DNA of 64,000 nucleotides from contig NC_066585.1 in NCBI RefSeq assembly GCF_024323335.1, positions 347,192,846-347,256,845 on the forward strand, given 5' to 3'. A program made the position numbers and the translations under genes. The notes below the pieces were generated by a model. That model saw only the letters and a list, made by a program, of their open reading frames with translations. It searched no databases and was not told the DNA's origin. Within the stretch, counting starts at the first letter, position 1. The number at the start of each line of letters is the position of its first letter. The DNA is from Lathyrus oleraceus. Its lineage: Eukaryota > Streptophyta > Magnoliopsida > Fabales > Fabaceae. Below are positions 1 to 64,000 of the stretch, one piece after another.

Positions 1-1552
1 CTTAAGTAAGTTACATGTATCGCTGGTACTTTTCCTACGCAGTATTCCCCTAATAAAATCAAAATCAATGTACCCAACTAAGTCACAATCCGCTCCCTTG
101 GGGTACCATAGACCCATTTATTGTGTGCCCGTGAGATATCTCATGATGCATTTGACAACAGTGATATGTGATTCTTCCGCTATGCTAGAAAGAAACTACA
201 GATGCAGAAAACAAACATGATATCATGGCGAGATACAGCTAGAAACAGAAGATAGCCTATCTTACCTCAATATTTAATTTCCTTGCATGATGCTGACATT
301 GGGGTTGCGATTACTTTGGACTTCTCCATGTCAAACCTTCTTAGAAATTCTTTATAGTATTTGGCTTGATTTTATGAAAGTTCCTTCTTTAGTTTTATTG
401 ATTTAAAGTCCTAGGAAGTATTAAAGCTCTCCCATCATTGACATTTCAAACTCTTTATGCATCATTTCAGAAAATCCTTACACAAGGATTTATTAGTAGC
501 AAGGAATATGATATCATCGATGTAAATTTGAACTAATAAGATGTTATGTTCAATTTTATTGATGAATAGAGTTTTATCAACTTGTCCTCTTTGGAACTTG
601 TTTTCATGCAAGAATTTGCTTAGACGTTCATACCAAGCTCTAGGAGCTTGTTCTAGTACATATGCCATTTTCTTAAGCTTGAAAACATAATCTAGAAAGG
701 TCGAGTTGATAAAATTTGGAGGTTGATTAGCATATAATTCCTCTTGTATGTAGCCATTTAGAAAATCACATTTTTCATCCATTTGAAATACTTTGAAATT
801 CATAATGCAAGAGAAGGCTAGTAACATCCTTATGGCTTATAATATAGAAACAGAGGCATATGTTTCATTGAAATGTATTCCTTCCTGTTTATTGTATCTT
901 TTCACAATGAGTTTGGCTTTGTTTCATAAAACAATCCATCTTTGTGTAGCTTGTTGCAAAAGACCCGTCGAGCACCAATTACTAGATTAGTTGAAGCTTT
1001 GTGAACGAGTTCCCAAATGTTGTTTCGTTGAAATTGATTTGACGCTTTTTGCATGGAAAGGTACCAATATTCATCAAAAATAGCTTAATTGACTCCCTTT
1101 GGTTCAATTTTTCAAACAAAAGCCACAAAGTTACATATGTTCTTAAGCGATCGTCGAGTAGTGACTCCCTTGGAGATGTCTCAAATGACATTATGAATGG
1201 GATGGTCTCTTATTGATTTCCATTCTTTTGGGAGATCTGGATGTTTTGGTGGAATATCTATGATTTAATCCTAAATCGGCTCTTCATCTATGACTTGATT
1301 CTCACTTTTGTCTTGATCTAGTTATTGATTATTTTCATCTAGATATGTCTTTTCCATGATACCCGCACAATCGATCACTTCTACTTCTAATGGTTTAGGG
1401 TTAGATTCATCGAAGGTAACATGAATTGATTCTTACGTTGTCATATTTCTTTTGTTAAATATTCTAAAAGCTTTGCTAGAAGTGGAATATCCTATGAATA
1501 TTCCTTCATCATCTTTTGCGTCAAAATTTTTAAGGAACATGAGATTTATATT
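1..1552 (-). pseudogene. Ty1/copia pol fragment: integrase end, RT, start of RNase H
   Basis: Reading the minus strand from 1552 down to 1 gives a copia pol in the normal order. The integrase tail (DEGIFIGYS motif, about 1490-1540) comes first, followed by RT (QMDEKCDFLNGYIQEE and APRAWYERLSKFL motifs) with the active-site motif YIDDI near 505-520. RNase H then begins at the window edge (LWYPKGADCDLVGY and RKSTSDTC motifs, about 1-130). The longest open stretch is 462-827; an in-frame TAA near 840 and frame breaks near 1000-1200 show decay. Direct evidence is the motif order; the element runs off the left edge, so neither LTR is seen. At about 1552 it meets LINE sequence of the same strand. 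Confidence 0.85.
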
Positions 1553-2336
1553 AGGAGTGTGACTGCCTTTGTGCTCATGAGAACCTAGGATGGAGTTAAA
1601 ATCACCAATAAAACACTGTGGAATTACTTGAGATCCAAGTAGGGTAGAGAGCTCATCCTATTGGACTCTTCTATTGATATAACAAGTGGAAGCATAAATC
1701 ATAGTTACATATACCTTGATAGCATTATGATCAATAACCATGGAGATAGATTGATCATGAACAGATAAGATATGAGGGTTAATATGTAAATTGAACATAC
1801 ACCAAAGGTTTGGAATAAAGTTAGCCCTAATATTCACACAAATAATGTTATAACCTAAAGATTTAAATAATCTAGGAGGAAAGTTCTCAAACCTTGTCCA
1901 AGTTTCAACAATGAAGCAAAAGTCAGATTTATGGCCAATAAACATGGACTTTAAAGCTAATCCAGTTGAGGCATTGGCTAGGCCTATTGCATTCTAACAG
2001 AGTCACTTCATAAGACAAGCCTAAAAGAACCAGCTTTGGATCTGGTAACATAGAAACTCTTGGACCTACCCTTTTGTTTGAGTTTCTTTTTCTGAGACTT
2101 TGAGATAGACAATTGAAATTAATTGTCTTCAAAATCTTCTTTTCCTACTGAAAGATCCTCTAAATCCTCGTGATCTGCCAAATTGGCCTAGGACCTAGCT
2201 AAGAAAGTTGTGTTCTAATTAATGTTGGGGTTCTCTTCAAAGTTAACTATAGAATCCTCTTTATCATTGGTAGCATCTACAAAGTGTGAACCATCTAAAG
2301 AATAAGGTTCAAATTCCTATAAGGAATGAGAAATGT
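1552..2336 (-). pseudogene. LINE fragment: end of ORF1 and L1-type endonuclease (piece 3 of 3)
   Basis: On the minus strand, translation from about 2010 to 1560 follows the plant L1-type endonuclease/exonuclease/phosphatase fold. It opens with a GLANASTGLALK start, then a KSDFCFIVETW segment, a DDQ-like HDQSISMVI stretch, an IYASTCYINRR motif, and the catalytic GDFN motif near 1595-1606 followed by HEHKG. Above 2010 is the lysine-rich end of ORF1 (SKSQKKKLKQK). Several stops are present. The reading continues into 9918-10116 and 25736-25982 once the two LTR insertions are ignored. RT is absent: the LINE breaks off abruptly against copia DNA at about 1552. Confidence 0.8.
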
Positions 2337-4084
2337 TGAAATTCTGGTGTAGTCAGAATTCAGATGTTCTACTCCAAGTCATGACATCTGAACCAACCTT
2401 GTATTTAATACAGCAAGACAGTTATTAACCCCTGTACTACTATGCACACGTTCACAGATGTCACGACATCTCATTCTATGTCACCCTAGAATGGATGAAC
2501 ACCTGGTTCTGTGCATCAGGAAGAAAGACTCAACAGAGATCTATCCTAGCACTCACTTCTGTTGTTTTCTTACTCAGTTATCAGCATGATGTCTTACTGT
2601 TGATTTTGGACATCATCTATTACATTGTTCCAGTGTGTTTGTCTTTTACATGTATTTCCTGAATGAACACGTTAATCTAATTACCACTTATTAGATTGCT
2701 AATAACTAGGCTATTTGTTAGGTTCATTAATTGTAGGTTAGTAGTTGGTTTCCTGGATTTTCTCTAAGCTGTTGACTTTCTGAAGAATAGCCTGAGAAAA
2801 ATCCTGTAACAGAAAAACTAATCATCCTACACTTTAGCACATGCTGTCAGGAATGAATGTCACAACATTCAGTTTGACAGTCAGAACATATACAGCATGT
2901 TGATTCTGTTATGTTCCTAAACAAACCAGACTGTGCTAAATTTGCTGTACTGTAGAAGACCAACCAGTCTCTATTTCAGTATCAGCATACATGAACAACT
3001 GTCTAGACATCCAGTTTGACAGTTTCACAATGATCCTTTGGCCAGGTCTGTTATCCTGGAAGAGAGCAGACTTAAATAAATACTGAACTGAACCTATCCT
3101 GCTTATTGTTCAGTATACACTGTCACTGATGAATGTTACAACATTCTGATTGACATTCCAACAGAAGGCTTTATACCAGGTCTGTTATCATCTTGATAAG
3201 CTGACTGGAATACCAGCTGAGATATGACAGTAACAAAAACACATGCAGAAGGAAAACAAACACAGGAAATTGTTAACCCAGTTCAGTCCAACATGACCTA
3301 CATCTGGGGGCTACCAAGCCAGGAAGAAGATCCACTATTAGCAGTATTAATTCAGAGTTAAACTCCCCCGTTTACAACTCTTCACTTAATCCCTACCCAA
3401 TGCAATCTATACCTAGGAACTCCTAGATAGAAACCTCCAGTTTCCATTCCTATCACTACAAATACATTTTAATGTTACCACACCTTGAACTTGCTTCACA
3501 GCTTCATTCAAGAACAAAATCACTCTTGCCTACAGGCTTTGAGTTACACATACTCTCAGCTTTGACCACTGAGAAACACATGGTAACCTTCCCACAGATT
3601 GGGAGGTTTACCTCACACACACCCCTAAAAATTCATTCTAAGAGGCTTACAAAGACTAGATTACAATCAGCTATTTATAACCTAATCACCCAACTGGATT
3701 TGGGCCTTCAGAAGTCGCAGCAGACTTGTTCTTTGCTGTTACAACTTCAGCAGAAAAATTCTGCTACAAACAAGGTCTTCAAGTTCCTAAACTCTCTCCA
3801 TATATATCTCCACATTTAGGGCCTATATATATTCTGATTGAGTCTTCAAGACCTCCACATGGGAGTTAGGATATTCACCAGATATCCTTGCTGATCCCAG
3901 AATATATACTGAATTAATTAATTCAGTTTTCTACACATGTGCGATGTCACAGACATGATGTTGTGACATCGTACATGACATGTTGGTCCAGATGTTGAAC
4001 TTCTTCAACCCAACATATTAAAACAGCAGAGGTGATTACATTATTTGTTTTACTAAAATTAATGCCAATCCTAAGGTATTAACA
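2337..4084 (-). repeat. 3' LTR of the non-autonomous SIRE-type element
   Basis: This 1,748-bp sequence is repeated at 8165-9912 with the same length and about 16 substitutions. On the minus strand it begins TGTTAATACC and ends CAGAATTTCA. A TATA-like TTATAAATAG lies at 3671-3680 and a 16-bp inverted repeat at 3936-3977. The open frame at 3472-3819 occurs in both LTRs only because the LTRs are near-identical, and I do not call it a gene. Confidence 0.95.
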
Positions 4085-4096
4085 ATCTCCCCCTTT
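4085..4096 (-). other. Polypurine tract of the SIRE-type element
   Basis: On the minus strand AAAGGGGGAGAT lies immediately upstream of the 3' LTR start (TGTTAATACC). This is the expected plus-strand primer site for a copia element. A second, similar tract, AAAAAGGGGGAGAG, occurs further inside at about 4429-4443 and could be a decayed or central PPT. Confidence 0.85.
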
Positions 4097-7000
4097 GGCA
4101 AATTTTAGCTAAAACAAATAAGCCTCTGTCATTCTCTCCACCACCACAAACACCTATGTTGGTGTACATGAGGAAGAAGAGGAACAAGACTCAGTTGTAC
4201 CAGAACCCTTCCCCTCAACAGGAGAGCTTCCTGAAGAGTATGTAATGCTGAGTACATAGATAATGTAACTCAGATCACAAGGCACAACTGTCTTCTTAAC
4301 TCAGATCACAAGACACAAGTGGTAAACCCAGTTGGTGGATTTTGTGCCTGACGCCAACTTCTGTTTGCTACCACACCCACAGTTGGCTTGCCTCTGGTAC
4401 ATTTTCAACCCCAGGACTATATTTCTCTCCCCCTTTTTAGCTAAACATTTGTAAAGGCACCCCTCACAAAACCAGATCCAGGCGCAGCTTGCCCAAACCT
4501 TAACATACCCCATGATTCTGAGGGAATGGAGTGTTTTTCTTGTGAGAAGAAGAGGGCTATTACATCCTTTAAATAGTCCATCCCTTGCTTAGGAATTTAC
4601 GGTAGGAATTAATGCTTGGTCAAGATTCATTAATTTTTGCTGAGAAACAGTCAGAGAATCACCAACAAAATCTCAGACTATCTTTGAATACCTTTTATAG
4701 CTCTTGACTGTTTCTTTTCCAAAACAACAGTTCCAGTGCATTGAGACTATTCCATATATGCAGTCAGACACGTTGCACGCGATGTCTTAACATTTTACGC
4801 GGCTTTTTCCTGCATTCTGCCAGTATTCAACATTTCCCAAGGTTCCTGTCATACCTCCAGTAGAGACTTGACATCTGGCACTGATACAGTCAAATTCCCA
4901 CACTTCAGCAGATGGTTACTCCCCCTGTACCACACAGCTGTAGCCATCTGGCTTATTCTGATTTATCAGAATTTGACACATCACCTTCATAATTCCTACT
5001 GACTTTAAGTTTCAGAAGGAATTAGCACCATTGTCCAGGGCAATGTCATGACATCCGGTCAGACATTCTTCAGCTCACTCAGCCTTGACATACATCATAG
5101 CATCCTGATAACTGACAAGGTGCCATACCTAGTTATCTGAGTACACATAGACCACAAGCTTGATGATTACTTGCAGCACACAGACAGAACTCCCCCTGTC
5201 ATGAGCAACCCATTCTCCTCTTGAAGCTTGGAGATCACACATGGGCATATCCAACATCCCAAAGTTGGACCTTCACATACTTCCTGATTCAAAGAGACTC
5301 CAGACCACTTGATGAATGGAAAACATAAAACGCATCTTCATGTCTTCAAGAGCACACCCTCTGTTCAACCCTCTTAGCTGAACACATTCACACTCTGTGT
5401 CAATCTCTCTTCTAACCAGAACCGAAGACCACTTCCCAGGATGTTCTAACATCAGCTGGGACATCCTTCACAACAAGACAAGGCACACCATCTGATAGTC
5501 TTCAGATATCACTGAGTCACCGGGTTGATCAAGAAGAACCCAGACATACATTGGAACATATACATTTTCATCCCATTACAAGAGATAATCTTTCATAGAT
5601 AGCTCAGAACTCCTACCACAAGCTCCAAGGGATGAATAGAAAACACCTCCTTTTGTCTTCAACTTAATACTTTTCTGCTCAAAAGTAATTTGTCTCAGAC
5701 TTTCCTCAAGAATAATCAGCTTCCATATGTTGATTATCTTGATTCTTCGAACTCACTTATGAGGTAGACCAATTGCCACTGGTTGATTACCTCCTTCATG
5801 AATCCTCATATGAAAAGGTCAAATGCTGCTTTTTGACCTCCCCAAGTTTATCAGACTTCTCCCAAAGATATTCTGACCTTCCAAGTGAGACTTGAACTTC
5901 AAGCTTTTTGAAGTATCCAATCTACAACCCTGTAGACCTTTCTATCTCAAGTTGATGTGCCACTTCACCAACTAAGAATCTGATGTTGAACCAAATGTCA
6001 CAACATTGTATTTTGACATCTAGCTGTTGAATTCAGCTCCTTCTTCTGCCACTTGAAAGAACTTCCTCCCTTCACAGAACAAGAGTTCAATGTTCTCATA
6101 GACTTGATTGTGGAACCAAGTTTGAGTAAACAACCTCCATCCTGCAGGTTTGTAGTTAAGTCATCCAAGCTCACACCTTGATGAATCCCTGCTTCTTCTC
6201 CAAAGACATCAGACACTCTGATGTATGAGTCTTCAGAAGGACCAGTTAGAAACTAACCCTTCAGCTCTACCAAGGATTCCACATCCTAAGGCAAGGCTGT
6301 TTCCATGATGTCAAGAATGCTGCCATTTGTTCTTGACTCCACAGTGTGCATAAGCTAATGCACTTCCTTACCTAGATCAGAAATAAACTGATCCAAGTAA
6401 CCACCATCAAGACTATGATGTCTTCTTCTTCTTGTACATACCAAGGCTGAACATGTTTCTTGCCAGGAAACCTTTTCAGAGATCATATGCTTTTGCTGCC
6501 ACCAAAGAGATAGATCACAAGCCAATGTACTATCCTTCCTGTGATTCTGCACAGGGTCTTGAAGAAGTGATGTTCCAACATCTTTAAGAACATCAGTTAT
6601 CTTTAGCTCCAAGGATAATCAATTAAACACTTCTACTTGGCACAAGTAGACATTGAACTTAAATCCTTTCCCAATTATCCTTTCAGATACTTCCACCATA
6701 AGAATACTTTGAAAGTACTCTTCTTGTGTCAACATTTTCTGCTTGCAAGCACCTCGACAATTTTGAAAGTCTTCCCAGATTAAATTCACCCTTAGGAATG
6801 AGAGAGATGAATTCTTCCTTGCAAATGTGTCACACAACCACCAGAACCCATGTGACACAGGTCAACAGCCAACCAGACCCTAGGCTGACCAAATGTGAGG
6901 AGTTTAACCAAAACTCCCCCTCAAATTAACAATCATGGAAACTTCACACCAATATCCATGCATTGTACAGACATGTCTCAACATGACATACTCCATCCCT

Positions 7001-8150
7001 ACCAGTGGTAACTAACTCTATGAGTTATACCTACGCATACTCCTATCACACCAATCAGACTTTAGCTGACCATAAGTACTAGAGGAACACCAGTCAATAG
7101 CAGATATGCATTGCCAGAGCATACTACATCAACCAACCTATGAATCTTCATATTCTCACTCCTTGAAAGAACTGCCACTTCTGATCGTGGTGCTTGAATA
7201 GCAAGATTCATGGTCCCAATCTTCTTAAATGAAGTAGCAGTCAGGTTACCCCATTGTTGACTTCTAACATCCAGAGGACTTGTCTTCCAACACTCCATAG
7301 TACTCCAGAGAACAGCTATCCATCCCTGATCAATCTACAGGAGTAGGACAAGCAGCAGGAAATTACGCAATGTCACATCTCACCCAGCTCCACTTCTAGA
7401 GACCAGGCCTCTACATGTGACCTTCTTGAGCATACACATAGTTGACCCTACCCTTGTCAACTTAGCCCACACAGATGTCTCCTCTTCCAGGTCAGGAGTA
7501 GGTTCCAAACAAGAGTATCCCTTTGTTTGACACCTAAACACATTTGTTCTTCAACCAGCAGCTGCATACTTGTTGAACAACATGTTCTAACATCACATAG
7601 AACATTGGTTCCACCTCCTTGGAACAAACCCTCATTGAAAGACTTCAAGGTCTTCATATACACTACCCAAGAGTGTAAAAGAATCAGTGATCAGGTGATT
7701 CTTACCATCCTGACGTGAGAACATCATGATGAGTGGACTTGAGGGGACTCAAGTAGCTTTGATATCTTCAGAGGTTATGATGAAATCTTGAATACAGCAG
7801 CCTTTCATCCACATGAGGGGAAACTACATCAGAGTTTGATTTTTGCCAGGTATTATGCAACGGAAATCATAATACAACTCAACCTAAGAACACACTTTTC
7901 ACCAGATCAGCCTCAAAGTCCATACCAAGTTTGAACGTGATTCAATACTGGCACAGATGTCCCATCCAAAGGCCAATTGCCAACCTCCAGATACAGGTAC
8001 ACATTATTCCTGTCATGAACAGTCCATCCACCTACTTCAAGGGACCATTCAGGGAAATTACAGAACCTTCCACTGGTTCCAACATAACTTCTTGCAAGAT
8101 ACCAGAAAGTATCACCCATGGATCTCATCCAGAAGCAGAACAGGATGCCT
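4097..8150 (-). other. Non-coding interior of the SIRE-type element
   Basis: About 4 kb lie between PPT and PBS. All six frames are broken every few dozen codons; the longest frames (about 60-85 codons) show no gag, protease, integrase, RT or RNase H motifs. The sequence is AT-rich, with many scattered GATGTC/GACATC-type words also seen in the LTRs. The first bases after the PBS (around 8070-8150 read on minus) resemble the leader of the coding SIRE/Maximus relic at 30503-30570, after which similarity is lost. The most likely reading is replacement of the coding region by unrelated sequence. Confidence 0.7.
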
Positions 8151-8162
8151 GCTCTGATACCA
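8151..8162 (-). other. Primer binding site (initiator tRNA-Met type)
   Basis: The minus strand reads TGGTATCAGAGC, the standard plant copia PBS complementary to the 3' end of initiator tRNA-Met. It starts 3 bases inside the 5' LTR boundary at 8165. It fixes the element orientation as minus. Confidence 0.92.
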
Positions 8163-9498
8163 ATTGAAATTCTGGTGTAGTCAGAATTCAGATGTTCTAC
8201 TCCAAGTCATGACATCTGAACCAACCTTGTATTTAATACAGCAAGACAGTTATTAACCCCTGTACTAATATGCACACGTTCACAGATGTCACGACATCTC
8301 ATTCTATGTCACCCTAGAATGGATGAACACCTGGTTTTGTGCATCAGGAAGAAAGACTCAACAGAGATCTATCCTAGCACTCACTTCTGTTGTTTTCTTA
8401 CTCAGTTATCAGCATGATGTCTTACTGTTGATTTTGGACATCATCTATTACATTGTTCCAGTGTGTTTGTCTTTTACATGTATTTCCTGAATGAACACAT
8501 TAATCTAATTACCACTTATTAGATTGCTAACAACTAGGCTATTTGTTAGGTTCATTAATTGTAGGTTAGTAGTTGGTTTCCTGGATTTTCTCTAAGCTGT
8601 TGACTTCCTGAAGAATAGCCTGAGAAAAATCCTGTAACAGAAAAACTAATCATCCTACACTTTAGCACATGCTGTCAGGAATGAATGTCACAACATTCAG
8701 TTTGACAGTTAAAACATATACAGCATGTTGATTCTGTTATGTTCCTAAACAAACCAGACTGTGCTAAATTTGCTGTACTGTAAAAGACCAACCAGTCTCT
8801 AATTCAGTATCAGCATACATGAACAACTGTCTAGACATCCAGTTTGACAGTTTCACAATGATCCTTTGGCCAGGTCTGTTATCCTGGAAGAGAGCAGACT
8901 TAAATAAATACTGAACTGAACCTATCCTGCTTATTGTTCAGTATACACTGTCACTGATGAATGTTACAACATTCTGATTGACATTCCAACAGAAGGCTTT
9001 ATACCAGGTCTGTTATCATCTTGATAAGCTGACTGGAATACCAGCTGAGATATGACAGTAACAAAAACATATGCAGAAGGAAAACAAACACAGGAAATTG
9101 TTAACCCAGTTCAGTCCAACATGACCTACATCTGGGGGCTACCAAGCCAGGAAGAAGATCCACTATTAGCAGTATTAATTCAGAGTTAAACTCCCCCGTT
9201 TACAACTCTTCACTTAATCCCTACCCAATGCAATCTATACCTAGGAACTCCTAGATAGAAACCTCCAGTTTCCATTCCTATCACTACAAATACAATGTAA
9301 TGTTACCACACCTTAAACTTGCTTCACAGCTTCATTCAAGAACAAAATCACTCTTGCCTACAAGCTTTGAGTTACACATACTCTCAGCTTTGACCACTGA
9401 GAAACACATGGTAACCTTCCCACAGATTGGGAGGTTTACCTCACACACACCCCTAAAAATTCATTCTAAGAGGCTTACAAAGACTAGATTACAATCAG

Positions 9499-9508
9499 CT
9501 ATTTATAA
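9499..9508 (-). promoter_or_regulatory. Putative TATA box in the SIRE-type 5' LTR
   Basis: The minus strand carries TTATAAATAG here, about 405 bases from the LTR start, a plausible U3 core promoter. The same site is at 3671-3680 in the other LTR. This rests on motif and position only. Confidence 0.45.
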
Positions 9509-9763
9509 CCTAATCACCCAACTGGATTTGGGCCTTCAGAAGTCGCAGCAGACTTGTTCTTTGCTGTTACAACTTCAGCAGAAAAATTCTGCTACAAACA
9601 AGGTCTTCAAGTTCCTAAACTCTCTCCATATATATCTCCACATTTAGGGCCTATATATATTCTGATTGAGTCTTCAAGACCTCCACATGGGAGTTAGGAT
9701 ATTCACCAGATATCCTTGCTGATCCCAGAATATATACTGAATTAATTAATTTAGTTTTCTACA

Positions 9764-9805
9764 CATGTGCGATGTCACAGACATGATGTTGTGACATCGT
9801 ACATG
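9764..9805. repeat. 16-bp inverted repeat (hairpin) in the SIRE-type LTR U3
   Basis: The arms CATGTGCGATGTCACA (9764-9779) and TGTGACATCGTACATG (9790-9805) pair over 16 positions with one G-T wobble, around a 10-base spacer. The identical structure sits in the other LTR at 3936-3977. It is about 107-149 bases from the LTR start, within U3. Function is unknown; it could be a transcription-factor palindrome or a structural element. Confidence 0.8.
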
Positions 9806-9917
9806 ACATGTTGGTCCAGATGTTGAACTTCTTCAACCCAACATATTAAAACAGCAGAGGTGATTACATTATTTGTTTTACTAAAATTAATGCCAATCCT
9901 AAGGTATTAACAAATGT

Positions 9918-10116
9918 CTAGATTAATGCTTCCACAAATGGTTATTACCTCACAAGAAAGAGGTGTTTTGTTCACTTGGGTGTCATCTAGAATTGTCGTA
10001 GTGGATTTACCTTTAGAAGTCCCTTACTTCTTGCTAGACTCAGGAGTGTCATTTGGTTGATTGTGTCTAGGAGGCTTAGGGAAATCCCTCTCACTAAAAT
10101 GGTCTAAGGGCATACC
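9918..10116 (-). pseudogene. LINE ORF1 fragment (piece 2 of 3)
   Basis: This 199-bp strip between two LTR elements continues the minus-strand LINE. It is bounded by TSD AATGT (9913-9917) on the left and TSD ATACC (10112-10116) on the right. Read on minus, it continues the hydrophilic, proline- and serine-rich ORF1 linker that begins at 25736-25982 (HFSERDFPKPPR motif) and leads toward the ORF1 tail at 2010-2336. An in-frame TAA is present. Confidence 0.7.
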
Positions 10117-10800
10117 TGTCACACCCCAAAATTTGACTTTAGCTTTGTTGACCACATCTTGATTAATCTCGTTGTCTCGTATTCATCTCAATTTCTTAAA
10201 CTTCGCGTGACAACTGGTTTGATTAGGTTTTGTGTGTTTTCGTTGCTTACCGTGTTGTATTTCGTTGTTTTAGCAAAACCTGGCCGATATCGTTGCCTCG
10301 TATTTATCTCGCTTATCTCAGTTGTGCGTGGCATCGCTTCGATTAGGTTTTGTGCGTTTTTATCTATTTAATTGTTTGTTTGTCGGTATTTTGAATGTAT
10401 TTCGAATATATTAGAGTTTTCGTATTGTCCGATTATTTGTGATTGTGTTTGTCAGCGTTTTCGTGATGTCGTGTTGATTTTATTATTGCTTAGGGTTGTT
10501 TATTTAATTACGTGTTGTGCCGTGTGATTTAATCGAGTCTGTTTGAGTCGTGTTGTTGATTTTACTGGTTTACCGATTTACTGGTTTATTGGTTTTATCA
10601 ATTTGTTTGTTTTGCTGTGCAAATTGTCATCGTTTTTATCGCGTTCGTGTCGCTCGATTTTATCGTATTTTAATCGTGTGTCGTTTAATATTATTTGTGC
10701 TTAATATTAATTGTGTTTAGTTGTTAATTAGTTTATTTAATTAGGATTAATATTATATTAGTTTATTATTATTATTATTATATAATATATAAATTATATT

Positions 10801-11040
10801 ATTAATTTATGTTAGATATTTTTTAGGTTTCTTATTGTTTAAGTAATCTAAATATATATTATTAATTTATGTTAGATATTTTTTAGGTTTCTTATTATTT
10901 AAGTAATCTAAATATATATTATTAATTTATGTTAGATATTTTTTAGGTTTCTTATTGTTTAAGTAATCTAAATATATATTATTAATTTATGTTAGATATT
11001 TTTTAGGTTTCTTATTGTTTAAGTAATCTAAATATATATA
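10801..11040 (+). repeat. 60-bp tandem repeat, 4 copies, in the Ogre-1 5' LTR
   Basis: Four consecutive 60-bp units start at 10801, 10861, 10921 and 10981, each beginning ATTAATTTATGTTAG. They are nearly identical; one G/A difference is visible in unit 2. The array ends in a TATATA stretch at 11033-11044. The 3' LTR has only three units (23813-23992), so copy number changed during or after integration. Confidence 0.97.
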
Positions 11041-11044
11041 TATA
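11033..11044 (+). promoter_or_regulatory. Putative TATA element of Ogre-type element 1
   Basis: TATATATATATA lies directly after the fourth 60-bp repeat and just before less AT-rich sequence, a typical core-promoter arrangement. The 60-bp units would then sit in the upstream activating position. No transcript evidence is available here. Confidence 0.4.
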
Positions 11045-11481
11045 GATGTGGTTAGTAAGAAAAAAGAAAAAGAGGTGGATCAGTAAGGAAAAAACGTGTG
11101 GTGAGAGAAACAGAGAATTGAAAAGAAATATTTTTCCAAAAGCATTACCGTATTTCACTTGTTCTTCATTTTCGGCAACCCAAAATCGTCCCGATTATTC
11201 ACCGAAACACAAAACCGATTTCATATCTTTGAAGTTCGTTGAGTCCAGGTCACAAATATCCAAGGTTCATTTCATTCCGGCGTCGTTTCACCGATCAAAA
11301 GCGACGTTGAAGTCAGGTACTCACGAAGGCAGCCAGCACTGCGTCGGTGACGGTTTCCAGCTTTCGGTCGATCATTTGGACGATCAAAAGTTCATCCTCT
11401 TCACACAAGGTAATATTCTTCACTTATCTCTGAAATCGGCAAAGTTCCGGCTTGCCGACATGTGTTTTAATATATTATTTA

Positions 11482-11482
<1 letters not shown>

Positions 11483-11540
<58 letters not shown>
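11483..11540. repeat. TA dinucleotide tract, 5' LTR of Ogre-1
   Basis: About 58 bp of pure TA/AT repeat lies in the LTR. The corresponding site in the 3' LTR (24440-24732) has grown to several TA blocks separated by TTTTTGTCTA spacers. Confidence 0.95.
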
Positions 11541-11542
<2 letters not shown>

Positions 11543-12524
11543 CTTTTGTTTACTAAATATTGTTTATCTTTTATTATTATTTTGCATATATGTTTTATTT
11601 AAATGTTAGTTAAATTAATTATTTGTTTAAATGTTTATTTATATCAAATGTTTATTTTGTCTAAAGTAAATGTTTATATTGTTTTTTTATATTTGTTTAT
11701 GTTGTTACTAACCGTTTCGTTTCAGTTTCAGCTCGATTAACTCCACTAACTATTCGTAATACTAACTATTCATAGCTAACTGTGTTGTAATAATTTACTT
11801 TCTCGCATTTTTTATGTTTTGTACTGTGTGTTTAATCGTATTGTTCACGTTTTATGTTAAAAAATCGAAAAATCCAAAAAAGAGAAACCCGATGCGATTC
11901 CAACGGTCGCCGTTTAAGAAACCCTTTTCACACACTCACAAGCTTACTCTTGGGCTTCCTTATAATGAGCCCATTTATTTATTGTTTCAGGGTTTAGGCT
12001 CATTCAAATCTTTTGCCAGCTTTGGCTTTTCAGTTTAAAAACATTTTCAAAAGGACGTGTCAGTCTCGAAGCCTCCCGCCTAGGTCGAGCAAGAGATGGC
12101 AAGACACGCCAATCTAAAATCAACAAAACAGACTTTCCCCTTTTCTTTTGGGAGAACTACGTGGATTCTGATTTCTCCATTGCGCCTTGGAGATACGTAG
12201 GCATGAAGTCTACGACTTTATCGAGTCCAAAAGCAATAAAATCAAGTTCTTTTCTCATCTCCCCAATCAAACGATCAAAGCGAAAAAAGCAAAGCATTCA
12301 CATAAACATAAGCAAAAAGGTTCCTGTGGAGTACCACAGATGTAGAGGGTGCTAATACCTTCCCTTTGCATAACCAACCCCCGAACCCGTAACTCTAAAG
12401 GGATTTATCGTTATTTTTCCCTTCCTCTTTTTGGATAAAATAAAAGACGGTGGCGACTCTTGCATTTAAAATGGGTTAAGTTCAATCAATACTTAATCTC
12501 GTGAAAAATCCCGCCGCGACAGAA

Positions 12525-12542
12525 TGGCGACTCTGCTGGGGA
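12525..12542 (+). other. Primer binding site (tRNA-Arg type) of Ogre-1
   Basis: TGGCGACTCTGCTGGGGA begins 3 bases after the LTR end. This is the PBS type known for Ogre elements (tRNA-Arg). The decamer TGGCGACTCT also occurs inside each LTR (12451-12460 and 25660-25669). Confidence 0.9.
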
Positions 12543-13250
12543 TAACAATGATTAAACTTATTTGAGGGTTTAGCCTATCTTTGCTTGTTTATATGTTTGC
12601 TTTGTGAATATTTGCTAAATTGTATTGTTTGTAATGTTTGTTATTTTGGGTTTTGGGGGATACTTGTGATAAATCCTATACCCGGATTTGGGGCACATTT
12701 GAGATAGGATGGATGATAATTCAGGTTGACTTGATAGGAGACAATCCTTACCGAGTTGACTTGAGCCTTTGTCCGCTTGGTGGAGGCCTCTTTGAGGGTG
12801 ATAGTGCTAAACAAGTCATTTGTGAGGCATTGTTGCTTTCGACGGGCCCGTGAAGCCAAGGACCTTAGTGTACCTTTACCCCATCTTGGCCTTACTTAGG
12901 ATGTGATGCGGTGACCACTTCGGACCAAAAGTCTGGTTTGGTTGATACGCGATATCACACTCAAGCGAGATTCTTTTGAGAATAATATTGGAAAGCGAGC
13001 AGTTGCTTAACCCGGTATTATCCGAAGAAGGATCCATAACCTTGGGAACTTTTAGAACCCGTTTGGTAGGTGAACCTTAGAACTTATCTTGGGGCTTTGT
13101 CCTAAACTCCATGTTGGTGATGAACTTTGAGCCTTGTATTGTTTGACCATGTTTGTGTTTGTTGCATTCATGCATGACATGCATTCATTCCCATCATTTC
13201 AACCTTTTTCCAAGGAACTTAAAGTGAGGATTGCAAATATTGCAGGAAAC
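12543..13250 (+). other. Untranslated leader of Ogre-1
   Basis: This is 0.7 kb between PBS and ORF1 with no long frame. It probably holds packaging signals, by analogy with other Ty3/gypsy leaders; no specific site is identified. Confidence 0.6.
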
Positions 13251-14753
13251 ATGGATTTTGGACGGAGAAGTGTGAAAAAGTACAAACTCATCAATCCAAA
13301 GATAGATGAACTAAAGAAACTGGTTTCTTCGATCGCAGATCCTATTGGTTTCAGAGACAGATATGGGGCACTTATATCTTTATTGACACTTAGGATGGAA
13401 GAAGGGTTATTGCAGACATTAGTACAATTCTATGATCCAGTCTATCACTGTTTCACATTCCCAGACTATCAACTCATGCCTACATTGGAAGAGTATGCCC
13501 AGTTGCTTCACATCCCAGTTGTTGATACAGTACCTTTCTCTGGTTCAGAAAAGTTACCCGAGCACAGTTCTCTTGCAAAAGTGTTGTACATGAAGAAGTC
13601 AGAATTCAAGAATAACTTCACCACCAAAGGAGGACTTCCAGGTTTCACTGCCAAGTTCTTAATGGGGAAGGTTTCTTATTTTGCCAGTCAAGGTTGTGAT
13701 ATTATTGTGGAGCATCTGTTCGCCTTGTTGATCTACGGTTTGTTACTATTTCCTAATATTGAAGGTTTTGTGGATTCATATGCTATACGCATGTTCCTAA
13801 GTGGTAATCCTGTTCCAACTTTGCTCGGAGACACCTATCATTCCATCCATTACCGTACTTTGAAAGGAGGAGGAACCATAGTCTGTTGTATACCGTTACT
13901 CTACAAATGGTTTGTCTCTCATCTTCCTAAGTCAGCTACTTTTTGGGATCGCAAGTCAGGACTTCAGTGGTCACAGAGGATTATGTCTCTTACCCAGTCA
14001 GATATTGCATGGTATAGTAGAGTTTTAGACGATGTGAAGATCATTGATAGTTTCGGGGAGTTCCCCAATGTGCCCCTCATGAGCACAAAGGGAATCATTT
14101 CTTATAATCCAGTACTTACTAGGAGACAACTCGGTTACCCTATGAAGGACAAGCCTCCTAACATTCTTTTAGAAGGTATTTTCTTGAGGGATAACGAAGA
14201 GGACCCTACCATGAAAGAGAGAGTAGTAAGAGCTTGGCATCGTGTTTGTTGCAAAGGGAGACTTGAATTGGGTAAGAAAGATTGTACCTCCTATGAGTCG
14301 TACCTCCAGTGGATCAGAGCCAGAGCTATACAGTTGAAAATGCCATACCCACATCATGATCCTATCAAACCCGCTCCGTTGAAGACCCCCTACCTTTCGC
14401 TAGATGACAAAGAAGAACTCCAAGCCACCTTGGAGAGGATCAAGAAAGAGAGAGACGCTTGGAAGGATAAGGCCCAGGTGCTCGAAATGGAAAATGAAGA
14501 ACTTCAGAGACAGTTAAAGGAGCAGAGTGGAGAAGATCGTGCAGGTAAACGTCCAAGGGTGCAAGAGGATTTATTTTCCTCAGGCACAACAGATTACTCC
14601 CAGATTCCACAGTCCTCAGGTGCATGGAAAGTTCTTGTAGACAGTTTGGTGAAGGAGAAAGCTTTTATGCAGAAGGCCTATGAAGAAAGAATTGAGAGAC
14701 TTGAAGGACAACTCCTACTTGTTTATGCTCGTCCTGATGACACATGTCTTTAA
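13251..14753 (+). CDS. Ogre ORF1 protein of unknown function (DUF7745-like)
   Basis: I take Met at 13251 (MDFGRRSVKKYK) as the start because the upstream 39 codons look like leader; this gives 500 residues. The frame is intact. The N-terminal and central part (YGALISLLTL, FPDYQLMPTLEEY, HLFALLIYGLLLFPN) fits, from memory, the plant retroelement-associated family DUF7745 found as the extra ORF upstream of gag in Ogre elements. The C-terminal third (about residues 385-435) is a heptad-rich, Lys/Glu-rich coiled coil (ELQATLERIKKERDAWKDK). No catalytic motif is seen. It is absent from the second Ogre-type element in this window. Confidence 0.8.
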   Translation: MDFGRRSVKKYKLINPKIDELKKLVSSIADPIGFRDRYGALISLLTLRMEEGLLQTLVQFYDPVYHCFTFPDYQLMPTLEEYAQLLHIPVVDTVPFSGSEKLPEHSSLAKVLYMKKSEFKNNFTTKGGLPGFTAKFLMGKVSYFASQGCDIIVEHLFALLIYGLLLFPNIEGFVDSYAIRMFLSGNPVPTLLGDTYHSIHYRTLKGGGTIVCCIPLLYKWFVSHLPKSATFWDRKSGLQWSQRIMSLTQSDIAWYSRVLDDVKIIDSFGEFPNVPLMSTKGIISYNPVLTRRQLGYPMKDKPPNILLEGIFLRDNEEDPTMKERVVRAWHRVCCKGRLELGKKDCTSYESYLQWIRARAIQLKMPYPHHDPIKPAPLKTPYLSLDDKEELQATLERIKKERDAWKDKAQVLEMENEELQRQLKEQSGEDRAGKRPRVQEDLFSSGTTDYSQIPQSSGAWKVLVDSLVKEKAFMQKAYEERIERLEGQLLLVYARPDDTCL

Positions 14754-14989
14754 ATGGTTTTCTTGGTTGTATTTTGGGTTGATAACTTTGTTTTGTTATC
14801 AAAAATGTTTGCAATTCTATCTTTTCCTTCACTTAGAGTTCCTTGGAAAATCATTCATTTTGCATATCCATGCATCACGTGCATACAGGTTGTCTGTCTT
14901 GGTCCAGTCTTCTAACAGTTGCTTCCCGCCAGCAGATCCATTTCAAGCTGACGCATAATTACAACACAAGAGCCAACTACAAAAAAAGA

Positions 14990-15676
14990 ATGGAGATAAC
15001 AGATAACGAGAACCGAGAATTGAAAGCTCAGGTTGACCGCCTTTCTGCTATGGTCGAGACATTGATAGCAAACCAAGCAGCCCAAGCTGCTCAACTTCAA
15101 ACAGCACAAGCTCAGGTTGCCGAAGCACAAGATGCACAGATCCAGGCGCAAGCACAGGCAGCAGAGATACGCAACCAAATGTTAACCGCCCGTCTACAAG
15201 CAGAGGAAGCCCAGGCTAGGGCTCAAGTTCATAATTCAGGACAGACTTCGGCACAGAATCAACCTCAAATTCAGAACCAGACAACAACAGCACCCGTCAC
15301 TACAGTCATCGCTTCAGAAATCAACGCTGTCCCAGTCACTTCTGTTACCATCACAGCATCCCGTCCTTGGGAAATACGTAGGGATCTTAATCAAGATAGA
15401 TATCAACAAGAGTTCGTTCCACCAAATGCTCCTGTCTTCACTAATGTGCCTCCCGTTGTTCACTATACTCCTCACCTAGGAGAACCTGTCTATCACGGCC
15501 CTACCCCAAGTGAGGATCCTGGTCTCAATGATAGAATGGATGAATTCCAGGATCAGTTTGCGGAATTACAAAAAGAGATAAAAGCTCTTCGAGGGAAAGA
15601 CAGAATGGCGACTGGAGTAGTTATGAAGAACTGGACCGCAATTGACATCCCACATTGTGTCCACATATCAAAGTAA
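14990..15676 (+). pseudogene. Ogre-1 gag N-terminus fused to a short tail of protease; gag core deleted
   Basis: The frame starts at MEITDNENRELKAQ. It shows a long Gln/Ala-rich coiled coil (residues 1-75), then a Pro/Thr-rich linker ending in DEFQDQFAELQKEIKALRG. At that point gag elements normally continue into the capsid-like core, zinc finger and protease. Instead about 25 residues follow and the frame stops. The last residues (NWTAIDIPHC...) sit where the protease ORF of element 2 ends (NWSSEKTV...), so I infer an in-frame internal deletion of gag core, zinc finger and protease. Compare 50484-55818, where these parts are present. Confidence 0.75.
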
Positions 15677-15913
15677 TTAAGCTTTTCAGTTTTCAAAAAT
15701 CTTCCGCTTTAGCCCAAAGCGCGAAGCATTAATTTTGTAAAATGGGCACTTTTGTCAAAAACGTACTATCCATGAAAAAGATCTTTTGTGTTCCTATACA
15801 CTTGTGTCCTTTTATCTTTTCAGCTTTTTCGGAAAATGGTAACACAAAAAACCTTAAAAAGAACACATTTTTGCATGTCATGGTCAGTCCTCTAAAAACA
15901 ATTGTTTGTACAG
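15677..15913 (+). other. Putative Ogre intron or inter-ORF spacer before RT
   Basis: T-rich non-coding sequence separates the gag/pro stop from the RT frame and ends in TTGTTTGTACAG, a good plant 3' splice site. Ogre elements are known to splice an intron between pro and RT to make the Gag-Pol precursor. The donor cannot be fixed by eye. A matching T-rich spacer lies at 55819-56125 in element 2. Confidence 0.5.
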
Positions 15914-18900
15914 GTTACTTAAACCCGTTGAACACAATGACATCATGGCCTCTCCCAACTTTGAACATTCTGTATTCGAAGCTGAAGAGGAAGAGTGGGA
16001 TGAGATTCCAGAAGAGGTCGCCCGCCAGCTTGAAAATGAAGAAGACACTATTCAGCCATACAAGGAGCCTTTGGAAACAGTCAACTTGGGTTCGGAAGAA
16101 AATGTGAAAGAAGTCAAAATTGGAGCATTGTTATCCCCACAGGTCAGGGAGCAATTGATCAGCCTGTTAAAAGAGTATGTAGATGTGTTTGCTTGGTCTT
16201 ATCAAGATATGCCTGGTCTCGACACTGACATCGTAGAGCACAAGCTACCTTTGAAGCCAGAATGTCCATCGGTCAAACAGAAATTAAGAAGAACACATCC
16301 AGATATGGCCGTCAAAATTAAAGAAGAAGTTCTGAAGCAAATAGATGCTGGTTTTCTTGCCACTTCAGTGTATCCAGAGTGGATAACAAATATTTTGCCA
16401 GTTCCTAAGAAGGACGGGAAGGTACGAATGTGTGTCGACTATCGTGACTTAAATAGAGCAAGCCCAAAGGATGATTTCCCCCTGCCTCACATTGACATGT
16501 TGGTAGACAATACAGCAAAGTTTGACATATTCTCCTTCATGGACGGATTCTCCGGGTATAACCAGATCAAAATGGCTCCCGAAGACATGGAAAAAACTAC
16601 ATTCATAACACCATGGGGAACATTCTGTTATCAAGTGATGCCGTTTGGGTTGAAGAACGCAGGTGCTACTTACCAGCGAGCCATGACAACGCTCTTTCAC
16701 GACATGATGCACAAAGAGATTGAGGTTTATGTGGATGACATGATCGCGAAGTCTCGTTCAGAAGAAGGTCACTTAGTAGATCTATTGAAGCTGTTTCAAC
16801 GATTGAGGAAGTTCCGTCTTCGCCTCAATCCGAACAAATGCATATTTGGCGTCAGGTCAGGTAAACTCTTGGGCTTTATTGTCGGCCAAAAAGGCATTGA
16901 ATTTGATCCAGATAAAGTAAAAGCTATCCAAGAGATGCCCGCACCAAAAACAGAAAGGCAAGTGAGAGGTTTTCTAGGACGATTGAATTACATATCCCGG
17001 TTTATTTCTCACATGACTGCCACTTGTGAACCTATCTTCAAATTGCTGAGAAAGAGTCAGAATTGTGTTTGGACAGAGGATTGTCAGAAAGCATTTGACA
17101 GTATCAAAGAGTACCTCATGGAGCCTCCTATCTTGTTACCACCTGTTGCTGGAAGACCGTTGGTTATGTATTTAACAGTGCTTGAGAATTCTATGGGCTG
17201 TATTCTGGGTCAACAAGACGAAACTGGAAAGAAAGAGCATGCCATTTACTACTTAAGCAAGAAATTTACTGACTGTGAATCACGATACTCCTTACTCGAG
17301 AAGACATGTTGTGCATTGGCTTGGGCTGCTAAGAGATTGAGGCAGTATATGTTAAGTCACACCACTTGGTTGATATCCAAAATGGATCCAATCAAGTACA
17401 TTTTTGAGAAGCCTGCACTCACTGGTAAGATTGCAAGATGGCAGATGCTGTTATCAGAATACGACATTGAGTATCATACCCAGAAAGCTATCAAGAGCAG
17501 TGTGTTGGCTGAGTACCTTGCTCACCAACCCGTTGAAGATCACGATGATAATGAGGATGAGTTTCCTGATGAAGATGTCATGTTCCTAAAATCCAGAGAT
17601 TGTAAAGAGCCACTTCCTGAAGAAGGACCTGAACCAGATTCTCAATGGGGTTTAGTATTTGATGGAGCTTCCAACGTTTATGGACATGGAGTAGGTGCAG
17701 TCATTATCACTCCAGAAGGTTCTCATATTCCTTTCACGGCAAGAATTTGCTTTGAATGTACAAACAACATTGCTGAATATGAAGCCTGTATCATGGGTCT
17801 TGAAGAAGCCATTGACCTCCGCATCAAAAATCTTACTATTTATGGTGACTCAGCGTTAGTTATCAATCAGATCAAAGGAGAATGGGAAACACGCCACCCT
17901 GGCTTGATCCCATACAAAGACTATGCAAGAAGATTGTTGACTTTCTTCACCAAGGTTGAGTTGCATCACATTCCTCGGGATGAGAATCAGATGGCGGATG
18001 CTCTAGCTACGTTGTCTTCAATGTATCAAGTGGGTTTTCTAAACGAAGTACCCAGAATTGTGATCAAGCGACTTGATAGACCAGCACATGTGTTTACAGC
18101 TGAGGCCAGTTTTGATGATAAACCATGGTACCACGATATCAAGCATTTCCTTCAGACTCAGGAGTATCCTCTTGGAGCAACAGAAAAAGATAAAAAGACT
18201 TTGAGAAGATTGTCAGGCAGTTTCTTCCTTAATCAGAATGTGCTCTATAAGAGGAATTATGACATGGTCTTACTCAGATGTGTTGACAAAAAGGAAGCAG
18301 AAATGTTGATGAAAGAAGTTCACGAAGGGTCCTTTGGTACTCATGCAAACGGCCACTCTATGTCAAGAAAGATGTTGAGAGCTGGTTACTACTGGTTGAC
18401 CATGGAATCAGATTGCTGCAAATTTGTAAAGAAGTGTCACAAATGTCAGATCTACGCTGATAAGGTTCATGTACCACCAACCTTTTTGAATGTGATTTCT
18501 GCTCCTTGGCCATTCTCAATGTGGGGAATTGACATGATCGGCATGATTGAACCCAAAGCTTCCAACGGACACCGTTTCATTCTCGTGGCAATTGATTACT
18601 TCACCAAATGGGTGGAAGCAGCTTCGTATGCAAAGGTGACAAAGCAAGTGGTGGTCAGATTCATCAAAAATAAATCTCATTTGCCGATATGGCATTCCAA
18701 ACAAGATCATCACTGACAATGGCTCCAATCTGAACAACAAAATGATGGATGAATTATGTGAAAGTTTCAGGATCGAGCATCACAACTCTTCTCCTTACCG
18801 TCCCAAGATGAATGGGGCAGTTGAAGTTGCAAATAAGAATATCAAGAAGATCATTCAAAAAGATGGTTGTTACCTACAAAGATTGGCATGAAATGCTGCC

Positions 18901-19376
18901 TTTTGCACTACACGGATATAGAACATCAGTCCGTACTTCAACTGGGGGCAACCCCATTTTCACTTGTATACGGTATGGAAGCTATGTTACCGATAGAGGT
19001 TGAAATTCCATCAATGAGGATACTAATGGAAACTCAGTTGTCAGAGGCTGAATGGTGTCAAAGCAGATACGATCAGTTGAATTTGATTGAGGAAAAAAGA
19101 ATGACTGCCTTGTGCCATGAACAGTTATATCAAAAGAGAATGAAGCAGGCATTTGATAGGAAGGTTAAGCCGAGAGAATTCAAAGAGGGTGACCTTGTGC
19201 TCAAGAAGATGATACTATTTCACAATGATTCTAGGGGCAAGTGGACTCCTAACTATGAAGGACCCTATGTTGTCAAGAAAGCCTTCTCAGGCGGTGCTTT
19301 AATTCTTACAAACATGGATGGTGAAGAGCTTCCACGTCCCGTGAATACAGATGCAGTCAAGAAATACTTCGCCTAA
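15906..19376 (+). pseudogene. Ogre-1 pol: RT, RNase H, second RNase H, frameshifted integrase
   Basis: The frame is open from 15906 to 18716 (936 codons). RT shows VPKKDGKVRMCVDYR, FSFMDGFSGYNQ and the catalytic YVDD at 16728-16739. RNase H follows (MDPIKYIFEKP connection). A second archaeal-type RNase H starts near 17655 (FDGASNVYGHGVGA), the dual RNase H known for the Tat lineage. Integrase has the HHCC zinc region (about 18319-18450), first Asp in WGIDMIG, second in ITDNGSN and Glu near 18821. Three frameshifts, near 18670, 18857 and 18945, break the integrase. The last part, with the RGKWTPNYEGPYVVKK motif, is open to the stop at 19374-19376. Confidence 0.92.
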
Positions 19377-19395
19377 AAAATGAAAAGAACAGCTC

Positions 19396-19547
19396 GCTAA
19401 GTTGAAAACCCGAAAGGGCGGCTTAGGCAAAAATGAGCGTCTCGGTGGACTGAAAACCTGAAAGGGCGGTCCAAGCAGAAATTAGAGACATAAAAAAACA
19501 AAGAGAATATTATCCCGGTAGATTGAAAACCCGAAAGGGCAATCTAG
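19396..19547 (+). repeat. Three hairpin units with conserved CCC-GAAA-GGG core after the Ogre-1 pol stop
   Basis: Three units follow the stop codon by about 20, 70 and 143 bases. Each has an outer stem, AAAA, an inner CCC(T)-GAAA-GGG hairpin, the closing arm, then GGC/AGC plus A-rich sequence. The outer stems differ but stay complementary: CTAAG/CTTAG (19397-19401 with 19422-19426), TGGACTG/CGGTCCA (19446-19452 with 19467-19473) and TAGATTG/CAATCTA (19520-19526 with 19541-19547). Related units occur at the same place in element 2 (57365-57556). Confidence 0.85.
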
Positions 19548-20164
19548 GCAAAAGTTAGGGATTTCAGGCAAGTAACTGCATAACAGAGATAAGATCATTG
19601 AAGTATCAGAATATTTTCAACAGTTCTCCAACTTTCTCAAGGCTGCAATACAAGTCAAAAGTGGAAGAGAGAATGATGTCATTGTAGTTCAACGTACCCT
19701 TTTTCCACGAAATTACCATTTTCCAATTTGTAAAGATCTATGGAATCACGCTGTTGGCTGATTACCATCCTATCAAATCAATTTGAGCCTTTCTATATTT
19801 CTTGGCACTCTTAATTTTCATTTCAATTTACGAAAGTTCTTTTACTTTGACAGATATGTTTTGAAACAAAAGTTTTGAATTAAAAACAGTTTTTGAAAAA
19901 TATAAAGATTATTTATTTTGATTTGTGGACATCAATAAAAGGATTGAGACATGTGGTCCCAGTAATTCTGAAATCATGTGATTCCAACTAGACATGTTCA
20001 TATTACTATCCTTATATGTATATGATGAAAAAAATCTCCACAGGTGTCTTGGCAGTAATATTTCTCCAGCAGAGGTTGTGATTCTGGATATCCCCAGCTA
20101 TGCTTCCTAGTTTTCCTCAAGAGATCATGCAAGAAATATTTCAAGAAGTTTCTTCCCTTCACTT

Positions 20165-20250
20165 GGGGCATGAAGACTCCCCAGTTAATTGATCATGAAG
20201 ACTCCCCAGTTTAATTGATCATGAAGACTCCCCGGTTAATTGATCATGAA
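20165..20250 (+). repeat. About 30-bp tandem repeat in the Ogre-1 3' UTR
   Basis: About three copies of a unit beginning CATGAAGACTCCCCAG and ending TTAATTGAT lie head to tail. This is a young local duplication inside the repeat-prone 3' UTR. Confidence 0.85.
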
Positions 20251-20299
20251 GACTTTGATCCAGGTTTTAAGTTACAGATTTGGCCTATGGGATTACTAC

Positions 20300-21130
20300 A
20301 GGTATTTCCCCAGTAATTTATTAAGGCGGGATCAGCAATGTCCCCAGCAGAGGATGAGAAGGAAGATTTGATTTCCCTGAGCAGGAGTAATACAGAGGTC
20401 TCCATCCCTCAGCGAGTGAAGAAAGTTGATATTCAGAAACTACAGGGAATCTCCTGTTGTTCTCTGTCCATTCAATAGAAGGATATGTCTCCGCCTCAGT
20501 AATGTTTTCTGTAAAAGAAGAGTGTGTTATGCATTTTAAGCAAATTCAAGAATTGCAGGATTTCTCCTGAATTCTCATTTATATTCAAAGGTCAGACATC
20601 ACTGTTCCCCGGCAGAGTCTCCTAGAGGAAAGATCTCGTAACCAGATATCGGACACCATAATCCCCTGCAGAGTCTTCATATACAGAAAGTCTCCATGAT
20701 AATTAAAGCAAAAAAATCAAGGATAGATTTCCCCTATATTCTTATTCCCTGGAAAGATACCACCTATCCCCAGCGGACTTTATCCCCAGCGGAGTCTTCC
20801 AGAAGAATAATCCCTTCTGCATTATCAGCAAATTCAAGAATTGCAGGACTTCTCTTACAATATTATCTTACTTCCAGAGGATAACACCTTGTATCCCCAG
20901 CGGAGTCCTCAGAAAGGTCCAATCCTCATATACCTCACAAATTCAAGAACCACAGGGAATCTCCTGCATTTTTGAAGTAGAAGGCATCTCCATTCTTCTA
21001 CGGAATCCTCAGCAGAGACAGACTTTTAAAGAAACCTGGATATGGTGCTCTTGTACCAATTCCCCAGCAAGTCTTTGTACTACTCCCCAGCAAGTCTCAG
21101 TGCAAATCTCCAGCAAGTCCTTATGCAGCT
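20300..21130 (+). repeat. Dispersed CCCCAGC(A/G)GAGT motif region, Ogre-1 3' UTR
   Basis: A short word around CCCCAGCGGAGTC or CCCCAGCAGAG recurs at irregular spacing, mixed with CTCCTGCA-type words. Some copies can pair locally, for example GACT with AGTC around CCCCAGCGG near 20777. The same word dominates 58080-58640 in the second Ogre-type element, so it is a shared 3' UTR component. No coding capacity is seen. Confidence 0.7.
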
Positions 21131-21555
21131 GTTAACATTTTTAGTTATTCCTAGTTTTGTCTGTCCATCATGCATTCATTACTAAACATTCATGCATATC
21201 TATGACATATCATGCTTGCATTCATATGCACCTTGTTTCCTTGTTTATATTGTGGGTTGAGTCAATCTCTCCATATAGAGTATCCTCATAAGCAGCAAAA
21301 TACCTTTTATTGGTCATGTTCCCCACAGAGATCTATGCCTCGTGGAAGATGGTTGTTTCAGTTGTAAATCCTGATGAGTTCATTCCTCTTCAGTTGAAGT
21401 CTTGTTCGACCGTTTCATTCTAGTTCTATCCTAGTTTGAACCTCGTGTCTCCAGATAAAGCTCAGAAATTGCCAGTAAAAGAAGGCAACAATATAGTCTT
21501 TATGACTCTCATTCAGTAAAACAGACATGACAGATATTGTGTCCAAGTCCTTTAC

Positions 21556-22958
21556 ACCTTCATCTTTGAGTTGGTACCCGTTACAAACTTGAGTTACCTA
21601 CATCCATGAGTGGTAACCTTTGTTATCCCTCGGGTAAATTAATTACTATCTCCATCTATGAGTTGATAACATCCTCACAGAAAGTTCCATGGTTCTACCT
21701 GCAACTTTGAGCTGGTAGCGTGCTTTCGTCTTTGAGTTTAGCACAGATTCCTTTTGATTCCACCTTCGTCTTTTAGTTGGTGAAGTACCTGCAACTTTGA
21801 GCTGGTAATATGCATTCATCTTTGAGTTAGCAAGATTTCTTTTGATTCCACCTTCGTCTTTGAGTTGGTGAAGTACCGTCATCTATGAGCTGGTAGTGTG
21901 CATTCATCTTTGAACTTGCACAGGTTTCTTTTGATTCCATCTTTGTCTTTGAGTTGATGGAATGCCTTCATCTATGAGTTAGGTACACTTTATCCTGTTA
22001 CCTTCATCTTTGAGCTGGTAACGTGCTTTCGTCTTTGAGTCAGCACAATTTTCTTATGTTTCCATCTCCGTCTTTGAGTTGATGGAGTACCTTCATCTAT
22101 GATTTAGGTACATAGTGAGCCCTCATCTATGAGCTGGTAGTATGCATTCATCTTTGAGTTCGCACATTTTCCTGTGATTCCATCTTCGTCTTTGAGTTGA
22201 TGGAGTACCTTCATCTATGAGTAGGGTATGTTTGATCCTTGTTGAACTGATAGTGTGCTTTCATCTTTGAGTCTGCACAGATAACTTCTGATTCCATCTT
22301 CGTCTTTGAGTTGATGGAGTACCTTCATCTATGAGTTAGGTACATTTTGTCCTTCCACTGTCATCTTTGAGTCGGTAATGATAAACGTCTCCAGGAGAAT
22401 ATGTTCTAAATTCTTTTAAACACCTTTGTCAATGAATCGGTGGTTGCCTTCAACTTTGAGTCGGCATTTCTCTGTCTACCTCATCAATGAGTTGGTAGTG
22501 TGCATTCAACTGTAAGTCTGCACAATGATCCTTAGATCTAATTCTTCATCTACACCATCATCAATGAGTTGGAATTTGATTTCCCTAGCAGTGTTATTAT
22601 CAATCTTTTGAAGCATGCCTTCAACTTTGAGTTGGCATGTCCTGTTTACCTCATCAATGAGTGGGTAGTGAGCTGTCAACCATGAGTTAACGCAGTTCGA
22701 TTCTTATTATGCCCTTGTTATACCTTCATCCTTGAGTTGGTATTCATCTTTTCTGTTATCTCCATCTTTGAGTTGGTAATGTACTGTCACATCAGTACTC
22801 TTGTTATATTGATCTTTTCCCACTTTCATCTATGAGATAGTGATGTATCGTCAATATTGAGTCGATATCTCTTTTCCTCCTATTTTCCATCTATGAATAG
22901 GTAGTGAATCTTCCCCAGCTGAGTATTCTCAGTGTTTACCTTCATGCATTAAGTCGGT
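21556..22958 (+). repeat. Array of hairpins with constant TCATCTTTGAGT loop and variable stems, Ogre-1 3' UTR
   Basis: About 35-45 imperfect units lie in 1.4 kb, each centred on TTCATCTTTGAGTT or close variants (TTCGTCTTTGAGTT, TTCAACTTTGAGTT, TCATCAATGAGTT). The bases on either side of this core are complementary in most units but differ between units. Examples: GTTACC/GGTAAC (21997-22002 with 22017-22022), ATTCCATC/GATGGAAT (21934-21941 with 21956-21963), GTGCT/AGCAC (22023-22027 with 22042-22046), TCCATC/GATGGA (22061-22066 with 22081-22086), GTACCT/AGGTAC (22087-22092 with 22106-22111), CATGCC/GGCATG (22614-22619 with 22634-22639) and TATCG/CGATA (22846-22850 with 22863-22867). Inside the core TCA and TGA can form a further short stem. 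Confidence 0.9.
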
Positions 22959-23117
22959 GTATGTCCTTCCCCAGTAGAGTTTGCACTCCTGTGTCTCTGT
23001 GTCTGTCTGTCTTTTGCATCATGCATACATGCATTTGCGGTCAAATTTTGTGGCGTTTGTCATATTTAATTACCTTACGCCATTCGATAACCTCCGGCTA
23101 TCTGGCCTAAGTTAATT

Positions 23118-23130
23118 AAATAGGGGCATC
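23118..23130 (+). other. Polypurine tract of Ogre-1
   Basis: AAATAGGGGCATC directly precedes the 3' LTR (TGTCGCACCCC). The same form, GAATAGGGGCAGC, precedes the 3' LTR of element 2 at 59776-59788. Confidence 0.8.
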
Positions 23131-23812
23131 TGTCGCACCCCAAAATTTGACTTTGGCTTTGTTGACCACATCTTGATTAATCTCGTTGTCTCGTATTCAT
23201 CTCAATTTCTTAAACTTCGCGTGACAACTGGTTTGATTAGGTTTTGTGTGTTTTCGTTGCTTACCGTGTTGTATTTCGTTGTTTTAGCAAAACCTGGCCG
23301 ATATCGTTGCCTCGTATTTATCTCGCTTATCTCTGTTGTGCGTGGCATCGCTTCGATTAGGTTTTGTGCGTTTTTATCTATTTAATTGTTTGTTTGTCGG
23401 TATTTTGACTGTATTTTGTATATTAGAGTTTTCGTATTGTCCGATTATTTGTGATTGTGTTTGTCAGTGTTTTCGTGATGTCGTGTTGATTTTATTATTG
23501 CCTAGGGTTGTTTATTTAATTACGTGTTGTGCCGTGTGATTTAATCGAGTCTGTTTGAGTCGTGTTGTTGATTTTACTGGTTTACCGGTTTACTGGTTTA
23601 TTGGTTTTATCAATTTGTTTGTTTTGCTGTGCAAATTGTCATCGTTTTTATCGCGTTCGTGTCGCTCGATTTTATCGTATTTTAATCGTGTGCCGTTTAA
23701 TATTATTTGTGCTTAATATTAATTGTGTTTAGTTGTTAATTAGTTTATTTAATTAGGATTAATATTATATTAGTTTATTATTATTATTATTATATAATAT
23801 ATAAATTATATG

Positions 23813-23992
23813 ATTAATTTATGTTAGATATTTTTTAGGTTTCTTATTGTTTAAGTAATCTAAATATATATTATTAATTTATGTTAGATATTTTTTAGGT
23901 TTCTTATTGTTTAAGTAATCTAAATATATATTATTAATTTATGTTAGATATTTTTTAGGTTTCTTATTGTTTAAGTAATCTAAATATATATA
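23813..23992 (+). repeat. 60-bp tandem repeat, 3 copies, in the Ogre-1 3' LTR
   Basis: Units start at 23813, 23873 and 23933, homologous to the four-copy array at 10801-11040, and again end in a TATATA stretch. Confidence 0.96.
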
Positions 23993-24435
23993 TATATAGA
24001 TGTGGTTAGTAAGAAAAAAGAAAAAGAGGTGGATCAGTAAGGAAAAAACGTGTGGTGAGAGAAACAGAGAATTGAAAAGAAATATTTTTCCAAAAGCATT
24101 ACCGTATTTCACTTGTTCTTCATTTTCGGCAACCCAAAATCGTCCCGATTATTCACCGAAACACAAAATCGATTTCATATCTTTGAAGTTCGTTGAGTCC
24201 AGGTCACAAATATCCAAGGTTCATTTCATTCCGGCGTCGTTTCACCGATCAAAAGCGACGTTGAAGTCAGGTACTCACGAAGGCAGTCAGCACTGCGTCG
24301 GTGACGGTTTCCAGCTTTCGGTCGATCATTTGGACGATCAGAAGTTCATCCTCTTCACACAAGGTAATATTCTTCACTTATCTCTGAAATCGGCAAAGTT
24401 CCGGCTTGCCGACATGTGTTTTAATATATTATTTA

Positions 24436-24734
<299 letters not shown>

Positions 24735-25735
24735 CTTTTGTTTACTAAATATTGTTTATCTTTTATTATTATTTTGCATATATGTTTTATTTAAATGTTA
24801 GTTAAATTAATTATTTGTTTAAATGTTTATTTTAATTAAATGTTTATTTATATCAAATGTTTATTTTGTCTAAAGTAAATGTTTATATTGTTTTTTTATA
24901 TTTGTTTATGTTGTTACTAACCGTTTCGTTTCAGTTTCAGCTCGATTAACTCCACTAACTATTCGTAATACTAACTATTCATAGCTAACTGTGTTGTAAT
25001 AATTTACTTTCTCGCATTTTTTATGTTCTGTATTGTGTGTTTAATCGTATTGTTCACGTTTTATGTTAAAAAATCGAAAAATCCAAAAAAGAGAAACCCG
25101 ATGCGATTCCAAGGGTCGCCGTTTAAGAAACCCTTTTCACACACTCACAAGCTTACTCTTGGGCTTCCTTATAATGAGCCCATTAATTTATTGTTTCAGG
25201 GTTTAGGCTCATTCAAATCTTTTGCCAGCTTTGGCTTTTCAGTTTAAAAACATTTTCAAAAGGACGTGTCTGTCTCGAAGCCTCCCGCCTAGGTCGAGCA
25301 AGAGATGGCAAGACACGCCAATCTAAAATCAACAAAACAGACTTTCCCCTTTTCTTTTGGGAGAACTACGTGGATTCTGATTTCTCCATTGCGCCTTGGA
25401 GATACGTAGGCATGAAGTCTACGACTTTATCGAGTCCAAAAGCAATAAAATCAAGTTCTTTTCTCATCTCCCCAATCAAACGATCAAAGCGAAAAAAGCA
25501 AAGCATTCACATAAACATAAGCAAAAAGGTTCTTGTGGAGTACCACAGATGTAGAGGGTGCTAATACCTTCCCTTTGCATAACCAACCCCCGAACCCGTA
25601 ACTCTAAAGGGATTTATCGTTATTTTTCCCTTCCTCTTTTTGGATAAAATAAAAGACGGTGGCGACTCTTGCATTTAAAATGGGTTAAGTTCAATCAATA
25701 CTTAATCTCGTGAAAAATCCCGCCGCGACAATACC

Positions 25736-25982
25736 CTCTGCTCCATTTGGTTTTGGCTTTGGGACAAAAACTTTCTTATGAGGTAGACTAGATATTTTAT
25801 CATTAGGCCCTATTTTATCGCTGGAATCCTCACCTAGTTTGGCTTTGCAATTCTCAAGATTATTCCATATCTTCTTACAAAGAGAGCAGTATTATGGAAG
25901 ATTTTCATATTCTAATTCAGTGAAGAGTGCATAACCTTGTCTTTCAAGTTTCTTAGTTCAGTAAGAAGCAACATATTGTTTC
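25736..25982 (-). pseudogene. LINE ORF1 fragment with zinc-knuckle region (piece 1 of 3)
   Basis: Read on minus from about 25980, the translation shows the plant LINE ORF1 signature ERQGYALFTELEYENLP. A cysteine pattern (YCSLCKK...NCK) corresponding to the CCHC knuckle follows, then the basic linker HKKVFVPKPKP. There is one in-frame TAA just before the first Cys. The reading resumes at 10116 and then at 2336 once the LTR elements are left out, which shows they both inserted into one LINE. Confidence 0.75.
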
Positions 25983-25984
25983 TC

Positions 25985-26297
25985 TTTCTATCGTTAAGGC
26001 TAAATATGTATACGCTTGGTAATTTTTATGCATAAGTCTTATGGGTTAAGCAACAATTATTGGATTACAATATAAAACTCGGTTATATTCCATTCAAATG
26101 CGATAACACTAACGCAATAAACCTCACTAAGAATCATGTGCTCTATTCATGTACTAAACATATATAAAGGTGATGTTATATTTGAATATATGGATATGAA
26201 AATTCAACTTGCTAATATCTTTACAAAATCGTTATCCTTTGATCCTTTTCACAAGATACATAGGGAATTGGGAATCATGTATTATTCGTGTTTTAAA
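25985..26297 (+). pseudogene. Ty1/copia RNase H C-terminus
   Basis: The plus strand has the copia RNase H end: an AKYV motif (normally AEYV), QQLLDYNIKLGYIPFKCDN, NAINLTKNHVLYSCTKHI and the LANIFTK-like region before the stop near 26297. Stops and frame shifts are present. RT and everything upstream is missing: it abuts the LINE, which lies in the opposite orientation. Confidence 0.8.
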
Positions 26298-26907
26298 TAG
26301 ATTTGGATTCCTATTTCATTTCATTTGTTATTTGTATTATGTTGTACACTAACATTTTATTGTAGCAATTTTACTTTAACCAAACCTATTGGTATGTTTC
26401 TACAACTCTCATATTCTTTTATATCATTGTGTGTATTTTGTTCTATATATGTTCATGTGTTTACTTCTTACATTCGTTATTTCATTCATTCATCCATAAG
26501 TTGTTGTATGATTGTATATCTGTGAATTTAAAATATTTTTAAATGTGTCATGTTAATTATGTGCATTTGAGAATTATTATATTTGTTCATGAATTATTTC
26601 ATCTTCCATTCATAGAAATTTCGATCATGTAATTGTGTTTTACTGTGTAGGTGCATGTCTAACTACATATTTGTTGCATTTAACGTGTCTATCTTCATAT
26701 TCTAAATTTTTTCTTTGATGTTGTATATTCTTTTTATCTATGTATAACTCATTTGTTTCTTTGGAATATCATTTGGTTTGCTGATTATTTTGCGTTTAGG
26801 CTCATTAGCATCTATCTCTTTTTAATCTTATCAAAGGGGGAAAAGTTTTAATGTGAGTCTAGATTTGTTTTATGTGTTTTATGATGTTGTGTATTATGCA
26901 AATTTTC

Positions 26908-26934
26908 GGGGGGGGGGGGGGGGGGGGGGGGGGG
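26908..26934 (+). repeat. Homopolymer G27 tract
   Basis: There are 27 consecutive G residues in otherwise AT-rich DNA, next to PPT-like purine runs. It may be an expanded PPT, a G-quadruplex-forming sequence or an assembly artefact. Confidence 0.95.
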
Positions 26935-28453
26935 ACAAGCAATTGAAGGGAATCATTGATCACATTTTTCTTTTGGTTGAAGTTGACTCAATTCCAAGTG
27001 AAAACATATCAAGTATCAAAAAAGGGGAGACCAAAGTTGCATGTCTCTGATATATTAATGGGGAGGCTATGAATGTATTTGTAATATGGCTTTATTGCTT
27101 GTCTATTAAGATTTATTTTGGTTTTAGTTTATACCATTGAGTCTCCTATTCAATTGCCATTTTGGATCGAGTTTTGGATCCGTATTTTTGCATGCATAAT
27201 TCAAACTATTTATGTGTGAGTATGAGCATTATGCTTTAAGTTAATTAGTCGATTTTTACAGATTTAGAACCATATTGGAGATTGGTTCAAGTCAGGATAT
27301 AAGTGTAATCTCAAAAGATCTTCAAATTGCAAAATTGTTGAGATTTTGGGTGTGTGATTCGAACCACACAACCCTGTGAGTCGAATCAAATCAAATAGAG
27401 AGAATTTCAAATTTGTGAGTCAAATCACATTTCGAATCATGAACCATCTGACTCAAATAATAACTTGTTCATGAGTAGAATCATGAATGTTGGTTTTCCC
27501 CTATCTTGTTTGAGTCGAATCACCCTTTATTCATGACTCAAATCAAACCTTGTGTGAATCGATTCACAGCTTTACCTTGACTCGAATCATGGGAAAATGG
27601 GTTTCTCATAAAGTGTAGATCTTGCTCTAAACTACTTTCCCATTTAACTCAAAGCACTCAAGTGCCCATGACTCGAATCAAGCATGATTTTCCACTACTT
27701 TTTGTGTTCAATCTCCAACACCTATAAATCATTTTTTACTCTCAAATTATTCACAATGTTAGAAAACACATACTTCCATTATTGATTTTATAACAGACAA
27801 ACCACTTGTCCTCTCATTTTCCAAAAGAGTTTTAGATCTTTTGGGAACACTTGCAAATTATTTATTTCATCTTGTACCTCATTCTTTTTTCATTGTTGCA
27901 TGGATTTGAATCTTTTCTTTGAAGATTCGTGATTGTTGAGGAGAATCGTTTTTGAATTTAATGTTTCTTTTAAGATTCGTATAAGATTTCAGAGGTTCGT
28001 AAGAGTGTTTGGTGTTGTGATAGGTTCTGACAATTCCAGTGGAAAAGAAGGAGTTTTTTCATAAGGTTGACCTTGGTAGTGCTGGGTGGAAGCCTATAGA
28101 CAGGGAAGGAGTTCTTCTCAATATTCGGACATACCAGCGCTCAATATACTGGTGGAATTGTGTGGAACTTGACGTAGACAAAGACTTAGGAGCAGGTTGT
28201 TAGGGATGGAATATTCAAGGAGCGAATTCAAATAAAGATTTCACAAAGAGTTCAATTTGTATTTGTGTATAAGTCAAAGATACAAAAAGAAGAAATTTAT
28301 TTTTCAACATTTATTTTGGATATTATGATTGTACAGACTCTTGTAATTTTGTTACAAATCATATTGGAAGACCAACGTATTTTCAATGAGCAACCATTGG
28401 AGAGTGGATTAAGCATAAAGCAAGGACAAACATGTCAAACCACTATAAATCCT

Positions 28454-28460
<7 letters not shown>

Positions 28461-28494
<34 letters not shown>
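28461..28494. repeat. CT microsatellite (17 units)
   Basis: An uninterrupted TC/CT repeat of 34 bp lies within the probable copia LTR. Confidence 0.97.
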
Positions 28495-28499
<5 letters not shown>

Positions 28500-28989
28500 A
28501 ATTCCGTAGTTAATTTGCATGATTAGGTCATTCTTTTTTGCTTTTTAGAAATTGCATTCCATTAGGATATGCTTTGGTATTGGTTAATTTTAAAGGTGTA
28601 AGTCTTGTAAGAATTGGTAATTTAACTTTGTCTTGTTGTTGATTAAACCTGAAAATTGTGGTTGTAGAATCTTGTTCATATTGGTGATTGTAAGATGGCA
28701 TTGCTTGTGTAATTAATCATGTATTAAATTAAATGTAGTTTGTTCATTTGGTTTAATTTGATTTTTCATCTAGATTGTATTATGAATTGTTTAAGTATCT
28801 TCGTGTCCGTTCTGATTGATAAGCATAATCTCTCTTATGCTAAATTTGCTTCCACCATGAAAAAGCACTTTTATTTTAGATACTCTGATAAAACTTTTTC
28901 AAACTATTTTTCAAAGGAATTTTTAACTTGAGAGGTCTATTCACCCTCTCTAGATCGTTTATTGTTCATATTCTCACCCATCACAAACA

Positions 28990-29345
28990 ATATCATTAAT
29001 GTATCACATTACAACACTATGGTAGCAGCACAAAAACATCACCTAGACCGAAACTAGGCTACCCATCACACGATACAACAGAGAAACAACTTCAAAATTT
29101 TCAAAAAAACACGTGGCATTATCCCAATCCTCATTATTTGGGACACCATTTTCCAAAATCGCATACTCAACAGACTTCTCCCAAAATCTTTTAAACGCCT
29201 TTTGAAACTTCAATGCACTTTCAAGCATAAAGCAGGTGGAGTTCCTCCTAGCTTCTTCAATACATGTCCTAAACCTATCCAAACAACCAAGTAACTGACG
29301 AACATATCAACTGCGCTCATAATTTTGGAAATTGAAGTGTTGATT
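28990..29345 (-). pseudogene. hAT-type transposase fragment
   Basis: The minus strand, open from 29282 to 29043, reads RRNSTCFMLESALKFQKAF followed by a VPNNEDWDNATCFFENFEVV stretch. This is the segment of plant hAT (Ac-like) transposases around RWNSTYLMLE...DW. Upstream on minus, YVRQLLG...RFRTCIE fits the preceding helix, with a short deletion before RRNST. Only about 110 codons remain and no TIRs are visible. The SIRE/Maximus LTR begins immediately to the right at 29351. Confidence 0.72.
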
Positions 29346-29350
29346 CTAAG

Positions 29351-30502
29351 TGTTGGCAGCAATTTTGGTAAAACAAAGAATGTTCACAAGATGTTATGTG
29401 TGATGTCTTAACATGAGATATCCTATGTACCTGCTGGAGTTCAAGAACATGTTCATGCAGGATTGTTTCAGAATGCCACATACAATGCCATGGCTTCTGA
29501 TATTGGATGTACCTGCTGGAGCTTAAATGAAAGACATGTTCATGCAAGATTGTTTCAGATGACATACACAAGGTCATGGCATTGGATATGGTTGTACCTG
29601 CTAGAAGTTATAAAAGGAATTATTGGATTATGCAGGATTTTTCCAGGATGTCATGACATCTTGTACACAGAACATTCAGTGTGAATGTCTGGTGTTTTGT
29701 GATTGCACAATTAATGGCAATCTTTGTATGATTGAAGATCTGATTAGATGGCGCATTCAATCATGAATTACAACCTGATTTACTTATTTTCCAAGGAGAT
29801 CTAACCAGCTATTATAAAAAGATTTGATTGGAATATAGATTTAGGGTTTTCAAGATGTCCAAGCCCAGCTGGATGCTTCTATAAAAAGGGACTTAGAAAA
29901 CCTGTTTGAACACACAACCAATACTGAGCGAAATATAGAGAGAGAGCTAGGGTTTGTGTCTGTTTAGTCGTGAGACTTGTAAGCCATTGAAGTCATCCAT
30001 TGATGATTGATATGGACTGATTTGTGGTTGTAATTTGTCACTCTAAATCTGTTAAGCAAGAGTGTGTGTCTTCTTGATCCAAGCTGTGAAGCAAGATCAA
30101 GAGTGTGTCTTCTTGATTGAAATTGTGAAGTAAAATCAAGAGTGTGTAATTGAAAAGTATTTTCTTTTCTCAAGGGATTGTTGTTTAAGATCACAGGTGT
30201 GATTGTAGCGAAGTGAGTGGGTTCTCATATCTAAGAGTGCTTAGGTAAAATTGCACGGGTAGAGATTAGGTGAGAAAGACTGTAATTTGTTGAAGTGTAC
30301 GGAGAGTCTTTGAACTAATTCTATTTTAGTGAATTTCCTTCCTGGCTTGGTAGCCCCCAAACGTAGATGAGTTGCACTGAACTGGATTAACAATTGCTTG
30401 TCTCATTTGCTTTACCATTCTGTATCTTAATCATATGTGTGTTAACAGATACTAGTGTCGTGACATTACCTTTGACATCTTATATCTGATACCAGAATTT
30501 CA
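29351..30502 (+). repeat. 5' LTR of the SIRE/Maximus relic
   Basis: The 1,152-bp segment runs from TGTTGGCAGC to CAGAATTTCA, two bases before the PBS. The first bases (ATTTTGGTAAAACAAAGAATG region) and the last (ACCAGAATTTCA) resemble the LTR ends of the minus-strand SIRE-type element. A TATAAAAA box lies at 29880-29887 and a GATGTCATGACATC palindrome at 29647-29660. Confidence 0.8.
29428..29610 (+). repeat. About 82-bp tandem repeat in the SIRE/Maximus LTR
   Basis: GTACCTGCTGGAG recurs near 29428 and 29508, with a diverged copy near 29594. The intervening GTTCATGCA(G/A)GATTG block is also repeated, giving just over two units of about 82 bp. Confidence 0.75.
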
Positions 30503-30504
30503 AT

Positions 30505-30516
30505 TGGTATCAGAGC
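30505..30516 (+). other. Primer binding site (initiator tRNA-Met type)
   Basis: TGGTATCAGAGC lies two bases after the LTR end. It is the same PBS, with the same flanking AGGCATCCTG sequence, as in the minus-strand SIRE-type element at 8151-8162. Confidence 0.93.
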
Positions 30517-30569
30517 AGGCATCCTGCTCTGGTTCTGGGTGAGATCTAGGGACAATACTTTCTGGTACA

Positions 30570-32258
30570 ATGGAGAGAGATGGAGGATCTGTTCATAGGC
30601 CACCAATTTTGGATGGTTCTAACTATGACTATTGGAAACCTCGAATGGTAGCTTTTCTGAAATCTCTTGATAACAAGGCTTGGAAAGTTGTGTTAACAGT
30701 TTGGGTGCATCCTATCATTACTAAAGAAGGAGAAGCCACTACTGAGAAGAAGCCTAAAGAACAACGGTCCAAGGAGAATGATGATCTTGCTCTTGGAAAC
30801 TCTAAAGCATTGAATGCAATATTCAATGGGATAGACAAGAATATTTTCAGGCTAGTAAACAACTGTGAAGTGGCCAAAGATGCTTGGGACATTCTCAAGA
30901 CTACTCATGAAGGCACCTCTAGGGTAAAGATGTCTAGACTTCAGCTGCTCACCTCCAAGTTTGAAAACTTAAGGATGAAAGAAGATGAAAACATTCATGA
31001 ATTTCACATGAGTATCCTTGAAATTGCTAATGCTTCAGGAGCCTTGGGAGAGAAGATGACAGATGAAAAACTGGTAAGGAAAATACTCAGGTCACTCCCT
31101 AAGAGATTTGCAATAAAGGTGACTGCCATAGAAGAGTCCCAAGATATTTCCAACATGAGGGTAGATGAGCTAATTGGTTTCCTCCAAACCTTTGAGATGG
31201 GATTGAATGATGGTTTTGAAAAGAAAACAAAGAGCATGGCCTTTATGTCAAACACAGAAGAGGAAAAGAGTCAGGAGGTTGATGAAGATTTGTACAATGA
31301 AGTAGCAATGCTGGGAAGACAGTTCAATAAACTGTTGAAAAAGATGGATGTAAGATCTAAGACAAATGTCAAGAACATCTCATCTGACATCAGTAAATCC
31401 AACAATGCTGGAAGAAAAGCAAGATCAGATGAGAAGCTCAAAGAGGTACAGTGCTATGAATGTGATGGGCATGGACACATCATGACTGAATGTGGAACCT
31501 ACCTCAAGAAACAGAAGATGAGTCTTGCTGCCACTTGGTCTGATGAGAGTGAAACAGAGGAGGTTGCAAATCTTGTGACTGCTTTGACAGGAAGATGGGG
31601 ATCTGATGAAGACTCAAGTGATGGTGAAGTAACCTTTGAAGAATTGGCCTCTACCTACAGAAAGCTATGTCACAAAAGTGTAGAGCTGAGAAAACAGGTT
31701 AAAAACCAGAAGAAAGAAATAACTCAACTTGAGAATGAGAAGGTAGAATACTTGGAAACCATCTCCAATTTACAAACAGAAGCAGTGGTTCTGAATGCCA
31801 AGCTTGTTGAAAATCCACAAGCTGAAAATCAGAAGATAGCACAACTGGAAAAAGAGAAGGCAGACCATGTGAAAACCATCCCTAAGTTTAAAACTGAAGT
31901 CATGTTTCTAAATTCTAAAATAGAATAGATGACCAAGTATGTAAGGATGTTAAGCAATGGATCTGACTCCTTAGACAAGATTCTCCAAATTGGACAAGTA
32001 ACAGGAGACAAATCTGGTATTGGGTATAATGACTCAAAGCCTGAGAGCAGTTACACTGGTGCCAAATCTCAAGCCAAACCTAAGTGCATCCATAATAAAA
32101 GTAAACCTGTGATGTCACATCATATGTTCCAACATCAGAGAAAAAAACAGCAGAAAGGGAAACACCAAAGATGGAGATGCCATCACTGTGGGAAATTTGG
32201 TCATCTGAAGTCGTTCTGTTATAAACTGTATGGTTATCCTAGGCATACTCATCATTAG
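30570..32258 (+). pseudogene. SIRE/Maximus gag with two zinc knuckles
   Basis: The ORF opens at 30570 (MERDGGSVHRPPILDGSNYD) and runs 452 codons to a TAG at 31926-31928; the same frame continues to 32258. The UBN2/DUF4219 type gag core is clear (YDYWKPRMVAFLKS, AWDILKTTHEGTSRVKMSRL, LRMKEDENIHEF). A CCHC knuckle (CYECDGHGHIMTEC) lies at about 31450-31492. A coiled-coil stretch follows (about 31640-31920). After the stop comes a second knuckle (CHHCGKFGHLKSFC, about 32178-32219), typical of this lineage. Start codon, leader spacing and length agree with an originally intact gag. Confidence 0.9.
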
Positions 32259-33515
32259 AATCACTATCAATCCAGACCCAAACAGCACAGACCTATAATT
32301 AAGAAACAATGGATTCCTAAGACTAATGTTACTGGTCTGATAGCTCACATTCCCCTCAGAATCTCAGCCAGAGAAGAATGGTACTTTGATAGTGGATGTT
32401 CCAGACACATGACTGGAAACCAAGACCTGCTAACTGATCTGCATCATCATACCATAAGCCATGTAACCTTTGGAGATGGAGCAAAAGGTGAAATTAAGGG
32501 AACAGGTAAGCTGGATTGTCTTGGAGTTCCTAAACTTGACAAGGTTCTACTAGTTAAGGGCTTGACTGCAAATCTAATAAGCATCAGTCAACTATGTGAT
32601 CAAGGTCTGAATGTTAACTTCACCAAAACTGAATGTCTAATCTTTGACAAAAATAGTGAAGTGATTATGAAAGGAATCAGGACCAAAGACAACTGCTACA
32701 TGTGGAGCTCTCAAATGGATTATCCCTTAAAGTATTGGATGAGTATAAATGCTCTCAAGAGTGATGAAAAACGAGTCTGTGGGAAATATCAGACAAAGAT
32801 GTCACACCAGAAGCTCAGAAGAGAAAAGGTTATGATGGCTCAAACAACTGAGAGGTTAGATCAAATAGGTGGACATATGACCAGTCATAGGCAGAATGAA
32901 ACTGTTAGGACTAGGCCACAGGGGACTTTATGTTTATCTCGAAGCAAAAAGGCCAAGAACAATGTGGAGAAGATTGGAATGACACCTGCTTCTACACATG
33001 TGAAAGGTATAGAAGATGGAAGCAGTTGGGCTCAACTGGGTTGGATGAAACTACTGATGATTGCATACAATGTCACACACGATGTCATGACATTGTATTA
33101 TGACAACCTGAATGCTGAAACTAGGTCCAAAAATCAGACTCAGCATAGATGGACAAAGTACTATTTTTGTTGTTATCACTTCATTAGAAAATTTGTGGAA
33201 GACAAATTCAGAGGTCTAAAGCATGGACTGGAACTAGCAGACAGGGTTGCAATGAATTTGGGTGAAATTCAATATGAGGGAGGAAAATTAGGGATTTGGA
33301 CTCTTGTGAAATTATGGCAATTAAAGTGGAAAAATAAAAATGGTGTCTGCCCTTTTAAAAGAAAGAGCCACATTAATGATAAATCATTCCCTAGAATTGA
33401 AAATAGTATCTATTCCTTTAGCACACGCTACCTAAACACAGCAATCTCCATTTCCATTCAACTTCTTAGAGAAGCTCAGCTAGGGAAAAGAAACTTTCCT
33501 CAAAAGTCCTACAAC
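32259..33515 (+). pseudogene. SIRE/Maximus protease, short integrase remnant and RNase H end, joined by deletions
   Basis: The copia protease motif WYFDSGCSRHMTG begins at about 32379 and is followed by the GLTANLISISQLCDQGL motif. Near 32770-32815 the sequence jumps into the start of integrase (VCGKYQTKMSHQKL) and then, after scrambled sequence, into the end of RNase H (MTLYYDNLNA, TKYYF...HFIRKFVED, LADR; about 33050-33290). Integrase core and RT are missing altogether. The frame from 32409 to 33818 happens to stay open across the deletion scar and into the env-like ORF. Confidence 0.82.
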
Positions 33516-34173
33516 ATGTCTCAACATCCATCATCATCTAGTTCAAAATCCTCTCACCATGCAAAGACTCCCTCCATGGAGTTTGAAGATGAAGACGTGA
33601 TGGACGTTACTCCACTTTGCATGATACCAGGCGACACCCCAGGTCCCTCCTCCAAGGCTGGAGATAAGCAAGGTAATACCTCTGGTAACTCCCCTCTTCC
33701 AAAAGACATGCATTATGCTGATCGTGCCATAAGGAACCTAGTCACTAGGATTCTAAGTGAAGGGCATGAAGTCAAAGGGGTTTCTACCCCTCTGTCCAGA
33801 AGGGACCCCTCTCCTTAGGAGGAACCTCATGCTGAGAAGGGGTTTCTACTCATCTAGATCAGAAAAGGAAGTTGTTGCTGAAGGGCTATGCTCTCTAGGT
33901 AAAACCCTACATAGCAAGAAACCAAATGTGTCTCAGAAGAAGGTTATTGACCTAGAGGAAGAAAGCTCTGAAGAAGAGGATGATCCTTTGGTTCATCTTG
34001 TAAAACCTAGTGTAGCTGAGAAACTGAGAACTAGGAAAGGGAAAAGTGTGGCTAAAATGAGAATAGCGAGAGTGAAAAAGGCTGTTGGTGTAGGACCCTC
34101 AAAATCCTGGAGCAAATTTGAGGTTGGGAAAAGGAAAGAAAGAGACAGCTTTGACTCTGATGGTGTCATCTGA
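33516..34173 (+). pseudogene. Env-like ORF of SIRE/Maximus, frameshifted and truncated
   Basis: The probable start is MSQHPSSSSSKSSHH at 33516. The Ser/Pro-rich beginning continues in frame to 33818; the homologous text then carries on in another frame from about 33760 to 34173 (VIDLEEESSEEEDD and RTRKGKSVAKM segments), so there is a frameshift near 33800. This type of acidic/basic low-complexity ORF sits after pol in SIRE/Maximus elements and is called envelope-like. I see no signal peptide or membrane span in the part present; the C-terminal part is lost at the MULE junction. Confidence 0.7.
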
Positions 34174-34185
34174 TTTAGAAAACTA

Positions 34186-34762
34186 TATTGTATTATTTCC
34201 CACTATGTCATGATAGTTATACCTACTTTACCATCCTTTATCACATCATCGTCATCAAACTAGAGCCTTTTCCCGTGATCGTAGATTTCATTCGTACGTA
34301 TCGAGGCATCAAGCTTCATATTTTATGAAATGATACAAGCACATGAAAGACCGTAAGTCTTCCTAAGTGTACATCCACACTTTGAACTATCCAAAATTGT
34401 CTTCTTTGCTCGCTTCACTTCGTGAAATATGAAATTTAATATCGTCCAAGACATGTTACCAACCAAGTCCGAATAGAGAGTGTTGTCTTTGAATCAGTGT
34501 TCTTTCATGGTAATGCTCCAACCAAAACTTGTTTGTATTTTATTATGTTACTTTGGAGCATTTGGTTCACGGTGCCCCACTCTCTACAAAAATCACCCTT
34601 ATTATCACCCAACCATTTCTTTAGTGTCGGATGTGCAGATTCGACTCTATTAGTTATTGTATTAACGAGGTGGCTAATCTAATCAGATCAAGAACATACA
34701 ATCTTCTCCTTCACTTGGTCAAGAATAGTACTCTCAACATATTCCAGGAAATCTGGATATAT

Positions 34763-34799
<37 letters not shown>

Positions 34800-36110
34800 C
34801 TAAAAGGCATTATAAAGGCTACATCCAAGTCTTTCATGGATGAATTTAATATACCACTCCATGCATCCGTTATCTTTTTCAACACCGTAACAGGTTTGAC
34901 CATTTTGTCGTCTTCACCTTTGATTTGTTTGGTGCCTACCATGGGTTTCAGTCGACTTCTCACATTTTTGGTTATACGATATCGACAAAGTAATGTGTAG
35001 TATGTAAGAAACACCTTTGCAACCAAATTTATTAGAGCAGTGTCTCGATCAGTGGCAATTATATTCGACATGTTTTCTTGGTCCTTTAACAAAGTCTTGC
35101 ACATTTACAAGGCTCATCTAACGTTGACCTCTTTTTTGTATTCCAAAAAGGCAAATCCCATTGAAAAAGTCTTCTCCGTAGAAGTAACATCAGCAATTTC
35201 TAGAAGCGGAAGCTTATACTTGTTAGTCTTATACATTGAATCAGTTACGAGGACAATGGGAAATATGTTGAATAATTTGATACTTTCAGGATGAGTCTAA
35301 AATATGTCACGAACAGTGACTTTATCCTTACCAACTTTGTACTTAGGAACATAGTGGTTATTATCCAAAAGCTTCAAAAGTTGTTGCATTGCGCATTTAG
35401 GACCTCTTATCGCCATGTTGTTTCGAAAATGCGCATTATATACATGCTTGATATTTGAAACACTTTTAGGTCTTTTTTGTTTCAAATCTGCAAGTATGTT
35501 TTTCGGTGCCACCTTAATTAAAGACATGTTCGAAATAATTTACTTCTCCTCCAATTTAAGGAGATAAATGATGGGATGACTGGATAGCTCGGTTTGCAAA
35601 ATATGATTATGTATACCAGAAATCACATTAAATTTCCATGTATCATTCACCTTACAGTATTCGTGCAAGTTAAATGGACACTCACATTTTCTCAGTCTGG
35701 TGTCATCACGTTTCAACTCCCGAATCAATGAAACAAGCATGCCACTTCTCTCGTATCTCATGGTTACAAATGTTTGCCTTCTATTTGAACCATTGTTAGA
35801 ACTTTCTATTATAATGCCAAGCCCAAATTTACTGGCATCCATGTGGACCCATTAAAGCATATGTTCACGAGTAGTAAACAATTGTTCATTTCTAAAATAT
35901 TGATCAACATCTATCTTAACAACATCCGGTTTAATATCATCTTCACTTCAAATGGTTTAATATCATCTTTCAATACTGATTTTACATCATTACTTACAAC
36001 AACTTTAGGAAACATATTCGGATGCACCATATCTAATACAAACCAAAAAAGAAAAATGGTTTTAAAAACTCACAGAAGCAGTAAAATCCAGATATGGACA
36101 TACGAAACAT
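34186..36110 (-). pseudogene. Mutator-like (MULE) transposase
   Basis: The minus strand gives a zinc/FAR1-like N-terminal region (35842-35540, CECPFNLHEYCKVNDTWKF...HNH). A stretch with NILADLKQKRP and NNMAIRGPKCAMQQLLKLL follows (35527-35297). The MULE domain comes next: a LVTDSMYKTNKYKLPLLE motif with the first catalytic Asp near 35250, then IIATDRDTALINLVAKVF with the second (about 35010-35060). At least one stop near 35295 and a CA microsatellite inside the frame show decay. The C-terminal part below 34690 is poorly conserved. The left terminus is not identifiable. Confidence 0.82.
34764..34797. repeat. CA microsatellite within the MULE transposase
   Basis: A 34-bp AC repeat encodes alternating Val-Cys on the minus strand inside the transposase frame, probably an expansion after inactivation. 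Confidence 0.96.
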
Positions 36111-36700
36111 GACCAATTAAATTCGGAGATGCACATCCGGACGTAACATACATTTTTTCAGTTCAAGAACAAGATTAATGCAAAAAATGAGGGATGAAAT
36201 TAGTGAACTTTACCATAAATTGCAGCTTCTTTTACTCTCTTTGATGTGATAAAACACAAGAATGATGATTTAAAGTCGAAAAGTTGATTGAGAATGAATT
36301 TTTTTAAGGGTTTTGGGTTATGAAAGTGATGTGGAGTGTGGGAGAGATGATCATGCAAGGTGGTGTTATATTTAATTTCTCGTTTGACATTTTTGGAGAT
36401 GCATTTTCAAAAAAATTACTGAATGGTTAAATAAATCAGCTCAATGGAAAATGCAAAGTAAATGGGGTTTATGGTTGTTTTCGGAGATGTGTCTCCGGAT
36501 ACACCCCATAAAGTTTCGCAGATGCATCTCCTGACCAATTTTTTGTTGAATTGGGTGACTGCTTAATTTACAAAGGATGGGGTGATCTAAGGTGTGTCTA
36601 GCGATGCATCTCTGAAAACACTTGAGGAAAAATTTGAGCTTTTAATGGTGTGAGTCACACCCTAAGGGTGGGAGAAGAAATCCCCTTTATCAGTTATGGT
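36111..36700. other. MULE subterminal region with repeated GGAGATGCATCTCC-like words
   Basis: Words such as GGAGATGCACATCCGG, GGAGATGCATTTT, CGGAGATGTGTCTCCGG and CAGATGCATCTCC occur several times in both orientations between 36125 and 36625, as in MULE subterminal or TIR regions. The sequence TGAGTCACACCCTAAGGGTG near 36650 could be the outer end. No matching end is seen on the far side of the transposase. Confidence 0.45.
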
Positions 36701-36830
36701 CTTTTTAGCTAGTAAATAAGCCATTTTATTTTGGTCCCTTCGAATATGTCTTATGGCCCAACTTCTAAAAACAGTTAGGGTTTCCAACGTTCTCTTGATA
36801 ATGTTACACAAGTGTATCCTATCTTCACCC
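36700..36830 (-). pseudogene. Possible LINE RNase H C-terminus scrap
   Basis: The minus strand reads LTVFRSWAIRHIRRDQNKMA followed by YLLAKK, which fits the last helix region of plant LINE-type RNase H (W.I.HI.R..N..A..LAK). The remainder of the domain upstream cannot be traced with confidence. Confidence 0.45.
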
Positions 36831-38506
<1,676 letters not shown>

Positions 38507-38835
38507 GATTAAATAGATTTGTGGTTCTTCTAAATATTTTATATATTCTTTTCAGTTTTTCATAAAATTTTCTTCATAGAATCATCTTTTTAAAATTTAT
38601 ATCCACACTTTTGATCTCTCCTGCTAAAATCGTCGTCAATTCAATCGCTAAGTGGTAAAAATGTGCTAAAATCATCGTTAATTTTGTTATTTAATTATAA
38701 AAATCGTCGCTAAGTTGTAGGAGAGACCAAAAATGTAGATGAAATTTTTTAGAATGACTATTCTTTAAAGGAAATTTTTTGAGGGACTAAAACTGAAATA
38801 TAAAATATTTAAGAAGACTACAAATATATTTAGCC
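38507..38835. mobile_element. Foldback-type MITE with long inverted arms
   Basis: The left arm (from 38507, GATTAAATAGATTTGTGGTT...) and right arm (to 38835, ending ...ATATTTAGCC) are inverted copies of each other over roughly 120-140 bp. For example, TCTAAATATTTTATAT on the left matches ATATAAAATATTTAAGA on the right, and GATCTCTCCTGC matches GTAGGAGAGACC. The flanks are TTTAGTTTT on both sides (about 38498-38506 and 38837-38845), a 9-10-bp duplication that suggests Mutator-type integration. There is no coding capacity in the 329 bp. Confidence 0.72.
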
Positions 38836-39214
38836 TTTTAGTTTTAACTTAAATTTTTAATTTTCTATATTTATATATTTTTTAGACATGAGATATCATT
38901 TTGGTTTATGAGTCATTCTGAATTACAATCAAGATTATTTCATAACAATCCATTTATGACCAACTCTTTTATTTTCTTTTATGAGAAATTAATTATTGAG
39001 TTAATGCATTTGATTTGAATGTAATTTTTTTGTTAAGTAGTTTAATGGCTTAAGCCACTTTATTAAAGATGAACAAGTAGGATGTTGTGGATTCGAACCC
39101 GCGCTCATGTATCCGATGTTCCTATACAGTTATTAAGTGAATTGTCTTACCAGATGATATGAGAGCAATTTTTATATTTGGCTAATGAATCAATTGGAAT
39201 AAAATTGGTTGGTA
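38836..39214. other. AT-rich spacer, nothing recognised
   Basis: No gene or element is assigned. A tRNA-like B-box word (GATTCGAACCC near 39090) is present, but without an A box or cloverleaf I see no tRNA gene. Confidence 0.5.
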
Positions 39215-40527
39215 TCATATTCATTGGGTTTTGGTGATAACAAAGTATTTAAAGAGCAGTTGGATATTCTAACATTTATTCAAGTATGCATGTTTATAAG
39301 ACTAAGAATAGATGAAAAGAAACTTGAAGATTCTGAATATGAAGTTCAGACTCTGGCTCTGAAGATCACTTCTGAAGACTCTGGCTTTGATGGAAGATCC
39401 AGACTCTGAAGAAGTCAACTCTAAAGAGAGTCAGCCTCTAGTGACCCAGACTTTGAAGCTTCAAAAGCCATGAAGCAAACTCTGAAGAGATCAACCTCTA
39501 AAGAGTGCAGTCTAACAAAAGTCAACCTATGAAGGTTGTCTTATCATTTCAATCGAGAAAACTCTAACAGACTTAAAGAACTTTTGTTCACGTGAAAACT
39601 TAAGGAAAAATCTCTTCATTGTTGTCTGAGCTTCATTAGATAATTCCTCTTGCAGAAAGGTGTTTTCTTGATGTGTCCAATCAAGTACAGAGGTTATCCA
39701 TCTTTTTGGTGAAGGCCTTTCAAAGTCTTTTTTCCTTCTGTCTATATAAGAAGTAGACGGGCTTGAAGAAGAAGACTAATACACTGCATTATAAGACTCT
39801 GAAACTTGACATTTCAAATATAAGTTACTCTGTCAAATTAGCTAAGACTTAGAACATTTTATCAACTGTATATTTTAGAAGTTCTTACAGTCTTAAGAGT
39901 CTTACAAGTTGTATTCTGTCTACACCTCTGATTGTATATCAAATGTATTTTTTACCCTAAATCTCTTCAGTTTGTTAAAGAGTCGGGAATCTCTTGCTTG
40001 TATGCTTGAGCATAGAAGTCTTTTACTTGATGGTTTGATCAGTTGGAGTCTCTTGCTTGTGTGCTTGAGCATATAAGTCTCTTACTTGAGGGTTTGAGCA
40101 TTGGAAGTCTCTTTCTTGTGTGCTAGAGCATATAAGTCTCTTACTTGAGGGTTTAGGCATTGGAAGTCTCTTGCTTTATGCTTGAGAATTTGTAATCATA
40201 TTTGCTTATAGTGAAAATCCCTTAGAAGTACAAGCGGACTGAACTACTCTCAAGTTGTGAGAGGAACCAGGATAACTGCTTGTATCTCTACTTTATTTTC
40301 TCTACATCTGAACTATTAATCCTCTATTAATAACTCTGCAACTTTGAGTCAGATCTTGGTTCAGAATCTGATAAGGACTTTCAAAAACTATCCTACTACT
40401 TTTGAGTCAGACTCTGAACTAAGTGTTTAGAATCTAATTGAGATTAATTAGAAGCAGAAGAAGAAAAATCTTGGAAGAGAAAAGCCAAAACAATTCAACC
40501 TCCATTCTTATGTTTTTCTCACCTTCA
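39215..40527 (+). repeat. 5' LTR of the decayed copia element
   Basis: It begins near a TGGGTTTTGGTGATAACAAAG segment and ends about ...CACCTTCA, three bases before the PBS. The start is approximate because there is no second LTR. TATATAA at 39743-39749 is a plausible TATA box. A roughly 60-bp repeat lies at 39987-40190. Confidence 0.6.
39987..40190 (+). repeat. About 60-bp tandem repeat, 3.4 copies, in the copia LTR
   Basis: The unit GTCTCTTGCTTGTGTGCTTG...CTTACTTGAGGGTTTG recurs head to tail three times, with a partial fourth copy. It lies downstream of the TATA box, so it would be transcribed. Confidence 0.85.
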
Positions 40528-40529
40528 GT

Positions 40530-40541
40530 TGGCATTAGAGG
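40530..40541 (+). other. Degenerate primer binding site of the copia element
   Basis: TGGCATTAGAGG resembles the initiator tRNA-Met PBS TGGTATCAGAGC at the right place (after LTR, before gag) but with three mismatches. Confidence 0.5.
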
Positions 40542-40606
40542 AAGGTTTGTGCTAAAACACTTAATAGTGGTGCAGAAAAGATCCTGAGAAAAACACTTTT
40601 TATATA

Positions 40607-42230
40607 ATGGCTGATTCTGATGTATCTCACTCTGGTGAGGGTACTCCTAACACATTTGGTGTTGTTAATCATGATTATAATACCTCTGAGAAAAACAATT
40701 ATACAACTAGACCTCAAACTTTCAGTGGAGGTTCTACTGAGTTTGAATGGTGGAAGATCAAAATGTATACTCATATCATAGGTCTTGATGATGAGATGTG
40801 GGATATTTTGGAAGCTAGAAGTGATATTCAAGTCAATGGAGTTGGAATGGTGTCAGGTAGAAAATCTCTCACACCCGCTCAGAAAAATATTTACAGAAAA
40901 CATCATAGAGTTAGATACATCTTGGTTGATGTTTTACCTCATTCAGAGTACATCAAAATCACTAATAAATCTACTGCTAATACCATTTTTAAATCCCTAT
41001 GTGCTACATATGAAGGAAATCAACAAGTTAAGGAAGTTAAGGCTAACCTTCTGGTTTAGCAATATAAGTTGTTCATAATGAAGGAGGATGAAGACATTGA
41101 AACCATATTTTCTAGGTTTCAAATTCTTGTGTCTGGACTTTAGGTTTTGAATAAGAGTTACACCACATATGATCATGTCAAAAAGATTCTTAGGAGTCTT
41201 CCTATCAGATACAGACCCAAGGTAACAACAATCCAGAAGGCTAAAGACTTAAACACATTAAGTCTTGAAAGTCTTGGCAGCAATCTCCAGAGTAATGAGA
41301 TGGACCTCAATGGAGATGAACCTACCAAGAAGTCAAAGTCCCCTACTTTTAATTCTTCTGCAAAATCTGTAAAGGCTCCTAAAATCTGGAACTCTAAAGA
41401 AGCTTCTCAATCATAAGGTTCTGAAGAAGACTCAGATGATGAGTAAATGGCCTTTATCAATAAAAGATTTCAATACTTGGCCAAGAAGAACAAAAGATTC
41501 TCTGGTAGAAGCATTGGCTTCAGAGGATAAACTTCAAGAGATAAGAAGGATGGTCAGAAGGGCTGCTTCAACTACAAGAAGTCTGGTAACTTCATTGTTG
41601 ACTGTCTAGAGCTGCAAAAGGACAAGTCAAAGAAGGGAAGCTTCCAGAAGGACAGATTCAGAAGCAGGTTCAAGAAGAGTCTCATGTCAACATGCGATAA
41701 ACTTGACATGAAAACTATTATGAGAAAGATGAAGAACAAGCCAATCTAGCTTTGATGGCTCTTACATCTTCTAAAGCAGAATCCGACTCAGATTCTGGTT
41801 CAGAATATGAAGAGGATGAGGTACTTTCTAAACTATCTCATTCTAATTTAATTACTTTTATTCAAGATCTTATGAGTAGGTGTAGGAAAAGGCCAGACAC
41901 ATGAAAATATTAACAAAGCAATATGATATTTTGAAATAGGAATTAAGATTTGTTCAAGACAAAAATGAAGCTCTTGAGAGAGATCATATTGCTTCTGTTA
42001 AAGAAGTATCTGATAAAACTCTTGATGAGCATGAAATGGCTCTTTAAGAATTCATCTTAACTGGCCTTAAAAGAACCAAACTTGCATCCATGATCTGTGG
42101 TGTAAGTACAAACAGAGGAGAAGGTTTTGGTTACTATTAAAAACCTTTTAGTCCAAGGGGTTGAAACCTTGATTAAACCATCAGATCCTTCTTCTGTAAA
42201 ATCTACTCAAAAGGGTTAGATTTTTATTTT
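40607..42230 (+). pseudogene. Copia gag with degenerate zinc knuckle
   Basis: The start MADSDVSHSGEGTPN is at 40607. The gag core has FEWWKIKMYTHIIGLDDEMWD and the YEGNQQVKEVKANLL region; a TAG follows at about 41057. The same protein continues in pieces to about 42230: KKILRSLPIRYRPKV at 41180, the knuckle region CFNYKKSGNFIVDC near 41566-41607 (second Cys and the His replaced), and acidic and coiled-coil stretches to 42150. At least six stops or frameshifts are present. Confidence 0.85.
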
Positions 42231-42591
42231 GTACCTGATTCTAACAGTGCAAAGACTCTGAACCAATCAGAACTTAAAACTATTAAGTCAAGGGTTCTGA
42301 AGAAACTAGAACATGAGAATCTAAAGTCAAAGGTTCTGAAGTCATAAGAACCTAAGACTCTGAAGTAAAAGGTTTTGAAGAAACCAAAACATAAGGCATC
42401 AGGTCATAAGGCTCCGAAAGGTTTAGAACCTAAGTTCAAGGCTCATTCAAGACAACAAACTTTTAAATCAAAAGTATTGAATGATTCTAAGTCTTTCCAT
42501 ATGAGATAAAAGGTACAAAACAAGAGAAAACCTATCAAAACTAATCCTAAAGGACCCATAAGACTATGAGTACCTAAATCTAAAATCATTT

Positions 42592-43005
42592 TTGCTACAT
42601 ATATGCTTCATGGAAGAAGCAGAGCAACAGTCATGGTACCTGAACAATGGATGCTCACGACATATGACGGGAGAAAAACATATGTTCCAAACTCTCACTT
42701 TGAAAGAGGGAGGAACTATGAGATTTGGAGGAAACCAATTAGGGAAGATTATTGGTACATGTACTATTGGTAACTCCTTTATTTCTATTAATAATGTTTG
42801 GTTAGTAGATGGACTAAAACATAACCTACCTAGCATAAGTCAATTTTGTGATAATGGTTATGAAGTAATATTTAATAAGAACATATGTACAGTCATGAAT
42901 GAATCAGGTAAATCTCTAGTGTTCAAGGGTAAGAGGAAAGAAAATGTTTACAAAATTAATTTTTCTGAATTGGCTGATCATAAGGTATTTGCCTTCTATC
43001 AGTGA
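42592..43005 (+). pseudogene. Copia aspartic protease with mutated active site
   Basis: The frame is open for 137 codons. The motif reads WYLNNGCSRHMTG, whereas active copia proteases have D-S-G at this position; here the catalytic Asp is Asn. Downstream SIGN/WLVDGLKHNLPSISQ fits the usual continuation into the GAG-pre-integrase region. Confidence 0.85.
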
Positions 43006-43930
43006 ATGATGAAAACTGGGTAGGAACAAAAGGTTAGGTCATGCTAACTAGGGATTAATCTTCAAGATTAGCAAGTTAAAACTTGTTAAAGGGCTGCCAA
43101 ATCTTAACTATCATTCAAATGCTCTATGTGAAGGATGTCAAATAATGAAAATTAATAAAACCTCTTTTAACACAAAAAACCTTGTCTCTACCTCCAGACC
43201 CTTAGAACTGCTTCACATTGATTTGTTTGGTTCTATTAGTACTGCATCAATCAATGGGAAGAAATATGGACTTGTCATAGTTGATGACTTTAGTAAATGG
43301 ACTTGGGTTAAATTTCGTAGAACCAAGGATGAATCATATGATGTGTTTAGTGTCTTCTGCATAAAAGTACAAAATGAAAAGGAGTCAAAAATTGTAAAAG
43401 TATAAGGAGTGATCATGGAGGAGAATTTGAAAATGAACATTTTGAAAACTTTTGTGAAAAATATGGAGTTCTCCATGAGTTCTCTTATCCTAGAACTCCA
43501 CAAAAAAATGGAGTTGCAGAGAGAAAGAACAGATCCTTATAAGAAATGACTAGAACCAAGATTCATGAAAATAACTGACCTAGGTACTTGTGGGAAGAAG
43601 CTGTACACACAACATGTAATGTTCAGAACATGATCTACATCAAACCCATTCTGAACAAAATTGCATATGAGCTATTCAAAGGAAGAAACCCTAATATTTC
43701 TTATTTTCATATGTTTGGATGTACATGTTACATCTTAAACAGTAAAGCTTATCTGAAAATTTTTGATGCCAAAGCTCAAAAGGGTATCTCTTTAGGATAC
43801 TCTAAACGCTTAAAGTCATATAAGGTGTATAACTCTGAAACCAAAATAGTTGAATAGTCTATACATGTCAAATTTGATGACAAAGAGCCTGACAGTAAAA
43901 TGTCAGAGCTAGTTGAAATTTTTTTAGAAT
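43006..43930 (+). pseudogene. Copia integrase, several stops
   Basis: The GAG-pre-integrase tail is near 43060-43140. The catalytic core starts with LELLHIDLFGS (first Asp) and VDDFSKWTWV. After a frameshift near 43400 the SDHGGEFEN region (second Asp) and QKNGVAERKN (Glu) follow. The C-terminal part FKGRNPNISYFHMFGC and KGISLGYSKRLKSYKVYN is open at 43588-43857. Stops occur near 43540, 43577 and 43856. Confidence 0.85.
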
Positions 43931-44279
43931 TTCAATATCAGAAGTCTCTCTAGAAGCTGGTGGACTAGAAGCTATAATTCCTTCAGAAGCTAGATGTTCA
44001 TAAGCTATAACTTCAGAAGCTATATGTTCAGAAGCTGGTGGTGCAGAACCAAACCCAACTTCTGAAACACATCTAGAGGAAGCAAGTTATGAAAAAGCTC
44101 CTTGTGACTCTCAAGAAGCCGCAAATTCCAGAAAAACCTTCAAGTACAAGTCATCTCATCCAGAAGAGTTAATCATTGGAAACAAAGGTAGTCCTCTGAA
44201 AATAAGATTTGTATTCAGAGAGGAGCATTCAATGTTGGGACTTATCTCCATGATAGAACCAACTTTTGTTGATGAAGCC

Positions 44280-45790
44280 TTATCTGATGATGGATGGATT
44301 ATAGACATGCAAGAAGAATTGAACAAGTTTTAAAAGAATCATGTGTGGGATCTAGTACCTAGACCTCATCAGAAGAACATTATTAGAACAAAATGGATGT
44401 TCATAAATAAGCTAAATGACCAAGGAGAAGTGGTAAGAAACAAATCCAGACTGGTAGCTAAAGGCTACAGTCATCAAGAAGGTATAGATTTCTCTGAAAC
44501 CTTTGCACCAGTTACAAGGTTAAAGGCAATCAGGTTACTTATCTCATATGTTATTAATCATGACAACATTCTATCATAAATGGATGTTAAAAGTGCATTT
44601 TTAAATGGTTCCATTTCTGAAGAAGTATATGTAAACCAACCACCTGGATTTGAGGATTCAATCCATCTAGAGCATGTTTTCAAACTTAAGAAGTCACTCT
44701 ATGGACTCAAATAGGCTCCTAGAGCCTGGTATGAGAGATTGAGTAACTCCCTTTTAGAAAATGATTTCCAAAAAGGGCACATTGATATTACACTCTTCAG
44801 AAAAACATTGAAAAATGATATCTTAATTGTTCAGGTGTATGTAAATGATATTATTTTTGGTTCTACTAATGCCACCCTTTGCAAGGAGTTTTCTAAGATA
44901 ATGCATGCTGAATTTGAGATAAGCATGATTGAGGAATTGAAGTTCTTCTTGGAATTCAAATAAACCAAAGCAAGGATGAAGTTTATGTTCATCAATCAAA
45001 ATATAAAAAAGAGCTTCTGAAGAAGTTCAAGCTTGAGGACTGCAAAGTCATGAACACTCCTATGCAACCAACATGCAATCTGAACAAAGAGAAAGGAAGA
45101 TCCAAATTCTATAAGAAGTTGTATAGATGTATGATTGGTTCCTTACTCTACTTAAAAACTTCTAGGCTAGATATTTTGTCCAGTTTGTGTATGTGTGCAA
45201 GATTCTAATCAGATCCTAAGGAGACTCACTTAACTGTTGTTAAGAGGATCTTTAGGTATCTAAAGGGAATAACTAATCTAGGGTTGCTTTATAAAAAAAT
45301 CCCGAGATTTCAAGCTAATTGGATTATGTGATGCTAAATATACTAGGGATAAAATTAAAAGGAAACCCACTAGTTGAAACTATCAATTCATATGTGAAAA
45401 CCTAATATCATGGGCCAGTAAAAGACAATCAACTATTGCTTTGTTCACAGTAGAAACATAATACATCTCACCTGCTAAATGTTTCACATAACTCCTCTGG
45501 ATGAAATATCAGTTGGAAGATTATCAAATTAGTGGAAGCAATATTCCTATATCATGTGATAATACTGCTGCCATCTATTTAACAAAAAACCCAGTTCACA
45601 TTCTAGAACCAAGCACATAGAAATGAAACATTATTTTATTAGATATTATGTTCAGAAAGGTGTAATAAGTATACAGTTCATTGATACAGATTATCAATGA
45701 GTTGATATATTTATTAAGCCTCTTACAATAGAAAGATTTGATTTCATTAAAAAGAATATGAACATGCATTTTATGAAAGATTAGTGCTTG
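44280..45790 (+). pseudogene. Copia RT and RNase H, YVDD changed to YVND
   Basis: RT begins with [19 protein letters not shown] and runs through [38 protein letters not shown] and APRAWYERLSNSLL. The active-site motif near 44841 reads YVNDI, with one of the paired aspartates replaced by Asn. Stops lie at 44578 and near 44714, with a frameshift near 44960. RNase H remnants follow (GLCDAKYTRDK, SWASKRQSTIALFTVET, PISCDNTAAIYLTKNPVH) to about 45780. Confidence 0.87.
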
Positions 45791-45921
45791 CTTCTGAATG
45801 AAGGATTAGAGTCTAATGATGATCAGAAGCTACTATGGTCAGAAGCTCTGAACAACTTTTGATATGTAGTAAATTCTAAAGCGTCTCAGTCTCTGATTAT
45901 TAGAATTTGGTTAAAAGTTTA

Positions 45922-47418
45922 TGATGGCATATAAGTGGTTTTTCTGTCCACTTATGTGTCATAAATATGAAAAACCTTCTGACTTGGTCTTTGATAACGA
46001 GAAATCGTATCGTGTTTTTAGGCTTATTTCACATGTTATCCGTCTTTGTTTTTATGCATTTTATCGCCTTTTACTTCTATTTTATTTGTTTTGCAGTTGT
46101 TAGCCGATTTCATTGGAGATTTGGAAGCCTTGCGAGAAAGAAGCGAAAAAGGAGCTAAAGTGGAGCAAAAGACCTAGTTTTGGCTATTCTGAGTATATGG
46201 CATTCGCCACCTACTATATGGCGTTCTCCATCTCCACTACCCGCCACGTAATTTAATGAGCAAGGCAATGGTGTTCACCATTTCCCTAATGAAGTTCGCC
46301 ATCTTCATGCAGAAACAGAACTGCGCTAGTGGGGCAGTTTCTTAGCAGTTTTTCAACCATTTCTCCCTCCACTAAGTCTGCACGTTCAAGACAGTTACCA
46401 AGCCTATGAGCTCTATATATAGAGCCATTTTTGGAGTGTTATGCGTCCATTGAATTCACACGGAAGCTCTGTCAAAATTCCGTCTTAGTTTTAGGCAGAA
46501 AATTACCTGTAAAGTGGCAATAACTCACATTGAGGGATTGTCACACCTTTTTTATTTTTTGTACTGTTTGTACTTTGGATCAAGAACAAGCTTGCTGTTA
46601 TTTTCAAGTTCAAATTAATTCAAGTTTTAGTTTATGCAATTTCAGGTTTTTTTTACCTATTTTAATATTTGTATGTTTTACTATTTTTTTACTTGCATGC
46701 CATGCTATTCTTAGTTTTGAATGCCTTAATCATGTTTCTCTCAATTAATATTATGCCTTTCTAAATTATCTTGAGTCCGGCGTATGAGGATCGTCGTTAC
46801 CGACGGAACTGGGTAGAAATAATAGGCGTGAATATATGATTTAATTATGTTATGGATTTGGTTTCTAATTGTATGTTTTATTGTTTTGGCACGAGAGTAT
46901 GGAATAAATCAAGGTTCAGTCTGATAACGCGAGAGTGTAAGGAAGGAACCAGATAGTGGAAACTAGGCATCGATCCTAAAAACAGCGAGAGCGCTTTAGA
47001 CATCGTTTAAGATCTCATTTACTTTCAAATTATGCTTTCTAATTAGAACGGGAGAGCAAAATCATGTGGTTAGGAGGTGTGATCTTTGTCAATAGCGCGA
47101 GAGTGTGAGACGGGACCTTTAAGTCGATATTTTCTACATAACACAATAGAATCATATTTAGTGCCCGAATTCTACCTAAGCCCTTAGGAACACGGAATCC
47201 ATATTTCGGACTCGTTTTTATCATAACTTTTAAACTGTTAGAAATTAGTACTTTTATTCCCGTTCATAACCTTATAACCTTTAGCCTTAGCTTTGTACTG
47301 CAACAATAGATGACATTAGTTTGACTATTAGTCTCCGTGGGTTCGATAATCTTTTAAAACTACATGATAGGTTGTGCACTTGCAGTCATCATCCGACAAA
47401 CACATCAGTCAGTGGTCA
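45922..47418 (+). repeat. 5' LTR of the Athila-type element
   Basis: About 1.5 kb runs from TGATGGCATATAAGTGG to CAGTCAGTGGTCA, just before the PBS. The palindromic CTCTATATATAGAG at 46411-46424 contains the likely TATA box. Without the partner LTR the start is inferred from the TG rule and the end of copia similarity. The open frames 45921-46158 and 46530-46748 are not supported as genes. Confidence 0.68.
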
Positions 47419-47424
47419 AGTTTT

Positions 47425-47442
47425 TGGCGCCGCTGCCGGGGA
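47425..47442 (+). other. Primer binding site (tRNA-Asp type)
   Basis: TGGCGCCGCTGCCGGGGA is the PBS type shared by Athila elements, a few bases after the LTR end. Confidence 0.9.
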
Positions 47443-47522
47443 ATAATTTAGTCAATATTGTGATTCCTTTATTGCGCGGTATAGACTAAGGCAACAAAAA
47501 TTTCTTTTTCTTTGTCAATTGT

Positions 47523-47902
47523 ATGCCAGACACTCGCTCTCAGAACAATGAGTTAGAGAAACCAATTGACGATATCGAGCGTTACCTTAATCTAAAATGC
47601 AAAATTAATAATTTTCGTATTAAATACGATCTTCTAGATCCTAATATCCCATTTTCAGTAACGAAACCAATTATGGCCGAAAGACCACAAAACCGTCAAT
47701 TGAAGTATTATGTTGTTCCATCAAAAGCAAAACCACATAATAACATTGTTGCCCCTGCCATCAATCGAAATGATTTCGAGTTGAAACCTTCGCTGTTATC
47801 AGCCGTTCAACAAAACCAATTTTCAGGAAGTCTTACAGACGATTCTAACTTACATTTATCAGTGTTTGTGCAGTACGCAGACACAATGAAAGCGAATGGT
47901 GT
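47523..47902 (+). pseudogene. Athila gag, N-terminal part (cut by Ogre-2 insertion)
   Basis: The frame opens at MPDTRSQNNELEK and shows the Athila gag signature: IMAERPQNRQLKYYVVPS, HNNIVAPAI, FELKPSLLSAVQQNQFSG and the LHLSVFVQYADTMKANGV motif. The last codons lie at the insertion site; the target duplication GGTGT is 47898-47902. The remainder of gag begins at 61356 in a compatible frame. Confidence 0.9.
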
Positions 47903-49444
47903 TGTAACACCCCAAAATTTGCCCTCCTCATTCATGCATTCATTTCATATTGCATTTCATCATGTCAATCAGAATTAGATCCGGAAAAAAAAAAGAAAAA
48001 AAAAACGAATTTTTTACAAAAATAAATAAAATATAATAAAAAAAAATTGGACTTGGGTCTCTCTCATTTGAGCCCACAAAACCATGAAATTCAGTCTATA
48101 AATACCAAGGCTTCACTTGAGAAAAATGAAGAGAAGCAAAATACTCTGAGGTTTCCTTGGAATAAAACCCTGGACAAAACCTGAAGAGAAACCTGACAGA
48201 GAACTCAGAGCAGCCTCCAAACCCTGAAGGGCCTCACGGGTGCAACTCAATTTCAATCAAGCTCTCCAATCAGGTTTGCCCTATTCCCATTATTTTACGC
48301 CTTCAATTTGAATGTTCTAAATGTGTGATGTATTATGAATGGGTGAAACCTATGCCTTGAATGTTTAATCACATGATTTCTGAAGTGTATGCCACAGGGT
48401 TTGAGGTTTCTGAAACCATACTGTTATCCATGAAAAAAATGCTTATGGTGTTTCACTAACCCTTTTGTTGAGTTTTTGTGAGGGCTCACATGACTTTTGC
48501 AGGGATAACTTGCGTGGTTTCCCACTTTATTTGTGGGATAACCCCTGGAGGTTCATTCCGATTACCTGTACTGACCCACTTTCTTTGATGATGTTAGCTT
48601 GGAAGGATCTCAGGGTTTCCCATTCCTCTAATTGATGTTACTTTGGATCTTTATCTGCGTGGTACTTTTACATTTTTCCCGCATTTTACTGATTTCCTAG
48701 CTGGAAGACCTCGATAGGAGGCAATGTTTTTGTGTTTACTTTATGCAGGTTCCTTTGTCCAGGGTTAAGAGCTATGAGGTCTTATCCTCATTACCCTTTT
48801 GCATGCGCGTTCCTACAATGCAAACAAACCCTTCATTGATTTTTCTTCTCCATAACACACATTTACTCCTTCTACTACATATGAGTAAGTCTCCAAAGGT
48901 CGAACATCCGGTAGATTGCGTAGTAACTTCGTTCATCCAAAACCCACTCCATATCCCCGTAGTTGGCCGAACTACGGCTTGCTCTGATTCTCATTCCAGA
49001 TGAGATACGTAGGCATAAGACGCGATGTCTTAGCGAGCACACATCCCCCAACCCATAGGTCAGCCGAGCTACGAAGACTCTGATTCTCATATTCAGATGA
49101 GATACGTATGCAGTGGATGCGACATCCGCGCGAGTCATTTTCATTTAACCCCCTTTTTTTAGTAAATAACACATTAGATAAACCCACACCCTTTAGACAA
49201 GAACTACAAAAGTGGATCCTGTAGAGTACTACGGATGCGTAGGGGTGCTAATACCTTCCCTTCACATAACCGACTCCCGAACCCAAGATTTGGTTGCAAG
49301 ACCCCGTCTTGTCCTTTCCTTTTTCAGGTTTACTTCGAGCGTTTCCTTTCCCTCCTTTGGGATGAATAACGCACGGTGGCGACTCTTCTGTCATTTTCTT
49401 TCGCCGGTTGTTTTTTCGTGCACTGTATTTTTCAGGTTGCACCA
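47903..49444 (+). repeat. 5' LTR of Ogre-type element 2
   Basis: It starts TGTAACACCCCAAAATTTG and ends GGTTGCACCA; the partner ends GGTTGCGACA. TATAAATA at 48097-48104 is a good TATA box, conserved at 60003-60010. Internal inverted words such as CCGTAGTTGGCCGAACTACGG (near 48956) can form hairpins. Confidence 0.93.
48097..48104 (+). promoter_or_regulatory. Putative TATA box of Ogre-type element 2
   Basis: TATAAATA occurs about 195 bases into the LTR, in the context CAGTCTATAAATACCAAGG. It is identical in the 3' LTR. Confidence 0.6.
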
Positions 49445-49446
49445 GC

Positions 49447-49464
49447 TGGCGACTCTGTTGGGGA
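49447..49464 (+). other. Primer binding site (tRNA-Arg type) of Ogre-2
   Basis: TGGCGACTCTGTTGGGGA lies two bases after the LTR end and differs from the Ogre-1 PBS by one base. Confidence 0.9.
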
Positions 49465-50483
49465 GTAAGAAGTTGACCTCTTGCTGGTCCATCTTCCCTA
49501 AGCGAGTCCCTCCTAGCTTGTGTGATTTCTTGTTTATTGGGTGTTCATGCTTTTGTACATTTATTTGCTTACCTGCTTGCATGCATCTGTTGTATCTATT
49601 GGATCTGTTTGTTTGTTTGTTGGGATGGGATGTTCTATGAGAGATAAGCCCATTACCCAGGCTTGAGTGTACACACAGGTTTTAGAGTGGATGATCATGA
49701 GGCTTGCATGGCATGTTGCTACGTTAAGTCGTTCGTGAAGAACCACACCAAGACGAGGTTTCTTTTGGATATATTATGTCCTACGGATGTTCCGTAACGA
49801 CATGATATTCCTCTAGAAATTGTCGACTCTGGTGACCATTTCCCGAGAACTCAGTTGAGGCCTCTCCTCCGAGACGTGATTATGTTAGCTCTGGTGGGCG
49901 CATTCTCGCTGATCAATCCGAGGACCCCGAGACTGGGAACTTGCTTTAGGATGTCCTGTTGAGGGGAGTCAGTGGAGGTCTTTTATCCCGTAATAATGCC
50001 AAACCTTCAGTGGTAAACGTATTATTCGCGACTGAAGGGCTGAAGCTGACGAACTTCTGTTCTTAGAACCTACCAGTGAGGGGTGGGCAAAATTCAGGAA
50101 ACCTTAACCTCCAACCAACCCGGTTTTCTGGAGCAGAGTTTTGGTCTTGTATTATATTCCTCAGTGAATTTCTCTCCAGGAAGTGCAACCTGACAGATGT
50201 TCAAGCGGATCCATCAATTCTGATTGACATGCCTTTGCATTGCATAACATCATCTGCATATTTTCATCCAACATCTCATGCTTATTCATTTGCAGGGTAT
50301 TCCCTTTCTAAACGGGGGTGCCTTAAAACTGAACAAGCAGTGCATCGCATACCATGCATATTAACCCTTGTCTGTTTTGCAGGTGTCACCGCAGTGTCTA
50401 ATGTTTGTTCCCTGTATCAGGCAGTTATTGGTCCCAAGCGAGTTCACAGATACCCGACAAAGGAAAACCGTCCACGACTAGCG
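49465..50483 (+). other. Leader of Ogre-2; no ORF1
   Basis: About 1 kb lies between PBS and the gag start. An open frame extends upstream of gag to 50076, but the text looks like leader. The ORF1 gene present at this place in element 1 (13251-14753) is absent. Confidence 0.7.
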
Positions 50484-52287
50484 ATGGACCAAGTACAGAA
50501 AGAGCTGGCTGATATGCGTGAAAGGATGGATCAGTTCATGACATTGATGACTGGTATGGCAGCAGGTCAAGAAAAGCTGAGGGAATTGGTTGGGCAACCG
50601 AGGCCTGATCCGGAGGTGGAGATACTAAATGCTGAGGGAAACCCTGGTAACCCTGGGAACGCTGATAACCTTGTGAACACTGGTAACGCGGGTAACGCAA
50701 ATGCTGATGGAAACCCGGGTAATGTTGGCAACACAGGGAATGTTGGAAATGGTATTGGCGGAAGGTACGATGTGAATCAAGGAATTCGGATTAACGGGCG
50801 CCCCGTTACTGAAGATTATCAGTGTGATCAATTTTCTTTGCACGACGAGGCCCTCGAGACCACTCGCCGTATGGATGAGCTTGCTGAGAAGCTCAAATCT
50901 TTGGAGTCTCAAAATTCCTTAGGCTTTGATGTCACAAATCTAGGTCTGGTTAAGGGAGTAAGGATTCCTCACAAGTTCAAACCCCCTACTTTTGAGAAAT
51001 ACAACGGGGCTTCTTGCCCACGCACTCATCTCCAATCTTATTTGGGAAGGTTGGGAGCTCACACAGAAGATGAAAAGCTGTGGATGTACTATTTTGAAGA
51101 CAGCTTAATTGGAGCTTCTCGTGAATGGTATTCTCATTTGTCTCGTACTACCATCAAGAGCTGGAAAGACTTGGCAGAGGCTTTTGTCAAGCAATATAAA
51201 TACAACTTGGACATGGCTCCAAATCGGACCTTGTTGCAAGGTATGTCCCAGACTGCCAAGGAGACCTTTAGAGAGTATGCTCAGCGTTGGAGACAGATTG
51301 ATGCGTTCGTCCAACCCCCTATGTCTGAAAGGGAGATGGCGGACATGTTCATGAACACTCTTCAAGGCAATTATATTGAGAGATTGGCTGCTTTCCCGTC
51401 AATCAGCTTTGCAGAGATAGTAATTGCTGGAGAAAGAATCGAGAGTCTGTTGAAGATGGGCCGAATTCAAGACAATAGTGCTTCCAACTCATCAGGTCCC
51501 AAGAGACCGTTTGCTGGTAACGGTCAGCGAAGAAAAGAAGGTGAGACGAGCGTTGTATATGCCGGCAGAGGCAGGGGTAGAGGACGCCCTAATTATTATC
51601 AAGATCAAGTGGCCGCAGTCACTATTCCAACACCTGTTCCTCAACCGCAATATCATCCGCAACAACAACCCAGGTACAACAATCAACAACAAGGAGGTAA
51701 TCCGGGTCAGCAGAGACACTATCAACAACGTCCAAGGCAGACGGACCGGGTCATCGAGCCAATCCCAATGCCTTATTCAGTATTACTTCCCAAGCTGATT
51801 GGCATGAATCTGGTTACATTGAGAACTCTTGCCCCACCAATCGATCCCAATAATTTGCCTAGAGGTTATGATGTCAACGCCAGATGTGCTTTTCACTCCA
51901 ACGCACCTGGCCATACTACAGATAATTGCAAGGCTCTCCAGTTAAAGGTACAAGATTTGAGAGATGCCCAGGCTATCAATTTTGCTCCGGTGCCTAATGT
52001 TATCCAGAACCCGATGCCGGCTCACGGCGGGCAGAAGATTAATGTTGTTGATAGTGGGGAAACTTTGAATTTGGTTTCTGATGTGACTAAGGTGAAGACT
52101 TCGCTATCGGTGGTTAAAGACCGACTTCTGAAAGGACAGATTTTCCCGGGCTGTGGGGAAGAATGCCGAAATTGTCAAGCTGCCGAAAACGGATGTGACA
52201 GTTTGAGAAGGGGTATTCAGCAGCTAATAGATGAAGGTTGTCTTCAGTTCGATCAGGCTCGTCCGGTGAAGAATAATGTATCGACGG
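50484..52287 (+). pseudogene. Ogre-2 gag, interrupted by a solo LTR
   Basis: I choose the start MDQVQKELADMRERMDQF (50484) by analogy with the coiled-coil start of element 1. A low-complexity Asn/Gly linker (GNAGNANADGNPGN) follows, then the gag core: KFKPPTFEKYNGASCPRTHL, WYSHLSRTTIKSWKDL, FVKQYKYNLDMAPNR and ETFREYAQRWRQI (about 50975-51300). A Gln-rich region comes next, and a zinc-knuckle-like CAFHSNAPGHTTDNC near 51885-51930. The frame is open right up to the insertion point, whose target duplication GACGG is 52283-52287. The last codons before the apparent stop at 52322 belong to the inserted LTR. Confidence 0.9.
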
Positions 52288-54245
52288 TGTCATACGGTGA
52301 ACTGACTTTAATGTGTTTTTAATCGCAATGTCGCGGTTAGCAAGAGTCGCCACCGACTTTTCTTTTATCCAATAGGGAAAGGCGGAAAAGAACAGGAAAG
52401 ACCTTAATTTAGATTCTTAGGTTCGGGAGGTACATTATACAAAGGGAAGGTGTTAGCACCCTTTGTATCCATGGTTATCCATGGGCTCTTAATTGCTCAA
52501 TCATTTATGTTTTTCTAATTTGAAAAAGTGTTTGAGAAATGTCTAAGAAATGTTTTGAAAAGGAGAATTTAACCTTGTAATGATTCTTGTATGAATGTAT
52601 ACAAAGTGGTTATCTCGTTTAGTTTTGAAAATAGTTTAGAAAAATAGTTTGGAAGTGTCAGGTGTGAAAATTATTTTAGGTTATGAATGAGCAATTAAGG
52701 GTTATACCTGTCCGAGGTCTTTCCGGGCATTTCCTATCCTTATGAGGGTAAAACTGTCCTTACTATTGAGAAGTAAGTAATTTTATCCTTTGGATGTAAA
52801 AGGGTCATCGTAGGGTCATCGATTGGTCATTGAAGGCAACAGTTGTGAGGATACCTTAGCATTCGAAGGGACTATCATCATTTAACCGTAGGCTACACCG
52901 AAGGGTCGTCGAGGGACAGAATCGTAATTTCGAAGGCAACATCCGAGGGACCATGATTTATTTTATGATGATTTAACCGAAGGGTCTTTGCTAAGGGTAT
53001 CCCCATATTCGCGGGACATGACCATATTACGTAATCGGGGGTAAAAGAGAGGTCCGATATTATTTATTTAAAGTCCATATTTTAAAGTCAATTAGGTGAT
53101 TAGGATGAATCTCCACATTAAAATCAATACATTAAAATTAATACATTAAAAATTAATACATTAAAATTAATTAGGCAATCAATATGAATCTTCACATTAA
53201 AGTGAAGTAATTTAGAATCCATCTCCACGAAGGTCTCCCACACGTAAAGTGGAGTACCTAGCCGGCCGCTCCATTGGGGATATGGAAGCTCTTACACCAT
53301 TCAACACACGGGTTAGAGCATTAAGATAAAATATGATTTGACAATTGCACCATAAAATAGACATAACAGTTATGAGTTCAGGCCAGGTGATACAAAAATC
53401 GCAATTAGATAAACATAAGATAGAACAGCAAAGGGACAAAGCAGCCACTGTCCCATTCGCCTCTGCTTCGCCTAGCGAAGGCTCAGCGAAGGCTCGCTGC
53501 AGGCTCGCTTAGTGATGAGCTAGCGAGCGGCCACGGGTTTGGAGTTTGACAGCAGCATGACTTCCGAAAACCTGCACTCTTATGGCATTCGATCACAGGC
53601 ATAGCATAGACAATTATACAGGATGTTCATACTTAGATTCACATACGAAATCGAATTACATATCAATACTTTAATCGGAATGCATCGTGTATGTAAAGAA
53701 TATCAATTGGAAACGTAAAACAGCGATGATACGCAAACCTGTGTGCAATTGCGATATTGAAAGGGACTGGTTGCTTGGAAGCCGGATTGAGTTGGGCGGC
53801 GGTAGCTTCGGAGCGGAGAAGCGGCCTTCAGGGTTTCTACACTCGGAACTTTCTAAAGTAGCCTCCAGGGTTTCTGTGCCAGGGTTTTCGTCCCTCTTCC
53901 TCCGTTTTTCGTCCTCCGTCTTGGTCTCTCCGTCTCGGTGTCCGTCCGTTTCATTACTGAAGTGCTGGTATTTATAATGCTCTTTTTCATGACCTAATGG
54001 GCTCAGAATGAAGCCCGAAATTTTCTGTTGTCTGTCAGCTTCGCTAGGCGAGCTGGTAGCGAACGTTTGCTTCGCTAGGCGAGCGTGTAGCGAGCGCGTA
54101 GCGAACAGGCCAGTTTGGGCCATTTTCTGGATTGGGCCATTCGTGAGCTGGGCCTTCGTTCCTTTGAGATCAGTGTCATAAAAATGAGTCGGAGTGCCCT
54201 GAAAAATATCTTAAAATATTAATGGGCAAATTTTGGGGTATGACA
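52288..54245 (-). mobile_element. Solo LTR of a third Ogre-type family, inserted in Ogre-2 gag-pro
   Basis: The 1,958-bp insertion has perfect 8-bp terminal inverted ends (TGTCATAC and GTATGACA) and the duplication GACGG on both sides (52283-52287 and 54246-54250). In minus orientation it begins TGTCATACCCCAAAATTTG, like the other Ogre LTRs, and near its end carries TGGCGACTCT (plus-strand AGAGTCGCCA at 52343-52352). No PBS, PPT or coding region is inside, so it is a solo LTR left by LTR-LTR recombination. Dropping it and one duplication copy rejoins the gag-pro frame. The minus frame at 53671-54123 is not supported as a gene. Confidence 0.9.
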
Positions 54246-54250
54246 GACGG

Positions 54251-55818
54251 TGACGTTTTATTTCACTCCTGAAGAAATATATGTTCCCGAGAGACTCGCT
54301 CCGACAATAATATGTTTCCCAGAAGGTACAAAACCAGCAGCGGTGAACATCGAAAGTTTAGCACCAGTCGCAATTTACTCTGACAGCCCTCAACCGACTT
54401 TGGTTGGTCCAATCACCATCACGGTACCAGGACCTGTTCCGTATGAGAAAGACAGTGCTATCCCGTGGCACTATGGGGCTGATATCTACTGCCAGGGGCA
54501 GAAAGTTAACGAAGAAGACATTGACATTGGTAGCTCCGCTGTAGACAATGTTGGAGGGGTTGGTGGCTTCACTCGCAGTGGACGCCTATTTGCACCATCA
54601 ACATTACGCGCGAATACTGAAGCCGAGGCAGCTGCCAAGGTTAAAGGGAAACAGGTATCCACCGAAGAGGTTACTACTAAGGAAGATCCTCCTAAGACCG
54701 CATTCGAGAAGGAAGTGGATGAGTTTATGAGGATTATCAAGAAAAGTGACTACAAGGTAGTCGACCGGCTAAATCAGACACCCTCAAAGATCTCCATTCT
54801 CTCACTATTGCTGTGCTCTGAGGCGCACAGAGCAGCCTTGTTGAAAGTACTGAATATGGCCTATGTTCCACCAGAGATAACTGTTAACCAGCTGGAGTCG
54901 GTAGTTTCCAATGTAAACGCTAGCCAGGGGCTAGGTTTCACCGATAATGACCTGACGTCTGAGGGCAGGAATCACAACAAAGCCTTGCATATCACAATGG
55001 AGTGCAAAGGGGTGATGCTTTCCCATGTTTTGGTTGATACAGGCTCTTCTCTGAATGTTCTTCCAAAGAAAGCCTTAATGAAGTTGGATTGCGATGGCAT
55101 CATCCTGAGGCCAAGTAACTTAATTGTGAGGGCTTTTGATGGCTCTAAGAGAGCTGTCTTTGGCGAAGTTGAGTTGCCAGTTAAGATTGGACCGCAGGTG
55201 TTCAAGAGCACCTTTTATGTGATGGATATCCAGCCTGCCTACAGCTGTCTGCTAGGTCGGCCTTGGATTCATGCTGCCGGTGCTGTTACTTCTACCCTCC
55301 ACCAGAAGCTCAAATATGAACTAGAAGGTCAGATCGTCACTGTCTGTGGTGAAGAGGATATTTTTGTTAGCCACCTGTCTACATTTAAGTATGTAGAGAT
55401 GGACAGCGAGATGCACGAGATGCTGTGTCAGGGCTTCGAAACTACAAACATCAATGAGGTCGCGCCCGAAGCTGTCTTTTCACCTGAATTTGAGAAGGTC
55501 GGGACTTCTATCTCTTCATACAAGCAAGCTGTCGAAGTGGTTAAAGCTGGTAATGCCCAAGGCTGGGGCAAATTTGTGGAGCCAGTCATCAAAGAAGACA
55601 AGTTTGGATTGGGGTATGCTCCGGGATCTCAGAAGAATGAAATCGGTACTCTCTCCAGCGGGGGTTTGGTTTCCCCCCACATCGTCAATGCTGCAGATGA
55701 AGACAAGGCTGACAGCGACTGTGACTTAGATAGCTGGATTCGCCCGTGTGTCCCGGGAGAAAAGCTCGACAATTGGTCGTCTGAAAAAACCGTCCGGGTT
55801 ACTCTACTGAAAGAGTGA
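54251..55818 (+). pseudogene. Ogre-2 protease region (end of gag-pro)
   Basis: The gag-pro frame continues after the solo LTR. It holds a retropepsin-type aspartic protease: VLVDTGSSLNVLPKKAL with the catalytic DTG near 55033, then a flap region (VRAFDGSKRAVFGEV) and LLGRPWIHAAGAV near 55250. Downstream, GLGYAPGSQ resembles the G-patch-like tail seen in related elements. The stop is at 55816-55818. No internal stop is visible, so this half is well preserved, in contrast with pol. Confidence 0.9.
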
Positions 55819-56125
55819 TTTTTATTGTTTTCCTTTATTACATGCATAATAAAGTCTTACACTTTGCCCAAGGTGTAACGGCTCATTCGTAGGGCCATCC
55901 ATTTAGTTACATTTTGCAATTATTTTTATCATCAATAAAGGACGGCTTTTGCAAACAATTTTGTGTTCTCTTTCTTTCAGTTTTTTTACTTTTACAAAAA
56001 AAATGGCAATGTTTCTTTTTTCGTTTTTTCTTTCTTTCCAAAAAAAATCTCTCATTCTAAGGTAAAGCATGATCCTCCATCATGCAGAGCCGACCACTCG
56101 GATCTCACTGCTAACGACACTGCTA
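55819..56125 (+). other. Spacer or putative intron between pro and pol of Ogre-2
   Basis: This is T-rich, non-coding sequence with possible acceptor CTTTCTTTCAG near 55970-55980 and several poly-T/poly-A runs. It corresponds in position to 15677-15913 in element 1. Confidence 0.45.
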
Positions 56126-57353
56126 TGGCCAAGTATGACTTCGACAATCCTATCTATCAAGCCGAAGAAGGGGCTGAGGAAGATTGTGAATTGCCTGAAG
56201 GGTTAGCCAGATTGTTGAAACAGGAGGACCAAGCTATTACACCTTATCAGGAGGTGATTGAGACCGTCAACATCGGTACCGCAGACGACAAGAAAGAGAT
56301 CAAGATCGGGGCAAGTCTACAGGCCGAGAGGAAAGACCGTTGATCATGTACTTGACTGTGTTAGAAAGGTCAATGGGTTGTGTGCTCGGTCAGCATGACG
56401 AGTCAGGTCGAAAAGAGCATGCAATATACTACCTTAGCAAAAGTTTACCGACTGTGAACAAAGATACTCATTGCTCGAGAAAACTTGCCGCGCTTTGGCA
56501 TGGGCTGCTCGCCGACTAAGACAGTATATGTTGACTCACACGACTCTATTGATATCAAAAATGGATCCAGTCAAGTATATTTTTGAAAAGCCATCACTTA
56601 CCGGAAAGGTTACTAGGTGACAAATGATACTGACAGAGTATGACATCCAATACACTTCACAAAAAGCCATCAAGGGAAGTGTCTTGTCAGACTATCTTGC
56701 AGAGCAACCGATTGATGATTACCAACCTATGAGGTTTGACTTCCCTGATGAGGACATCATGTTTCTCAAATCGAAAGATTGAGAGGAACCACTCCCGGAG
56801 GAGGGGCCTGACCCTGAATCCAAATGGGTTATGATGTTTGATGGGGCGGTCCACGTCAATGGTCGCGGAGTTGGTATAGTGTTGATCACACCGGAAGGGG
56901 GTTCATATGCCATTTGGTGCCAGAATAACTTTTCCCTGCACCAACAATGAAGCCGAATACGAAGCTTGTATCCTAAGACTTGAGGAAGCCGTCAATATAC
57001 AGATTAAAACCCTGGATGTATACGGGGATTCAGCTTTGGTCATCAATCAAACCAACGGGAAATGGTGCTATGCTGGAACTACGTACCCAGAATTGACGTA
57101 TCTCGGTCAGAGACGAATGAAGAAAGCATTTGGTCAGAAAGTGCGCCCTCGGGGGTATCAAGTCGGTGAATTGGTACTCAAAATATTTCTTCCTCCCAAC
57201 ACAGATCACAGGGGCAAATGGACACCGAACTATGAGGGTCCGTACGTGGTTAAAAGGATTTTCTATGGCGGAGCTTTGATGCTAACAACCATGGATGGCG
57301 AAGGATTCCCGTCCCCTGTCAACTCAGACGCAGTTAAAAAATACTTCGCATAA
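56126..57353 (+). pseudogene. Ogre-2 pol remnant: RT start, RNase H, second RNase H start, integrase end
   Basis: The RT lead-in (MAKYDFDNPIYQAEEG, KKEIKIGASLQ) breaks off near 56320 and jumps directly into the RNase H lead (PLIMYLTVLERSMGCVLGQ). About 1 kb containing the RT palm and YVDD is missing relative to element 1. RNase H has a 1-bp deletion near 56435 and stops near 56620 and 56780. The second RNase H (open from 56907: NNEAEYEACILRLEEA, YGDSALVINQ) then jumps near 57060 to the integrase C-terminus (QRRMKKAFGQKVRPR, RGKWTPNYEGPYVVKR). The integrase zinc and catalytic regions are lost. Confidence 0.9.
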
Positions 57354-57364
57354 AATAGACCCGC

Positions 57365-57556
57365 TGGACGATAAAAAGAATAGTCCGGGCAAAAAAAGGG
57401 CATCCCGACGAACCAAAAAAAAACAGAATAAAGAGGTTCGGGCAAAAATTAGGGATATAAAAAAAGAGTACACCCGGTGAGTCGAAAACCCAAAAGGACG
57501 GCTCAGGCAAAAATGGGTATCCCGATGGATTGAAAACCCGAAAAGGGGGCGATCCA
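57365..57556 (+). repeat. Hairpin units after the Ogre-2 pol stop (CCC-GAAA-GGG type)
   Basis: Four units are present: GGAC/GTCC (57366-57369 with 57383-57386), CGAACC/GGTTCG (57409-57414 with 57435-57440), TGAGTCG/CGGCTCA (57478-57484 with 57499-57505) and TGGATTG/CGATCCA (57526-57532 with 57550-57556). The last two keep the inner AAAA-CCC-(G/A)AAA(A)-GG core seen in element 1; the first two have A-rich loops only. Each is followed by GGC and an A-rich run. Confidence 0.82.
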
Positions 57557-58079
57557 GGCAAAAGTTAGGGAATAAGCGAATGACTGTGATCTGAGTTCAT
57601 CAGTGTTATATCACCGTTTCATTCAATCCGGCAATCTTCGAAGGTTAAAGATCGACTAATCATCCACTTCAGAAAGCAAGATGAGGACATACGAGCCATA
57701 GCAGAGTCGAAACTCGGTGGGACCCCGTATCCCCATTGCCATTAGGATAGTTCTCTTTTTATAGCGATCACCTCTTTTCAGGGATCAGCTTCCTGATACC
57801 CTCGCCTATTCCTGGCACAAATTTTCTCCCCAGTAAGAGTCGAATAATTCAGTTAAAGAGCCTCTTTATTTTTCATTTATCAGTTTGTTTGCAAAAATGT
57901 CCGAATTTTTGATAAAACATATTGCATATGAACATAATGGTGGCTTTTGCAGATGATTTGCACAGGAAAACATTTAAAATTGCTTTGAATGTGCTTAATC
58001 CCGAACGGTGAATTCAAACCGAGTAATTCCCCCGAGGCATACGTGTATTTTTGGTTGCAGGTCACAGGAACCGAATGCC

Positions 58080-58640
58080 AAGTCATGAATCCTCATCCCT
58101 AAGCGGTTGACAAAGTCTCTCCTCAGCAGAGCATGTTCCCCAACAGAGTTGACAGTATCCAGACTGTTTATCCCCAGTAGAGTTGACAGTATCCAGACTA
58201 TATATCCCCAGCGGAGTTGACGGTGTCAGACTGTATCTTCCTAGCAACAGCGGAGTGGTTGCATACCCAACGGACAAGAGGGTGGCGTTCCCAGTGTTCA
58301 TCTCATTCCCCAGCAGATTATTTTTAACAGATTTGTTAATCCCCAGCTTGAGGGCGATTAGCAAGTTCATATCCCCAGCAAAGGTCGTTTCCTACGACAT
58401 TTCCCCAGGAAGTGTTTTCCCCACAGACCCCTCAGGAAGTGTTTTCCCCACAGACTCGCCGAACAAAGTTTCAATAGTTGATACTCCCCCCGCAAGGTCA
58501 ACTTTTCAAGCAGCCAATTTATTTTTGGTGACTCATTGGTCCCGGCAGACGGATCATTCCCCACAGAGCATTCAAGGATTGATACAGCGATTTGTTCCCT
58601 ATCGGAGTTTGCTTCCCCAAGCAGATTTCTTTTTACACCA
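58080..58640 (+). repeat. CCCCAGCAGAGTT motif region, Ogre-2 3' UTR
   Basis: The word CCCCAGCAGAG or CCCC(A/C)(A/C)CAGA recurs, partly in a 35-40-bp unit with TTGACAGTATCCAGACTG (58140-58235). It matches the motif-rich part of the element 1 3' UTR (20300-21130). It is non-coding; the open frames 58183-58647 (plus) and 58367-58666 (minus) follow repeat periodicity. Confidence 0.7.
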
Positions 58641-58746
58641 TGCATAACATTTGCATTTGCATGCATATCATATCAAGCATACACATAAGCTGATAAACAG
58701 GTTCTTCCAAGCAGACTGAAGAATTACTTTACAACCAAGGTCATGA

Positions 58747-59010
58747 GATCCAGCCAGAGGATCAAGCGTGAGTGATCCAGCCTGAGGGTCATTTTGAAGA
58801 TTCAGCCTGAGAATCGTTTTCCAGTGATCCGGCCTGAGGTTCATTTTAAAGATTCAGCCTGAGAATCGTGTTCCAGTGATCCAGCCTGAGGGTCATTTCA
58901 AAGATTCAGCCTGAGAATCATGTTCCAGTGATCCAGCCTGAGGGTCATTTCGAAGATTCAGCCTGAGAATCGTGTTCCAGTAAGCCAGCCTAAGGCTCAA
59001 TTTGAAGATT
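58747..59010 (+). repeat. Hairpin array with AGCCTGA loop, Ogre-2 3' UTR
   Basis: Alternating units GATCC-AGCCTGA-GGGTC and GATTC-AGCCTGA-GAATC lie about 25 bp apart, about ten copies, forming a roughly 50-bp higher-order unit. The arms of both types are complementary (with G-T wobble in GGGTC). The first copy is GATCC (58747-58751), AGCCAGA, GGATC (58759-58763). Confidence 0.88.
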
Positions 59011-59239
59011 CCCTAGTGAAGTCGCCTACAAGCTTTATTTCCCCAGCAAGCCCAAGTCTAATTGAGGAGTCGTTACAACATGTTCTAGCCCGAAGAATAT
59101 GTACGAAGCCCAAAAGTGGAATATGCTCGAAGCTGCATATCTAATATGAAGGTTGGGTGTAGATTTCAAAAGAGGGTCAACCTGCGCATGCCTCAGATGC
59201 GGGATCCTAATGATGGGAATTTATCATCAAAACAATCCA

Positions 59240-59620
59240 GATCTAGCCAGAAGATCGAAGTAGATTCAGCCAGAGAATCGAAACCATTCAGATCTAGCCA
59301 GAAGATCGAAGTAGATTCAGCCAGAGAATCAAAGGAAGTAGATTCAGCCAGAGAATTGAAACAAAGAAGATCTAGCCAGAAGATCGAAAATCGCAACAAT
59401 TCAGATCTAGCCAGAAGATCGAAGTAGATTCAGCCAGAGAATCAAAGGAAATAGATTCAGCCAGAGAATCGAAACGAAGGAGATCTAGCCAGAAGATCGA
59501 AGAAGATCTAGCCAGAAGATCAAAATCGTATCCAGCCCGAGGATCAAAATTAATATCCAACCAGAGGACTAAATTGAGTATAGGTTCAGCCAGAGGATCG
59601 AAACTCCAGATTAAGCCAGA
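59240..59620 (+). repeat. Hairpin array with AGCCAGA loop, Ogre-2 3' UTR
   Basis: Units GATCT-AGCCAGA-AGATC (for example 59240-59256) and GATTC-AGCCAGA-GAATC (59263-59279) alternate in a 22-23-bp rhythm, later with (T)ATCC-AGCCCGA-GGAT(C). The different 5-bp stems are each self-complementary around a constant loop. The open frames through this region are by-products of the repeat period. Confidence 0.88.
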
Positions 59621-59775
59621 GGATCGGAAGAAAAATAAACAGTACGGTGTATTTCCGCGTTTTTGTGGTGTTCTCGGAGCGCAAATTTTCGGTCTATCTT
59701 TGGTATTCAATCACAGCTCACCCCGTTTGTTTGATAAGCTGTTCGCTTTCATCCTACTCGGTTTAGCTGATGATT

Positions 59776-59788
59776 GAATAGGGGCAGC
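59776..59788 (+). other. Polypurine tract of Ogre-2
   Basis: GAATAGGGGCAGC stands directly before the 3' LTR start TGTAACACCCC and is like the Ogre-1 PPT. Confidence 0.8.
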
Positions 59789-61350
59789 TGTAACACCCCA
59801 AAATTTTCCCTCCTCATTCATGCATTCATTTCATATTGCATTTCATCATGTCAATCAGAATTAGATCCGGAAAAAAAAAACGATTTTTTTACAAAAATAA
59901 ATAAATAAACAAAAATAATAATAAAAAATAAATAAAATATAATAAAAAAAATTTGGACTTGGGTCTCTCTCATTTGAGCCCACAAAACCATGAAATTCAG
60001 TCTATAAATACCAAGGCTTCACTTGAGAAAAAGGAAGAGAAGCAAAATACTCTGAGGTTTCCTTGGAACAAAACCCTGGATAAAACCTGAAGAGAAACCT
60101 GACAGAGAACTCAGAGCAGCCTCCAAACCCTGAAGGGCCTCACGGGTGCAACTCAATTTCAATCAAGCTCTCCAATCAGGTTTGCCCTATTCCCATTATT
60201 TTACGCCTTCAATTTGAATGTTCTAAATGTGTGATGTATTATGAATGGGTGAAACCTATGCCTTGAATGTTTAATCACATGATTTCTGAAGTGTATGCCA
60301 CAGGGTTTGAGGTTTCTGAAACCATACTGTTATCCATGAAAAAAATGCTTATGGTGTTTCACTAACCCTTTTGTTGAGTTTTTGTGAGGGCTCACATGAC
60401 TTTTGCAGGGATAACTTGCGTGGTTTCCCACTTTATTTGTGGGATAACCCCTGGAGGTTCATTCCGATTACCTGTACTGACCCACTTTCTTTGATGATGT
60501 TAGCTTGGAAGGATCTCAGGGTTTCCCATTCCTCTAATTGCTGTTACTTCGGATCTTTATCCGCGTGGTACTTTTACATTTTTCCCGCATTTTACTGATT
60601 TCCTAGCTGGAAGACCTCGATAGGAGGCAATGTTTTTGTGTTTACTTTATGCAGGTTCCTTTGTCCAGGGTTAAGAGCTATGAGGTCTTATCCTCATTAC
60701 CCTTTTGCATGCGCGTTCCTACAATGCAAACAAACCCTTCATTGATTTTTCTTCTCCATAACACACGTTTACTCCTTCTACTACAGGTGAGTAAGTCTCC
60801 AAAGGTCGAGCATCCGGTAGATTGCGTAGTAACGTCGTTCATCCAAAACCCACTCCATAACCCCGTAGTTGGCCGAACTACGGCTTGCTCTGATTCTCAT
60901 TCCAGATGAGATACGTAGGCATAAGACGCGATGTCTTAGCGAGCACACATCCCCCAACCCATAGGTCAGCCGAGCTACGAAGACTCTGATTCTCATATTC
61001 AGATGAGATACGTATGTAGTGGATGCGACATCCGCGCGAGTCATTTTCATTTAACCCCCTTTTTTTAGTAAATAACACATTAGATAAACCCACACCCTTT
61101 AGACAAGAACTACAAAAGTGGATCCCGTAGAGTACTACGGATGCGTAGGGGTGCTAATACCTTCCCTTCGCATAACCGACTCCCGAACCCAAGATTTGGT
61201 TGCAAGACCCCGTCTTGTCCTTTCCTTTTTCAGGTTTACTTCGAGCGTTTCCTTTCCCTCCTTTGGGATGAATAACGCACGGTGGCGACTCTTCTGTCAT
61301 TTTCTTTCGCCGGTTGTTTTTTCGCGCACTGTATTTTTCAGGTTGCGACA
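59789..61350 (+). repeat. 3' LTR of Ogre-type element 2
   Basis: This 1,562-bp partner of 47903-49444 is 20 bp longer, mainly in an A-rich stretch near 59870-59950. It is followed by TSD GGTGT (61351-61355). Confidence 0.95.
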
Positions 61351-61355
61351 GGTGT

Positions 61356-62719
61356 CAGTCAAGAAGCGATTAATCTACATCTTTTCCCTTTTTTCCTTAA
61401 GAGATAGAGCTAGAGCTTAACTTCAGTCTCTACCTTCAAACTCAGTAACCACATGGGACGAGTTGAAGAAAGTCTTCTTAGCCCGATATTTTCCACCAAG
61501 CAAAACAATTATGCTAAGAGCTCAAATCAACAGATTTAAGCAAAAACACAATGAATCTCTTTTCGACGCTTGGGAAAAATACAAGGAGATGATGAGACTT
61601 TGTCCATACCACAGACTTGAAGAATGGTTGATTATCCATGCTTTCTACATTGGTCTATTGTATAACACTAAGATGAATTTAAGCGCTACCGCTAGCGGTG
61701 CTCTAATGGACAAACCGTATGACGAAACTTATGAACTCATAGAGAACATGGCTCAAAATCATTTCCAATGGGGAGGTGAACTTGCTCCTATAGAAAAACC
61801 AACTCCGAAAGGCGGAATGTGCAAAGTTAATGGCATAGACCGTGTCAATGCTAAAGTGGATGCGCTTACTCAAAAGATTGAAAGCTTGGCCATAACACCA
61901 GCAGCTACCGTAGCTGCTATGACACCAAATTGTGAACTATGTGGAACCCCTAGGCATATTAATGCTAATTGTTTGTTATTGGTTGGTGTTCCCACCGACC
62001 AAATGAACTATGCTCAAGGAAACCCATATTCAAACACTTACAATCCTGGTTGGAGGAGCCATCCGAACTTTTCCTATAAAAGTAACAATGCTTTATTTCC
62101 ACCAAACCCAACACCTGTTATTCCACCTGGCTATCATAAAGGAGCCCCAGTTGCTCCACAAGCACCTAGAAAGTCAAATCTGGATATCATGATGGAAAAC
62201 TTTATGAATGCCAAAGCTCAACAAATCAAAGAATTTGCAAATCAAAATGCTCATACGAGTGAACTGATGAAACAAGTGTCAAATAAGTTTGATGTTATGG
62301 CTACCCATAACAAAATGTTAGAAACCCAGATCTCCCAAGTAGCCCAACAACAAGCCACAATAACAGCCTCAACTGGAGCATTTCCTAGTCAGCCACAACC
62401 AAACCCAAAAGGCCATGTTAACGCTATTACGCTTCGGAGTAGAACAGAACTAGATGAACCAGTTGACCCAAGAATCCAAAATCCGGCCATGTATCAAAAT
62501 TTTGGTAAGGGAACCAAAAAGGTAAATGAACCAACCAATGATGGAAAAGAAGACAAAAGCGGAGAGGCAAAAGATAAAGAACCACCTTATGTGTCTCCGC
62601 TACTATATAAACCACCTATCCCTTATCCTCAAAGACTTGTGAAGTCCAAAAATGAAGGACAATTCAAGAAATTCGTAGAACTTCGGAAGCAACTTAATAT
62701 CACTATACCATTCACATAA
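61356..62719 (+). pseudogene. Athila gag, C-terminal part
   Basis: The gag continues directly after the Ogre-2 TSD with HLFPFSLRDRARA; a TAA at about 61418 replaces the expected Trp codon. From 61463 a 418-codon frame is open: VFLARYFPPSKT, RFKQKHNESLFDAWEKYKEM, LSATASGALMDKPYDE and FQWGGE. A zinc-knuckle-like CELCGTPRHINANC lies near 61931-61972, with Arg where Gly is usual. A Gln/Pro-rich linker to KQLNITIPFT ends at the stop (62717-62719). Confidence 0.9.
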
Positions 62720-63706
62720 GTCATTACGCAAATGCCTTCATATGCTAACACTAGAGATTCTATCCAACAAGAAAAAGCTTGAGGATGATGAAACTGTTAT
62801 GCTCACTACAGAGTGTAGCATTATTATTCAAAACAGCATACCTCCTAAACTGAAAGACCCTGGTAGCTTTTCCATACCATGTGTAATCAGAAAGTTTATC
62901 ATAGACAAAGCTCTATGCGATTTAGGAGCCAGTGTTAGTCTAATGCCCTTATCCACATGCGGAAAACTCAATCTAGGAGAATTAAGACCAACAAAGATGT
63001 CGCTATAACTAGCTGACCGTTCCATTAAATTTTTCGTAGGTATGCCAGAGAATGTTCCATTCGTATAGGACAATTCTATATTCCTACCGACTTTGTAATA
63101 ATGGATATAAAGGAGGATTTCCACATCCCTATTATTTTAGGAAGGATCTTTTTAGCCATAGCCGGAGCCATCATAGACGTGAAGAAAGGAAGGCTAACAT
63201 TCAAAGTCGGAGAAGAAAAAGTTGAATTTCTCTTTGCTAAATTCCTACAAGCACTAGTTATAGATGACTCGTGTTGTTTCTTAGACGTCATCGATGAATG
63301 TGTGAAAGAAATGGAGAAGGAACCATTTAAGTATACTGAAGTACTGAAGATTCCAACACCTCCTATATTCGAAGACGATGATTGGCGTGAGCCGTACATA
63401 GATGACATTCTGAGAGAATGGCTAGCACTAACACCAAATCCAATGCCATGCCCCGAGAAACCTTCAGTAGAACTCAAAACACTACCCAAAGATTTAAGGT
63501 ATGAATTCCTAGATACCGAGCTTGAAAGACCAGTTATAGTCAACGCTGACTTAGGACAGATAGAAACCGAAAAGTTACTCTATATCTTAAGAAAATATCC
63601 AACAACTTTAGGATATAACATATCCGACTTAAAAGGAATAAGTCCCTCTATATGTATGCATCACATTATACTAGAGGAAGACTGTAAAACCTCTATAGAG
63701 CATTAG
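62720..63706 (+). pseudogene. Athila protease region
   Basis: After a frameshift near 62740 the text continues: ILSNKKKLEDDETVMLTTEC, then the protease motif ALCDLGASVSLMPLS near 62913-62957 (D-L-G-A type, usual for Athila). Stops lie near 63004 and 63066. The frame 63101-63706 covers the flap/ILGR part (IPIILGRIFLAIAGAIIDV) and the linker toward RT (LKTLPKDLRYEFLD, LGYNISDLKGISPSICMHHI). Confidence 0.87.
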
Positions 63707-64000
63707 AGAAGAGTAAATCCCATCTTGAGTGACGTAGTAAAAAAGAAGGTACAAAAGCTATTAGAAGCAGAAATCGTATACCCGATATCCGACGGTAACT
63801 GGGTTAGCTCGATACATGTCGTCCCAAAGAAGGGAGGTGTTACTATTGTTAGTAATGAGAAGGGTGAATCCATAGCAAAAAGAACTCAAACTGCATGAAG
63901 AATGTGCATAGACTATAGAAAATTAAATAAAGCCACTCGTAAAGATCACTTTCCATTACCTTTCATTGATCAAATGCTTGAACGACTGGCTAAACATTCT
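63707..64000 (+). pseudogene. Athila RT, N-terminal part, cut by the window edge
   Basis: The sequence reads NPILSDVVKKKVQKLLEAEI, then WVSSIHVVPKKGG and, after a stop near 63897, [20 protein letters not shown]. These are RT motifs 1 and 2. It runs off the window before the active site. Confidence 0.88.

Follow-up and report, generated by a model that had tools for sequence, protein, structure and literature searches.

The 3' untranslated region (UTR) of an Ogre-like retrotransposon of Lathyrus oleraceus carries an array of short hairpins in which the loop is constant and the outer stems vary while their two arms remain complementary. This layout of constant loop and covarying stems, claimed by the original prediction, is real in the array concerned (family A) and recurs, with other loops, in two further families (B and C). 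The element (element A) lies in a stretch of 64,000 nucleotides, hereafter the window, and the features located in it are collected in Table 1.

Table 1. Features of the window (positions are counted from its first letter)
Feature	Position	Strand	Remark
5' LTR of element A (approximate limits)	10117..12521	+	LTR pair match; start = TGTCACACCCC
Open frame with DUF7745, upstream of element A pol	13131..14750	+	Pfam PF24924, E=1.5e-128
Element A pol frame: reverse transcriptase, RNase H, integrase start	15858..18713	+	Pfam RVT_1, RT_RNaseH, RVT_3, Integrase_H2C2
Family A hairpin array, ~38 units, core TTCATCTTTGAGTT, covarying outer stems	21556..22958	+	
Family A unit TGTGCA / TTCATCTTTGAACT / TGCACA	21897..21922	+	
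Longest family A stem: ATTCCATC / TTTGTCTTTGAGTT / GATGGAAT	21934..21963	+	8 Watson-Crick pairs
Family A unit GTTACC / TTCATCTTTGAGCT / GGTAAC	21997..22022	+	
Family A unit GTGCT / AGCAC	22023-22046		Same class as the 21897..21922 unit, T-A for A-T
Family A unit GTACCT / TCATCTATGAGTT / AGGTAC	22319..22343	+	
Family A unit CATGCC / TTCAACTTTGAGTT / GGCATG	22614..22639	+	
Polypurine tract AAATAGGGGCA and start of element A 3' LTR	23118..23132	+	~160 bp downstream of family A array
5' LTR of element B	47903..49440	+	97.2% identical to 59789-61346
Family B hairpin array, core AGCC[AT]GA	58752..59620	+	
Family B unit ACATGTTCT / AGCCCGA / AGAATATGT	59078..59102	+	Pairing score 8.5
3' LTR of element B	59789..61346	+	Polypurine tract AATAGGGGCA just upstream

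Element A and the family A array

The two LTRs of element A were recognized by the match, in pieces, between 10105-12521 and 23121-25730. The Ty3/gypsy order of reverse transcriptase, RNase H and integrase is present according to Pfam, and the relatives of its pol are of legume type: the best match among those listed is 99% identical, the named top relatives among them are proteins of Trifolium, Vicia and Medicago (77-82% identity), and no listed name says Ogre. Typical of Ogre elements are an additional open frame preceding gag-pol, for which the DUF7745 frame at 13131-14750 might be a candidate, a primer site for tRNA-Arg, and a spliced intron between protease and reverse transcriptase. We take element A to be a member of this lineage, with which the order of its pol domains and the tandem repeats in its 3' UTR, between pol and the 3' LTR, would fit.

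When the genome (3.795 Gb) was searched with a 261-base query from the array, 402 candidate places were obtained, 40 of which, including the window's own, scored 98-100% identity. In alignments over 1,391-1,421 bases, the 27 other copies retrieved show 16-48 differences from the array, so that the pattern is not absent from further copies of the family; these are, however, recent near-copies, and the real replication of the pattern is that of families B and C, which show the same layout. In most of the 28 family A copies the bases 22146/22161 form an A.C pair; 22146 is G in 3 copies and 22161 is T in 4, with one copy carrying both, so that pairing has been restored by two routes.

All of the 12 arm pairs named beforehand are exact reverse complements: TTACC/GGTAA (21594 with 21612), CTACC/GGTAG (21695 with 21714), GTGCT/AGCAC (21720 with 21740), ATTCCATC/GATGGAAT (21934 with 21956), GTTACC/GGTAAC (21997 with 22017), TCCATC/GATGGA (22061 with 22081), GTACCT/AGGTAC (22087 with 22106), TGCC/GGCA (22445 with 22463), CTACC/GGTAG (22476 with 22494), GTGCA/TGCAC (22500 with 22519), CATGCC/GGCATG (22614 with 22634), and TATCG/CGATA (22846 with 22863). 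A search by the 14-nt core alone, allowing up to 4 mismatches and ignoring the flanks, yielded 40 units in 21501-23000, and in 27 of them the unit's own arms pair with a score of at least 4. The mean own-arm score is 4.125, versus 2.14 when the arms are permuted among units (SD 0.196, maximum 3.15, none of 100,000 permutations as high) and a whole-window background of 1.21. Collapsing similar units leaves 26 of the 40, with a score of 3.87 versus 1.95 permuted, and the strictest collapse (more than 4 of 12 arm bases different) leaves 15, with 3.73 versus 1.76 (p=5e-5, which is the floor of 20,000 permutations). The arms are thus more complementary than those of shuffled units, and the claim that ordinary tandem decay does not fit this pattern is borne out by the permutation of the arms. 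As for the predicted "dozens of hairpins", the number of units (about 38-40) agrees with it, but the independent stems are fewer, as the strictest collapse indicates, and some units do not pair (those at 21815, 22147, 22260, and 22675 reach a score of only 0-1 beside the loop). Many units are copies inside higher-order repeats of 88-125 bp.

An independent count of covariation drew on 36 of the 40 units, 35 of them distinct, leaving out three units with 4 core mismatches and the unit at 21599, which has 3 mismatches and does pair. In this count, 81.6% of the cells are paired (73.9% in shuffles), 39 cells are altered on both sides (16.1 in shuffles), and the covariation score is 0.339 versus 0.210 in shuffles (none of 500 as high) and 0.075-0.106 on sliding. 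Two coarser measures, namely the pairs with both-side change and the further pair types, do not differ from shuffles. Both-side changes occur at five of the five outer pairs and at none of the four inner ones, and hence what is preserved is mainly the sequence in the inner stem and its tetraloop, and the pairing in the outer stem. The closure of the core, TCA with TGA around a tetraloop, was correctly foreseen, its three pairs being present in 29, 33, and 35 of the 35 distinct units; this inner stem is most often closed, in 24 of the 35, by a pair that reads U.G on the sense strand.

A hairpin scan blind to the core gave z scores of 6.6, 3.6, and 1.0 for the family A windows starting at 21501, 22001, and 22501, of 3.2, 3.5, and 1.3 for the family B windows starting at 58001, 58501, and 59001, and of -2.1 to 0.6 for the pol windows 13001-18501. 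It was also high in an AT-rich LTR stretch (23501-24501) and in the element around 1501-9001. The latter element (2336-9328) has LTRs 98.9% identical, no frame of at least 131 aa between them, and GCTCTGATACCA beside the LTR at 8164, which we presume to be a minus-strand primer site for tRNA-Met. It is full of perfect short hairpins with differing loops (z 2.3-7.1 in 1-kb windows), and the folding z over 5600-8160 is -7.6 on the minus strand, the presumed sense one, and -5.6 on the other. A further hairpin-dense stretch lies at 41001-43000 (z 3.5-5.3, with stems such as AGGTTCT/AGAACCT).

Hairpin arrays in other families

The second element of the window, element B, is Ogre-like: only pieces of its pol match (56089-57317, 39-79% identical to element A or to the L. 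oleraceus protein P0040), with gag and protease signals upstream of them. The stems of its array comprise GATCC/GGATC, GATTC/GAATC, GATCT/AGATC, TGATCC/GGGTCA, and ACATGTTCT/AGAATATGT, to which copies elsewhere add GGTCT/AGACC. Over 57000-60400, where the 44 matches to the core include some due to chance, own-arm pairing is 3.47 versus 1.76 permuted (none of 20,000 as high), and 2.58 versus 1.38 for the 32 unique arm pairs. The independent stem types are few, with 4 of 23 units left at more than 2 differences (p=0.042) and 3 at more than 3 (p=0.17).

Family C, reached through P0040 (~79% identical), has the loop CAAGAG and the stems TTCAAC/GTTGAA, TTCAGC/GCTGAA, TTCAGT/ACTGAA, TGAAGA/TCTTCA, TTGAGAAAT/ATTTCTCAA, TTAAGAAAT/ATTTCTTAA, and TTAAGAAGT/ACTTCTTAA. 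In the two copies analyzed (37 and 31 units), own-arm pairing is 7.04 versus 4.11 and 6.97 versus 3.72 permuted, with no permutation as high. Families D and E were assessed by eye from hairpin lists: the former (L055, L056) has many hairpins with a near-constant stem, CAGGT/ACCTG, and variable loops, as well as one hairpin with the stem TAGTAAGT/ACTTACTA, and the latter (L057, L058) has several differing hairpins, which in L057 lie inside a 180-bp tandem repeat. No array was seen in the family of P0040 itself (L051, L052), the 3' UTR of which is shorter than in families C and D. Overall, hairpin arrays occur upstream of the polypurine tract, at a distance of up to ~0.5 kb, in five of the six families examined, and own-arm pairing around a constant loop exceeds permutation in three of the six (A, B, and C), family B doing so on few independent stem types. 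The tract AAATAGGGGCA is found downstream in every other fetched family as well.

The loops of families A, B, and C and of part of D mostly start with CA and have a GA close to the other end (CATCTTTGAG, CAGCCTGAG, CAAGAG, CATGTATGA), a likeness that might be a candidate common recognition signature; other family D loops, such as CTTATACGA, lack the CA start. The motif CCCCAGC, in one orientation, was counted in the 3' UTRs of family A (8 occurrences, window 19400-23118), B (5, window 57400-59890), C (1, L053), D (2, L056), and E (1, L058), and none of the stretches counted from pol, the LTRs, the P0040 family, and elsewhere had it in that orientation.

Proposed selection on RNA structure and its rivals

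In family B, the G.T mismatches of the stems (wobble pairs in the sense RNA) and the A.C ones number 25:6 (expected G.T share 64%, p=0.06); the shared ones alone are 11:0 (p=0.01), and the private ones 14:6 in one count and 6:5 in another. The corresponding figures for family C are 69:9 (expected 65%, p=4e-6), 22:1 shared and 47:8 private, the expected share (~65%) being taken in both families from the composition of the arms. A position-wise recount of family C gave 82:24 at the inner pairs (p=0.006) and the reverse, 6:29, at the outer pairs 7-9; pooling class 1 with the full nine pairs of class 2 gave a ratio at expectation (88:53, p=0.6). A first substitution count of this family, in which class 1 ran counter to a wobble bias (24:78, versus 266:257 in the control) and class 2 agreed with one (118:70, versus 280:722), was set aside, since the column majority in one class mixed two stem types and G.T became the reference. 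The outer stems of family A display no wobble preference (G.T 8, A.C 20; expected 46%, p=0.09). Local folding z scores, sense versus antisense, are -3.0/-3.9 in A, -2.0/-2.1 in B, and -6.4/-7.1 in C, so the sense strand folds no better; control pol sequence exhibits no excess folding.

The comparison of private variants with shared ones (those in at least three copies, variants in exactly two being left out of the main test) relied for family B on 30 copies and 19 units, with columns 59285-59401, their units, and a few others left out. The loops of this family have 46 private variants (133 sites) and 5 shared, and the spacers 89 private (460 sites) and 33 shared; shared changes are thus proportionally rarer in the loops (Fisher p=0.015), a result that falls to p=0.14 when two-copy variants count as shared. 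In family C (21 copies, several lacking some units, and L075, a stretch with no visible array, left out) the direction is the same, with 13 private and 5 shared variants in the loops against 40 and 31 in the spacers (p=0.29), and the test in family A, with few shared variants and no power, gave p=1.0. The stratified test gave p=0.010 for B and C and p=0.025 for A, B, and C, or 0.046 and 0.088, respectively, with two-copy variants taken as shared. The stems show no deficit of shared changes (B, 25 private and 8 shared, p=0.83; C, p=1.0; A, p=0.15 in the opposite direction). In the stems of family B, 22 of the 25 private changes are uncompensated, whereas four of the eight shared ones, forming two base pairs, are compensated (p=0.042). 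These pairs, 58750/58760 in 9 copies and 59405/59419 in 4, are both accompanied by loop changes, and for this reason they probably reflect the exchange of whole units. A compensatory change in place was found in family C, where 3 copies have TTTAAC/GTTAAA in place of TTCAAC/GTTGAA, a difference of one pair, around an intact loop; the flanks of these units are close to those of L062.

We suggest that selection on the sense RNA preserves the loop for recognition and the outer stem solely as the clamp presenting it, the ligand being Gag and the array a docking platform, an explanation to which, as a whole, we give a little less than an even chance. The hairpins would form in the sense RNA of the element, a protein would read the loop while the stem would only have to pair, and many copies in a row would offer a multivalent docking platform. 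Among the possible ligands, our choice would be the element's own Gag, with the array acting like a cluster of packaging signals, because packaging would be well served by a position adjoining the polypurine tract in the genomic RNA (cf. the excerpts of PMC3662417); a host RNA-binding protein involved in export or stability would be nearly as likely. New stem types might arise via wobble intermediates or template switching, and unit types might spread and vanish through tandem duplication and through exchanges in the course of reverse transcription, which would account for the different loops of the families. Selection at the RNA level is favored by the own-arm pairing in the three families, the covariation of family A confined to the outer stem, the scarcity of shared changes in family B loops, the compensation in place in family C, the wobble bias in family B and in the inner stem of family C, and the U.G pair closing the inner stem of family A. 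Against it stand the lack of wobble bias in the outer stem of family A, the lean towards A.C of the outer pairs 7-9 of family C, the folding of the sense strand, the sensitivity of the loop test to its threshold, the stems with no deficit of shared changes, the few stem types of family B, and the P0040 family with no array.

The main competitor dispenses with selection on RNA: in template-switch (quasi-palindrome) correction, the strand being synthesized by reverse transcription or replication jumps between the arms and copies one onto the other. Template switching is said, in the portion consulted of PMC8794818, to create and maintain hairpins with instantaneous compensatory changes, and arm homogenization appears in the part seen of PMC8604942; the outer stems of family A, mostly Watson-Crick and with no wobble excess, agree with this, and so does the class in which T-A is swapped for A-T (GTGCT/AGCAC, GTGCA/TGCAC) without a wobble step. 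It may well be the source of new stems, but by itself it leaves the constancy of the loops unexplained, and with it the proportionally fewer shared changes in those of family B (at one of the two thresholds), and the wobble bias in families B and C (inner stem) also speaks against it. The mostly uncompensated private stem changes in integrated copies of family B indicate no visible action of this process in the genome at present. Inverted loops, a by-product in the passages seen of both sources, are nearly absent (1 of 1,992 cores among 27 copies of A, 29 of B, and 22 of C, most stems being shorter than 9 bp), which is weak evidence because the inversions in those passages of PMC8604942 occur only with arms longer than 9 bp; what was seen of PMC8794818 calls inversion together with compensatory change extremely rare. 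On balance, we consider correction of this kind rather unlikely as the explanation of the arrays.

A combination, in which template switching makes the stems and selection on RNA keeps the loop and the pairing, would cover together the family A stems with no wobble excess, the loop pattern of B, and the wobble states of C; however, neither family B nor family C requires it, and a comparison made without ancestral reconstruction revealed no individual event bearing the complete signature of a switch, in which several pairs are rewritten and the loop is inverted, so that we regard the combination as improbable. Lastly, the arrays might be a functionless by-product of hairpins that make reverse transcriptase pause and slip, whereby hairpin-prone repeats are duplicated. 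They are indeed tandem repeats with higher-order structure, rearranged between copies, and 3' UTR repeats of this kind have been tied to abnormal strand transfers (in the text seen of PMC7004042), but this idea predicts neither constant loops with covarying arms nor rarer shared changes in the loops, and we find it very improbable. Kissing-loop dimerization is disfavored, no palindrome being evident by eye in the A, B, and C loops, and microRNA-type processing was rejected, as stems of 4-11 pairs look too short.

Of the two mechanisms originally posed, the evidence therefore leans towards selection on RNA structure, with template-switch correction still a live contender, given the outer stem of family A with no wobble signal. 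More broadly, and only tentatively, we can speculate that the polypurine tract of Ogre elements might be accompanied by an exchangeable cassette in which dozens of loop-specific docking hairpins are gathered, each family with its own loop and with stems that are free as long as they pair. If this were true, the 3' UTR "minisatellites" that give birth to plant satellite DNAs would not be junk repeats but rapidly evolving arrays that bind protein multivalently. The occurrence of a constant loop with free stems in three families with different loops raises the testable question of whether a protein reads the loop, and the Ogre arrays, with their very many copies, might offer a natural system for separating selection on RNA structure from template-switch mutation.

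Relation to known repeats and stem-loops

The hypervariable tandem repeats in the 3' UTR of Ogre/Tat LTR retrotransposons were reportedly described by Macas et al. in 2009.

These repeats and the minisatellites of soybean Gmr9/GmOgre (PMC3305785, in the text available) resemble the arrays analyzed here in the kind of element, in their place between pol and the 3' LTR, in being family-specific, and in their variable copy number; there they are described as sequence only, whereas each unit here combines an unchanging loop with stems that covary. A term search of the main texts of PMC3305785 and PMC7004042 found no mention of hairpin, palindrome, secondary structure, or inverted repeat, and no description of Ogre repeats with paired arms or hairpins was present among the matches listed or in the parts consulted of PMC7004042, PMC11963269, and PMC3305785, a literature in which subscription journals are thinly covered. 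Within that coverage, the statement that no description of a stem-covarying layout was known holds for the Ogre literature: the hypervariable repeats are already known, and the constant loop with covarying stems, which did not turn up, is seemingly new. In the portions seen, the origin of Ogre/Tat 3' UTR repeats is called undetermined (PMC7004042) and the function of Ogre-type ones unknown (PMC3305785, and PMC11963269 on the related Retand lineage), and these repeats are reported to give rise to satellite DNA, including most satellites of Lathyrus sativus (PMC7004042).

The covariance models of Rfam 15 gave no match at E<=1 in 21000-23200. A scan of viral contigs with the pol protein detected no relative, and an 18-base degenerate pattern matched 12 of these contigs once each, which was taken as chance.

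Three known systems come close to the present one, as far as the excerpts of their sources go. The stem-loop modules of enod40 RNA (PMC10578108) are likewise from legumes, transposon-derived, and tandem-repeat-like, but they are single insertions in a host RNA, partly of copia type, and no constant-loop array is described in that excerpt. RNA hairpins made by template switching (PMC8794818) share the compensatory changes in both arms and the short perfect stems; here, in contrast, the loop sequence is kept across many units and inverted loops are nearly absent, the latter being a weak difference for short arms. The dispersed packaging signals of MS2 and of satellite tobacco necrosis virus (A.X.X.A loop; PMC3662417) also consist of many stem-loops sharing a loop motif, but they are spread along the genome and have a coat protein as their known partner, whereas here the hairpins are packed in one 3' UTR array and the ligand is only proposed. 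What families A, B, and C have in common with such signals is many stem-loops with a common loop and free stems.
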